From Saccharothrix violaceirubra (GTDB taxonomy: Bacteria; Actinomycetota; Actinomycetes; Mycobacteriales; Pseudonocardiaceae), in assembly GCF_014203755.1 (NCBI RefSeq), contig NZ_JACHJS010000001.1, positions 3,844,001 through 3,908,000 on the forward strand: a stretch of DNA of 64,000 nucleotides, written 5' to 3'. The notes below the pieces were generated by a model. That model was not told the DNA's origin. It saw nothing but the letters and a program-made list of their open reading frames with translations, and made no database searches. Within the stretch, counting starts at the first letter, position 1. Every line of letters begins with the position of its first letter. Below are positions 1-64,000 of the stretch, piece by piece. The position numbers and the translations under genes were made by a program.

Positions 1-1508
1 AGGCGATCGCGAACGGCGACTGGATCGACCGGGCGATCGCGCGCACGAGCCTGGGACTCGAAGGGCTCGCGTTCCTGTTCGACCCGGTGGGCAGCCTGGC
101 GGCGTGGGCGGTCAACTGGCTCATCGAACAGGTCAAGCCGCTGCGGGAGGGGCTCGACAAGCTCGCCGGCGACCCCGCGCAGATCCGGGCGTACGCCGAC
201 ACGTGGAAGAACATCTCCGAAGCGGTGACCGACGCGTACCAGGAGTACCACCGCGAGGTCGCCCAGGGCACCGCGAGCTGGACCGGCTCGTCCGGCGACG
301 CCTACCGCGCCCGGACCGCCCAGGACGTCGAGCAGCTCAAGGGCGCCGCCGTGTGCGCGGACGCCATCAGCGTCGTCGTCCGCGTGGCGGGCGAACTCGT
401 CGGCACGGTCCGGGAACTGGTGCGCGAGACCGTCGTGCAGTGCCTGGTGACGCTCTTCGTGCGGCTGCCGTTCTGGTTGTTGCTCGAGGGCGTCACGCTC
501 GGGCTGGCCACGCCCGCCGTGATCGCCAACGTGGGGGGCCTGATCGCCAAGTTCGTCCGGGTGATCGGCACGACCCTGCACCGGCTGGCCGTCTCGATCG
601 CCCGGCTGCGTCCGCTGGTCGCCCGGCTCGGCGAGATCTGGGAGGCCATCCGCAAGGCGTTGGCCAAGCGCCGGGGCAACAACTCCGCGCCCGGTCCCGG
701 CGGGCGCACCGTGCCGCCGAGCGAGGGTGCCACGCGGCCGTCGGGCACGACCACGCCCGGCGCCGACGCCACTCCCCCGGGCGGCCGTCCCGTCGGCGAC
801 CCGACGACCCCCGCCGGCAACCCGACACCCAACGGCACCACGACGCCCAGCGGAGCGCCGACCAGTGGCACGACGACGCCCAGCGGCGCACCGGGCGGAA
901 GTCCCACGTCCCCCTCCGGCAGTCCCACCGCTCCGTCGAGCGCGCCCGGCGGCACCCCGCCGTCCCCGAACAGCGGCGGCCACGGCGGTGGCGGCGACGG
1001 CACCACACCCGGCGGCACCCAGCGGATCTCCCACCCGAAGCTCAAGTCCCTCGACGAGATCCGCGACGAGACCGCGGCCGTCCGCCGCGACCTGCCCCAG
1101 ACCGCCAGGGCCAAGGAGAAGACCGTCGCGGCGGGCCAGTTCGTCGACGAGAACGGCGTCGAGCAGAACCTCAAGGCGATCAGCGGCCAGAACGAGACCC
1201 TGCAACGCCAGGGCCTGGAGATCCCCGGTGGCTCCAAGGTGCCGGACGAGCCGCGCTTCGAGGCCAGGAACGCGGACGGCACGATCTCGCGGCCGGCCGA
1301 CGCCGAGGCCAAGATCCTCGAAGACCTCAGCCGCCGGATCGACCCGGACACCAAGGGCACCGTGCGCCTGTGGGTCGACCACCCCGGCGGGCAGGGACCG
1401 TGCCCGTCCTGCGTGGAAGTGATCAAACAGTTCCGGGCCAGGCACCCCAACGTACGGGTCGAGGTAGGTTGGCCCCACGGCGGCAGCATGGTCCTGGAGG
1501 CGTCTTGA
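1..1508 (+). CDS. WXG/ESX-type polymorphic toxin with C-terminal deaminase-like domain (5' end missing)
   Basis: The frame starting at base 3 is open to the left edge and already reads like protein, so the gene begins outside the window; about 501 codons are visible. The N-terminal part is helical with a W-T-G turn (near base 280), as in WXG100-like proteins exported by ESX/type VII systems. Hydrophobic helices follow (about bases 425-560). Bases 700-1015 encode a low-complexity Pro/Thr/Gly/Ser linker. The C-terminal 140 residues resemble zinc-dependent deaminase toxin tips: a D-A-E-A-K motif near base 1300 and a P-C-P-S-C motif at about 1398-1412 could supply the glutamate and the two zinc cysteines. 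The usual HxE histidine is Asp here. The stop overlaps the next gene by 4 nt, as in toxin-immunity pairs. The role as an exported nucleic-acid or nucleotide deaminase is inferred from architecture. Confidence 0.75.
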   Translation, partial: AIANGDWIDRAIARTSLGLEGLAFLFDPVGSLAAWAVNWLIEQVKPLREGLDKLAGDPAQIRAYADTWKNISEAVTDAYQEYHREVAQGTASWTGSSGDAYRARTAQDVEQLKGAAVCADAISVVVRVAGELVGTVRELVRETVVQCLVTLFVRLPFWLLLEGVTLGLATPAVIANVGGLIAKFVRVIGTTLHRLAVSIARLRPLVARLGEIWEAIRKALAKRRGNNSAPGPGGRTVPPSEGATRPSGTTTPGADATPPGGRPVGDPTTPAGNPTPNGTTTPSGAPTSGTTTPSGAPGGSPTSPSGSPTAPSSAPGGTPPSPNSGGHGGGGDGTTPGGTQRISHPKLKSLDEIRDETAAVRRDLPQTARAKEKTVAAGQFVDENGVEQNLKAISGQNETLQRQGLEIPGGSKVPDEPRFEARNADGTISRPADAEAKILEDLSRRIDPDTKGTVRLWVDHPGGQGPCPSCVEVIKQFRARHPNVRVEVGWPHGGSMVLEAS

Positions 1509-2026
1509 GCACGATCGGCGAGATCTTCGACCGCGTCCTGGCGGGCGGCCTGCGGCCCGGGGCGGTGACCGGCGCCGACCCCGTGGCCATCGTCCAGGCG
1601 GCCGACACCCAGCGCGTCGCCCGGATCCCGGCAGCGGTCGAGGCCGTGTGGCGCCTGGTCGGCGGCGACCCCGGCCCGTGGTGGATGGGCTCCAAGGCCG
1701 CGGTGTCCGGGCTCGACGGCGAGATCAAGGAGCTGGCCCTGGAAACCCTCGACTACGTCGAGGGCGACCTGCGCGACCCGAAGGGCCTGCTGGTCCTGCT
1801 GATCCACGGTGCCGACGAGTTCCACGTGGTCGACGGCGCCGACCTGGCACTCCCCGACCCACCGGTCTGGCTGGTCCAGGACGGCCGGCCGCTGACCGCG
1901 CCCTGGCCGACCGTCACCGCGTGGTTCGAGTCGGCCGCGGCCGACGTCCTGCGCCACCGCGACCTGCTGCGCGAGACCCTGGCCGAGGGCGGGAGTTCTT
2001 CCACCGCCGCGTACTTCGTGCTGTGA
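1505..2026 (+). CDS. Probable immunity protein for the upstream deaminase-type toxin
   Basis: This 173-residue acidic, soluble protein has no signal peptide or membrane helix. The start is taken as TTG at 1505, which overlaps the toxin stop (TTGA) and has a GGAGG ribosome site 4 nt upstream (1496-1500); no ATG or GTG is available nearby in this frame. Translational coupling directly behind a polymorphic toxin is the main evidence for an immunity role. The fold is not recognised with certainty; the W-rich centre and the segment ending in a short acidic helix could fit a SUKH/SMI1-like immunity protein, but this is a guess. It ends 3 nt before the convergent cas6e stop, so the CRISPR operon and the toxin operon run tail to tail. 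Confidence 0.6.
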   Translation: MSTIGEIFDRVLAGGLRPGAVTGADPVAIVQAADTQRVARIPAAVEAVWRLVGGDPGPWWMGSKAAVSGLDGEIKELALETLDYVEGDLRDPKGLLVLLIHGADEFHVVDGADLALPDPPVWLVQDGRPLTAPWPTVTAWFESAAADVLRHRDLLRETLAEGGSSSTAAYFVL

Positions 2027-2029
2027 CCC

Positions 2030-2695
2030 CTATGAGGTGCGCGGCGGTGCGATCGTGAGCAGTCCGCACCCGTAAGCCTTCGCCCGGCCGACACCGGCCA
2101 CGATCGCGTGCGTGAACGCCTCGGCGTCGGTGATCACCAGGTGGCCGTCGAAGCGGACGGTGTCCACGGTGATCGTGGCGTCGGCCTTGCCGCCCGTGCG
2201 GCGGGGCATCGGCGACGGAGCCACGTCGGGCCGGCCGTCGACGGCCGTGGGGATCACGAAGCCGTGCTGCCCGGCCTTCCGGACCAGCCAGGTGACCTGC
2301 TCGTCGGCGGTGCGGTGGGCGACCCGACGGCCGCGGCCCTTCAGCTCGGCCGGTCGGGAGTCGCGGGTGGGGTTGGCCAGCAGCCGGAACGACAGGGTGC
2401 GGCCGGGCACGACGGCGTCGAGCACGGGGCGCAGCGGCCGGGTCTCGGCGGGGCCGGCGAGGTAGTCGGCGGGCAACCCGGCCCAGTCGGGCCGGGTGTG
2501 GCTCTGGACCAGGGCGGTGTAGCCGGCGTGCGTGGGTTCCAGCCGCCACAGCACGCCGTGCGCCTGGCGGGCGGGGATGTCCCCGTCGGTGTCGGGGAAG
2601 CCGGACATGACCGTGCGGTGCATGTCGTGCACGTCGGCGAAGTCGCGGCGGAACTCGCGGGACCTGACGTTGACGGTCAGCTTGGTCAGGAACAC
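2030..2695 (-). CDS. cas6e: Cas6e, CRISPR RNA endoribonuclease of type I-E
   Basis: Cas6e cuts the CRISPR transcript inside each repeat hairpin and stays bound to the 3' handle as part of Cascade. The 221-residue protein begins with a RAMP-type strand (VFLTKLTVNV), has an H-D-M-H-R segment near residue 25 that may hold the catalytic His, and ends with the Gly-rich loop GVGRAKAYGCGLLTI typical of Cas6e. The start is the GTG at 2695, inside the last 10 nt of cas5e; longer readings of this frame only shadow cas5e. It is the last gene of the operon and ends 3 nt from the convergent immunity gene, with no room for a cas1-cas2 pair after it. Confidence 0.93.
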   Translation of the reverse strand: MFLTKLTVNVRSREFRRDFADVHDMHRTVMSGFPDTDGDIPARQAHGVLWRLEPTHAGYTALVQSHTRPDWAGLPADYLAGPAETRPLRPVLDAVVPGRTLSFRLLANPTRDSRPAELKGRGRRVAHRTADEQVTWLVRKAGQHGFVIPTAVDGRPDVAPSPMPRRTGGKADATITVDTVRFDGHLVITDAEAFTHAIVAGVGRAKAYGCGLLTIAPPRTS

Positions 2696-3408
2696 GGGGT
2701 CGGGCCTCCGGTGGGGCGGATCATCTCGGCGGTGAGCGGGACCACGCCCTGGACGACGTGACGGAAGCGGTGCCGGCGGTCGCCGTCGGCGAAGCTGAGC
2801 GGGTGGTCGCGCCGGATCTCGGCACGCGGCGTGCCCGGCGGGCAGTCGCGCACGGTCCGCAGCGCCACCCGGTCCGCCTTGCCCAGTTCGGCCCGGCGGA
2901 CGTCCGGGTCCGGTTCGAGCCACGGGTGTCCGGCGAGCACCGCTTCGGCCGGCCGGTCGGTCGGACCGGCCCCGATCGTGAGGGGCCGGGCGGGGACGAA
3001 CGCGCGACGACCGAAGAAGACAGGCCATTGCGGACTGTCCACTGTGGCGTGGATCTGCTCCAGGAGTGCCGGATCTCCTTCGAGGACGACGAGGAACAGG
3101 GCGTCGGCGAGGTAATAGCGCTCGCTCACCACCGTGCGGTGACCCTTGCCCTGCGTGGTCGGCACGTTCTGCGCGGTCTGGAAATCCCGTTCGACGATAC
3201 CCTCGCGGTCCACCCGCACGGCCAGGTGAAGCGCGGCGAGCGGGGCCAGGGAGGGTCCGTCGTCGCGGTGGACGCCGAGGGCTGCCGCGAGCAGGCCGAC
3301 GACACCGGACTTGGTCGGTTCGGCGGCGGTGTCGCGCAGGATGCCGGCCGCCCGGACGCCCCACGACTGCAGGGGGGCGTCGAAGCACAGTGCCAGGGAG
3401 GTGGGCAT
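2686..3408 (-). CDS. cas5e: Cas5e, Cascade subunit
   Basis: Cas5e (CasD) caps the 5' handle of the crRNA in the type I-E Cascade complex. The 240-residue protein starts at an ATG (3408) one base after the cas7e stop. It opens with the family signature LCFDAPLQSWG followed by a P-T-K-S-G-V-V-G-L-L segment, both diagnostic of Cas5e. Another conserved stretch lies near residue 100 (SERYYLADALFLV), and the C-terminal part is Arg-rich. Length is as expected for the family. The product acts with Cse1, Cse2, Cas7e and Cas6e encoded in the same operon. Confidence 0.95.
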   Translation of the reverse strand: MPTSLALCFDAPLQSWGVRAAGILRDTAAEPTKSGVVGLLAAALGVHRDDGPSLAPLAALHLAVRVDREGIVERDFQTAQNVPTTQGKGHRTVVSERYYLADALFLVVLEGDPALLEQIHATVDSPQWPVFFGRRAFVPARPLTIGAGPTDRPAEAVLAGHPWLEPDPDVRRAELGKADRVALRTVRDCPPGTPRAEIRRDHPLSFADGDRRHRFRHVVQGVVPLTAEMIRPTGGPTPCS

Positions 3409-3409
3409 C

Positions 3410-4567
3410 TCAGGCGCGAGTGGCGGTGAGCAGGCGGGTGGTGAATTCCTCGACGCCGGCGACCGTGTCGGCGGGGTCGAGGTGGGCGATCCCGCCGCTG
3501 ACGGACGCGGCGGCGACGGCGCGGAGCCGGTCGTCGCCGTAGAACGCCCGGAGCTTGGCGAAGTGCTCGGTGAGGCGGTCGGTGGACGCGGCCATGAGGT
3601 CGTCGTCCGCGACCGGCTTGAGGAACGCGTTGGCCAGGTTCCACGCGCCGCGGTCGCGCACGACGCCGAGCAGGGTGTCGGGCAGCGTCCGGGCCGCCGT
3701 GGAGTTCTGCTTGCCGCCGGGGACCGCGTGGATGAACGAGTACAGCCAGGCACGCAGGCCGCGCGCGGCCAGGTCGGTGTCACCGGCCAGGTTCTTGACG
3801 AGTTGCTCGACATCCACGTTGGCGTAGCGGTAGTAGCACGCCGAGTTGAAGTCGACCGTGCCGATCATGTCCGCGCCCGACTCGTCCTCGGGCTTGAGGT
3901 CGTCCACGGCCGTGTAGAAGTCGAACTCGTTTCGCACGACGTGCGTGGACAGGGCGTGGGCGACCTGGGAGGCCGCGTTCACGTTGAAGTCCTTGTTGTC
4001 GGCGATCATCCGACCGAACAGGGCGACGTCGACCGCGCGGGTCCCGTCGAGGATGCGCTTCGCCTCGGCCTGGGTCTGCTTGTCGGGCTTGGACTTCGCG
4101 CTCTGCGCCTTCTTCTTCGTGCCCTTCTCGGCGGCACTCTTCTCCGCTTCCTTGGCCTGGGCCTGGGTCGCCAGGAAGTCCCAGTGGTTCGCGCTGTAGT
4201 CGGCGAGCTTGTCGACCGCTTCGCGGGACACGTACAGCAGGTACTGGGTGAGCAGCTTCTCCTGGTCGACGCCGAATCCGAGGTGCTCCAGTGCCGCCGT
4301 CACGACGCCGGGTGCGGCCTCGGCGTCGCGACCGGCCTCGGCCAACACCTTGACGGTCCGCTCGATCAGCCGCTTGGTGCGCACGCCGGTCTCCGACGTG
4401 TCCAGGCCGTGCTCGTCGAACAGCAGCCGGGCGGCGCGCTTGATCGACTGGCTGGAGACCCGGGCCCGGGTCCGGCCGCCGAACGTGGCGGTCTTGGGCT
4501 GGCCAGTGTCGTCGCGGTTGAGGTTGCTGACCGGGAACGACTGGAGCAGGTGCAGTTCGAGGATCAC
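3410..4567 (-). CDS. cas7e: Cas7e, Cascade backbone subunit
   Basis: Cas7e (CasC/Cse4) forms the six-copy filament that holds the crRNA spacer. The 385-residue protein begins with LHLLQSFPVSNLNRDD and a nearby R-A-R-V-S-S-Q-S-I-K-R motif, the hallmark of the family. A Lys/Ala-rich low-complexity stretch (about residues 135-170) is an actinobacterial-style insertion. The start is GTG at 4567, giving a 4-nt GTGA overlap with the cse2 stop; the longer open frame upstream of it only shadows cse2. Confidence 0.95.
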   Translation of the reverse strand: MILELHLLQSFPVSNLNRDDTGQPKTATFGGRTRARVSSQSIKRAARLLFDEHGLDTSETGVRTKRLIERTVKVLAEAGRDAEAAPGVVTAALEHLGFGVDQEKLLTQYLLYVSREAVDKLADYSANHWDFLATQAQAKEAEKSAAEKGTKKKAQSAKSKPDKQTQAEAKRILDGTRAVDVALFGRMIADNKDFNVNAASQVAHALSTHVVRNEFDFYTAVDDLKPEDESGADMIGTVDFNSACYYRYANVDVEQLVKNLAGDTDLAARGLRAWLYSFIHAVPGGKQNSTAARTLPDTLLGVVRDRGAWNLANAFLKPVADDDLMAASTDRLTEHFAKLRAFYGDDRLRAVAAASVSGGIAHLDPADTVAGVEEFTTRLLTATRA

Positions 4568-5163
4568 GAGGTCTCCGCGGTCGAGGGGTGTTCCGGAGTC
4601 GAGGGGTCCTGGGGTGCGGGGGCGGTGGCCGGCCGGTGGAACTCGCGCGCCCACCGCAGACGGACGCGTCGGGCGTCCTCCTCGCGGTCCGCGGCGAGCA
4701 GGACGACCAGGTCGTCCAGCAACCGGTCGTAGTCGACCCGGATGTCGTGCGAGGCCAGCAGGCGGATCGTCTGGCGCAGATGGTGCGGGAGTCCGTCGCG
4801 GTCGCGCGCGACCAGGTCGGCGAACCGCCGGGTGGCGGCGAACCCGCGCTGTGCCAGCAGATCCGCCATCGAACCGCCCAGCGAGTCGCGCCGCGACGCG
4901 TGCCGTCGGGGCTGCGGGTGCAGGGCGAACAACCCGGCCACCAGCAGCCAGACCTCCTCCTCGGCGCGGGGCGGGTCCTGCGCGAAGACGAACTCGTAGG
5001 CGTCGGCCTCCTGGCGCGGACCCGAGAACATGCGCCGCAGCCGGGCGAGCACGCGCCGCGACTCGGCGGCCCTCACCGGGTCCCTGGAGGTCAGGCCGTG
5101 GTAAAGGCCGTAGAGGTAGGAGGTGAACGCCCGGCGGCGGTCCTTGAGCGATGGTTCCGTCAC
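4564..5163 (-). CDS. cse2: Cse2 (CasB/Cas11e), Cascade small subunit
   Basis: Cse2 is the helical small subunit present as a dimer in type I-E Cascade, where it stabilises the R-loop. The 199-residue protein is helix-rich, with an R-R-V-L-A-R-L-R-R segment near residue 40, a conserved V-W-L-L-V-A-G-L-F-A-L-H stretch near residue 70 and a C-terminal R-L-R-W-A-R-E-F segment, all usual for Cse2. The last 25 residues are Pro/Thr/Ser/Glu-rich and probably disordered. The start is GTG 5163, overlapping the cse1 stop by 4 nt (GTGA). Confidence 0.93.
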   Translation of the reverse strand: MTEPSLKDRRRAFTSYLYGLYHGLTSRDPVRAAESRRVLARLRRMFSGPRQEADAYEFVFAQDPPRAEEEVWLLVAGLFALHPQPRRHASRRDSLGGSMADLLAQRGFAATRRFADLVARDRDGLPHHLRQTIRLLASHDIRVDYDRLLDDLVVLLAADREEDARRVRLRWAREFHRPATAPAPQDPSTPEHPSTAETS

Positions 5164-6773
5164 TCGTCCTGCTCTCTCGTGAGGTAGCGGCGCACCTCGG
5201 CCTTGAAGGTCCGCACGAGTACGTCGACGGCGTCGTGGAACTTCTCGACGTGCTTGCCCACGACCACCACCTCGGCTCCGTCCGACGCAGCGCTCTCGGC
5301 CCAGCGGTCGGCCGCCTCCCGCGCGGTGGCGGCGACGTGGTCGGCCCACTCGGACAGGGCTTCGCGCTCGGACCGGTGCTCGCGGTGCGCGGCGCCGACG
5401 GCGATCAGCAGGTCGTCGAACGCCCGCGTCAGGTTCGGCCAGTAGGACAGGTCGAGTCCGGGCGGGGCCTTGGGGCGCTTGCGGTCCTTGCCGACGCGTT
5501 CCTCGCGGTAGCCGTCGACGAGTCGGCGCACCGCGGACCCGGCCGCGTCGGCGAGCGCGATCGCCGTGCCCACCATGGCCGCGAGGTAGGGCTCCTCGGC
5601 CCGCAGCAACGCCACCGGCGCGGCCACCGCCTCCTCCAGGTACGTCTCGACGACGGAGGCGTTGTCGTCGAGCTTCTGGCCGAACACCCGCAACGTGTAC
5701 ACGGCGGCGTCGGACAGGTGTCCGCGCGCGGCCAGCCCGGCGATCTGGTCCAGGGCAGGTGGCCGCAGTCTCGACCGGCCCTCGCCCGGACGGTCCGCCA
5801 GCAGGAGTTCGACGCTGTGCCGCCACACCCCGCGCTGCGGCACGAGCTTGACGGGGAGCAGCGGCGCGTCCTTCTTGGGCTTGCCCTTGAGGTCCGTCGA
5901 CACGCGGAACGCGGCCATCTTCTCGTGCTGCGGCAGGTCGCCGGTGAACTTGACGCCGGGTGTGATCACGACGCCGTCGACCCGGTGCCCGCCGGGCTCG
6001 TGCGACAGCAGGACGCGCCGCGACGGCCAGGTCAGCAGGTCGGTCCAGCCCCGGGCCGGCCGATCCTGGGGAACGGGCACCGGCGGGTCGTCGGCTTCCC
6101 ACGCCGGGGCGTCCTCGACGGTGGTCTTGCGCGGCAGCTCCAGCTCGGGGTCGTAGAGCAACGCGTTGAACAGCAACGTCTCCCGCAGGGTCCGCCCCTC
6201 GACCAGCACGACGCCCAGCAGGTTGCCGGGTGCCTGCGTCGAGGCCTTGACCTGCTGATAGGGCGTCTTGGTGCCGCCGGGGTCGAACGCCTGGGTGGTC
6301 ACCAGCAGGCGGGCCGCTTGCGCCGGGTCGAACACGGTCACGTCGTCGGCGGTCGTGTGGTCGAACAGGGTGACGTTGTTGCCCACCGCGCGGTGCGGGA
6401 TCAGCTTGGCCGGTGTCGCGGGCGCGATCCGGGCCAGTGCCGGGCACTGGAGGAACGGGCGGTGCGGGTCGAACAGGTCGAACCGGTCGCCGAACTTGGC
6501 GAGGTAGTCGGCCAAAGGGTCCGAATGGAACGAATCGGCTTCCCACAGCCCTCGCCACGCGGACTCGTCGGCCACCGCGCAGGCCCGGTGCAGGAACGCC
6601 AGGACCACGCGGTACAGCGCCGCCGTCATGGGCGGGGTCTCCCCCACGATCCGCAGCAGGCGGTGCGACTCCAGCACCAGTTCCACGAGGCCGACCTCGC
6701 GGGTGTCCCCGTCGAGGTCGAGCACGGGAATCCAGGGCTCGGTCAGCAGGTCGAACGACACCCGGTCCGTCAC
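5160..6773 (-). CDS. cse1: Cse1 (CasA/Cas8e), Cascade large subunit
   Basis: Cse1 recognises the PAM, helps open the target duplex and recruits Cas3. The 537-residue protein starts at GTG 6773 (GTGA overlap with the preceding small gene) and shows the defining N-terminus FDLLTEPWIPVLD. An L-Y-D-P-E-L-E-L-P segment and a PARGWTDLLTWPSRRVLL segment near the middle match the family. Length is close to other Cse1 proteins. The C-terminal quarter is the expected helical bundle. Upstream in-frame codons to 6881 are ignored because they overlap the preceding gene and lack Cse1-like sequence. Confidence 0.94.
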   Translation of the reverse strand: MTDRVSFDLLTEPWIPVLDLDGDTREVGLVELVLESHRLLRIVGETPPMTAALYRVVLAFLHRACAVADESAWRGLWEADSFHSDPLADYLAKFGDRFDLFDPHRPFLQCPALARIAPATPAKLIPHRAVGNNVTLFDHTTADDVTVFDPAQAARLLVTTQAFDPGGTKTPYQQVKASTQAPGNLLGVVLVEGRTLRETLLFNALLYDPELELPRKTTVEDAPAWEADDPPVPVPQDRPARGWTDLLTWPSRRVLLSHEPGGHRVDGVVITPGVKFTGDLPQHEKMAAFRVSTDLKGKPKKDAPLLPVKLVPQRGVWRHSVELLLADRPGEGRSRLRPPALDQIAGLAARGHLSDAAVYTLRVFGQKLDDNASVVETYLEEAVAAPVALLRAEEPYLAAMVGTAIALADAAGSAVRRLVDGYREERVGKDRKRPKAPPGLDLSYWPNLTRAFDDLLIAVGAAHREHRSEREALSEWADHVAATAREAADRWAESAASDGAEVVVVGKHVEKFHDAVDVLVRTFKAEVRRYLTREQDE

Positions 6774-7093
6774 TCGTCGTCCTCCACGTAGACGCCGTAG
6801 TCCCGCTCGTAGCGCAGGGTGTGCCCGGCGACCGTGCACCGGCCGTCGACGAACACGAGCGGACGGTGTCGACGCAGCCACGGGGAGCGGGCGAATGCCG
6901 GTGGGACGGGTGCGGTCCCCAAGAACTCCACCACCTCGTCCGGCACTCCGTCCGGGGCGGACAGCATCGTGACGGAGTCCTCCAGTTCGAGCACCGAATC
7001 GACGTCGATCTCACCGTTCAGATCCACGGGTATGGTGCCGCGCACCGGCGTGAGGACGGCGTGGTCCGCGTGCAGCAGCACCACCTTGATCAC
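6770..7093 (-). CDS. Small protein resembling the detached C-terminal domain of Cas3
   Basis: This 107-residue protein lies between cas3 and cse1 and overlaps each by a GTGA tetranucleotide. It starts at GTG 7093 with a strong ribosome site (GGGGAGGA, about 6 nt upstream). The sequence (KVVLLHADHAVLTPVRG near the start, SPWLRRHRPLVFVDGRC and LRYERDYGVYVEDD near the end) looks like the C-terminal domain that closes full-length actinobacterial Cas3 proteins, in my recollection of that family. The neighbouring Cas3 is shorter than usual by about this amount. I infer a natural split of Cas3 into nuclease-helicase and C-terminal domain polypeptides. A Cas protein of unknown type is the alternative. 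Confidence 0.7.
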   Translation of the reverse strand: MIKVVLLHADHAVLTPVRGTIPVDLNGEIDVDSVLELEDSVTMLSAPDGVPDEVVEFLGTAPVPPAFARSPWLRRHRPLVFVDGRCTVAGHTLRYERDYGVYVEDDE

Positions 7094-9450
7094 CGCTTCC
7101 TCCCCTGCCGTCGGGTTTTCCGCGGGTCCTGGGGATGACCGGACAACCCCTCCAGGCGGACCTCGCCGATCGGCATCGGCAGGTAGAGGTCCCTGGCCCG
7201 GTCCAGTTCCCGCTCAGCCCGTGCGCGATCGGACTCCTCGTACCGGTGCCACGCCTTCTCCCAGCCGGGCGGGCACGGCACGGCGTCCGCCGGTCCGTAC
7301 ACCTTGTCGACCAACTCGGGCACCTCGCGCGGGCAGTGGATGATCTTTCGTCCCCGCACCAACGCCCAGGTGCGCGACAGGATGTAACGGGAGTAGACGG
7401 TGTACCGGGGGAACACCGGCGGCCCGTCGGTGTCGGTGACGCCCGTGATGCCCAGGACGAGCGGACCCCGTCGCGCATGCCGGTGGACGCGTCCCGCGCG
7501 TTGGATCAGCAGGTCGATCGGCGCGAGGTCGGTCAGCATCGCGTCGAAGTCCAGGTCGAGGCTCTGCTCCAGGACCTGGGTCCCCACCACGATCGCCGGT
7601 GTCCGCTGCCCGCCGGGGCCGTACTGCGCCTTGAGCCAGGCTTCCAGTTCGCGACGCTGTGCGCGGTCCAGTTGCCCGTGGATCAACTTCACCTTCGGGC
7701 GCTTTGCCTCGGGCAGCAGCGCTACGGCCTTGTCCACCTCGTCGTAGACGTGCTTGGCGCGGCCGACGGTGTTGTGGATCGAAGCCACACATCCGGCGCG
7801 CTTCACGAGCCACGGCACGATCTCGTCGTCGGATACGGGGTGGTCCAGCCGAACGTCCCGCTCCTGGTTGATCTCCGAGGTGTCCGCGCCCTCGGCGACG
7901 ACACCGGCGGCGTCGGCCACCGTGACGCGCGGGTAGTCGGCGCACCTCGGAACGTCGGCGACCGCGCTGGGCCGCGAGTCCGTCAGACCGGCCTGCCACG
8001 CCCTGGTCAACGCGTTACGGCGGCGGGTCGGCAACGTCGCCGACAGCACCACCACCGAGACCCCGAGTCGGCCCAGCCACATCAGCAGCCGCTCGAAAAG
8101 GGTCGTCATGTGCGTGTCGTAGGCGTGCACCTCGTCGAACACCACGACCTTGCCGGACAGCCCGCCCAGCCGCACGTAGCCGTGGCCGGTCCGGATGGCC
8201 GCGCGCAGCACCTGGTCGACGGTGCCCACACCCAGGGCGGCCAGCAGGCTTTTCTTGCGGGTGAACCACTCCCGGGCCGCCACGTCCGAGTCGTCCGGGT
8301 CGTCGCGGCCCACGTCGGAGGGCTCGATCGGCCGTTCCGCGAGGTGTTCGCGTGCCTCGGAGTGCACGAGCCTGATCGGGGTCCCATCCCCCGTTCGCTT
8401 GAGCATCTTCTCGAACTCGGCGAGGACCTGGTTGCTCGTGGCCTTCGTCGGCATGGCCACGTACACCCCGGCCGGGCCGAGGTCGCGGACCAGGGTCGCC
8501 GCGGCCTGGAACGCCAGGCGGGTCTTGCCCTCGCCGGTCGGTGCCTCGACGACCACGAGCGTCGGGCCGGTCCGGTCGGCCACGAGCCGTTCCACGGCCG
8601 CCTGCACCGGACGTGGATGATCGTGGTGCAGTGCCAAGAAACTCGTGTCCGTGGGCGGAACCCACCGGTCGATACCGGCCTTGGCCACGGCCTTGACCGC
8701 ACGCTCCCGCGCGGCCTTCGTGTAGGCCGCCAGGTCGACGGGTTCTTCGGGCGACTCGTAGTTGGAGACGTCCGACGCGATCCAGTCGGCGACCGTCGTC
8801 AGGGCGGCGAGCGTCAGACCCTCCACGACGCCGAACCCGACCCGTGACCACGGCAGGGTGCGGGGGTCGGGCAGTCCCAGGGCGTCCGCGACCTGAAGCA
8901 CCATGTCGTCCCGGAGCGCCGCCCAGGTCGTGCCGCCGAGGTCGTTGCGCGCCGCCCGTGCCTGCGTCACCGCCGAACTCTTCGGGAAGTAGCCGTGGTG
9001 GCCGCCGAGGGTCACGGCGATCTCGTCGGCCACGGCGAGGCCCGCGCCCCAGGACGTCAGCATGTCCTTGACGTGGACGGCGGTCACCAGGCCGTGCGGC
9101 ACGTCCACGCGTCGCACGCCGTCGACCTTGGCCACGAAACGGACGTCGTCGGCCTCGTCGAGGCGGACCGCGGCTTCCTCGCCCCTGATCCCCTGGAAGC
9201 CGGGCGAGCACTTGCCGATGTCGTGGATACCGCTCAGCAAGGCGATCCAGCCGTCGGCATCGCCCAACGGCGCGAATGCCGCCCGCAACGCGTCCCGGCA
9301 ACCCGGTCCCGACAACGACAACTCGCGTGCGACCGACGCGGTGTCGATCAGGTGGCAGATCAGCGGGTGGATGCCTTTGGACGTCCACTTACCCCACACC
9401 GCAGCCAATCCCCCATGTCCACCCGGCGATCCCCGACACCGGTGCGACAT
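7090..9450 (-). CDS. cas3: Cas3, HD nuclease-helicase of type I-E, lacking its C-terminal domain
   Basis: Cas3 is recruited by Cascade and degrades the target strand. The HD domain is at the N-terminus: H-L-I-D-T, then GIHDIGK and GGHHGYF. The helicase follows with Walker A (PTGEGKT), motif II (DEVH), motif III (SATLP) and motif VI (RAGRVHRHAR). All key residues appear intact. The ATG at 9450 gives 786 residues; a GTG at 9399 behind a GGGGGA run would give 769 and begins right at the conserved W-G-K-W. The protein stops about 40 residues after the region that precedes the C-terminal domain in usual Cas3 proteins, and the next gene appears to supply that domain. First gene of the cas operon. 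Confidence 0.93.
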   Translation of the reverse strand: MSHRCRGSPGGHGGLAAVWGKWTSKGIHPLICHLIDTASVARELSLSGPGCRDALRAAFAPLGDADGWIALLSGIHDIGKCSPGFQGIRGEEAAVRLDEADDVRFVAKVDGVRRVDVPHGLVTAVHVKDMLTSWGAGLAVADEIAVTLGGHHGYFPKSSAVTQARAARNDLGGTTWAALRDDMVLQVADALGLPDPRTLPWSRVGFGVVEGLTLAALTTVADWIASDVSNYESPEEPVDLAAYTKAARERAVKAVAKAGIDRWVPPTDTSFLALHHDHPRPVQAAVERLVADRTGPTLVVVEAPTGEGKTRLAFQAAATLVRDLGPAGVYVAMPTKATSNQVLAEFEKMLKRTGDGTPIRLVHSEAREHLAERPIEPSDVGRDDPDDSDVAAREWFTRKKSLLAALGVGTVDQVLRAAIRTGHGYVRLGGLSGKVVVFDEVHAYDTHMTTLFERLLMWLGRLGVSVVVLSATLPTRRRNALTRAWQAGLTDSRPSAVADVPRCADYPRVTVADAAGVVAEGADTSEINQERDVRLDHPVSDDEIVPWLVKRAGCVASIHNTVGRAKHVYDEVDKAVALLPEAKRPKVKLIHGQLDRAQRRELEAWLKAQYGPGGQRTPAIVVGTQVLEQSLDLDFDAMLTDLAPIDLLIQRAGRVHRHARRGPLVLGITGVTDTDGPPVFPRYTVYSRYILSRTWALVRGRKIIHCPREVPELVDKVYGPADAVPCPPGWEKAWHRYEESDRARAERELDRARDLYLPMPIGEVRLEGLSGHPQDPRKTRRQGRKR

Positions 9451-9463
9451 GGAAGCAGAAAAA

Positions 9464-9486
9464 CTCGCCGAGTTCCAATCGGCGAG
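9464..9486. other. Inverted repeat just upstream of cas3
   Basis: Perfect 8-bp arms CTCGCCGA and TCGGCGAG separated by 7 nt. It lies directly upstream of the chosen cas3 ATG, so it would sit in the 5' leader or be an operator. Function unknown. Confidence 0.45.
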
Positions 9487-9509
9487 ATCGATCCGGGGAT
9501 TTTCCAATC

Positions 9510-9530
9510 GACCCGGAATTCATCCGGGTC
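9510..9530. promoter_or_regulatory. Operator-like inverted repeat upstream of the cas operon
   Basis: Perfect 8-bp arms GACCCGGA and TCCGGGTC around a 5-nt AT-rich centre. It is located between the cas3 start and the terminator of the cupin gene, where the cas promoter must be. The short spacer and palindromic arms are typical of a repressor site; no regulator is known from the sequence. Confidence 0.4.
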
Positions 9531-9552
9531 GAATTCACCGGTCCGGGGTACC

Positions 9553-9586
9553 GCCCCGCCGGTCGACCCGAGACGACCGGCGGGGC
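9553..9586 (-). terminator. Hairpin terminator of the cupin gene
   Basis: Perfect 13-bp GC-rich stem (arms GCCCCGCCGGTCG and CGACCGGCGGGGC) with an 8-nt loop, starting 8 bases after the cupin stop on the minus strand. It separates that gene from the cas operon that follows on the same strand. Confidence 0.75.
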
Positions 9587-9593
9587 GGGGCCG

Positions 9594-10058
9594 TCACGGC
9601 GCGGTCGGACCGGTGGCCGAGCCGTAGTTGGGGCTCAGCGACAGGGCGCTGAAGCGGAACGGCCGGTCGACCCGGGTGAAGCCGAGCGGGCAGTGGCGCG
9701 TGCCGGCGGGCAGGTAGACCGAACCGCTGGTCGTGATCGTGTGGCGGACGCCCTCGATGTCCAGGTAGATCTCCGCGCCGAGGTCGTCCACGTCGTTCGG
9801 GTCGTTGCCGTGCCAGATCAGGACCTCGTCGTAGTCGTGCACGTGCTCCTTGACCCACTGCACGGGCTCGGAGCACTCGTTGATCCACGTGTAGGTCAGG
9901 TGGACCTTGCTCTCGGGCACGTCCTTCGACCGCATCAGGGCGAGCGCCGCGCCCACGTTGTCCGGGTCGGGCAGGCCCGCTTCGCCGCCCTCGTTGACGA
10001 GGTCGTCGAGGCAGCTCTGCATCTTCCTCACGAACAGGTGCTCGTACGGGCTGGTCAT
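9594..10058 (-). CDS. Cupin-fold protein of unknown function
   Basis: A 154-residue soluble protein. The start is ATG 10058, preceded by an overlapping GAGGAAGAGGG ribosome site; the extra six in-frame codons upstream are the ribosome site itself. The centre carries a cupin-like pattern: K-E-H-V-H-D-Y-D-E-V-L-I-W-H-G near residue 75 resembles cupin motif 1 (HxH...E) and VYLPAGTRHCPLGF near residue 120 resembles motif 2 (P-x-G-x-x-H). It could therefore bind a metal. Single-gene unit with its own hairpin terminator, between the cas operon and a divergent secreted protein. No substrate can be named. Confidence 0.65.
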   Translation of the reverse strand: MTSPYEHLFVRKMQSCLDDLVNEGGEAGLPDPDNVGAALALMRSKDVPESKVHLTYTWINECSEPVQWVKEHVHDYDEVLIWHGNDPNDVDDLGAEIYLDIEGVRHTITTSGSVYLPAGTRHCPLGFTRVDRPFRFSALSLSPNYGSATGPTAP

Positions 10059-10287
10059 CCGTCCCTCTTCCTCCACGTCGTCCCACTCGGCCGCTCCCGC
10101 CCGAGGCTAATCGGCTCCCCACGATCGGAAAGTCACTCAGCTCCGTCCCGGCCGGCACTCCACGTCCTTTCTCGACGGTTCCGTCCCACCGGATGGACCG
10201 ATGCGCCTACGGCGAAAGCACCACTACCGAAGGCGGACGGCGGACATTCCCGACGTCACGCCCTCTTCGGACGGTCGCTCGTGGACA

Positions 10288-10314
10288 TTCGACCGGCGAC
10301 GCCTGTGCTACTTT
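10288..10314 (+). promoter_or_regulatory. Possible promoter for a leaderless transcript
   Basis: TTCGAC at 10288 and TACTTT at 10309 are separated by 15 nt, a little short. The ATG of the next gene follows 7 bases after the -10-like box and has no ribosome site, as in leaderless actinobacterial messages. Weak evidence. Confidence 0.3.
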
Positions 10315-10321
10315 TCGCGGA

Positions 10322-10966
10322 ATGCGTTTAACTTCACCGCACAGTGACACTCCGGTCACCTTCGGCAAACTGTTCACCGCGTTCGCCCTCGGGCTCGCAC
10401 TCGTCCTTCTGGGGTCCGGCACGATCGCCCGGGCGGCGGCGCATGACGCCCGCCGGAACTGCGAGTGCTCGACCCCGTCGATCGACCGCTACCAGCAGTG
10501 GCTGGCCTCGGGCGAGGGCACGACCGTGCCGGCCACCGGCAGTCTGCTCGTCCGCGAGGGCCGCGGTTACGCCGCGAAGGTCCAGTTCCTCAAGGACGAA
10601 TGGCACGTGGTCGTCGTGTGGCTGGGCAACAAATTCGAATCCCAGGCCGACCTGTCCAAGTCGTCGGGTTTCTGGCTGACCTACAGCGCCACCGACGACC
10701 TCTACCTCCAGTTGCGCCCGGCGTCGCACTGGAGCGGTGGCGACAAATGGCTCGTGAAGATCCCGGCGACCGGGGGCAAGCGCGTCCAGAAATTCGTCGC
10801 CTTCACCGCCGACCAGTGGACGTGGCTGCCGGAACTGGGCAAGCCGGCGTACTCCTTCGAATCGGCGCTGACCGACGCCCGCGGTTTCGTGTTCGTGGGC
10901 AAGACCCCGAACCGGATCGACTTCCGGGGCCTGCGCATCGACCGCTACCAGCCGCCGTGCGTGTGA
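10322..10966 (+). CDS. Secreted or membrane-anchored protein of unknown function
   Basis: A 214-residue protein with a hydrophobic segment at about residues 18-37 (FALGLALVLLGSG...) followed by A-R-A-A-A, which reads as a signal peptide with a cleavage site. The mature part has a short Cys-rich start (C-E-C), alternating strand-like segments and many Trp/Tyr residues (WHVVVVWLGN, YLQLRPASHW, WTWLPEL), suggesting a beta-sandwich that may bind a carbohydrate or another ligand. No catalytic motif is visible. The start at 10322 has no ribosome site and may be leaderless. The gene stands alone, followed by a perfect terminator hairpin. Confidence 0.6.
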   Translation: MRLTSPHSDTPVTFGKLFTAFALGLALVLLGSGTIARAAAHDARRNCECSTPSIDRYQQWLASGEGTTVPATGSLLVREGRGYAAKVQFLKDEWHVVVVWLGNKFESQADLSKSSGFWLTYSATDDLYLQLRPASHWSGGDKWLVKIPATGGKRVQKFVAFTADQWTWLPELGKPAYSFESALTDARGFVFVGKTPNRIDFRGLRIDRYQPPCV

Positions 10967-10974
10967 GCTGAGCA

Positions 10975-11009
10975 CCGGGTGGTGGCGGTCGGGTACCGCC
11001 ACCACCCGG
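10975..11009 (+). terminator. Hairpin terminator of the secreted protein gene
   Basis: Perfect 15-bp stem (arms CCGGGTGGTGGCGGT and ACCGCCACCACCCGG) with a 5-nt loop, 8 bases after the stop codon. The following 190 bases to the KAP gene stop hold nothing recognisable. Confidence 0.8.
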
Positions 11010-11198
11010 GGATCGCCGGAATCCGGCACGGCGGACCGTTGCCGCGCGTGGCCCACGTCGACGGACTCGCCGTCGCCCGCAGGCGGCGGGAACCCGCTCG
11101 CCGACAGCAGCCGGTGGTGTGCCCGATGCGGTCCTTTGCCGGGCTTCACACCGAGTTCGTGCCGAAGGACCGGACCGCGCCGGGGAGGCCGCCCGGCA

Positions 11199-13520
11199 CT
11201 ACCGCCCGCCGGTCCGCAACCCGACCAGGTGGTTCCAGGCCAGGGTGGTCTCGTCCGCCATCCACCGACGCGCGTCGGCGATCCCGATCGCCACCGCACC
11301 GGTCCCCGACTCCTGGTCGACCTCCTGGCCGAACAGGTCCACGACCGTCTGGCAGAACAGCAGATAGCACGCCGCCTCGGCGCTCAGCTCGGTGATCGGT
11401 GTCGGATCGCCGTCGGCGCCGCGCCGCATCGCCTCGGCGATCGGCAACAGGTCGTCGACATCGGCGGACGCGGCCTGGCGCAGTGACTCCAGGAGGTCTC
11501 GCAGCCTTCCGGTCGTCTCGGCCGTATCCCGCGCGACCTGGCGGGCCGTGTGCGTGAACGCACGGATCTTGAGGTCGAGATCGCGACGCACCAGCAGCCG
11601 GGCCGCGTCGGCCAGGTGCCAGGGCCCCTTCTGCCGTTTGTGCGCGTCGTGCAGGGCGATGGCCGTGCGCCCGAGGTCACGCGGCAGGCCGCCGGACAGG
11701 CAGTGGCACAGCCACACGAACGGTTCCGGGATGCCGAGGGCACGCCGCGCGAGCCAGTCCCGCGACTCGTCCAGCGTGAACGGCCGCACGTCGATCATGG
11801 TGGTGAACGCGCTGTCGAACGCGTCCCGCGCCGGGATGCCGCGACGTTCGAACGCGGTGAGCGCGTCATCGGACATCGACACCAGGAACAGGCAGTGCCG
11901 GACGCCGAACACGCCCTTGATCTCGTTGAGGAAGCGCTGGGCCTCCTCCGGATCACCGATCTTGTCGACCTCGTCGATCGCGATGGTGACGCCGCTGAGC
12001 ACGCCGTGCCCGTCGACGAGCACGTCCACGACCAACGCCAGGAAGTCCCGGAGGCGGTCGACGACCTCGGGGTGGGTCCACGGTTGTTCGGTCTTCGCCA
12101 GGGACTTCGACCACCCCGCTTCCGTACCGATGGGCGCGCTGACCTTGCCGGACCAGCCCGACGTGTGCGTCTGGAGGAACCTGATCGTGCGCAGGTGCTG
12201 TTCCGCCACCTTGTGGAGCGCCTCGATCGGCGGGCCATGCCGCCTCGGACCCGGGGTCCTCTTGAGGCGTCGCCGCAGCGACGACACCAGCCAGGCCAGA
12301 AGCGGCCACCCCGTGAACAGCCACAGCGACCATGCCGCGCGCAACGCGAACCACAGGGTCAGCAGGGCCGCCACCACGCGCAGGTCGCCGGCGGACAGTC
12401 CGGCCCTGACGTTCGGGACGAGGTCGGCGGCGAACGCCGTCGCTTCCCGCACCACCACCCGCACATCACCGGTCCGGCCCCAGGCCAGGCCGGCGAAGCC
12501 GAGGGCGAACAGTGTGCGCACCGCCCAGCGGAGAACGTTGCCCAGGACGCGGGCGATCCGCGCCCTCGTCAGCCGTCGGGCGTACTCGCGCTTCCACAGC
12601 CGCCGCGTCTCGCTGCCGCTCCGGTCGTCGCGGTCGGCGAGCAGGTCCAGCACCGCCCGGCAGACGCACGCGTGCAGGTGCAGGACGAAGTCGCGCGCGT
12701 CGTAGCGGACCGGTGCACTGGTCAAGACGCCCAGCATCGGCTGACGACGCTCGTGCGTGAACTTGTTGTCCAACGCGTTCCTGATGATGGTGCTCTTCCC
12801 GACACCCCGGGTACCGGCCAGCCCCACCGCGCCCGGCAGGCGCCTGTTGACCTCTCGCTCACAAGCCTGGACCGCCGGCGTCTCCACCAGCGGTCCCTCG
12901 CCGGCGGGCAGCGAGAGGCTGTCCGCGTTGCGCAGTTCCAGCACGACGTCGAACGACGGTGTCGTCTGCGAACTCAGCCACTTCCGCAGCTCCGGGCGGA
13001 CCACCTCGTCCCGGAGCTTCTGGCGCAGGTCCCACCGCTCGCCGACGCCATCGGCGGTCAGGAACGCCAGCCGCACGGCCCAGCGGATGCCGTCCACGAA
13101 CTCCGTCGGCAACCCGATCATGGCGCAGACGTAGCAGATCGCCAGCACCAACGCGGTCACGCCCACGAACACGAGGTCCGGCATGCTCCCGCCGAACACC
13201 GCGAGCAGGCCGATCCAGCCGAGGAAGGCCGCCGGGGCGACGATCAGCGACCGGCGTTCCACCTTCGTCGGCTGCCAGTCCAGCGGCCACCACTCCGGTT
13301 TGTCGCGGCGGTGCCGTTCGACGTCCGCGTCCGCGGTCGCCACCGGCGCGGACAGCTCGTACGCCTGCTCCACCACCGACGGGGTTCGCGACACCTTCGT
13401 GACGACGTCGGCGGGATTGAGCTTGAGCCGGTCGATCTCCTCGTCGAACTCGTCCTCGTCCAGGACCTTCCAGAGCGCCTCGATCAACTCGCTCGACACC
13501 CGGGCCTGATGTCGCGTCAT
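11199..13520 (-). CDS. KAP-family P-loop NTPase with membrane segments
   Basis: A 773-residue protein starting at an ATG with a clear ribosome site (GGGAGGGA). Walker A is GTRGVGKST near residue 235-244 and Walker B is IAIDEVDKI near residue 510. The 270 residues between them contain at least two hydrophobic segments (around 330-350 and 385-410), and two more lie at about 92-140. Membrane helices inserted between Walker A and Walker B are the defining feature of KAP NTPases (Kidins220/ARMS, PifA), some of which act in phage exclusion. It has an N-terminal cytoplasmic helix region and a C-terminal helical domain. Single gene; its partners, if any, are not evident. A defence role is inferred from family and neighbourhood. 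Confidence 0.8.
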   Translation of the reverse strand: MTRHQARVSSELIEALWKVLDEDEFDEEIDRLKLNPADVVTKVSRTPSVVEQAYELSAPVATADADVERHRRDKPEWWPLDWQPTKVERRSLIVAPAAFLGWIGLLAVFGGSMPDLVFVGVTALVLAICYVCAMIGLPTEFVDGIRWAVRLAFLTADGVGERWDLRQKLRDEVVRPELRKWLSSQTTPSFDVVLELRNADSLSLPAGEGPLVETPAVQACEREVNRRLPGAVGLAGTRGVGKSTIIRNALDNKFTHERRQPMLGVLTSAPVRYDARDFVLHLHACVCRAVLDLLADRDDRSGSETRRLWKREYARRLTRARIARVLGNVLRWAVRTLFALGFAGLAWGRTGDVRVVVREATAFAADLVPNVRAGLSAGDLRVVAALLTLWFALRAAWSLWLFTGWPLLAWLVSSLRRRLKRTPGPRRHGPPIEALHKVAEQHLRTIRFLQTHTSGWSGKVSAPIGTEAGWSKSLAKTEQPWTHPEVVDRLRDFLALVVDVLVDGHGVLSGVTIAIDEVDKIGDPEEAQRFLNEIKGVFGVRHCLFLVSMSDDALTAFERRGIPARDAFDSAFTTMIDVRPFTLDESRDWLARRALGIPEPFVWLCHCLSGGLPRDLGRTAIALHDAHKRQKGPWHLADAARLLVRRDLDLKIRAFTHTARQVARDTAETTGRLRDLLESLRQAASADVDDLLPIAEAMRRGADGDPTPITELSAEAACYLLFCQTVVDLFGQEVDQESGTGAVAIGIADARRWMADETTLAWNHLVGLRTGGR

Positions 13521-13917
13521 GTGTCCCTCCCACCGGTGGCGGCGAGGATGGTGCCGTAGCGGACCGCGTCTCCGCCTCCGGTCCGGTCCGCTTCACCCGG
13601 TCGGCCGCCCCGGAAGCCAGGCGACCCGACTCCGGGGTCGACGGATCGAGGCGCGGCGGCGTCCGATCGGGAGTAGTCAACCAACCGAAGGAACCCTCGC
13701 AACGACCTGGCCGGACCCGCGCGTCGTCGCGCGGTCCGTATGTCGCACCCGGCCCCGGAAACGACTCCGCGACGCGCCCATGTCCCGCGACCGCACCGAC
13801 TTCGGGTACCGCCGTTCGTCCTACCACCCGCGAGGGAGCGCTCCCGGACCGATCTTGACCGGGGCTCGGTGCGGTCGTGAGGATGCGGGCCGTGTCGCCG
13901 CACGCCGAAGAACGGAC
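13521..13917. other. 397-bp intergenic region between divergent genes
   Basis: No convincing gene. It must hold the promoters of the KAP gene (minus) and of the GH3 gene (plus). A near-perfect inverted repeat lies at 13713-13737 (GGACC/GGTCC with GCGCG/CGCGC inner arms and a TCGT loop) and could be an operator or a short hairpin. The open frame that runs through this region into GH3 lacks coding character. Confidence 0.5.
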
Positions 13918-16476
13918 ATGCCGATGTCACGCAGACACCTGGGTGTCGTGCTCACCGGAGTGCTCGCCGTCGCGCTCCTGAGCGCGACGGCCGAAGCCTC
14001 CCCGAAACAGCCCGTGGTGGGTGAACCGCGCACCGAGAACGGGTGCGCCCGGATCGAGAAGTCGCTGCCCGTGCTGGCCGACTGGCCCCGGGTGGACAAC
14101 CGGGTCGAGTCGAACGCCGCGGACGAACGCCGGATCAAGAAGATCGTCGGCTCGCTGACGTTGGCCGAGAAGGTCGGCCAGATGACCCAGGCCGAGATCT
14201 CCGCGATCACGCCCGACGAGGCGCGCACGTACGGCGTCGGCTCCATCCTCAACAGCGGCGGGTCGACGCCGGGCATGGACAAGCACGCGTCGCCGCGGAC
14301 GTGGCTGGCCATGGCGGACGCCTTCTGGGCCGCGTCCACCACGTCGCGCGCCAAGATCCCCCTGCTGTGGGGCAACGTCGCGATGCACGGCAACAACAAC
14401 GCCTACGGCGCCACGATCTTCCCGCACAACATCGGCCTCGGCGCGGCGCACGACCCGTGCCTGGTCCGCGAGATCGGCGCGGCCACCGCGGCGCAGATCC
14501 GGGCGACGGGCCAGGACTGGACCTTCGCACCGGCGTTGACCGTCCCGCAGGACGACCGCTGGGGCCGCACCTACGAGGGCTACTCCGAGGACCCCCGGAT
14601 CACCCGCGCGTACGGCTACGAGGCCGTGAAGGGCCTGCAGGGTTCGGACCGGCGAAGGGTCGGCGTGCTGGCCACGGCCCGCGAGTTCGTCGGCGACGGC
14701 GGCACGCTCGGCGGTCGCGACCAGGGCAGCACGCCCGCCACCACCGCCGAGCTGATCAACGTCCACGGCCAGGGCTACTACGGCGCACTCGCGGCCGGCG
14801 CCCAGACCGTCATGGCGTCGTTCGGCAGCCTGGGCGACCAGGGCAAGGTGCACGGCAGCAAGGCGGTGCTGACCGACATCCTCAAGAGCAAGATCGGCTT
14901 CGACGGCCTCGTGGTGTCGCAGTGGAACGCGGTCGCACAGATCCCCGGCTGCGCCAACTACTCCTGCCCGCAGGCGATCAACGCGGGCGTCGACGTGGTG
15001 ATGGTCCCGACCGACTGGCGGGAGTTCATCGCCAACACCGTCGCCCAGGTCGAGAACGGGCAGATCCCGTTGGCGCGCATCGACGACGCGGTCACCCGCA
15101 TCCTGCGCGTCAAGCTGCGCGCGGGCGTCCTGGACGGCGTGAAGCCCTCGGCGCGGCCGGACGCCGGGTCCGCGAAGGCCCTGGACGCGCGCAGGCTCGC
15201 CCGTGAGGCGGTGCGCGAATCCCAGGTGCTGCTGAAGAACAACGGCGGCGTGCTGCCGTTGAAGCCGCGTTCGAAGGTGCTCGTGGTCGGCAAGAGCGCC
15301 GACAGCCTCCAGAACCAGACCGGCGGGTGGACGCTGACCTGGCAGGGCACCGGCAACACCAACGCCGACTTCCCGAACGGCACCACGGTGCTCGGCGGGT
15401 TGCGCGAGGCGTTGGGCGCGGAGAACGTCGTGTTCAGCGAGACCGGCGACGTCGACCCGGCCGGGTTCGACGCGGTGATCGCGGTGATCGGCGAGACCCC
15501 GTACTCCGACGGCGTCGGCGACCTCGGCCGCAAGACCCTGGAGGCGGCCAGGCTGTACCCGAGGGACCTGGCCGTGCTGGACAAGGTCCGGGGTCGCGGG
15601 GCGCCGGTCGTGACCGTGTACGTGTCGGGCAGGCCGCTGTACGTCAACAAGGAACTGAACCGCTCGGACGCGTTCGTGGCGTCGTGGCTGCCGGGCACCG
15701 AGGGCGGCGGCATCGCGGACCTGCTGGTCCGCGGGCGCCACGGCTTCAGCGGGACGCTGTCGTACTCGTGGCCGCGCGAAGCCTGTCAGACCACGAACAC
15801 CGCGGGGCAGGACCCGCTGTTCAAGCCGGGCTACGGCCTGAAGTCGTGGCAGCGCACCGCGATCGGGCAGCTCGACGAGTCCTCGCCCACCGGGTGCGGC
15901 GGCGACGACGGCGGCACGGCGACCGAGGATCTGAAGCTCTACGACGGCGGCGACGTGGCGCCGTACCGGGGCTACATCTCCTCGCCCGACAACTGGGATG
16001 GCACGGAGATCGGCGCGGACGGCACGGCGGCGCACAGCACGATCTCGATCACGCCGGACGCCGGTCCGTCGTTGCGCGGCACGTGGTCGGGCACGGGTCC
16101 CGGCCAGGTCTACTTCGCCAACCCGGCGGGCGGGTCGGACCTGCGCGGGTACCTCAACGCCAAGTCCGCCGTGGTGTTCGACGTCGTCGTGCACAGGGCG
16201 CCGACCAACCGCACGGCGTTGAGCGCGCACTGCTCGTGGCCGTGCCTGGCCGAGGTCGACGTGACCAAGGTGTTCACCGGCCTGACCACGGGCCAGAAGT
16301 CCACGGTGAAGATCCCGGTCTCCTGCCTGGCCGACGCCGGGCTGGACCTGGAGAAGGTCAACCTGCCGTTCCTGGTGTTCACCGACGGTCCGTTCGAGGC
16401 GACGTTCTCGAACGTCCGCTGGGTGCCCAAGGCCGCCGCGGACCCGGACGCGAAGACCTGCGCGGAGTTGGGTTAG
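13918..16476 (+). CDS. Secreted glycoside hydrolase family 3 protein with altered active site
   Basis: An 852-residue ExoP-type GH3 protein. A signal peptide covers residues 1-28, the (beta/alpha)8 domain about 45-410, the alpha/beta sandwich about 420-640, and a C-terminal galactose-binding-like domain about 690-850. Family landmarks are clear (YGATIFPHNIGLGA, DDRWGRTYEGYSEDP). However, the nucleophile motif usually read as V-V-x-D-W is V-V-S-Q-W here (Gln335, CAG at 14920-14922), the K-H pair that contacts substrate is Arg255-Glu256, and the Asp of the G-I-D-A-V-H-G motif is Val154. The acid/base region (VIGETPYSDGVGD) is kept. It is probably not a normal glucosidase; a binding or structural role is possible. 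The start ATG 13918 is chosen before the signal peptide; ATG 13924 is equally possible. Confidence 0.85.
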   Translation: MPMSRRHLGVVLTGVLAVALLSATAEASPKQPVVGEPRTENGCARIEKSLPVLADWPRVDNRVESNAADERRIKKIVGSLTLAEKVGQMTQAEISAITPDEARTYGVGSILNSGGSTPGMDKHASPRTWLAMADAFWAASTTSRAKIPLLWGNVAMHGNNNAYGATIFPHNIGLGAAHDPCLVREIGAATAAQIRATGQDWTFAPALTVPQDDRWGRTYEGYSEDPRITRAYGYEAVKGLQGSDRRRVGVLATAREFVGDGGTLGGRDQGSTPATTAELINVHGQGYYGALAAGAQTVMASFGSLGDQGKVHGSKAVLTDILKSKIGFDGLVVSQWNAVAQIPGCANYSCPQAINAGVDVVMVPTDWREFIANTVAQVENGQIPLARIDDAVTRILRVKLRAGVLDGVKPSARPDAGSAKALDARRLAREAVRESQVLLKNNGGVLPLKPRSKVLVVGKSADSLQNQTGGWTLTWQGTGNTNADFPNGTTVLGGLREALGAENVVFSETGDVDPAGFDAVIAVIGETPYSDGVGDLGRKTLEAARLYPRDLAVLDKVRGRGAPVVTVYVSGRPLYVNKELNRSDAFVASWLPGTEGGGIADLLVRGRHGFSGTLSYSWPREACQTTNTAGQDPLFKPGYGLKSWQRTAIGQLDESSPTGCGGDDGGTATEDLKLYDGGDVAPYRGYISSPDNWDGTEIGADGTAAHSTISITPDAGPSLRGTWSGTGPGQVYFANPAGGSDLRGYLNAKSAVVFDVVVHRAPTNRTALSAHCSWPCLAEVDVTKVFTGLTTGQKSTVKIPVSCLADAGLDLEKVNLPFLVFTDGPFEATFSNVRWVPKAAADPDAKTCAELG

Positions 16477-16480
16477 TCCC

Positions 16481-16513
16481 CACGGGGCCTTCCCTTCCGG
16501 GGAAGGCCCCGTG
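16481..16513 (+). terminator. Hairpin terminator after the GH3 gene
   Basis: Perfect 13-bp stem (arms CACGGGGCCTTCC and GGAAGGCCCCGTG) with a 7-nt loop, 4 bases after the stop codon. Confidence 0.8.
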
Positions 16514-16659
16514 CGCGCGGGAAGCGCACTTCCCGGAACCGTTGTGCCCGTGAGGACTCCTTCTCTTGCCTCGAAAGCCCCGTTCGCCGGATGGCCGCCC
16601 CGACGACGACCGGTCCAGAATCGGGCCGGTCTGGTGGCCGCCGCACGGGAGGATCCGGG

Positions 16660-18264
16660 ATGGCACGACGATCGCGCAGGACCGCGGCGCTCGTGGTGGG
16701 AGCCGTCCTCCTGGTCACGACCGCCGCCCCGGTCGAGGCGGCACCTGGCGGTCGCGAGGCCGCCGACTGGGTGGTGGACCTGGACGCGACGGCCCTGGGC
16801 GAGTTGCTGGCCCAGGGGCGGGTCACGTCGGTCGGGTTGGTCAAGGCCTACCGGGCGCGCATCGACGCCTACGAAGAAGCCTATGCGGACCAGCCCGGTG
16901 TCAATGCCGTCATCCGTGAGGATCCCCAGGCACTCGCGGTCGCGGCGCGGCTCGATGCCGAACGCCGCCACGGGCACGTTCGCGGCCCGCTGCACGGCAT
17001 CCCGATCCTGCTCAAGGACAACTACGACACCGCCGACCTGCCCACGTCGAACGGGTCGCTCGCGTTGCGGCACTGGCGGACCGCCGACGACGCCGAGCAG
17101 GTGGAGCGGTTGCGCGACGCGGGTGCGATCGTCGTCGCCAAGACCAACCTGCACGAGTTCGCCAGTGGTGTCGAGACGATCAGTTCGCTGGGCGGCCAGA
17201 CCCGCAACCCCTACGACCAGACCCGAAATCCGGGCGGTTCCAGCGGTGGCACGGGTGCCGGGCTCGCCGCCGCGTTCGGCGCGGTCGGCCTGGGCTCGGA
17301 CACCTGCGGTTCGGTGCGCAGTCCGGCGGCCCACAACAGCCTGGTCGGGCTTCGGCCCAGCCTCGGGCTGTCCAGCCGGTTCGGCATCGCTCCCCTCTCC
17401 TACACCCAGGACGTCGGCGGGCCCATGGCCAAGTCGGTCCGCGACGTCGCGCTGGTGTTGGACGCCACGGTCGGCTACGACCCGGACGACCCGTCCACCG
17501 CCGCGTCGATCGGGCGGACACCGCGCACCTACACCACTTCGTTGCGCGACAACGCGTTGGCCGGTGCGCGGATCGGCGTGTTCACCGACTTCATGGGCGC
17601 CACGGAACCCGAACGGCCGACGACGTCACTGGTCCGCGCGGCCACCGGCGACATGGCCGGGCAGGGCGCGACGATCGTCGACGTGCCGCCCCAACCCGCG
17701 CTGCTCGCGGCCGTCGAGGCGTCCTGGGTGATCAACGACGAGCACGAACGCGACCTGAACCGCTACCTCGCGCGGCCGGGGTCCCGGTTCCCGCACTCCC
17801 TGGCCCGGCTGGAGCCGCCGCGAGACGTGGTCACCCTGGCCGACATCGTGACCTCCGGCCAGGTCACGCCGACCGTGCTCGTCAGGCTCAAGGACCGGCT
17901 CGGCCGCTCGACCGGCCCGCAGGACGCCTACCACGAGCGCTTGGCCCGACGGGCGGAAGCGCAGCGACTGCTGGCGACGCTCATGGCCGAGCACGACCTG
18001 GACGCGCTGGTCTACCCGACGGTCCCGCAACAGGCGGCCTTGATCGGGCAGCCGCAACCGTCGGGCCGGTCCTGCGCGTTGGCCGCCAACACCGGCTTCC
18101 CGGCCCTGACCGTGCCCGCCGGCTTCACCCCGGACGGCATGCCGGTGGGCGTCGAACTGCTGGGCACGCCGTTCAGCGAACCGACCCTGCTCGGCCTGGG
18201 GTTCGACTACGAGCAGGCGACCCGGCACCGCCGGCCGCCGACGAGCACCCCGCCGCTGGCGTGA
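16660..18264 (+). CDS. Secreted amidase (amidase signature family)
   Basis: A 534-residue protein starting at ATG 16660 behind a GGGAGGAT ribosome site. A Sec signal peptide with twin Arg pairs occupies residues 1-27 (A-P-V-E-A-A cleavage). The amidase signature core follows: the catalytic Lys in ILLKDNYDT, the Gly/Ser-rich stretch GGSSGGTGAG with the bridging Ser, and the nucleophile Ser in S-D-T-C-G-S-V-R-S-P-A (usual form T-G-G-S). All three catalytic residues are present. The C-terminal part (AANTGFPALTVPAGF) is also standard. It hydrolyses amide bonds outside the cell; the substrate cannot be told. The preceding GH3 gene has its own terminator, so this is a separate unit. Confidence 0.9.
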   Translation: MARRSRRTAALVVGAVLLVTTAAPVEAAPGGREAADWVVDLDATALGELLAQGRVTSVGLVKAYRARIDAYEEAYADQPGVNAVIREDPQALAVAARLDAERRHGHVRGPLHGIPILLKDNYDTADLPTSNGSLALRHWRTADDAEQVERLRDAGAIVVAKTNLHEFASGVETISSLGGQTRNPYDQTRNPGGSSGGTGAGLAAAFGAVGLGSDTCGSVRSPAAHNSLVGLRPSLGLSSRFGIAPLSYTQDVGGPMAKSVRDVALVLDATVGYDPDDPSTAASIGRTPRTYTTSLRDNALAGARIGVFTDFMGATEPERPTTSLVRAATGDMAGQGATIVDVPPQPALLAAVEASWVINDEHERDLNRYLARPGSRFPHSLARLEPPRDVVTLADIVTSGQVTPTVLVRLKDRLGRSTGPQDAYHERLARRAEAQRLLATLMAEHDLDALVYPTVPQQAALIGQPQPSGRSCALAANTGFPALTVPAGFTPDGMPVGVELLGTPFSEPTLLGLGFDYEQATRHRRPPTSTPPLA

Positions 18265-18305
18265 CGGGAATTTGCCGGATCGGCATGCTTTCGTGCGTTC
18301 CGGGC

Positions 18306-18340
18306 CGGGTCGGGTGACAGTGGGTCCCTTACCCGACCCG
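18306..18340 (+). other. Inverted repeat before the methyltransferase gene
   Basis: Perfect 10-bp arms CGGGTCGGGT and ACCCGACCCG with a 15-nt loop, ending just before the GAGGAG ribosome site of the next gene. It could be the amidase terminator or a leader hairpin/operator for the methyltransferase gene. Confidence 0.5.
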
Positions 18341-18351
18341 CGAGGAGCACC

Positions 18352-18960
18352 ATGAACGACCAGGCAATACGACACTGGGAAGCGCACTACGCCCACCACG
18401 TCGTCGAGTCGCCGACCGTGAACCCCAGGCTGGCCGAGATCGTCGGGCCGCTGACCCCGGGCACCGTCCTGGACCTGGGCTGCGGTTCCGGCGGGGATGC
18501 CCTGTGGCTGGCCGCCCGGAGCTGGCGGGTGACGGCGGTCGACCTGTCCGATACGGCCGTGCACGCGTTGCGGTTGAAGGCGGAACGAGCCGGTGTCGAC
18601 GTCACCGCGCTGCGCGTCGACCTCGCCGAGGAGTTCCCGGCCGGAACCTTCGACCTGGTGTCCGCCCAGTTCCTGCACACGCCGTTCGACCTGGACCGCG
18701 CGGAGGTGCTGCGGGCCGCCGCGCGGGCACTGGTGCCGGGCGGGTTGCTCGCCGTGGTCGACCACGGCTCGACGGCGCCGTGGTCGTGGAACCAGGACCC
18801 GGACTTCCACTACCCGACGCCTGAAGAGGTCGCCGCGGACCTCGACCTCGGCCCGGAGTGGACGGTCGAACGGGCCGACTCGCCGACCCGGGAGGCCACC
18901 GGGCCGGGCGGGCAGCGGGCCACCGTGACCGACCACGTCCTGCTCGTCCGCCGCTCGTGA
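18352..18960 (+). CDS. Class I SAM-dependent methyltransferase
   Basis: A 202-residue cytoplasmic protein behind a GAGGAG ribosome site. The SAM-binding motif I is V-L-D-L-G-C-G-S-G-G-D near residue 40-50, followed by an acidic residue at the end of strand 2 (VTAVDLSD) and a motif IV-like F-D-L-V-S-A-Q-F. The overall pattern is that of TehB/thiopurine-type methyltransferases, which act on small hydrophobic or chalcogen substrates. It overlaps the following DinB gene by 4 nt (GTGA), so the two are co-translated. Substrate unknown. Confidence 0.85.
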   Translation: MNDQAIRHWEAHYAHHVVESPTVNPRLAEIVGPLTPGTVLDLGCGSGGDALWLAARSWRVTAVDLSDTAVHALRLKAERAGVDVTALRVDLAEEFPAGTFDLVSAQFLHTPFDLDRAEVLRAAARALVPGGLLAVVDHGSTAPWSWNQDPDFHYPTPEEVAADLDLGPEWTVERADSPTREATGPGGQRATVTDHVLLVRRS

Positions 18961-19421
18961 CCAGGCGCGACGTCGGCCCGCCCGCGACCGGGCCGGGAGA
19001 GCGGGACGTGCTCGTCGGGTTCCTCGACTACCTGCGGGCGGCGGTCGTGGCCAAGGTCGAGGGGCTGACCGATGAGCAGGCCCGCACACCGGGCGTGCCG
19101 TCGGGGACCAACGTGCTCGGCCTGGTCAAGCACCTGACCCACGTCGAACGGCACTGGCTGCTCGGGGAGCGGGTGCGCGACTGGAAGGCGACCTTCCACG
19201 CCGATCCCGACGAGTCCACCGCCGGAATCGTCGCCGCCTACCGTCAGGTCTCGGCCGAGGCCGGGGAGGTGATCGCGTCCTGGGACGACCTCACCGCACC
19301 GGGTCCCCGCCCGGGACCGTCACGGCGGTGGACCCTGACCCACCTGATCGAGGAGACCGCCCGACACGCGGGCCACGCCGACATTCTTCGCGAACTGATC
19401 GACCGCAGGACCGGACGCTGA
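18957..19421 (+). CDS. DinB/DUF664-family four-helix protein
   Basis: A 154-residue protein of the DinB-like fold. The start is GTG 18957, overlapping the methyltransferase stop. Putative metal ligands are the His residues in VKHLTHVERHW near residue 60 and in EETARHAGHADILRE near the C-terminus, matching the three-His site of the family. Members include mycothiol- and bacillithiol-dependent transferases. Coupling to a methyltransferase suggests a joint detoxification role, but this is inference only. Confidence 0.8.
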   Translation: MTRRDVGPPATGPGERDVLVGFLDYLRAAVVAKVEGLTDEQARTPGVPSGTNVLGLVKHLTHVERHWLLGERVRDWKATFHADPDESTAGIVAAYRQVSAEAGEVIASWDDLTAPGPRPGPSRRWTLTHLIEETARHAGHADILRELIDRRTGR

Positions 19422-19530
19422 GGTCTGCTGGTCTATTCAGGTGATCGCGGGTGTCGTGCGCCCGAAGCCGACCGAAGGGGGTCCAGGATCGCGGCACGCC
19501 CGACCGGGGCGGTGGCTTCGGGAGGGTGCG

Positions 19531-20940
19531 GTGCGGCGCGAGCACGTCGACGATCTGGTGGTCGTGATCCCAGGAATTCTGGGCAGTCGTCTGGCGGTGG
19601 ACGGCAAAGAGGTGTGGGGGACCTCGCCGGGCGCGGCCTTACGCGCGATCAGGACGTTCGCCGGTTCCATCAAGGATTTGCGACTCCCGAAGGACATCGG
19701 CGACGGACACCCCGGAGACGGCGTGGTGCCCACCGGGCTGTTGCCGTCCCTGCATGCGCTTCCCGGCGTGTGGCCGGTGGTCGACGGCTACGGCAGCTTG
19801 ATCGACTGGTTGGAACGCACCTTCACACTGCGCCGCGCACTCCCCGGCGACGGACCGGACACGGCCGTGAATCTGGTCGAGTTCGCTTACGACTGGCGGT
19901 TGTCGTGCCGCTACAACGCCCACCTGCTGTCGATCCGCGTCGACAAGGCACTCGGCCGGTGGCGAACCCGTCACCCGGACGCGCAGGTGCGGTTGATCTG
20001 CCACTCCATGGGCGGCCTGATCGCCCGGTACTGGGTCGAGTGCCTCGGCGGTGCCGAGGTCACGCGGCTGCTCGTCACGTTGGGCACGCCGCACCGCAGG
20101 TCGATCGGCGCGTTGGCGTCCCTGGTCAACGGGGACCGGGTGGCCGGTGTGGACCTGACCGCGTTCAGCCGGAGCCTGCCCTCACTGCACCAGCTCACCC
20201 CCGACTACGCGTGCATCGAAAGCCCGGACGGCCTGCGCACGACCCATGAGCTGTCGACCACGCTGGACGGCGTCGACGCGAACCTGCTCGCGGACGCCCG
20301 ACGCTTCCACGACGAGATCCGCACCGCCGCCCTGGGCCGGGTGGCCGCCGGCGGCTCCGACCGGCTGTGCCGCCCGGTCGTCGGGGTACGCCAGCCCACC
20401 CCGACGACGGCGGCCGTGGTGGACGGTCGCCTGCGGTTGATCGAGACCATCGAGGGCAAGGACGAAGGCGGCGACGGCCGGGTGCCGAGGTTCGCGGCCT
20501 ACCCGGCGGAGGTCTCCCTCGACGACCCCGCCGCCCGGTCGTCTTTCGCCAACCACGGGGCGATCAAGCGGCACGCCGGGGTGCGGGGAGACCTGTACGA
20601 CGCACTCGCCCCGGAGCCGGGCGTCTACCGGGGAGCAGAGCCCGGCCATCCGCTCGGCGTGCGGGTGCCGGAGTTCCTGGCGCCGGGCGAGCCGCTGCGG
20701 ATCGAGGCCGAGGCCGTCACCGGGGGCCGGGGATCGGACCGGCTCGCCGTCCGGGCCGTGGTCGAACCCGAGGACGGGCGGGCTGTCACACGCGTCCTGC
20801 GCAACCTCGGGGACGGCCGGTACGAGGCGACGGTCGACGGCCTCTCCCCCGGTGCCTACGCCGTGTCCGTGCACGCGTCCAGTGACCAGCCGTCGGACGC
20901 AGTGACCGCGATGACCCTCGTTCTCGAAGGCGACGAATGA
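19531..20940 (+). CDS. LCAT-like alpha/beta-hydrolase (lipase) of a conflict operon
   Basis: A 469-residue protein. The start is GTG 19531, behind GGGAGGG; codons upstream to 19441 lack homology-like sequence. The N-terminus has a strand and oxyanion-type loop (VVVIPGILGSRL) typical of LCAT/PDAT-like acyltransferases and lipases. The nucleophile elbow is C-H-S-M-G-G (Ser159), with Cys in place of the first Gly. A late SFANHGAIKRH segment could supply the catalytic His. The last 90 residues form an Ig-like strand-rich domain. The stop overlaps the start of the caspase-NACHT-TPR gene (ATGA), so the two are coupled. The likely role is a phospholipase or esterase effector controlled by the neighbour; substrate not shown. 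Confidence 0.8.
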   Translation: MRREHVDDLVVVIPGILGSRLAVDGKEVWGTSPGAALRAIRTFAGSIKDLRLPKDIGDGHPGDGVVPTGLLPSLHALPGVWPVVDGYGSLIDWLERTFTLRRALPGDGPDTAVNLVEFAYDWRLSCRYNAHLLSIRVDKALGRWRTRHPDAQVRLICHSMGGLIARYWVECLGGAEVTRLLVTLGTPHRRSIGALASLVNGDRVAGVDLTAFSRSLPSLHQLTPDYACIESPDGLRTTHELSTTLDGVDANLLADARRFHDEIRTAALGRVAAGGSDRLCRPVVGVRQPTPTTAAVVDGRLRLIETIEGKDEGGDGRVPRFAAYPAEVSLDDPAARSSFANHGAIKRHAGVRGDLYDALAPEPGVYRGAEPGHPLGVRVPEFLAPGEPLRIEAEAVTGGRGSDRLAVRAVVEPEDGRAVTRVLRNLGDGRYEATVDGLSPGAYAVSVHASSDQPSDAVTAMTLVLEGDE

Positions 20941-23900
20941 CCGACAACACCCCGAAAACAAACGGCACGTTCGTGGCCGTCGTCCTGGACGAGTACCGGG
21001 ACCCGAAGTTCCCGAAGCTGGAAGGAGCGGTCACCCAGGTCAACGACCTCGCCACCGCGCTCACCGCTTACGGCTACGAATCTCAGGTCGTCGTACGGCC
21101 ACTGCTGGTCGGCGTGTCCGTTGAACTCGACCGCTGGTCGGAGGACTGGTCAGCGCGTGGCCAAGGCGGGCCCGCGGTCGTGGTGTGGTCCGGTCACGCC
21201 GAGGGAAAGGACGGAAAACCCCTACGGCTCGCCGCCTTCGACACCGCGAGAGGGACGACGAACCCGAATAAGTACTACTCCCCCGTCAGCCTCGCCTCCC
21301 ACAGCCTGGAGAGCGGCGCCGACCAGGTCCTGATCCTCCTCGACACTTGTCATTCCGGCGCCGGCGCGATTCCGGCCCTGGACCAGGCTCTCGACCTCCT
21401 GAAGGACCAGACCCTGCCTGAGGGTCGCGTCGCCTGGTTCGGCGTGCTCGCGTCCTGCCAGGCGGACGAGCGGGCCGAGGGTGGACGCGGTCGGCTGCTG
21501 GAAGCTGTGCTGCATCTGCTCACGGAAGGCCCAAGGGGTTCCGAGGAGTACCGGCACGAATGGAGCGTGCGCAACGAGGGCATCACCGGAGCAACGCTCA
21601 TCAAGGCCGTACTGGGTGACTGGCAGGACGGCGCCCAGCGGGCCGTGGACGTGTCCACGGGCCAGCCCCGAGCCATGTTCCGCAATCCGCTCTGGCGCCC
21701 CAAGGCCGGCGAAGCGCTCGTCGAGCACCTCGTCCTCGCCGCCAAGGGCATCGACCCCACCGAGGAGGGCTGGTTCTTCACCGGTCGACAGCGGGCGTTG
21801 CGGCAGATCGTGGACTGGTTGGCCGCCAAGAAGGCGGGCATGCTCCTGCTCACCGGCAGCGCCGGCGTCGGGAAGTCCGCAGTCGCCGGACGGATCGCGG
21901 CCCTGTCCGATGCCGCAGAACGGGCCGACCTCATGGCCCACGCCCCACTCACGGCCGAAGACCCGGACCCCGGCGACGGCAGCGTGGATGCGGCCATCCA
22001 CCTGCGCGGCATGACTGTGCAGAGCCTCGCCAAGGACCTGGCCGACCGGCTGGGGCTCGCGGTGCCAAGGACGCCAGCCGACCTGATCGCCCAACTCGAA
22101 CGGGCAGACGCCACGACGCGCCAAGTGCTCGTCCTCGACGGCCTCGACGAAGCCGCACCCGGCGAGGCGACCCCGATCGCGGAGCAGCTCCTTGTTCCGC
22201 TCAGCCGACTGTGTACCGTCCTGCTCGCGTCCCGTGATCGTCCGTTCCAACCGCACCAGGAACCGGGTGAGGCGCTGGATTCCGCGCTCACCCGCACCGT
22301 AGGCGCGGCGGTCCACGTTCTCGACCTCGATCAGGAACAGGACACGGCTTCGGACATCGCCACCTACGTGCGCGACCGCCTCCTCGCCGACGATGTCGCC
22401 CCGGACAAAGCAGCGGAAATCGCTCCGGTCCTGGCCGCGCGGGCGAGTACCTCAAGTGGCGGGTTCCTCTTCGCCCGCATCGTCGCCTCCCGACTCGCCC
22501 ACACTCTCGCGGCCGACCCCGATTTGCCGTGGCGGGAAAGGATTCCCGCCGGTATCGAGGAAGCCTTGGCTGCAGACCTCGCCACCGCCCCGGCCAGACT
22601 CCGTGACGGCCGGGAACTTTCGGGCGCCGCCCACGACCTGCTCACCGCGCTCGCCTGGGCTGGTGGCGCCGGAATCCCCGCACACGGGGTCTGGCAGGCC
22701 GTCGCTCAGGCCGTCGGCGGTCGCGACACCACATACGAACCGGAAGACATCGACTGGGTGCTTCGGCAGTACGGCCGCTACATCGTCGAGGACAGCGACG
22801 GTTATCAGGCCGTCTACCGCCTCTACCACCGCGAACTGGTCACCCACCTGCGTACCCGCACGCCTGCCGCTGTGCCCGTCGCGATCATTCGAGCGCTGGT
22901 CACCTTGGCCCTTGGGCAGACCGACAACGGCACCACCCCGACGCAGGCGAACCCTTACCTGAGGCAGCACCTGGCCAGTCACGCCGTCGAGGCCAGCGGT
23001 CCCGGTGTCACTGCACTCCGCGAACTGGTCGAACTCAACCCCGACGCCTACCTCCCCAACCTCGCAGGCGCCCTCAACAACCTCGCCAACCAACTCGCCG
23101 GAATCGGACGCCGACAAGAAGCCCTCACAACAGCACAAGAAGCCGTCACCACCTACCGCAACCTGGTCGAACTCAACCCCGACGCCTACCTCCCCAACCT
23201 CGCCACGTCACTCAACAACCTCGCCAACCAACTCGCCGGAATCGGACGCCGACAAGAAGCCCTCACAACAGCACAAGAAGCCGTCACCACCTACCGCAAC
23301 CTGGTCGAACTCAACCCCGACGCCTACCTCCCCAACCTCGCGATGTCTCTCCACAACCTCGCCGTGATGATGTCGGGAATCGGACGCCGACAAGAAGCCC
23401 TCGCGCCAGCACAAGAAGCCGTCACCACCTACCGCAACCTGGTCGAACTCAACCCCGACGCCTACCTCCCCAACCTCGCCGCCGCCCTCATCAACCTCGC
23501 CGACCAACTCGCCGGAATCGGACGCCGACAAGAAGCCCTCGCACCAGCACAAGAAGCCGTCACCACCTACCGCAACCTGGTCGAACTCAACCCCGACGCC
23601 TACCTCCCCAACCTCGCCATGTCCCTCAACAACCTCGCCGCGATGATGTCGGGAATCGGACGCCGACAAGAAGCCCTCGCACCAGCACAAGAAGCCGTCC
23701 GACTCCGCCGCAACCTGGTCGAACTCAACCCCGACGCCTACCTCCCCGACCTCGCCATGTCCCTCAACAACCTCGCCGCGATGATGTCGGGAATCGGACG
23801 CCGACAAGAAGCCCTCGCACCAGCACAAGAAGCCGTCCGACTCCGCCGCAACCTGGTCGAACTCAACCCCGACGCCTACCTCCCCGACCTCGCCATGTCC

Positions 23901-25565
23901 CTCAACAACCTCGCCAACCACCTCTCGGAAGTCGGACGCCGACAAGAAGCCCTCACACCAGCACAAGAAGCCGTCACCACCTACCGCAACCTGGTCGAAC
24001 TCAACCCCGACGCCTACCTCCCCAACCTCGCAGGCGCCCTCACCAACCTCGCCAACCAACTCTCGGAAGTCGGACGCCGACAAGAAGCCCTCACACCAGC
24101 ACAAGAAGCCGTCCGACTCCGCCGCAACCTGGTCGAACTCAACCCCGACGCCTACCTCCCCGACCTCGCAGGCGCCCTCAACAACCTCGCCAACCAACTC
24201 TCGGAAGTCGGACGCCGACAAGAAGCCCTCACAACAGCACAAGAAGCCGTCACCACCTACCGCAACCTGGTCGAACTCAACCCCGACGCCTACCTCCCCG
24301 ACCTCGCAGGCGCCCTCAACAACGTCGCCAACCGGCTCGCCGGAATCGGACGCCAACAAGAAGCCCTCACAACAGCACAAGAAGCCGTCACCACCTACCG
24401 CAACCTGGTCGAACTCAACCCCGACGCCTACCTCCCCAACCTCGCCATGTCCCTCAACAACCTCGCCGCGATGATGTCGGGAATCGGACGCCGACAAGAA
24501 GCCGTGCAGATCTACGACGACATCGTCACCAAATCATCCGGTCGGCCTGGTCTAGCAGCCAAAGTTTCCTATCACAGGGCCGTCTTTCTGCTCGAGACCG
24601 ACCAAGGCGAGGGCGTCACCGAACTTTGTCGGCTACTGTCCTCAACCAAGCCAGAGGACAACGACACCGCCTTCCAAATCCGCCGCAGCCTGCGGCAGAT
24701 CGCACAAGCCGATCACGAAGCGAGGAAGTTGGTCGTGCGGGCGCACGCCGACCATTTCCCTTCATCGTCCGAAGCACCCTCATGGCTGGACATAACCGAC
24801 GCAGACCTTCAACTCACTGTCGACTGGCTAAGCGCCCTCACCTGGCGCGACTCGCGGGATTTCATCACTACACACCCGGAACTCCTGGAACCACCTGCCC
24901 AGGCCGCACTTCGCGAGTGGTCCACGCTCGGGCCAGCCAACTTCCACCTCGCACTGCTGGAACGCCTGGTGTCCGGCGACCCGGTGGACACCGTGTACCG
25001 GTCGCTGGTGCTCCCCGAGATCCTGATCGAGTGGATGAGCACTGCTAGCGAAGGCTGGGCCGCCTCTGCCGCATACCTGACCGACCACGCGGAAGATCTG
25101 CTCACGCCCGACGCGGACGCATCGTTGGCCGCCATCGACGACGCGGGGCTGGTGGCCGATGTCCACCGGGCACTCCTGGCAGTGGCCTTGGATGACGGTA
25201 TCGACGCAGCCTACGAACTCCTGCAGAATCGACAGGTATTGCATGCCCGGGTCCAAAAGGCATTGGCCGCAGCGGATGGAGCGACGCTCCGCCTGCTCTC
25301 CGCCATCGAAGTCGGGGTGTACGGCGACGTCTGGGTCGGAGCCGTGCACTGGTCGACCGCGTGGGTCCTCGACGACCCGGAAGCCAGCGACGAAACCGCT
25401 CACGCGCCGGAAGCCGTAGAGGTCCTGCGGGAAGCCGTCCAAGCGAAAGCTCCCGACGGGGACGAGCGCAACCGGATGGTGGCCGAACTCGCCGCCCTCA
25501 TGGCGGCGCGACCCGCTCGAGCCACCGCGCTCGGCGACATCCTCCAGGCGGTCCTGGCCACGTGA
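20937..25565 (+). CDS. Caspase-NACHT-TPR protein, NLR-like conflict/immune regulator
   Basis: A 1542-residue protein in three parts. Residues 1-220 are a caspase/metacaspase-type peptidase with the dyad His87 (W-S-G-H-A-E-G) and Cys138 (L-L-D-T-C-H-S-G). Residues 280-650 are a STAND/NACHT-type NTPase: Walker A GSAGVGKS near residue 306-314, Walker B V-L-V-L-D-G-L-D-E-A. Residues about 697-1190 are eleven 46-residue TPR-type repeats (consensus around L-N-P-D-A-Y-L-P and G-R-R-Q-E-A-L), nearly identical in DNA as well. A helical C-terminal domain of about 350 residues follows. The architecture resembles predicted bacterial NLR-type and caspase-TPR conflict systems: repeats sense, NTPase switches, caspase cleaves. 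The gene overlaps the lipase upstream (ATGA) and the CHAT gene downstream (GTGA). Confidence 0.88.
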   Translation: MTDNTPKTNGTFVAVVLDEYRDPKFPKLEGAVTQVNDLATALTAYGYESQVVVRPLLVGVSVELDRWSEDWSARGQGGPAVVVWSGHAEGKDGKPLRLAAFDTARGTTNPNKYYSPVSLASHSLESGADQVLILLDTCHSGAGAIPALDQALDLLKDQTLPEGRVAWFGVLASCQADERAEGGRGRLLEAVLHLLTEGPRGSEEYRHEWSVRNEGITGATLIKAVLGDWQDGAQRAVDVSTGQPRAMFRNPLWRPKAGEALVEHLVLAAKGIDPTEEGWFFTGRQRALRQIVDWLAAKKAGMLLLTGSAGVGKSAVAGRIAALSDAAERADLMAHAPLTAEDPDPGDGSVDAAIHLRGMTVQSLAKDLADRLGLAVPRTPADLIAQLERADATTRQVLVLDGLDEAAPGEATPIAEQLLVPLSRLCTVLLASRDRPFQPHQEPGEALDSALTRTVGAAVHVLDLDQEQDTASDIATYVRDRLLADDVAPDKAAEIAPVLAARASTSSGGFLFARIVASRLAHTLAADPDLPWRERIPAGIEEALAADLATAPARLRDGRELSGAAHDLLTALAWAGGAGIPAHGVWQAVAQAVGGRDTTYEPEDIDWVLRQYGRYIVEDSDGYQAVYRLYHRELVTHLRTRTPAAVPVAIIRALVTLALGQTDNGTTPTQANPYLRQHLASHAVEASGPGVTALRELVELNPDAYLPNLAGALNNLANQLAGIGRRQEALTTAQEAVTTYRNLVELNPDAYLPNLATSLNNLANQLAGIGRRQEALTTAQEAVTTYRNLVELNPDAYLPNLAMSLHNLAVMMSGIGRRQEALAPAQEAVTTYRNLVELNPDAYLPNLAAALINLADQLAGIGRRQEALAPAQEAVTTYRNLVELNPDAYLPNLAMSLNNLAAMMSGIGRRQEALAPAQEAVRLRRNLVELNPDAYLPDLAMSLNNLAAMMSGIGRRQEALAPAQEAVRLRRNLVELNPDAYLPDLAMSLNNLANHLSEVGRRQEALTPAQEAVTTYRNLVELNPDAYLPNLAGALTNLANQLSEVGRRQEALTPAQEAVRLRRNLVELNPDAYLPDLAGALNNLANQLSEVGRRQEALTTAQEAVTTYRNLVELNPDAYLPDLAGALNNVANRLAGIGRQQEALTTAQEAVTTYRNLVELNPDAYLPNLAMSLNNLAAMMSGIGRRQEAVQIYDDIVTKSSGRPGLAAKVSYHRAVFLLETDQGEGVTELCRLLSSTKPEDNDTAFQIRRSLRQIAQADHEARKLVVRAHADHFPSSSEAPSWLDITDADLQLTVDWLSALTWRDSRDFITTHPELLEPPAQAALREWSTLGPANFHLALLERLVSGDPVDTVYRSLVLPEILIEWMSTASEGWAASAAYLTDHAEDLLTPDADASLAAIDDAGLVADVHRALLAVALDDGIDAAYELLQNRQVLHARVQKALAAADGATLRLLSAIEVGVYGDVWVGAVHWSTAWVLDDPEASDETAHAPEAVEVLREAVQAKAPDGDERNRMVAELAALMAARPARATALGDILQAVLAT
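23025..24504 (+). repeat. Tandem 138-bp coding repeats (11 copies, last one incomplete)
   Basis: Units begin every 138 bases at 23025, 23163, 23301 and so on to 24405, each coding one 46-residue TPR-like repeat. Copies are near-identical in DNA, including silent positions. Differences cluster in a few codons: after the conserved N-L-A (AGA/ATS/AMS), at N-Q-L-A-G-I versus A-M-M-S-G-I versus N-H-L-S-E-V, and T-T-Y versus R-L-R at the unit end. This indicates recent duplication or gene conversion within the array. Confidence 0.95.
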
Positions 25566-26884
25566 TCCGCCCCAGCGGCATCCTGATGCTGTCAGCAGCA
25601 CGGCCGGGCGGACCGGACACCGGCGCGGAGCAGCGGGAAGTCGAGCAGGTGATCCGCGCGTCCCGCTACCGTGACGGCCTGGTCGTGCACGCCGCGCAGG
25701 CGGTACGAGGTGGGGACATCCTCGGCCACCTGCTGGACCACGAGCCGACCGTGTTGCACTTCTCCGGGCACGCAAGCGACCGGGGTCTGCGGGTCCTCAC
25801 CGACGACGGCGGTGACGCGCCGCTGGTCACCCGAGGGCTGGTCGACCTGCTGGCCGAGGTCGGCAAGTCCTTACGGCTTGTCGTGTTGAACGCGTGCGGC
25901 ACCGACGCCGTGGCGCGGGAGTTGGCCGTGGTCACCGGGTGCGCGATCGGCTATCCCGCGCGGGTGGCCGATCGGACGGCGATCACGTTCGCCGCCCACT
26001 TCTACCGGTGTGTCGGGTCGGGCATGGCCGTGGGCAACGCGTTCCGGGCCGCAGTGGCGGTCGCCCGGATGTATGGGGCCGACGAAGGCGAGATCCCCGT
26101 CCTGCACGTCGCACCCGAGGTCAACGAGGACGCGCACCACCTCCTGCACCCGGCCCACTTCGTGCCCGATCGCGTGTCCGGGCGGCTTCCCAACGCCACC
26201 GCCTTGGTCGCGCGTCAGTCCGTGGCCAAGCAGCGTTTCACGTTCCTGGCCACGGGTCTGACCGGCTCTGAGTCGGAATTACGGGCAGGGCTCACCGCCA
26301 TGCGGATGGACGTCCAGTGGATGCGCATCGAGGATTCGCGGTCACGGCACGCGGTCGAAGTCCAGGGCGCGGGCGCTGTGCCGCCACGCCGCACCCACGG
26401 GCACGAGCAGCGCCGCGTAGACCACAGCCGGGACGGCGACCCAGCCGTGCAGGTGCTGGGCGGCCTTCACCAGCATCAACGCGATGTAGGCGAGATGGAC
26501 GGCACTGACCCCGCCGTACGCGATGAGGGCTGCGACCCGGTGGGGCCGCGGAGCGGTGTGGACGTTGGTGGCCCGTTCGGTCGCGGTGGTGCCGACCCGG
26601 TCCCGGTCGAGGTCGGGGACGTCGGCGAGCAGTCGGCGTTCAAGGGTGAGGATGGAGCGGGCCCGGACGGCGGCCAGGTTGAGCAGTTGGGAGTGGAAGG
26701 CGGCGACGCAGATCAGCGGGAACGGCAGGAGCGCGATGGCCCAGCCGAGCAGGTCGAGCTTGTCGTAGAAGGCGATCGTGCCGACGAGGTAGGTGGCGGC
26801 GACGCCCATGGTGGCGAGGCCGACGTTGAGCGTGGTCGCCCGGTCGGCGCGGTCGGACTGGTAGACGGCGATCAGCGCCGGTAA
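25562..26884 (+). CDS. CHAT-domain (caspase-like) protein; true 3' end uncertain
   Basis: The start is GTG 25562, overlapping the stop of the caspase-NACHT-TPR gene by 4 nt (GTGA). Residues 1-250 form a CHAT peptidase domain: His70 in LHFSGHASDRG and Cys112 in VVLNACGTD are the expected dyad. Residues about 210-256 read as a short extension. From about base 26342 the frame stays open for 540 bases but runs antisense to a convincing membrane-protein gene, and the translated sequence there is low-complexity and unlike protein. Either the gene truly overlaps its convergent neighbour or it lost its original 3' end and reads on by chance. The role is inferred as second protease or partner of the caspase-NACHT-TPR protein. 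Confidence 0.7.
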   Translation: MIRPSGILMLSAARPGGPDTGAEQREVEQVIRASRYRDGLVVHAAQAVRGGDILGHLLDHEPTVLHFSGHASDRGLRVLTDDGGDAPLVTRGLVDLLAEVGKSLRLVVLNACGTDAVARELAVVTGCAIGYPARVADRTAITFAAHFYRCVGSGMAVGNAFRAAVAVARMYGADEGEIPVLHVAPEVNEDAHHLLHPAHFVPDRVSGRLPNATALVARQSVAKQRFTFLATGLTGSESELRAGLTAMRMDVQWMRIEDSRSRHAVEVQGAGAVPPRRTHGHEQRRVDHSRDGDPAVQVLGGLHQHQRDVGEMDGTDPAVRDEGCDPVGPRSGVDVGGPFGRGGADPVPVEVGDVGEQSAFKGEDGAGPDGGQVEQLGVEGGDADQRERQERDGPAEQVELVVEGDRADEVGGGDAHGGEADVERGRPVGAVGLVDGDQRR

Positions 26885-26911
26885 GCGGTCGGGCTCGGTC
26901 GTGGTGTTCAT
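26342..26911 (-). CDS. Four-helix membrane protein of unknown function
   Basis: A 189-residue protein with four hydrophobic segments: two in residues 28-75 (GVAATYLVGTIAF and WAIALLPFPLICVAAF) and two in residues 125-175 (LIAYGGVSAVHLAYIALML and VAVPAVVYAALLVPVG). A charged cytoplasmic linker (R-S-I-L-T-L-E-R-R) separates the pairs. The ATG at 26911 has no strong ribosome site; a perfect palindrome GTGTCGACAC lies at 26915-26924, just upstream. It is convergent with, and overlaps, the open frame of the CHAT gene. Small multi-helix proteins often serve as membrane effectors next to conflict genes, but nothing in the sequence proves that here. Confidence 0.7.
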   Translation of the reverse strand: MNTTTEPDRLPALIAVYQSDRADRATTLNVGLATMGVAATYLVGTIAFYDKLDLLGWAIALLPFPLICVAAFHSQLLNLAAVRARSILTLERRLLADVPDLDRDRVGTTATERATNVHTAPRPHRVAALIAYGGVSAVHLAYIALMLVKAAQHLHGWVAVPAVVYAALLVPVGAAWRHSARALDFDRVP

Positions 26912-27020
26912 CGGGTGTCGACACTCTCCCGAAGGCGCGGCTCGGACTGGGCGACCTCACTATTCCAGAGTCGGGCGCACGCGCGACACCATCGGGGCCC
27001 ACACTGTCCTAATCAGACGG

Positions 27021-28583
27021 TCAAATCGGCAGTCCGATGTGGAATCGCAGCAGACGGGTATCGGTCCCGAAGATCTCCTCGACGTCGGCAAGCAGGGCGG
27101 ACAGCTCGGCTACGCGCGAGGCAGGGGGAACGGCGTACGCGGTCGCGGCCTCGTGCGCGAGCCAGTGGGACAGGTCCGCCCGTGCGGTGGCGTGCAGGGG
27201 GTGCCCGGGGTCGGCGAGCAGGTCGAGGTCGACGCCGATCCGCGTCCACAGGCCGTGGGCGCGCAAGAGCCGGTAGGCGGCCCGCTGGACGTGCGGTGGC
27301 CGCTCCGGTCGCAGCAACGGCCGCAGGAAGTCCTCGTCCAGGCCGTCCGCGTGCCGGAGCAGGGACAGCACGACCTGCCGCGTCACCGAGGACACCGGAT
27401 CGGTCAGCAGGGGCAGGAGCAGCCCCGGTGTGGTCTCGCCGAGCCGTCGCAGCGCACGGACAGTCACCGCACGCCCCCGAGACGAAGGGTGTCCCAGCCA
27501 TTCCCGGAGCGGCTCGACGTCGACGTGGGCGCCGGTCTCCCCAAGTCCCGCGATCACCGTGGGCAGCGGCGGACGCCGGTCGAGCAGTGCCCGATAGCGC
27601 GCGGCCGGGTCCGTACCGGCGCGGCGCAGGAGGGCTTGCGCGGTGGCGCGCACGACGGCACCGGTGTCGACCAGTGCCGCGTCGACGGCCGCCATCTCCC
27701 CCGCGGCGGCCAAGGCGCGAACGGCCTCGGCGCGCACCATGGCCGTTCCGGCGGCAAGCAGTCGACGGGGCACGTCGCGATCACCGGCGGCGCGGATGGC
27801 CGCTTCCGCACACAACACACGGATCGACGGGTCGGGGCCGGTTTCGGCCGTGCGCACCAGCCGGTCGAGGTGGAGTCGGCCGGCGGCCAGGCCGATCGTG
27901 TGCGCGAGTCGCCGGACGCCGCGGTCTTCGGCCGCCAACGCGGCCTCCAGTGCCTCGGGCGGGCCGTCGCGGAGCACGTCCGCCACAGCGTCGAGCAACC
28001 AGTCGCCGTCCCTGCGCGCATGCACGGCCCGCGCGACGGGTGCCGCCAAAGCGATCGCCTCGGTCGGCGCACGGTCGAGTTGTCGAGCGCACGCCCGACG
28101 TGCGGCGGCGCGGACCTCGGGCACCCAGTCCGCCGCCCGCAGCGCCAGGACGGGCACCCCGCTGACGTTGTCCCGTGAACCAAGCACGGTCACGGCCGCT
28201 TCCCGCACGAACCCGTCCGGGTGGCAGGCGGCGGCGATCAGGTCCAACGGCCCAGCCCGACCGGCGACCAGGCGGTGGGCCGCCACGTCGGTCGACGTGA
28301 GGATGCCCCACGGCAGGCTCCGGGCGGCGGCGTCCACCGTCAGCCATAGGCGCGGGCCCGCCTCGGCCAGCCGCCGGACGACCAGGTCCGCATCGGCGTG
28401 CCGGCCGATCGGGGACAGCAGCGACCAGAGTTCGCGGGCGGCGTCGAAATCCCCGCTCCCGGCACCGGAGAGCGCCCGGTCGAGCGAGTCCCGGTCGGGC
28501 AGGCCCGCCGGCGGCTCGTCGGGAGGCGAGGCAAGCCGTCCACGCAGTCGATCACCAATGGCATCCACGGCGCCATCGTCCAC
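27021..28583 (-). CDS. HEAT-repeat-like helical protein
   Basis: A 520-residue protein made almost wholly of paired Ala/Leu/Arg-rich helices with recurrent patterns such as V-R-E-A-A-V-T-V-L-G, V-R-A-A-A-R-R-A, V-R-A-E-A-V-R-A-L-A and R-A-V-T-V-R-A-L-R-R-L-G, typical of HEAT/armadillo-type solenoids. No enzyme motif, signal peptide or membrane helix is seen. The start is placed at GTG 28583, the first start after a TAAAAT box; GTG 28568 is possible. The open frame upstream of this overlaps the aminotransferase and is a shadow. Such solenoids are protein-interaction scaffolds. It is on the same strand as the downstream membrane protein (109-nt gap), so the two may be co-transcribed. Confidence 0.7.
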   Translation of the reverse strand: MDDGAVDAIGDRLRGRLASPPDEPPAGLPDRDSLDRALSGAGSGDFDAARELWSLLSPIGRHADADLVVRRLAEAGPRLWLTVDAAARSLPWGILTSTDVAAHRLVAGRAGPLDLIAAACHPDGFVREAAVTVLGSRDNVSGVPVLALRAADWVPEVRAAARRACARQLDRAPTEAIALAAPVARAVHARRDGDWLLDAVADVLRDGPPEALEAALAAEDRGVRRLAHTIGLAAGRLHLDRLVRTAETGPDPSIRVLCAEAAIRAAGDRDVPRRLLAAGTAMVRAEAVRALAAAGEMAAVDAALVDTGAVVRATAQALLRRAGTDPAARYRALLDRRPPLPTVIAGLGETGAHVDVEPLREWLGHPSSRGRAVTVRALRRLGETTPGLLLPLLTDPVSSVTRQVVLSLLRHADGLDEDFLRPLLRPERPPHVQRAAYRLLRAHGLWTRIGVDLDLLADPGHPLHATARADLSHWLAHEAATAYAVPPASRVAELSALLADVEEIFGTDTRLLRFHIGLPI

Positions 28584-28606
28584 ACCCGCACGGTCGCGGG
28601 CACACG

Positions 28607-28612
28607 ATTTTA
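28607..28612 (-). promoter_or_regulatory. Possible -10 box of the HEAT-repeat gene
   Basis: TAAAAT on the minus strand, the only A/T-rich hexamer nearby, 24 nt before GTG 28583 and just after the upstream operon's terminator. No convincing -35 box, since that position falls in the terminator hairpin. Confidence 0.35.
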
Positions 28613-28617
28613 GAAGG

Positions 28618-28646
28618 CCGGACCCCGCCGCGAAGGCGGGGTCCGG
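28618..28646 (-). terminator. Terminator of the polyketide alkaloid operon
   Basis: Perfect 12-bp stem (arms CCGGACCCCGCC and GGCGGGGTCCGG) with a 5-nt loop, 8 bases after the aminotransferase stop, followed on the minus strand by CTTCTAAAAT. It marks the end of the operon that starts at the first PKS gene. Confidence 0.85.
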
Positions 28647-28654
28647 CTCCGGGG

Positions 28655-30217
28655 TCAGGCCGTGAAGCCGTGTTCCGGCTGGGTGCGGAGGATCTCGGCC
28701 GCCCCGCGCAGCGCGCGGTCCAGCCGCCCGATCTCCTCCTCCGTCAACAGCACCGACGGCTCGAAGCGGAGGGTGGTCACCGCGCTGGCGGTCGGGAAGG
28801 TGCGGATGTCGTGCGCCTGCAACAGGTAGCCCGCGATCGCGTAGCCCAGGAACGGCGCGTTCACGCGGATCGCCTCGGACGTGGCAGTGTCCTGCGCGGC
28901 GAACTCCAACCCCAGCATCAGGCCCTTGCCCCGGACGTCGACCACCACGTCCGGGTAGTCCGCGCGCACCCCTTCCAAAACAGCGGTCAGCCGCTCGCCC
29001 AGCTCGGCCGCCTTCCGGTACGCCCGGCCGTCCTCGGACTCCAGCAGCTCCAGGACGGTCGACGCGATGTGGCACGAGAACGCGTCCTTCGCGAACGTGG
29101 AGCTGTGCACGAGTTCGAACTCCGGCCGGTACCGGGACTCGCGGACCAGCAGCACCGACGCCTTCGCCACGCCGCCGCCCAGGCTCTTGGCCAGGGTGTA
29201 GTAGTCGCCGCGCAGCCCGATGAGCGTGCTCGCCAGGAACGCGCCCGACCGGCCCATCCCGCTCTGGATCTCGTCCACCACGACGGGAGCACCCACCGAG
29301 GCCGCCGCCTCCTGGATCTCCGCGGCCAGCTCGGCCGAGACGACCCGGATGCCGCCCTCGCCCTGGATCGGCTCGACGACGAACGCGGCGATCAGCGGGA
29401 AGTCGTGCTCGACCACCCGCACCTCGCCGCCCTCGACCACGATGTCCAGCACGGACGCGCGCTCGCCGTCCACCATGTCCTTGACCGCGCCCGGCTGGTC
29501 CAGCGGCACGAACCGCGCCTGCGCCGCCAGCGCCGAGAACGGGGTCCGGTAGTCGGCGTTGTGGGTCAACTGGACGCTGCCCGCGAGCTTGCCGTGGAAC
29601 CCGCCCTCCAGCGTCACGAACACCGGCGGACGGGCGGCGACGGCCGCGTTGTGCGCGGCGATCGCGGTCAGCAGGCCCGCCAACCCCTCCTCGGGGACAC
29701 TGCCCGCCTTCTCGTAGGCGCTGGGCGCCACCGAGGTCACCGTCGTCGCCAGGTTCGCCTCGATCCCGGCCAGCAGGTCGCGGGCCCGGAAGCCCCGCTC
29801 CAGCTCGGCGTGCTTGATGGCCGCCTCGATGGCCTCGGCGCCGGTGTTGGCGAAGATCGTCGCGAACGCCTCGTCCTCGCCCAGCTCGCGCCGGATGATC
29901 CGGTTGAGCCGGTTGGCCACGTCGTTGGCATAGGGGTGCCGGGAGAACTGGGCGTGGATGGGCGTGCCGGCGGCGAGCAGTTCCTGGGCACGCGCCACGA
30001 CGGTCGGGTGGTTGTGGCCCAGGAGCAACGAGCCGTAGCCACCCGCGAGGTCGAGCACGGCCACCTCGCTCCCGTCCTCGGCGAGCCGGTAGATCGTGTT
30101 GCCCTCGGCCCGGACGTACTCGACGTCGAGGCCGACGGTGCCCAGCCAGCCGCGTAGGGTCGGTTCGGCCAGTTCGCGGTCGGTGTGGGCGGCGGTCATG
30201 GGTTGGACGGCGGTCAT
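28655..30217 (-). CDS. Class III PLP-dependent aminotransferase (polyketide aldehyde aminotransferase)
   Basis: A 520-residue fold-type I aminotransferase. The start is ATG 30217, behind GAGGAGG; longer readings overlap the accE-like gene. PLP-site features are present: N-T-G-A-E-A-I-E-A-A phosphate loop, VVVDEIQSGMGR with the Asp that contacts the pyridine nitrogen, and the Schiff-base Lys in LAKSLGGG. Class III enzymes transfer amino groups to terminal aldehydes. In coelimycin-type pathways such an enzyme (CpkG) aminates the aldehyde released by the PKS reductase domain. Here it is the last gene of the operon that ends its PKS with a reductase domain, so the same job is inferred: C1 aldehyde to amine, followed by ring closure to a cyclic imine. 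Confidence 0.9.
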   Translation of the reverse strand: MTAVQPMTAAHTDRELAEPTLRGWLGTVGLDVEYVRAEGNTIYRLAEDGSEVAVLDLAGGYGSLLLGHNHPTVVARAQELLAAGTPIHAQFSRHPYANDVANRLNRIIRRELGEDEAFATIFANTGAEAIEAAIKHAELERGFRARDLLAGIEANLATTVTSVAPSAYEKAGSVPEEGLAGLLTAIAAHNAAVAARPPVFVTLEGGFHGKLAGSVQLTHNADYRTPFSALAAQARFVPLDQPGAVKDMVDGERASVLDIVVEGGEVRVVEHDFPLIAAFVVEPIQGEGGIRVVSAELAAEIQEAAASVGAPVVVDEIQSGMGRSGAFLASTLIGLRGDYYTLAKSLGGGVAKASVLLVRESRYRPEFELVHSSTFAKDAFSCHIASTVLELLESEDGRAYRKAAELGERLTAVLEGVRADYPDVVVDVRGKGLMLGLEFAAQDTATSEAIRVNAPFLGYAIAGYLLQAHDIRTFPTASAVTTLRFEPSVLLTEEEIGRLDRALRGAAEILRTQPEHGFTA

Positions 30218-30234
30218 GGGTTCCTCCTCGGTGA

Positions 30235-30390
30235 TCAGTTCCACGCGCCGGGCGCGCGGTAGGGTCGCGCCGTCCACAGGGGCGCGGACGCGGCGGGGGT
30301 CTCATCGGGTTCTTCCGCGCGCGGCAAGGCGAGCAGGGCGACGGTCAGCGCCGCCAGTTCCTCGTCGTCGGGCGCACCGTGCACGATCAC
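30235..30390 (-). CDS. Acyl-CoA carboxylase epsilon subunit (AccE/PccE-like)
   Basis: A 51-residue protein starting at GTG 30390, overlapping the beta-subunit stop by 4 nt (GTGA). It shows the short epsilon pattern: a V-x-x-G-x-P-D-D-E-E-L-A-A-L-T-V-A-L-L helix at the N-terminus and a terminal W-x-x-R-P-Y-R-x-P-G-A-W motif. In actinomycetes the epsilon subunit binds the biotinylated alpha-beta carboxylase complex and raises its activity. It is 17 nt from the aminotransferase start. Confidence 0.85.
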   Translation of the reverse strand: MIVHGAPDDEELAALTVALLALPRAEEPDETPAASAPLWTARPYRAPGAWN

Positions 30391-31961
30391 GTCGGCGGGT
30401 TCCCGTGCTTGCGCGCCGGGATGTCGGCGCGCTTGGCCCGCAGCACGGCCAACGCCTCGATCAGCGTGGACCGCGTGCGCGCCGGGTCGATGACGTCGTC
30501 GAGCAGGCCGCGCTCGGCCGCGTAGTAGGGGTGCATCAGCTCGCGCTGGTACTCCTTGATCCGCTGCGCGCGGGTCTCCTCGGGGTCGGGCGCGGCGGCG
30601 ATCTCCCGGCGGAACACGACATTGGCCGCGCCTTCCGCGCCCATGACCGCGATCTCGTTGATGGGCCACGCGTACGACAGGTCCGAGCCGATCGACCGCG
30701 AGTCCATGACGATGTAGGCGCCGCCGTACGCCTTGCGCAGGATCATCTGCACGCGGGGCACGGTCGCCGCGCAGTACGCGTACAGCAGCTTGGCGCCGTG
30801 CCGGATGATCCCGCCGTGCTCCTGGTCGCGGCCGGGCAGGAAGCCGGGCACGTCGACCAGGGTCACCAGCGGGATGCTGAACGCGTCGCAGGTCTGCACG
30901 AACCGCGCGGCCTTCTCCGACGAGTGGATGTCCAGCACGCCGGCGAGCGACGCGGGCTGGTTGGCCACGATGCCGACGACGTGCCCGTCCAGCCGGGCCA
31001 GCCCGCAGATGATGTTGGTCGCCCAGGTGGCGTGCACCTCGAACAGCTCGCCGTCGTCGACGATCTCCTCGATCACCGCGCGCATGTCGTAGGCCCGGTT
31101 CGGGTCGGCGGGCACGAGGTCGAGCAGCGTGCCGTTCTCCCGGTCCGCGGGATCGTCGGTGGCCACGACCGGCGGCAGCTCGCGGTTGTTGGACGGCAGC
31201 AGCGACACCAGGTGCCGGACGTCGGCCAGGCACTCGACCTCGTCGTCGTAGAGGAACTGGGCCGCGCCGGACACGCTGGCGTGCACGTCCGCGCCGCCGA
31301 GCTGCTCGTGGGTGATGTCCTCGCCCGTGACCGAGCGGACCACGTCCGGCCCGGTGATGTACATCTGCGAGACGCCGCGCACCATGAACACGAAGTCGGT
31401 CAACGCGGGCGAGTAGGTCGCGCCGCCCGCGCACGGCCCGAGGATCACGCTGATCTGCGGGATGACACCGGAGCACCGGACGTTGCGGCGGAAGATGCCG
31501 CCGTAGCCGGCGAGCGCGGTGACGCCCTCCTGGATGCGCGCGCCCGCGCCGTCGCTCAGGCTGATGATCGGGGCGCCCGCCGCCTCGGCGAGGTCCATCA
31601 CCTTGTGGATCTTCTCCGCGTGCGCCTCGCCCAGCGACCCGCCGAGGATGCGGAAGTCGTGGGCGTAGACGAACACCCGGCGGCCGTGGATGCGACCCCA
31701 GCCGGTGACCACGCCGTCGGTGTGCGGGCGGCGGTCCTCCAGGCCGAAGCCGGTGGCGCGGTGCCGGCGCAACTGCTCGACCTCGCGGAACGTGCCCTCG
31801 TCGAACAGCAGGTCGAGGCGTTCCCGCACGGTCAGCTTGCCGCGCGCGTGCTGGGCCTGCGAAGCCTTGGCCAGCAGTCCGGGTTCGACCTGCTCCCGGA
31901 CCGCGTGCAGTTCGGCGACACCGGCACGCAGGTCGCGCGGCGCTTCTTCGGTGACAGTCAT
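30387..31961 (-). CDS. Acyl-CoA carboxylase beta subunit (carboxyltransferase), acetyl-CoA type predicted
   Basis: A 524-residue carboxyltransferase subunit. Family landmarks include ISLSDGAGARIQEG and GPCAGGATYSPA (oxyanion and CoA-binding regions) and VDVPGFLPG. The residue that separates propionyl- from acetyl-CoA preference in Streptomyces PccB/AccB (Asp versus Ile at position 422 there) is Ile417 here (G-G-A-Y-I-V-M), predicting use of acetyl-CoA to give malonyl-CoA. That suits the five malonyl-type AT domains of the PKS in the same operon. No biotin-carrying alpha subunit is present in the window, so it must borrow one. It starts 7 nt after the last PKS gene. Confidence 0.92.
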   Translation of the reverse strand: MTVTEEAPRDLRAGVAELHAVREQVEPGLLAKASQAQHARGKLTVRERLDLLFDEGTFREVEQLRRHRATGFGLEDRRPHTDGVVTGWGRIHGRRVFVYAHDFRILGGSLGEAHAEKIHKVMDLAEAAGAPIISLSDGAGARIQEGVTALAGYGGIFRRNVRCSGVIPQISVILGPCAGGATYSPALTDFVFMVRGVSQMYITGPDVVRSVTGEDITHEQLGGADVHASVSGAAQFLYDDEVECLADVRHLVSLLPSNNRELPPVVATDDPADRENGTLLDLVPADPNRAYDMRAVIEEIVDDGELFEVHATWATNIICGLARLDGHVVGIVANQPASLAGVLDIHSSEKAARFVQTCDAFSIPLVTLVDVPGFLPGRDQEHGGIIRHGAKLLYAYCAATVPRVQMILRKAYGGAYIVMDSRSIGSDLSYAWPINEIAVMGAEGAANVVFRREIAAAPDPEETRAQRIKEYQRELMHPYYAAERGLLDDVIDPARTRSTLIEALAVLRAKRADIPARKHGNPPT

Positions 31962-31968
31962 GGGTTCC

Positions 31969-34900
31969 TCACTCCGTGGTTCGCGACGGCGCGGGCGGGA
32001 GGTACCCGGCGCGGACGAAGAAGTCGACGTACTTCGTGAACAGGTCCTCCCCGATCACCGGGCAGCGCACGCCGGCGGGTTCCAGCGCGGTGTCGGTGTC
32101 GGTCGTGTCGATCGCCGGGTAGAAGGTCTCGCTGTCGGCGGCCATCAGCTCGAACGCGTCCAGCAGCGGCAGCAGGGCGTTGCCGCGGTCGGCGCGCACC
32201 CGCGACCGGAACTCGTCGCGGTCCAGTTCGCGCAGCGGGTAGCCCATTACGCGCATCCGCTCCACGAAGTCGCCGAAGCCCTGGTGGCCGGGGTTGTGGA
32301 AGTGGAACGTCCGGCCGCTCTCCCGACGGGCGAGGGCGACGACGCCCGCCGAGACGTAGTCCACGGGGACCATGTGCACGGCGCCCTTCAGGCCCGCGGG
32401 CACCGCCTCGGCCTGCACCAGGCCCTTCAACGCCAGCCACACGAAGTCGCGGGTCTGACAGGCGCCGTTGTCCTGGTCGCCGCTGATCACGTCGACCCGG
32501 TACACCGAGACGGGCAGGCCGCGGTCGCGGGCGATCCCGACCACCTGTTCGGCGACCCACTTGGTGCGCAGGTAGTTGCTGGGCAGGTCCTCGGCGGGCC
32601 CGGTCGGGTCGGTGACCTTGAGCGGCACGCCCGGTTCCACCGCCGCCGGGAACACGCCGACCGTGGACAGGTGGTGCACGGGCACGGTGCGGTGGCGCGC
32701 GGCCAGCCGCAGGATCTCCTCGGTGCCGCGCACGTTCGACACCTTCAGCTCGTCGTACGAGCGCAGCCAGTTGACCGTCGCACCGGCGTGGAAGACCACG
32801 TCGACGTCGCGGGCCAACCCGTCGAACCGCTCCTCGGTGAGCCCCAATCGCGGCTGGGCCAGGTCGCCGACCACCACCGAGATCCGGGTGCGGTCCACGT
32901 CCACCTGGTACCAGTCCAGGTTGGCGTCGAGCTTGGCCCACGCCCGCTCTTCGTCCTCCGCACGGATCAGGCAGTGCACCACGCGTGCGTGCGTGTCGCG
33001 GAGGATGTCACGCAGCAGGAACGCGCCCAGGAACCCGGTCGAGCCGGTGAGCAGCACCTCCTGCGGGTCGTCCGCGACGGTGACGACCTCGGCGGCCGGG
33101 CGGATGTCGTCGGCCAGCCGGATGTCGGCGGCGTAGTCGATCCGCTCGTCGGCGTCGCCCTCCCCCAGTCCGGCGTGCAGGTGGTCGGCCAGCGCCGCCG
33201 GGGTGGGGTGGTCGAACACCAGGGTGGCGGGCAGCGTCAGGCCGGTGGCCGCCGCCAGCAGGTTGCGCAACTCCACCGAGGTGAGCGAGTCGAAGCCGAG
33301 GTCGGCGAGGTTCCGGTCCGCCTCGACCACGGCACCGCCGAGCACCCGCGCGGACTCGGCCAGCACCACGTCCAGCAACGCGGCACGACGCTCGTCGCCG
33401 ACCAGCACGGAAAGATCCACAGTGGATTCCGCGACCTCGTCGGCGCGGGGCCGCGCGGTGGTCCGGGTCAGGCCGGTGAGGATCGCGGGCACCTTCTCCG
33501 GGCGTTCGCGCAGGGTCGGCACGTCGATGGGCGTGGCGACCACGGCGGGCACGCCGCCGCGCAGCGCCGCGTCCAGCAGGTCCGGGCCGGTGTCGGCGGT
33601 GACCGGGAGGAAACCGGTGCGGGCGATGCGCTGGAGGTCGGCCTCGGCCAGGTGCCCGCCGAGACCGCCGACGCCCGCCCACAGACCCCACGCGATCGAC
33701 GTGGCCGCCAACCCCTGCGCGGCACGGTGTTCGGCGAGCGCGTCGAGCGCGACGTTGGCAGCGGCGTAGTTGCCCTGGCCGGGTCCGCCGACCACACCGG
33801 CGATCGAGGAGAACAGCACGAACGCGGACAGGTCCAGGTGCCGGGTCGCCTCGTGCAGGTGCCACGCCGCGTCGGTCTTGGGCGTGAGCACGGCGGCCAG
33901 CCGCTCGGGCGTGAGCGAGCCGATGACCGCGTCGTCCAGCACACCGGCGGTGTGCACGACGCCGCTCAGCGGGTGCTCGGCCGGTACCCGCGCCACGAGC
34001 CGGTCGACGGCGGCCCGGTCGCCGACGTCGCACGCGGCCAGGGTCACGTGCGCGCCCAGTTCCGTCAGCTCGGCGCGGAGTTCGGCCGCACCGGGGCTCT
34101 CGGCACCACGGCGACTCGCGAGCAGCAGGCGGGTCACGCCGTGCCGGGTGACCAGATGGCGGGCCACGAGGGCGCCGAGCGCACCCGTGCCGCCGGTGAT
34201 CAGGACGGTGCCCTCGGCGACCCGGATCGGCCGCGGCGTCGCGGGTGGCAGCAGCCGGGTCAGCCTGGGCACCAGCACCCGGCCGTCCCGCACGGCCGCC
34301 TGGGCGTGGCCGGACGCGAGCACCACGCCCAGCCGGGACGCACCGGGGTCGGCCAGGTGGTCCACGTCCACCAGCACGATCCGGCCGGGCACCTCGGACT
34401 GCGCGGACCGCAACAGGCCCCACACCGCCGCGGCGGCCGGGTCGAGCACCTCGCCGTCCACGCCCACCGCGCGCCGCGTGATCACGACCAGCGGGGTGTC
34501 GGCGAGACCGTCGTCGGCCAGCCAGCGCCGCGCGAACGCCAACGCCTCGCGCGTCGCGGTGTGCACGTTCTCCGCCGCCGAGCCCGGACCGGACAGGAAC
34601 GGCACCGCGACGGCGTCCACAGTGGACACGTCGGCGTCGGCCTGGTCGGAGCCGAGCACCAACCAGCGCGCACCGACCGCCGGTTCGGGCGCGGCGATCG
34701 GCACCCATTCGGTGTGGAACAGCGCGTCGTGCGGACGGCCCCGGTCGGTCTCGACCGCCGGACCGACGTGCACCTCGCCCACGCTCAGCACCGGCACGCC
34801 GCCGGGCGTGGCCGCCTCGACGGAGAGTCCGTCACGACGCACGCGCAGCGCGGTCGCACCGGCCGCGTGCAGGCGCACCGACCGCCAGTGGTGCGCGAAC

Positions 34901-37900
34901 CCCTCTCCCACAACGGCTTCGAGCAACGTCGGGTGCAGGTCGTACCCCGCCGCGTCCGGCACCTCGACCAGGTCGCCGGAGTCGACGGCGACCGGCGCGG
35001 GACCGCCGAGGGCGAGGTACCCGTCGGCGTGCGCGGTCCACGCGAGGTCGTCGTCCGGGCGGCTGTGGACCTGGATCGTGCGGCGGCCGTCGGCCTCGGG
35101 CACGCCGACGACGACCTGGACGTGCACCGCCGCGCCCACCACGAGCGGGGTCCGCACGGTCAACTCGTCGACCGTCGTGTAGCCGACCTGGTCGGCCGCG
35201 CGCAGCGCCCACTCCACCAGCACGGCGGGCGTGGCGGGGTCGCGCGGCCCGATCCGGCCCGACAGCACGGTCTGGCCGGTGCCCGCGACGTCGACCGCCG
35301 TGCCGAGCACCGGGTGGTCCAGGGCGCGCAGACCGAGCCTGGTCGCGTCGGCGGTCGGCGCGGTCAGCCAGTAACGGTCCCGTTGGAACGGGTAGAACGG
35401 CAGGTCGACGCGCCGGGCGTCGGTGCCCGCGTAGAAGGCGTCCCAGTCCACGGCCACGCCCCGGACGTGCAGCCCGCCGAGCGCGGCGGCGAGCGCCTCG
35501 GGCTCGGACCGGTCCGCGCGCACCGACGGCAGCGCGACGACGGACTCGCCCGCCCACTCGGCGGTCATGCCGGTCAGGACGGCCGCAGGACCGATCTCCA
35601 GCACAGTGGTCACCTGCTGCTCCAGCAGGGACCGGACGGCGGCGTGGAAGCGGACCGGCTGCCGCACCTGGTCCACCCAGTAGTCCGGCGACGTCCACGA
35701 CAGACCCTCGCCCACCGTCGACACGTACGGGATCACCGGCTCGGAGAACCGTACACTCCGGACGACTTCCCGGAACTCCTCCAGCATCGGGTCCATGAGC
35801 GACGAGTGGAACGCGTGACTCACCACCAGACGCCGGGTCTTGCGGCCCTGCGCGGTGAGCAGGTCCACGACCTCGCCCACGGCCTCTTCGGCGCCGGACA
35901 GCACGACGGACGAAGGCCCGTTCACCGCGGCCAACCCCACGTCCGACCGACCCGCCAACAACGGAAGAACCTCGTCCTCCGAAGCCCGCACCGCCACCAT
36001 CGCCCCACCGGACGGCAAAGCCTGCATCAACCGACCACGCGCCTCGACGATCCGGCACGCGTCCTCAAGCGACAACACCCCGGCCACGTGCGCGGCGGCC
36101 AACTCGCCGATCGAGTGGCCCACCACGACATCCGGCCGCACACCCCACGACTCCACCAACCGGAACAACGCCACCTCGAACGCGAAGAGCGCGGGCTGCG
36201 CGGCACCGGTCAGGTCGAGGCCCTGCCCCGACTCGATCACCGACGGCAGCGGGTCGCCGAAGCGCGCGCACACGTCGTCGAAAACCTCGCGGAACACGGG
36301 GAAAGCCGCCAGCCCCGAGCCCATGCCCGCCCGCTGTGAACCCTGGCCGGTGAACAGGAACCCGAGTCCGCCGCCGGACACCGTGCCGGTCACCACGTCC
36401 GACGTCGGCTCGCCCGCCGCGAACGCCCGCAGCGCGGCGACCGGATCACCGGACACGACCGCCGCGCGGTGCTCCAGCGAAGACCGGCCCGTGGCCAGCG
36501 AGTAGGCCACGTCCACCGGCCGCGCCTCGATGTCGGCGAGCCGCTCCGCCTGCCGCCGCACCGCGTCCGCCGACTTCGCCGAGAACACCAGCGGTGCCGC
36601 CGGGAGCGTGGGCCGGTCGGCTTCGGCCGGTTCGCCGGCGGGCGACTGCTCCAGGATCACGTGCGCGTTGGTGCCGCTGACCCCGAACGCGGACACGGCC
36701 GCCCGACGCGGCCGGTCGACCCGCGGCCACGGCCGGGCGTCGGTCAGCAGCGACACGTCGCCCGCCGACCAGTCGACCATCGGCGTCGGCTCGTCCACGT
36801 GCAGGGTCCGGGGCAGCACGCCGTGCCGCAGCGCCTGCACCATCTTGATCACACCGCCGACACCGGCGGCGGCCACCGTGTGCCCGATGTTGGACTTCAA
36901 CGACCCCAGCCACAGCGGCTCGCCCGACCGGCCGCGACCGTAGGTCGCCAGCAGCGCCTGCGCCTCGATCGGGTCGCCCAGCCGGGTTCCCGTGCCGTGC
37001 GCCTCGACGGTGTCCACATCGGACGGTTCGAGCTTGGCGTCGGCGAGTGCCTGCCGGATGACGCGTTCCTGCGAGGGGCCGTTGGGCGCGGTCAGGCCGT
37101 TGGACGCGCCGTCCTGGTTGACCGCGCTGCCCCGCACGACCGCCAGCACGCGGTGGCCGTTGCGCCGGGCGTCCGACAGCCGCTCGACCAGCAGCAGGCC
37201 GACGCCCTCGGACCAGCCCGTGCCGTCGGCGGCGGCGGCGAACGACTTGCACCGGCCGTCCGGCGCGAGCCCGCGCTGGCGGGCGAAGTCCACGAACCCG
37301 CCGGGCGTGGCGGTGACCGTGACGCCGCCCGCCAGGGCCAACGTCGACTCGCCTCGGCGCACCGACTGGGCCGCGAGGTGCAGGGCGACCAACGACGAGG
37401 AGCACGCCGTGTCGACCGTGACCGCCGGACCTTCGAAGCCGAACGTGTAGGCGACCCGACCGGACGCCACGCTGCTCAGCCGGCCGGTCATCAGGTGGCC
37501 CTCGAACTCGGCGGGCCCCGCCAACGGCAGGTAGGTCTGCTCGACCGAGCCGACGAACACGCCGACCCGATCGCCGCGCAGCGTCGCCGGGTCGACGCCC
37601 GCGTCCTCGAACACCTCCCAGGCCGTCTCCAGCAGCACCCGCTGCTGCGGGTCCATCGCCGTGGCCTCGCGCGGCGAGATGCCGAAGAAGCCCGCGTCGA
37701 ACTCGCCCGCGCGGTCCAGGAAGCCGCCCTCGCGGGTGTAGGACGTGCCGGGCTTGGTGTGATCGGCGTCGTACAACGCCTCCAGGTCCCAACCCCGGTC
37801 GTCGGGGAACGGGCTGATGGCGTCGCCGCCCTCGGCGACCAGCCGCCACAGGTCCTCCGGGGAGCGCACGCCACCGGGGAACCGGCAGGCCATGCCGACG

Positions 37901-38013
37901 ATCGCCACCGGCTCCTCGAGACCGGCCTCCAACTGGGAGATCCGCTGCCGGGCCTTGCGGAGGTCCTCGGTGACCCACTTGAGGTACTCGACGAGCTTGT
38001 CCTCTTTCGACAT
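31969..38013 (-). CDS. Type I PKS, module 4 with terminal thioester reductase: KS-AT-(DH)-KR-ACP-TR
   Basis: A 2014-residue protein starting at ATG 38013. An N-terminal coiled-coil docking helix (about 1-32) precedes KS (about 33-455, active Cys near 202 in D-T-A-C-S-S-S). The AT (about 540-850) has GHSIGE and the malonyl motif HAFH. The DH-like region (about 880-1110) is shortened: the HxxxGxxxxP histidine is missing and the second-motif Asp is Glu, so no dehydration. KR (about 1265-1450) has GGTGALG and a B-type L-D-D motif and looks active. ACP Ser is near 1573. The last 360 residues are a short-chain reductase domain ([12 protein letters not shown] nucleotide loop, YLRTK as the YxxxK pair) that releases the chain as an aldehyde. 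No thioesterase is present. Confidence 0.95.
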
Positions 38014-38033
38014 GGCTGCTGTGCTCCCGGTGG

Positions 38034-41000
38034 TCAGCTCGACGCGCGGCCGAGCTGGTTGTCGATGAAGTCGAAGATCTCGTCGGCGGTGGCCGAGGCG
38101 ATCACGTCGGACGGCTCGTCGTCGGGTTCGTCCGGTACGCCTGTCAGGCGCACGAGCAGCGTGCGCAGCCGTGCGGCGATCTCGGCGTGCTCCTTGTCGT
38201 CGTGCTGCCGGGCGGCGTCGGCCAGGGCCGCCTCCAGGTTGTCCAGCTCGGCGAGCACGGGCGATTTCCCGGCCGGTGCCACGACGCCGAGCACGAACGC
38301 GGCCAGCCCGTTCGACGTCGGGTGGTCGAAGACGGCCGTGGCCGGCAGCGGGACGCCGGTGGCCGCGCCGAGCCGGTTGCGCAGGTCGACGGCGGTCAGC
38401 GAGTCGAAGCCCAGTTCCTGGAACGGCCGGTCGGCGGGCACCGAGGCGGCGTCGGGGAAGCCGAGCACGGCGGCGGCCTCGGTGCGTACGAGGTCCAGCA
38501 CGACCTTCCCGCGCGCGGCCGGGTCCAGCGCCGCGAGCCGGGACGGGAAGTCCGCGACGGTCCCGGTCGAGGCGGCCCGGCGGGTCGCCCGGGGCCGGGC
38601 GGCCAACGGGGTGGCGGCCACGGCGGGCCGACCGCTCGCGAGCGTGGCGTCCAGCAGCGCCAGGCCCTCCTCGATCGCGACGGGCCGGAAGCCGTCCCGG
38701 ACGAACCGGTTGCGGGCGACCTCGTCGAGGTGGGCGTTGATGCCCGCCTCGTGTGCCCACAGGCCCCACGCGATCGACGTCGCGGGCAGCCCGGCGGCGG
38801 CGCGGTGGCCGGCCAGGGCGTCGAGGAAGGCGTTGGCCGCCGCGTAGTTGGCCTGCCCCGGTCCGCCGAGGATGCCGACGACCGACGAGAACAGCACGAA
38901 CGCCTTCACGTCGCCGACGAGTTCGTGCAGGTTCCAGGCGCCGTCGACCTTGGGCCGCAGCACGGCTGCCAGCCGGTCGGCGGTCAGGGTGGGTGCGAGA
39001 CCGTTGTCCAGCACGCCCGCCGTGTGCACGACGGCCGACAGCGAGGTGCCCGCGAGCACCGCCGCGAGCGCGTCCCGGTCGGCGACGTCGCACGCCTCGA
39101 CCCGCACGGTCGCGCCCAGCGCGACCAGGTCGTCCCGCAGCTCCGCCGCGCCCGGCGCGTCGATCCCGCGCCGGCTCACCAGCAGCAGGTCGGTGACGCC
39201 GTGCGCGGTGACCAGGTGGTGGGCCACGGTCGTGGCGAGAGCGCCGGTGCCGGTGATCAACACCGGGCCGGTCCAGCCGTCGTGGCCGGTCGGGGTGCCG
39301 GTGAGCCGTTCCAGCCTGGGCACGTGCGCGACGCCGGACCGGATCTCGGCCTCGGGCTCGTCGGCCGCGACGAGGTGGGCGATCACGTCGACCGGGATCT
39401 CGCCGTCGCCGAGGGCGACCGTGGACACCCGGCCCGGGTTCTCCGACCGGACCGAGCGGAGCAGGCCGGTGACGGCGGCGCCCGCGAGGTCGTCGGCCCG
39501 CGTGAGCACGACGAGCCGGCTGCCGTCGTCCCGGGCCGCCCACCGGCGGACCAGGTCGAGGGCGGCGGCGGTCGCCTCGTGGACCGACGTGACGACGTCG
39601 TCGGTGACCGACCGGAGGTCGGCGACGACGACGTCCGCACCGGCCGGGTCGTCGATCGACGCCCACGTGAGGGTGTGCTCGGCGACGTCGGCGGGCAGCG
39701 CGGTCCACCGGATCTCGTGCAGTGGCGGGGAAGCCTTGACCTCGGTGGGTTCGACGGCCCGGAACCCGACTGAGCCGACGCTGGCCACGGGTGCCCCGGC
39801 GGCGTCGACCAGTTCCAGTCCACCGGCCGGGGTCGTGGTCGCCCACACCGCCGACGCGCCGGTCGCGTGCAGCCGGACGTCCTGCCACACGTGCGCGAGC
39901 CGGTCGCCCTCGTCCAGCGCGGCGGCGAGCAGGGCCGGGTGCAGGCCGTAGCGCGCGGCGTCGTCGGCGTCGACCGCGTACTCCTCGCGCGGACCCGATA
40001 CCGCATCGGCCGTTTTTTCTTGGGAGACAAGCGTTCCACTGGCATGCAACGTCCACTCGGCACGGTCCTCGTCGGGCCGGGCGTGGACGGTCACCGCACG
40101 GCCGTCGCCGTCCGCCGCGCCCACCCGCACCTGCAGCCGCACCGGGCCGGTCAACGCGACGGGCGCGTGCACGGTCAGCTCGGCCAGGGCCGGTGCGCCG
40201 AGTTCCTCGCCCGCGCGCAGCACCGTCTCCACCAGGGCCGCGCCGGGCAGCACGGGCGTGCCGAACGGTTCGGGCAGCCACGGCAGCCGGTCGGCGGTCA
40301 CGCGACTGGTGAACAGCACCTCGCCGCTCCGCGCCACGGCCACCGGCTCGCCCAGCAGCGGGTGCCCGTGCCCGGACGTGGCCGGGTCGAGCCAGTAGCG
40401 GCGGCGCTGGAAGGCGTAGGTCGGCAGCTCCACCCGGTGGCGGTCGCCGAAGTAGGCGTGCCAGTCCACGGCGACGCCCGCGGCGTGCAGCCGGGCGAGC
40501 GCGGTCACGGCGGTGGTCGGCTCGGGCCGGTCGGCGCGCAGCAGCGGCGCGGCGGTCACGTCCTCGGGCAGCAACGCGGCGAGGACGGCGTTCGGCCCGA
40601 GTTCGAGGGCCTTGGTGACGCCCTGGCCGACCAGTCGGGTGGCCGCGTCGTGGAAGCGGACCGGCTGCCGCACCTGGTCCACCCAGTAGTCCGGCGACGT
40701 CCACGACAGACCCTCGCCCACCGTCGACACGTACGGGATCACCGGCTCCGCGAACCGCACGTCGCGCACGACCTCGCGGAACTCCTCCAGCATCGGGTCC
40801 ATCAGCGACGAGTGGAACGCATGGCTCACCACCAACCGCCGGGTCTTCCGCCCCGACGCGGCCAACAGGCCCGCGACCTCGTCCACGGTGTCCTCGGCGC
40901 CGGACAACACGACGGACTCCGGCCCGTTCACGGCCGCCAACCCCACGTCCGAACGACCCGCCAACAACGGCAGAACCTCGTCCTCCGAAGCCCGCACCGC

Positions 41001-43040
41001 CACCATCGCCCCGCCCGAAGGCAGGGCCTGCATCAACCGACCGCGTGCCTCCACGATCCGGCACGCGTCCTCAAGCGACAACACCCCGGCCACATGCGCG
41101 GCGGCCAACTCGCCGATCGAGTGCCCCACCACGACATCCGGCCGCACACCCCACGACTCCACCAACCGGAACAACGCGACTTCCAGCGCGAACAGGGCGG
41201 GTTGCGCGAAGCCCGTCAGGTCGAGGTTCTCCCCCGACCGCACCACCGACAGCAGCGAGGCGCCGCCGACGCCGAAGCGCGAGCACACGTCCTCGAAAAC
41301 CTCGCCGAACAAGGGGAACGCCGCCGCCAGTTCCGAGCCCATGCCGACCCGCTGCGAACCCTGGCCGGTGAACAGGAACGCGAGTCCACCCGACGCGGCG
41401 ACACCCGACGCGACTTCCGCCGCGGGCGTGCCCGCGGCGACCGAGGCCACACCCCGCAGCAGCGACTCCCGGTCCGTGCCGACGACGACCGCGCGGTGGT
41501 CCAGGGCGGCCCGGCCGGTGGCCAGCGCGGAGCCGACGTCGGCGGGCGACCCGGCCACGTCCGCCAGGCGGGCGGCCAGGTCCCGCAACGCCTCGGCGGA
41601 CGCCGCCGACAGCACCCAGGGCACGACCTCGGGCTCGGCCGACACCTCGCGCTCCGGCGCGGGCGGTGCCTGTTCGAGGACGACGTGCGCGTTGGTGCCG
41701 CCGAAGCCGAACGACGACACCGCCGCCCGCCGGGGCCGGTCCACCTCGGGCCAGGCCCGCGCGTCGGTCAGCAGCGAGACCGCGCCCGACTCCCAGTCCA
41801 CGTGCGGGGACGGCTCGTCGGCGTGCAACGTCCGGGGCAGCAGGCCGTGCCGCATGGCCTGCACCATCTTGATCACACCGCCGACACCGGCCGCCGCCTG
41901 TGAGTGGCCGATGTTGGACTTCAACGACCCCAGCCACAGCGGCTCGCCCGCACGGTCGCGGCCGTAGGTCGCGAGCAGCGCGTTGGCCTCGATCGGGTCG
42001 CCCAGCGTGGTGCCGGTGCCGTGCGCCTCGACCACGTCGACGTCCGAAGTGGACAGTCGGGCGCGGGCCAGTGCCTGGCGGATGACGCGTTCCTGGGCGG
42101 GTCCGTTGGGCGCGGTCAGGCCGTTGGACGCGCCGTCCTGGTTCACCGCGCTGCCCCGGACCACCGCGAGCACCTGGTGCCCGTTGCGGACCGCGTCGGA
42201 CAACCGCTCCACCAGCAGCAGGCCGACACCCTCGGACCAGCCCGTGCCGTCGGCCGAGGCGGCGAACGACTTGCACCGGCCGTCCGGCGCCAGGCCGCGC
42301 AGCCGCGAGAACTCCACGAACGCCACCGGCGTGGACATGATCGTCGCGCCGCCGGCCAGGGCCAGGTCGCACTCGCCGCGTTGCAGCGCGGTCACCGCGA
42401 GGTGCAGGGCCACCAGCGAAGACGAGCATGCCGTGTCGACGGTGACCGCCGGACCCTCCAGGCCCAGCGCGTAGGCGATGCGGCCCGAGGCCACGCTGCC
42501 CGCGCTGCCGCTGAACAGGTAGCCCTCGAAGTCACGGCCGGGCAGGTGCGCGCGGGACCCGTAGTCGTTGTACATCACACCGGTGAACAGGCCCGTGCGG
42601 CTGCCCCGCACCGAACGCGGGTCGACACCGGCCCGTTCGAACGCCTCCCACGCGGTCTCCAGCAGCAGCCGCTGCTGCGGGTCGACGGCGAGCGCCTCAC
42701 GCGGGGACATGCCGAAGAAACCGGGGTCGAACTGGTCCGCGTCGTGCAGGAAACCGCCGCGCCGCGAGTAGGACTTGCCGACGCTGTCGGGGTCGGTGTC
42801 GTACAGGTCCGCCGCCCAGCCCCGGTTGTCCGGGAAGTCCGACACCGCGTCCACGCCGTCGACGACCAGCCGCCACAGGTCCTCCGGCGAGGAGACCCCA
42901 CCCGGGTAGCGGCACGCCATGCCCACGATCGCGACCGGTTCGTGCGCGCTGTCCTCGACTTCCTTGAGCCGACGCCGGGCGTCGCGCGCGTCGGCGATGG
43001 CCCGCTTCAGGTAGTCGCGGAGTTTGTCCTCGTCTGCCAC
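38034..43040 (-). CDS. Type I PKS, module 3: KS-AT-(DH)-(KR)-ACP, predicted to leave a ketone
   Basis: A 1668-residue protein starting at GTG 43040, 4 nt after the first PKS gene. A docking coiled coil covers residues 1-33. KS has its active Cys near 204, and AT (GHSIGE, HAFH) is malonyl-type. The DH-like domain (about 895-1110) lacks the catalytic His (L-P-W-L-P-E-P-F instead of H-P-W-L-x-x-H) and the second-motif Asp is Ala. The KR keeps its Ser-Tyr-Lys residues, but its NADPH loop reads T-G-T-G-A-L-A near residue 1260: one Gly codon is missing and the last Gly is Ala. Both reductive domains are thus probably dead and the beta-keto group should survive. ACP Ser is near 1544, followed by a C-terminal docking segment. 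Confidence 0.94.
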
Positions 43041-43044
43041 GTCA

Positions 43045-56265
<13,221 letters not shown>

Positions 56266-56413
56266 GCCGCCAGACCGCCTTCCTCGCCTCGACGTTCACC
56301 GCTTCGGCGAGTCTCGCGAGGGGGTTCCACAGGGCAGTCACGGTCCGGTAACCCGCCACCCGCCGGGAAAACCCGGTGTCCGCGACGGGCGGGCTCCACA
56401 AGGGAGCACAAGA
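56266..56413 (-). promoter_or_regulatory. Leader and likely promoter of the PKS operon
   Basis: These 148 bp separate the regulator gene from the first PKS gene on the same strand. The promoter of the roughly 27-kb operon is expected here, but no clear -10/-35 pair can be named. No strong terminator hairpin follows the regulator, so read-through is possible. Confidence 0.4.
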
Positions 56414-57397
56414 TCATCCCGAGGCGCGGAACTCCCGGCGGTAGTCCCGGGGGGACAGCAGGAACCGGCGGGTGAACAACCGGCGCAGGTTCGCCGCCGT
56501 GCCCAGCCCGCTACGGTGGCTGATCACCTCGATCGGCAGGTCCGTGGTCTCCAGCAACGCCTGGACGCGGGACAGCCGCTGGTCCAACAACCACCGCAGC
56601 GGCGTGGTCCCGGTGGCCGACTGGACCCGCCGGAAGTAGGTCCGGGTGCTCATCCCGGCCCGCCGGGCCATGTCCTCGACCGTCAACGGCCGGTCCAGGT
56701 TGCCGATCGCCCACTGCAACGCCGGTCCCAGGGGGTCCGCGACGTCGGCCGGCACGGTGCGCGCCACGACCTGGGCCTGGGCGCCCGCCCGGTGCGCGTG
56801 CACGACCAGCCGTCGGGCGAGCTGGTCGGCCACGTGCGCGCCGAGGTCGTTCCGGACGATGTGCAGGCAGACGTCCAGGCCCGCGCTGACCCCGGCGCCG
56901 GTCAGCACGCTGCCCTCGTCCACGTAGAGCACGTCCGGGTCCACGTCGACCTCCGGGTACCGGGCCGCCAGCACGTCGGTGTGCAGCCAGTGCGCGGTGG
57001 CCCGCCGCCCGTCGAGCAGTCCGGCCTCGGCGAGCGCGAACGCGCCGTTGCACAGCGACACGACCCGCGCCCCGGCTTCGTGTGCCCGGCGCAACGCCTC
57101 GACCAGTCGCGGCGGGATCCCGCGACCGCCCTCGACGCACTCGTCCGGCACCGACGGCACGATCACCGTGTCCGCACCGGCGAGGTCGTCGAAGCCGAAT
57201 TCGCTGCGCACCCCGAAGCCACTGCCCGAAGCCCTGGCGCCGGGATCCTCGACGCAAAGCCGGAAGTCGTACCACCGCGGCGCCAATTCCGGCTGCGGCA
57301 CACCGAAGACGGCGCACGCGATCGACAGCTCGTAAAGGTCCATCAACGGGATGTCGGTGTGGTCCAGCACCGCCACCGCCACCGAACCGGGTCCCAT
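56414..57397 (-). CDS. GlxA-type transcription regulator (DJ-1/PfpI domain plus AraC HTH)
   Basis: A 327-residue protein. Residues 1-185 form a DJ-1/PfpI class I glutamine-amidotransferase-like domain with a Cys in the nucleophile-elbow position (V-S-L-C-N-G-A-F). Residues 215-320 are an AraC-type double helix-turn-helix (VEDMARRAGMSTRTYFRR and a second, S-H-R-S-G-L-G-T-A-A-N-L-R-R-L-F). Such proteins usually activate nearby operons. The start is placed at ATG 57397, before the first strand of the DJ-1 domain; no strong ribosome site is seen. It sits directly upstream of the PKS operon on the same strand, so it is the best candidate for a pathway-specific regulator. Confidence 0.85.
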   Translation of the reverse strand: MGPGSVAVAVLDHTDIPLMDLYELSIACAVFGVPQPELAPRWYDFRLCVEDPGARASGSGFGVRSEFGFDDLAGADTVIVPSVPDECVEGGRGIPPRLVEALRRAHEAGARVVSLCNGAFALAEAGLLDGRRATAHWLHTDVLAARYPEVDVDPDVLYVDEGSVLTGAGVSAGLDVCLHIVRNDLGAHVADQLARRLVVHAHRAGAQAQVVARTVPADVADPLGPALQWAIGNLDRPLTVEDMARRAGMSTRTYFRRVQSATGTTPLRWLLDQRLSRVQALLETTDLPIEVISHRSGLGTAANLRRLFTRRFLLSPRDYRREFRASG

Positions 57398-57538
57398 GAC
57401 CGGAATCGTATGGCAGGAAACGATCGACGCGTGGCACCGAGGTGGATTGCACCGCATCGGCGCACCCGGCACGCTGGGCGGAAATCGCCTGTCTGCGCGC
57501 GTGCGCGCGCGTCGTACCTGAAGAAGGACCTCCGGATC

Positions 57539-58129
57539 GTGACGATTCCCTGGCCAGACCTGCCCACCGCCGTTGCCGACGAGATCATCGGCGTACTCGA
57601 CAAAGGCGTAGACCAGGACTGGTCCCGCCAAGCCGGTGACACGGCGTGGACCGCGTGGCAGCTGCTCGACCACATCACGCTCGCCGTGACGGGCTACGCG
57701 GGACTCCTCATCGCCCGGCCGGACACGCCCCGGTACATCGCGCTGCGCACCGGCAACGACCGCAACGCGTCCATCCCGGAGCGCTTCGAGTCCATCAAGA
57801 TCGCGTCCACGCTGCTGTCGCACACGCTGCGGGTCACCGGTCCGGAGGTGCGCGCTTACCACTCGTGGGGCACGTCCGACGCGGCCGGCTTCAGCGCGAT
57901 GGGCGCCGTGGAGATGCTGGTGCACGCCCACGACCTGACCCGCACCCTCAACCTGGACTGGACGCCGCCGGACGACCTGGCCGCGCAGGTCGTCGAGCGC
58001 CTGTTCCCGAACGCGCCCACCGACCAGCCGGCGGGCCTGGCCCTGCTGTGGGGCTGCGGTCGCATCGCCCTGCCCGGCCACGCGCAGTTCCCGCGTGAGC
58101 GTTGGCAGTGGTACGGCGAGGTCCGCTAG
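57539..58129 (+). CDS. DinB-like/maleylpyruvate-isomerase-fold protein
   Basis: A 196-residue protein, divergent from the regulator. The start is GTG 57539, behind AAGGA about 10 nt upstream. The sequence shows the mycothiol-dependent maleylpyruvate isomerase N-domain (DinB fold) pattern: a W-x-x-x-x-L-L-D-H-I stretch near residue 42 and G-A-V-E-M-L-V-H-A-H-D-L near residue 125, whose His residues could bind a metal. The role in or outside the alkaloid pathway is unknown. The gene ends at a shared bidirectional terminator. Confidence 0.7.
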   Translation: MTIPWPDLPTAVADEIIGVLDKGVDQDWSRQAGDTAWTAWQLLDHITLAVTGYAGLLIARPDTPRYIALRTGNDRNASIPERFESIKIASTLLSHTLRVTGPEVRAYHSWGTSDAAGFSAMGAVEMLVHAHDLTRTLNLDWTPPDDLAAQVVERLFPNAPTDQPAGLALLWGCGRIALPGHAQFPRERWQWYGEVR

Positions 58130-58148
58130 GAGATCCGCTGAACGACGA

Positions 58149-58182
58149 GAAGGGCCCGACCGCGGTGGTGGTCGGGCCCTTC
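58149..58182. terminator. Bidirectional terminator between convergent genes
   Basis: Perfect 13-bp stem (arms GAAGGGCCCGACC and GGTCGGGCCCTTC) with an 8-nt loop, extendable by flanking GA/TC pairs, located between the DinB-like gene (plus) and the ferredoxin gene (minus). Confidence 0.85.
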
Positions 58183-58199
58183 TTCTCGCGCCGACCGCC

Positions 58200-58421
58200 T
58201 CAGTCGAGGTAGGTCAGCAGCACGGCCGCCGCCGGGCAGCCGCCGACCACGGAGTCCGCCGCCTCGATGTCGTCCGGGTCGTCGAGATCGGACACCACCG
58301 CCTCGCCGAAACCCTGCGGGTCGAGCCGGAACAGCTCCGGGGCCAGGGCGTGGCACAGTCCCGCGCCCTGGCACTCGGCCTTGTCGACCGCGAGGTGCGC
58401 CCGCGTCACCGAGGCCGCCAT
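58200..58421 (-). CDS. [3Fe-4S] ferredoxin partner of the P450
   Basis: A 73-residue ferredoxin. Three cysteines are arranged as in actinomycete P450 ferredoxins: C-Q-G-A-G-L-C near residue 17-23 and C-P-A-A-A-V near residue 62, with no fourth ligand in the first loop, fitting a 3Fe-4S cluster. The ATG at 58421 shares one base with the P450 stop (TGATG), so the two are co-translated. It passes electrons from a ferredoxin reductase encoded elsewhere to the P450. Confidence 0.92.
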   Translation of the reverse strand: MAASVTRAHLAVDKAECQGAGLCHALAPELFRLDPQGFGEAVVSDLDDPDDIEAADSVVGGCPAAAVLLTYLD

Positions 58422-59644
58422 CACGACGCCGCCGGGCCGAGTTCCACCGGGAGGGCCGCGGGCGAGCGCACCAGCCAGCTCTCCACCCACCGCACGTCCT
58501 CGCGCGGCACCGACAGGCGCAGCTGCGGGAACCGGCGGAACAGCGCGGGGACGGACGTGCCGACCTCCAGCCGGGCCAGCGCCGCGCCCAGGCAGTTGTG
58601 CAGCCCGTGCCCGAAGCCCAGGTGCCGCACGCCGGTCCGGGTGATGTCCAGCCGGTCGGGCGCCTCGAACTGCTCGGGGTCGCGGTTGGCCGACAGCGAC
58701 GACGCCAGCACCGGCGAGCCCTTCGGGATGAACACGCCGTTGAACTCGGCGTCCTCCTTGGCGAACCGGAACAACGTGGTGCTCAGCGCGCCCTCGTAGC
58801 GCAGGAACTCCTCGACCGCGCCCGGCGCCAGCTCCGGGTTGTCCTGGAGCAGCTTGAGCTGGTCGGGGAAGTCGATCAGGGCCAGCGACGCCGAGCCGAT
58901 GACGCCGCGGGTGGTGTCCAGCCCGGCCATGATCATCACCGAGATCATGGCCAGCAGCTCGGGTTCGCCGAACCGGTCGTCGCCGTCGCGCGCGGCGATG
59001 AACGTGGACGTGAGGTCCTCGCCGGGGTTGCGGCGCTTGTCCGCGATCAGCTCGCGGCCGTACTCGCCGACCTCGTTGAACGCCCGCTTGCGGTCGTCCT
59101 CCAGGTCCGGGTCCGTGCTGAACGCGCGGTCGATCGCGTGCAGGACCTCCTGGAACTTCTCCAGCGACAGGCCGAGCACCTCGCCGAGCACCTCGGCCGG
59201 GATCGTGGCGGCGAACTTCATGATGTCGGCCTCGCCGGACTCGGCCAGCCGGTCCAGCGCCCGCTCGGTGATGCGCTCGACGGTCTCCTGCCACTGCGCG
59301 ATGCGGCGCGGGGTGAACGCGCCCATGGCGAGCTTGCGCACGCGCGTATGGTCGGGCGGGTCGAGCACGGTGACGATCGACTCGACGACGGTGCCCTCGC
59401 CGAACACCAGGCCCGCCGCCCGCGCCGCGTCGTTGGCCCACGAGGCGCCCGCGGTGCTGAACCGGTTGTCGGCCAGCAGTGCCTTCACGTCGGCGAACCG
59501 GCTGACGAAGAACGTCGGCACGTCGCCCGCCGGAAAGCGGAACTCGTGCACCGGCGAGTGAATCCGGAGCCAGTCGAACGCCGGGTACGGGTTCTGGTAG
59601 TAGTCCGGGCCGAACAACGGCGGTGACAATGCCGGAGCAACCAT
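58421..59644 (-). CDS. Cytochrome P450 (CYP) monooxygenase
   Basis: A 407-residue soluble bacterial P450. The I-helix has the oxygen-activation motif AGLDTT, the K-helix has E-E-F-L-R (ExxR), and the haem loop is FGHGLHNCLGAALAR with the Cys ligand. The start ATG 59644 follows an AAGGAG ribosome site. Length and motifs are complete. Together with the overlapping ferredoxin gene it forms a two-gene unit, divergent from the SnoaL/flavoenzyme operon. It probably hydroxylates or epoxidises the alkaloid core; the substrate is inferred from location only. Confidence 0.95.
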   Translation of the reverse strand: MVAPALSPPLFGPDYYQNPYPAFDWLRIHSPVHEFRFPAGDVPTFFVSRFADVKALLADNRFSTAGASWANDAARAAGLVFGEGTVVESIVTVLDPPDHTRVRKLAMGAFTPRRIAQWQETVERITERALDRLAESGEADIMKFAATIPAEVLGEVLGLSLEKFQEVLHAIDRAFSTDPDLEDDRKRAFNEVGEYGRELIADKRRNPGEDLTSTFIAARDGDDRFGEPELLAMISVMIMAGLDTTRGVIGSASLALIDFPDQLKLLQDNPELAPGAVEEFLRYEGALSTTLFRFAKEDAEFNGVFIPKGSPVLASSLSANRDPEQFEAPDRLDITRTGVRHLGFGHGLHNCLGAALARLEVGTSVPALFRRFPQLRLSVPREDVRWVESWLVRSPAALPVELGPAAS

Positions 59645-59718
59645 CGAACGTCTCCTTGGAATTTATTTCTCCGAAGTCGCGCCCGACGCTAGGTCGATTC
59701 GTCCACACCACGCCCAGG

Positions 59719-59737
59719 GACCGGTCACCGCCCGGTC
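59719..59737. promoter_or_regulatory. Operator-like inverted repeat in the divergent P450/SnoaL promoter region
   Basis: Arms GACCGG and CCGGTC with a 7-nt spacer, 75 nt upstream of the P450 start. The element CCGGTCA also occurs twice in tandem here. It could bind a dimeric regulator. Confidence 0.35.
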
Positions 59738-59767
59738 ATCGACGCACGTCGTGAGCCTCCGATTACC

Positions 59768-59794
59768 GGGGTGTGGAACATCCGGTGACACCCC
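59768..59794. promoter_or_regulatory. Second operator-like inverted repeat before the SnoaL operon
   Basis: Perfect 7-bp arms GGGGTGT and ACACCCC with a 13-nt spacer. A small hairpin (GCCCAG/CTGGGC, 59795-59809) follows at once, in the leader of the SnoaL gene. Confidence 0.35.
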
Positions 59795-59853
59795 GCCCAG
59801 AGGCTGGGCGCGAGGCGAAGCGCCGGCACGAGGAGACGGGACGGGACGAGCAC

Positions 59854-60249
59854 ATGACCAGCTTGCAGGAATTCGAACTCACCGACGACGCCACGAAGCA
59901 AACCGAATTGTATGTCCGCGCATTCAATTCGGGAAACGTCGAGTGGGTGCACGCCCTGTACACCGAGGACGCGGTGGCCGTGTGGGAGCCGGGTCAGCCG
60001 CTGACCGGTGAGGCCCACCGCCGCAACGTCGAGGAGGCGATCACCCGCGGCGCGTCGATGGAGGCCAAGACCCGGCACGCCTTCGTCACCGGCGACACCG
60101 CGCTGCTGATCGTCGACTGGACGATGGAGGCCACCAACGAGGAGGGCGTCGTCGAGCACCTGGAGGGTGTCGGCGTGGACGTCCTGCGCCTGGGCGAGGA
60201 CGGCAAGTGGCGGTACGCCATCGACGACCCGTTCGGCGAAGAGAAGTAA
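59854..60249 (+). CDS. SnoaL-like NTF2-fold protein 1
   Basis: A 131-residue protein of the SnoaL/NTF2-like fold: an N-terminal helix (LYVRAFNSGNVEWVHALYTE), then V-W-E-P-G-Q-P-L-T-G-E, then strand-rich segments ending in D-V-L-R-L-G-E-D-G-K-W-R-Y-A-I-D. Family members act as small cyclases, isomerases or dehydratases. The ATG 59854 is chosen because the fold begins right after it; in-frame codons to 59773 cover the inverted repeats. First gene of a three-gene operon with a flavin monooxygenase and a second SnoaL-like protein, to which it is clearly related. Confidence 0.85.
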   Translation: MTSLQEFELTDDATKQTELYVRAFNSGNVEWVHALYTEDAVAVWEPGQPLTGEAHRRNVEEAITRGASMEAKTRHAFVTGDTALLIVDWTMEATNEEGVVEHLEGVGVDVLRLGEDGKWRYAIDDPFGEEK

Positions 60250-60286
60250 TCCCATCACCACCACCCCCGCCACGACAGGAGTTGTC

Positions 60287-61456
60287 ATGACGCAGGACAC
60301 GCGCACGGTACTGGAGGCGGTGCGCGACCTCGTGCCCGTGCTGCGCAAGAACGGCCAGCGGGCGGACGAGGACCGCTGGATCCCGGAGGAGAACATCGCG
60401 CTGCTGGAGGCGGCCGGTGTGTGGAGCATGTCGGTGCCCAAGCGGTTCGGCGGGCTGGAACTGCCGCTGGCCGAGCAGGTCGAGGTCATCACCGAGATCT
60501 CCCGGGGCTGCGGCACGTCCGGCTGGGTGACGGGCGTGTACGTCGGCAGCACGTGGGCCGCGACGCTCTACCCCGACCGCACGCAGGCCGAGGTGTTCGC
60601 CAACGGCTCGGTGCGGATCTCCATCGGCTTCGCGCCGACGGGCAAGGTCACCAAGACCGACGGCGGCTGGATCCTCAACGGCCAGTGGCGGTTCAACTCC
60701 GGTTCCAAGGGCGCGCACTACAACATGGCCGCCGCGGTGTACGAGACCGAGGACGGCGGGCACGGCGAGGTGCTCTGCCTGGTCCCGATCGAGAAGTTCT
60801 CGTTCGTGGACGACTGGCACGTGTTCGGCGGCTCGGGCACGGGCAGCGTCACGACCGTCGCCAAGGACGTCTTCGTGCCCGACCACTACGCGGTCGACTT
60901 CGAGCCGCTGATGGTCAGCGACACCCCGGACCGCAGCAACGGCGGCGCGGACGGCCGCAATTACGCGCTGCTCGCGCTGGTGCTGGCCGGTGGCGCGGCG
61001 ACGTCGCTGGGCATCGCCAAGGCCGCCTACGAACTGTTCGTCGAGCGGCTGCCCGGACGGCCGATCACCTACACGCCGTGGGAGGACCAGACGCAGCACC
61101 CGGTCACCCAGATCACCGTCGCGAAGGCGCGCAACAACATCGACGCGGGCGAGGCCCTCTCGCGCGGCTACCTCAAACTCCTCCAGGACCGGGCGGACGC
61201 GGGCGAGCAGCCGACCGACGAGGAGAAGGCGATCATCCGCGGCCAGACGGGGTACATCCACCAGCTGGCCAAGGAGGCCGTGGAGCTGCTGTACACGCTC
61301 AGCGGCGGTTCGGTCGTGCAGCGCAGCGTGCCGTTCCAGCGGTTCTACCGCGACATCCTGGCGTTCACCCAGCACGCGCTGGTCAACGCGAACGTCAACC
61401 TGGAGATCCAGGGCCGCGTGCTGCTCGGCCTGGACCCGGCGACCCCGTACCTGTGA
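60287..61456 (+). CDS. Acyl-CoA-dehydrogenase-fold flavin monooxygenase (group D, two-component)
   Basis: A 389-residue protein with the acyl-CoA dehydrogenase fold and the type-2 C-terminal domain seen in flavin-dependent monooxygenases of the HpaB/DszC group. Key stretches are W-S-M-S-V-P-K-R-F-G-G near residue 45, a Ser/Gly-rich flavin region (R-F-N-S-G-S-K-G-A) and H-V-F-G-G-S-G-T-G-S-V near residue 185. Such enzymes use reduced flavin from a separate reductase; a matching reductase gene lies 600 bp downstream on the opposite strand. The start is ATG 60287, behind CAGGAG. A simple dehydrogenase role, for example desaturating the ring, is the alternative. It is flanked on both sides by SnoaL-like genes. 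Confidence 0.87.
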   Translation: MTQDTRTVLEAVRDLVPVLRKNGQRADEDRWIPEENIALLEAAGVWSMSVPKRFGGLELPLAEQVEVITEISRGCGTSGWVTGVYVGSTWAATLYPDRTQAEVFANGSVRISIGFAPTGKVTKTDGGWILNGQWRFNSGSKGAHYNMAAAVYETEDGGHGEVLCLVPIEKFSFVDDWHVFGGSGTGSVTTVAKDVFVPDHYAVDFEPLMVSDTPDRSNGGADGRNYALLALVLAGGAATSLGIAKAAYELFVERLPGRPITYTPWEDQTQHPVTQITVAKARNNIDAGEALSRGYLKLLQDRADAGEQPTDEEKAIIRGQTGYIHQLAKEAVELLYTLSGGSVVQRSVPFQRFYRDILAFTQHALVNANVNLEIQGRVLLGLDPATPYL

Positions 61457-61469
61457 GAGGAGAACCCCG

Positions 61470-61886
61470 ATGACCGCCATCGCGATCGACCGCGACAAGC
61501 CGGACCTGACCGGTGACACCGAGACGCAGAACGACATCTTCCTTCAGGTGTTCAACTCCGGCGACGGAGAGCTGTTCGACCGGCTCTACCGGGACGACGC
61601 CATCTCGAACTTCTCCGGCGAGCCGCTGACCGGGCAGGCCCGGCGCAAGTTCTTCGTGGAGTTCATCGGCGCCAAGCCGGTGCTCGAAGCGCGGGTGACG
61701 CACTCGTACGTGGCCGGCGACGTCGCGCTGATCGGCGTGGACTTCACGGTCAAGGGCACCGGCCCGGACGGCGAGCCGTTCACCATCGCCGGCAAGTGCA
61801 CCGACGTGCTGCGCCGGGTCGAGGACGGCCGGTGGCTGATGGCCGTCGACCGGCCCGTCGCGGCCGGGGGCCTGCTCCCGGAGTGA
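61470..61886 (+). CDS. SnoaL-like NTF2-fold protein 2
   Basis: A 138-residue NTF2-fold protein related to the first one in this operon: shared pattern F-N-S-G near residue 30, a G-E/Q-P-L-T-G segment, and a final D-V-L-R-R-V-E-D-G-R-W-L-M-A-V-D strand. The start ATG 61470 follows GAGAGGAGAA, 13 nt after the flavoenzyme stop. Possible cyclase or isomerase for the alkaloid. A strong terminator follows. Confidence 0.85.
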   Translation: MTAIAIDRDKPDLTGDTETQNDIFLQVFNSGDGELFDRLYRDDAISNFSGEPLTGQARRKFFVEFIGAKPVLEARVTHSYVAGDVALIGVDFTVKGTGPDGEPFTIAGKCTDVLRRVEDGRWLMAVDRPVAAGGLLPE

Positions 61887-61900
61887 CCCCGTACCACGTG

Positions 61901-61936
61901 CGGAGCCCCGGCCCGGTCCAGCGGGCCGGGGCTCCG
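61901..61936 (+). terminator. Terminator of the SnoaL-flavoenzyme operon
   Basis: Perfect 14-bp stem (arms CGGAGCCCCGGCCC and GGGCCGGGGCTCCG) with an 8-nt loop, 14 bases after the stop. Confidence 0.85.
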
Positions 61937-62027
61937 TCGTGTCCCGTGTCTTCCGAGCGGTTCCAGGGGGGTTCGGGCACCGCCGGAACACGGGTACCGC
62001 ACCGCGCAGGGGGGACGCGTGCGGGGT

Positions 62028-62056
62028 GGCCGGGCCGCCGGGGAGGCGACCCGGCC
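62028..62056 (-). terminator. Imperfect terminator hairpin of the flavin reductase gene
   Basis: Arms GGCCGGGCCGCC and GGCGACCCGGCC pair with one mismatch, separated by 5 nt, 12 bases after the flavin reductase stop. Confidence 0.5.
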
Positions 62057-62068
62057 CGGGTCGTGGTG

Positions 62069-62572
62069 TCAGGCCGTGGCGCGGTGGAACTTGCCGCCGG
62101 CGTAGACCATCGCGTCGACGCCGACCGGTCCCAGGCCCGCGGCGAGCACCCGGCCGACGAAGATCGAGTGCGTGCCGCCCTCGTGGTCGTGGGCCAGTTC
62201 GCACTCCAGCCACGCCGACGCGCCCTCCAGCAGCGGCACGCCGGTCGCCGCACCGACCCGCACCGGGACCGCGGCGAACAGGTCCGCGCCGCGCGGCCGG
62301 GAGCTGTCGGCGAACCGCCGTGCGACGTCCTGCTGGTCGGCGCTGAGCAGCGACACGCCGAACGTGCCCGCGGCGGTGATGGACCGGTGCATGGTCGCCG
62401 TCCGCGCGACGCACGCCAGCACCTGCGGCGGGTCCAGCGACAGCGACGTGAACGCGTTGGCCGTCATCGCGTTCACGTGCTCGCCGCCCACGGTCAGCAC
62501 CACCACGCCGGTGGCGTAGCGCGACATCGCGTCGCGCAACGACACCGTGTCGATGGTCGGGGATTCGGGCAT
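62069..62572 (-). CDS. Flavin reductase (HpaC/DIM6-NTAB family)
   Basis: A 167-residue NAD(P)H:flavin oxidoreductase of the split-barrel type. The N-terminal R-D-A-M-S-R-Y-A-T-G-V-V-V-L-T is the family hallmark, followed by A-M-T-A-N-A-F-T-S-L-S-L-D-P-P, the flavin-binding region, and the C-terminal S-I-F-V-G-R-V segment. The start ATG 62572 follows AGGAG. It most likely supplies reduced flavin to the acyl-CoA-dehydrogenase-fold monooxygenase encoded nearby on the other strand. Confidence 0.92.
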   Translation of the reverse strand: MPESPTIDTVSLRDAMSRYATGVVVLTVGGEHVNAMTANAFTSLSLDPPQVLACVARTATMHRSITAAGTFGVSLLSADQQDVARRFADSSRPRGADLFAAVPVRVGAATGVPLLEGASAWLECELAHDHEGGTHSIFVGRVLAAGLGPVGVDAMVYAGGKFHRATA

Positions 62573-62634
62573 GCGGCACTCCTGTCTCGTGCGCCCCGGC
62601 GGGACCCGGGGCGGACTGTCGGGAGCGGACTCCT

Positions 62635-62661
62635 AGGACGTCTGGCCTGCCCAGGACGTCT
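62635..62661. repeat. Direct repeat AGGACGTCT, two copies
   Basis: AGGACGTCT at 62635-62643 and again at 62653-62661 (18-bp period), in the 116-bp gap upstream of the flavin reductase gene. Each contains the palindrome GACGTC. Possible regulator site. Confidence 0.3.
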
Positions 62662-62688
62662 CGCCGCTGGAATCGTCACAGCCGCCGG

Positions 62689-63318
62689 TCACCGCGGGTT
62701 CACCGACGGCTCCCGTGCCGGGCACCACACCTCGACCCGCCGGCCGAGGAACGCCACCAGCCGGTCGCCGGCCCGCGCCTGCTCCGGACACAGGATCTCG
62801 GGCCCGAACTGCGGCCGTCGGGGTATCGGGACCACGGCGTGCGCGAGGCGGAGCAGATCGGTCGCCAGGTCGGCCGGGATCACGGCGGGCAGGTCGCACG
62901 AGCGTGCGATGTCCCAGCCGTGCACGGCCAGTTCCAGCGCGCCGGTGTTGGCCAGCACGATGCCGTGCACCGAATGCCGGCCCACGGCGACCGTCGCCTC
63001 GTCCGCCGACTCGTCCCACGCCTCCAGCAGGAGAGCGCTCTCGCGGTCGAACGTCGAGAGCACGTCGTCGGCCCGGTCCGGGTCCAGCGGCGCCGGCTCC
63101 GGGAACACCCGGGAACTCTCGACGGCTTCCCGTAACGCCACCACGGTCTCGTTGACGTGCCACAGCAACCGCCACAGGTCCCAGCCCTCGCACGGCGTGG
63201 GCCGGGTGAGCTGCGGGTACCGGACCTGGGCGGTCACTTCCCTGGCGTAGCGGGTGGCGCGTTCGAGGAGGCCGTTGCGCTGCTGGACGACCGCCAGCAG
63301 GTCCGTGCCGTCGATCAC
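62689..63318 (-). CDS. TIGR03086/DinB-fold protein
   Basis: A 209-residue protein of the actinobacterial TIGR03086-like family. A T-P-C-E-G-W-D-L-W-R-L-L-W-H-V motif near residue 40 and A-L-E-L-A-V-H-G-W-D-I-A-R near residue 128 carry the His residues that bind metal in the DinB fold. The start is GTG 63318, overlapping the sigma-factor stop by 4 nt (GTGA), so it is co-translated with the sigma factor. Function unknown; possibly a thiol-dependent transferase or a partner of the sigma factor. Confidence 0.8.
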   Translation of the reverse strand: MIDGTDLLAVVQQRNGLLERATRYAREVTAQVRYPQLTRPTPCEGWDLWRLLWHVNETVVALREAVESSRVFPEPAPLDPDRADDVLSTFDRESALLLEAWDESADEATVAVGRHSVHGIVLANTGALELAVHGWDIARSCDLPAVIPADLATDLLRLAHAVVPIPRRPQFGPEILCPEQARAGDRLVAFLGRRVEVWCPAREPSVNPR

Positions 63319-64000
63319 GCCGGGTTCGCCTCCACGTTCGCTTCCGCGGGCAGGACCTGGGGCAGACCGAAGGTGCCGAACAGACTGCGGTCCTCGATGA
63401 CCTCGATGCGCTCGAACCCGGACGTGCTGATGGTGAGCACGTCGATGGTGTACGAGCGGTACACGCCGTCCTCGCCCGCACGGTAGACGCCGAAGCCGGG
63501 TCGGCCGTTGACCGAGATCGGCACCATGCGGCACTGGCCCACGGCCGGGCAGTGCGCCAGGAACCGCACGATCGCCGCACGGCCGGACAGCACCGTGTCC
63601 GAGGGCTGCCGGCGGCACACCGCGTCCTCGGTGAGCAGGTAGACCAGGGCGTTGATGTCGCCGGTCTCGAACGCGGCGGCGTACTCGGCGAGGAAGCCGC
63701 GCAACGTCACGTCGTCCGGCTCGTCCACCTCGGTCACGGTCGGCGCCTGGGCGAGCTGGGCGCGGGCACGCCGCAGCATGCTGTGCACGGCGGTGCCGGA
63801 CGTGCCGAGCAGGTCGGCGATCTCGTTGGCCTGCCAGCTCAGCACGTCGCGCAGGATCAGCACGGCGCGCTGGCGGGGCGACAGCCGCTCCCACATGACC
63901 AGCAGGGCCCGGCGGCGGTCCTCGCGGGTCGCCACGATCATCGCCGGGTCCACCTGCTCGGCGGCCTCGGCCGCGGTCTCGCGGGCCACCCGCGACGCCG
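63315..64000 (-). CDS. ECF sigma factor with fused SnoaL-like domain (5' end outside window)
   Basis: The frame is open to the right edge, so regions 1-2 of the sigma factor lie outside. The visible part has sigma region 4 (LSPRQRAVLILRDVL, then a helix-turn-helix A-N-E-I-A-D-L-L-G-T-S-G-T-A-V-H-S-M-L-R-R-A-R) and, from about 110 residues on, a SnoaL-like domain (A-F-E-T-G-D-I-N-A-L-V-Y-L-L-T-E-D). ECF sigma factors with a C-terminal SnoaL-like domain (SigJ/SigX5-like) lack a classic anti-sigma factor; the extra domain is thought to control them. It may direct transcription of this region; its targets cannot be read from the sequence. Confidence 0.88.
   Translation of the reverse strand, partial: ASRVARETAAEAAEQVDPAMIVATREDRRRALLVMWERLSPRQRAVLILRDVLSWQANEIADLLGTSGTAVHSMLRRARAQLAQAPTVTEVDEPDDVTLRGFLAEYAAAFETGDINALVYLLTEDAVCRRQPSDTVLSGRAAIVRFLAHCPAVGQCRMVPISVNGRPGFGVYRAGEDGVYRSYTIDVLTISTSGFERIEVIEDRSLFGTFGLPQVLPAEANVEANPA

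Follow-up and report, generated by a model that had tools for sequence, protein, structure and literature searches.

A putative NLR-like operon pairing an LCAT-like hydrolase with a caspase–NACHT–TPR receptor in Saccharothrix violaceirubra

The 64,000-nucleotide stretch analysed here (hereafter, the window) from the genome of the soil actinomycete Saccharothrix violaceirubra contains a putative operon, whose core is a two-gene module. These two genes encode a hydrolase resembling LCAT and lysosomal phospholipase and a large receptor-like protein, in which a caspase domain, a NACHT-type NTPase and a TPR array are joined. Judged by domain content and by its occurrence in other genomes, this is a real and recurrent NLR-like operon based on an already known kind of pairing, apparently a single-receptor variant of that in VMAP-type systems. 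It is rather likely that the operon mediates death or defence of the cell through its caspase and lipase, and that the trigger is infection or another non-self signal.

Organization of the locus

The features of the locus are listed in Table 1. The three overlapping open reading frames reported in an earlier note on this DNA are present, with both 4-nt overlaps (ATGA and GTGA). All three domains attributed to the second gene product were found by profile, and the motifs that had been named in the hydrolase (Ser159), the receptor caspase (Cys138) and the CHAT protein (Cys112) are in place. The third gene, however, does not extend to 26884, since from 26342 on its frame is antisense to a gene for a membrane protein. 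The proposal of a three-gene system thus holds only in part: the same gene order recurs elsewhere, but most hydrolase–receptor pairs are without CHAT, and the fourth gene had been overlooked. The layout goes beyond chance, because relatives retain the gene order and often the overlap too.

Table 1. Coordinates of the features in the window.
Feature	Position	Strand	Basis
LCAT-like hydrolase gene	19531..20940	+	ORF and PF02450 profile
Caspase–NACHT–TPR receptor gene, 1542 aa, with C-terminal region	20937..25565	+	ORF and profiles
Caspase domain (aa 15–198; His87, Cys138)	20979..21530	+	Receptor gene
NACHT-like NTPase core (aa 281–413; Walker A and Walker B)	21777..22175	+	Receptor gene
Tandem 138-bp/46-aa TPR units	23018..24503	+	TRF and motif
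CHAT protease-like gene, native part (about 258–260 aa; His70, Cys112)	25562..26341	+	
Spurious 3' extension of the CHAT frame over the antisense membrane-protein gene	26342..26884	+	
Membrane-protein gene, 189 aa	26342..26911	-	Codon-position GC

The hydrolase and its receptor

The product of the first gene matched the LCAT profile PF02450 at 25 bits (cut-off 21) and contains the motif residues of a Ser–Asp–His triad (Ser159, Asp315 and His342). Together with the predicted fold, which is of the LCAT/lysosomal phospholipase A2 type, these features agree with its earlier description as an LCAT-like alpha/beta-hydrolase. From knowledge of the families, we take this triad, His87 and Cys138 of the caspase and His70 and Cys112 of the CHAT protein to be catalytic. 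In the model, the hydrolase fold (aa 5–363) is connected by a low-confidence linker (aa 364–370) to an Ig-like C-terminal domain (aa 371–469). No signal peptide was seen by eye in the hydrolase, the start of which is uncertain, the ORF being open from 19441. The predicted fold resembles those of lysosomal phospholipase A2, LCAT and the effector Tle4 (PDB 4x97, 6mvd, 4r1d) at 16–19% identity; unlike these proteins, the hydrolase has the extra Ig-like domain and a receptor partner. A shared fold alone does not prove a lipid substrate, but a phospholipase fold, if correctly predicted, favours membrane lipids as the target.

The NTPase of the receptor was detected by AAA_22 (27.6 bits; cut-off 27) and more weakly by AAA_16 and NPHP3_N, and displays the motifs GSAGVGKS and VLVLDGLDE. 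The repeats scored 171.7 bits with TPR_10. With a putative effector, a STAND NTPase and a repeat sensor in one chain, the protein has the make-up of an NLR-like (STAND) receptor. Its caspase matched the NCBIfam model caspase_w_EACC1 at 33 bits, under the cut-off of 140, and the 5' gene encodes the hydrolase rather than the single-TM protein EACC1, so that the locus does not fall into the EACC1–caspase two-gene systems.

Of 57 partner ORFs, the window's included, 53 retain the Cys motif of the caspase and 44 the His pattern, for which a narrow expression was used. This retention of Cys would be in line with another scenario, in which the caspase kills directly through cleavage of many host proteins, with hydrolase and CHAT in a regulatory role or directed at a signal lipid. 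The same is true of the failure to find a cleavage site in the hydrolase: comparison of paired and solo hydrolases revealed no pair-specific conserved site in the linker, where Arg367 is conserved in 76% of the paired and 88% of the solo proteins. Absence of a pair-specific motif argues mildly against simple cleavage of the linker. However, the hydrolase triad is conserved at least as well as the caspase Cys motif, which implies that hydrolase catalysis matters, and we regard direct killing by the caspase as fairly unlikely compared with joint action of caspase and lipase.

Variation within the TPR array

Tandem Repeats Finder (TRF) identified 10.8 copies with 91% match in the receptor gene, or 11 units of 46 aa by motif. 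The ten full units share a mean pairwise DNA identity of 0.887, and 17 of their 18 variable codons change the residue. Among 45 homologous coding sequences, the window included, TRF detected a tandem array in 19 and none in 26. Repeat units were numbered by the TPR consensus, for which positions 2, 5, 9, 12, 13, 33 and 34 are given as the most variable and groove-facing ones by Magliery and Regan (PMC1261162). In six near-identical arrays, entropy was maximal at positions 2, 9, 10 and 31, followed by 13 and 5; position 12 was low. The mean entropy at positions 2, 5, 9, 12 and 13 was 1.04 versus 0.49 overall (permutation p 0.003), with positions 33–34 excluded because the units are longer than 34 residues. 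The variation of the array therefore peaks at the predicted ligand-groove positions.

Near-identical repeats with groove-centred variation match those of fungal NLRs, including sesB-lipase/NB-ARC/TPR proteins (PMC4986451). By this analogy, the operon could serve allorecognition or developmental cell death instead of phage defence, the array separating self from non-self strains or responding to an internal cue. The fact that most loci among the best 80 of at least 413 hydrolase relatives belong to Actinomycetota would suit such a role, but hydrolase loci are also known from Lamprocystis, Burkholderiales and Bryobacterales MAGs, and we consider this role improbable. A response to infection or non-self remains our preferred reading.

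Recurrence of the hydrolase–receptor pair

Besides that of the window, 20 strong hydrolase matches (at least 58 bits) were found in 150 genomes of the family Pseudonocardiaceae, and 15 of these have a caspase–NACHT match within about 3 kb. Two of the five unpaired hydrolases (G147 and G093) adjoin a CHAT-AAA protein and an NB-ARC-TPR or NACHT-like protein, and a third (G016) adjoins an AAA protein; nothing was recognised in the neighbourhoods of the other two (G080 and G042).

The wider set consisted of the best 80 of at least 413 relatives in named genomes, and a hydrolase was counted as paired if a caspase, STAND, TPR or VMAP match lay within 600 nt. By this measure, 59 hydrolases are paired (L213 by TPR only and L223 by VMAP), 17 were scored as solo and 4 are cut. 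The partner, whose repeats are of the TPR or WD40 type, is encoded upstream or downstream of the hydrolase, mostly overlapping or abutting it, and on the opposite strand in three cases. The phyla represented include Actinomycetota, Cyanobacteriota, Pseudomonadota, Acidobacteriota and Chloroflexota. The adjacency of the genes in other genomes, proposed earlier as a check, is thus borne out for the pair in these 59 of 80 loci and for the full trio in six other loci. In one further locus (L102:2216–8961), a hydrolase of the same family adjoins a STAND-TPR protein whose N-terminus, on visual inspection, resembles a transglutaminase-type thiol protease instead of a caspase; this N-terminal part is without a Pfam match.

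In the 81-row tree, the pair label changes 8 times, compared with a mean of 18.9 after shuffling, which reflects co-inheritance; the tree was midpoint-rooted only, so the direction of change depends on the root. The window hydrolase is sister to that of Streptomyces sp. SA15 (100/99) in a mostly Streptomyces clade. This placement and the existence of 73–74% identical Streptomyces relatives suggest horizontal gain.

Some hydrolases do have a life without a caspase, as the 17 solo scores indicate, for instance L165, which adjoins genes for a 2-oxoacid dehydrogenase E2 and a dihydrolipoamide-dehydrogenase-like protein (lipoyl enzymes), or L196, L200 and L218, which share an Intrasporangiaceae neighbourhood. 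Nevertheless, that the window hydrolase is a housekeeping lipase merely adjoining an immune receptor is very unlikely, given the few label changes, the position of the solos among paired clades, the overlapping or abutting pairs that occur across phyla and persist through flips of gene order, and the mis-scored solo L215, which faces a caspase gene (L215:11389–12375; PF00656, 76 bits) missed by the query set. The possibility raised in the earlier note, that the lipase is usually found alone, is borne out in part, by the 17 solo scores among the 80 loci.

The CHAT gene

The CHAT ORF scored 22.8 bits with PF12770, slightly under the cut-off of 24, and 5e-8 with PADLOC SAVED_CHAT. Its codon-position GC (0.75/0.49/0.88) is coding-like up to about 26341. 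Beyond this point, the CHAT frame shows 0.93/0.49/0.74, versus 0.73/0.49/0.94 for the minus-strand ORF. The CHAT proteins of related trios comprise 229–266 aa (L149, L154, L250, L251 and L257; about 246 aa in L249 with the start taken at 3683, the full ORF being 494), so that the native protein should be about 258 aa long. In alignment, the Actinocrinis CHAT ends at about residue 258 of the window protein. Taken together, the GC pattern, the lengths in relatives and this alignment indicate that the native stop is missing and that the frame continues through the facing gene. A full 440-aa CHAT protein was ruled out by the codon-position GC and the lengths in relatives; the last ~540 nt of the frame are spurious.

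Within the best 80 of at least 413 loci, the order hydrolase, caspase–NACHT–TPR, CHAT was found in Actinocrinis puniceicyclus (L149) and Streptomyces djakartensis (L154). The 13 hydrolases of at least 400 bits in 295 Streptomyces genomes include five in trios (L249, L250, L251, L253 and L257), six in pairs without CHAT, one that is cut and one solo, the last broken by an internal stop. The two sets overlap (L253 is the L154 record, and L252, L254, L255, L256 and L261 also repeat records), and their counts are not additive. There are seven distinct trio loci: Actinocrinis, five Streptomyces and the window. A 4-nt overlap links genes 2 and 3 in five of the seven as called, and also in L249 with the chosen start; in L250, CHAT begins 26 nt past the stop of gene 2. 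A view of the CHAT association as merely sporadic was overturned by the five trios among the 13 close Streptomyces loci. That view had come from seven family and 12 class loci of longer lists, found by CHAT searches and located away from the hydrolase, a set in which genes were called poorly where the GC content was low.

The CHAT His is replaced by Arg in each of the five Streptomyces trios, i.e. in five of the seven trio copies (motif SGRG, AGRG or SARG), and Cys is kept. This substitution suggests that the Streptomyces CHAT is probably a pseudo-protease. The window and Actinocrinis proteins retain SGHA, and the former is possibly still a protease. The combination of two proteases envisaged in the earlier note may therefore apply to the window, where His70 and Cys112 are both kept, but is not general. 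By profile, the domain is closest to SAVED-CHAT (PADLOC SAVED_CHAT; PDB 8tl0, titled 'CHAT domain-containing protein', which we take to be a SAVED-type protein). The window ORF, however, matches only profile positions 329–463 of 498, the CHAT part, and begins with CHAT, with no SAVED domain fused to it.

Among the papers listed by our searches of the open-licence PMC literature, none described this trio. Nor did we find described there a CHAT third gene with a decayed active site, a lipase-linked membrane protein, or, for this receptor, near-identical repeats with groove-focused variation.

The membrane protein

The 189-aa protein was modelled (pLDDT 88) as a bundle of long helices. Pfam returned nothing for it, even with the threshold relaxed to E 1, and the best match across 42 relatives was DUF2417 (3 members, E 0.0021). 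Relatives with 69%, 62% and 32% identity occur in three of 24 other congeners. The profile matched in 25 of 390 Pseudonocardiaceae genomes, with 13 matches above 140 bits. Five of these 13 adjoin the same hydrolase family (G160, G301, G309, G299 and G304:C112), and three adjoin a P-loop NTPase and a patatin-like phospholipase (G298 and G140:C21, with Patatin over the cut-off, and G105, with PLA2_B). One adjoins CHAT after a TPR protein (G152, where the contig begins inside the TPR gene), one is the window's own protein at the CHAT end, and three are without a recognised partner (G304:C80, G294 and G214). Three of the five hydrolase-adjoining loci (L130, L132 and L134) are of the VMAP type with MoxR and vWA genes. 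The membrane protein was absent from the best 80 of at least 413 hydrolase loci and from 18 Streptomyces loci; Streptomyces homologues do exist, and the protein is present in 3 of 394 class genomes, its own included. It is thus a partner restricted to certain lineages and associated with lipases of two different folds.

Distant versions follow a histidine-kinase-type ATPase domain (HATPase_c) in L104:9775–11535, which represents a different use of the family. In L140, L141 and L104, the domain lies inside longer ORFs. The loci L126, L127 and L131, with membrane protein, P-loop NTPase and patatin-like phospholipase, possibly constitute a separate defence system.

Relation to known systems

The STAND anti-phage proteins bNACHT and Avs consist of an N-terminal effector, a STAND NTPase and a C-terminal repeat sensor. 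The window receptor is built of the same three parts and has, in addition, a separate hydrolase partner; an antiviral role is putative here.

Pairing of hydrolase and caspase has already been published for the VMAP ternary (vWA–MoxR) systems: according to Kaur et al. (2020; PMC7159879), a caspase in these systems never occurs without an alpha/beta-hydrolase gene next to it, and the window shows the same pairing. The VMAP loci L223 and L130 carry hydrolases of the same family, and the vWA protein of L130 holds a homologous caspase–NACHT–TPR module. The window receptor differs in being a single chain, and no MoxR, vWA or VMAP genes were detected by Pfam among the scanned neighbours on both sides.

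Canu systems (PMC12799240) have caspases that activate a separately encoded enzyme, a metallo-beta-lactamase-fold nuclease, by cleavage. Caspase, separate partner enzyme and TPR context are similar; the partner here is a lipase-fold hydrolase, and no MBL-fold nuclease gene was present among the scanned neighbours. Fungal NLRs with a sesB-like lipase, NACHT/NB-ARC and TPRs have repeats of high internal conservation, and sesB lipases are proposed as NLR effectors, according to Dyrka et al. (2014; PMC4986451). The likeness covers an alpha/beta-hydrolase lipase, NACHT/NB-ARC, TPRs, near-identical repeats and variable groove residues. It is a likeness of architecture; in the fungal receptors, lipase and NTPase form a single chain, listed there without a caspase.

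Proposed function

STAND multimers are known to switch on fused effectors. Our model applies this precedent and those of canu, fungal sesB and Kaur et al. to the anatomy of the operon. The TPR array would bind a fast-changing ligand, such as a phage protein or a product of non-self cells, and the NACHT-like domain would use NTP to form a multimer. The fused caspase domains, gathered in this way, would be switched on and act with the partner hydrolase, which they would most likely cleave or set free. The hydrolase would then attack membrane lipids and cause cell death or growth arrest, with CHAT and the membrane protein as accessory regulators or membrane docking factors.

A more far-reaching proposal, which we make tentatively, is that the operon corresponds in bacteria to the lipase-NLR allorecognition of fungi. 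A rapidly reshuffling TPR array would read the identity of its ligand via the groove residues, and the caspase–NACHT receptor would free a phospholipase onto the membrane with the help of a dedicated membrane protein; CHAT would be a pseudo-protease adaptor in Streptomyces, and the lipase module would also serve VMAP, TPR-STAND and WD40-STAND receptors. If true, lipase-armed NLR logic would be common to bacteria and fungi, and the groove residues would allow the ligands of such receptors to be approached directly. One hydrolase–caspase module serves several different receptors, and a membrane-protein family without a Pfam entry comes to light that travels with lipases of two folds. The array also points to immune-type bacterial receptors whose repeats vary at the predicted binding positions, much of the unit being identical at the DNA level.

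Genomic surroundings

The scanned neighbours were assigned by Pfam to a glycosidase, an amidase, a methyltransferase, a mycothiol transferase, a HEAT protein and an aminotransferase, none of them defence genes, which is a point against the defence reading. Type I-E CRISPR-Cas genes (Cas7e, Cas8e and Cas3e) are located about 10 kb upstream (3410–9507, minus strand), and no CRISPR repeat array was seen in positions 1–13600. The HEAT repeats lie in a 1094-aa ORF (27021–30305, minus strand) of uncertain extent, which is overlapped in another frame by the aminotransferase class III gene (28655–30277; PF00202, 201.7 bits). Two very long ORFs of 1668 and 4406 aa (38034–56265, minus strand) perhaps belong to a large biosynthetic cluster.
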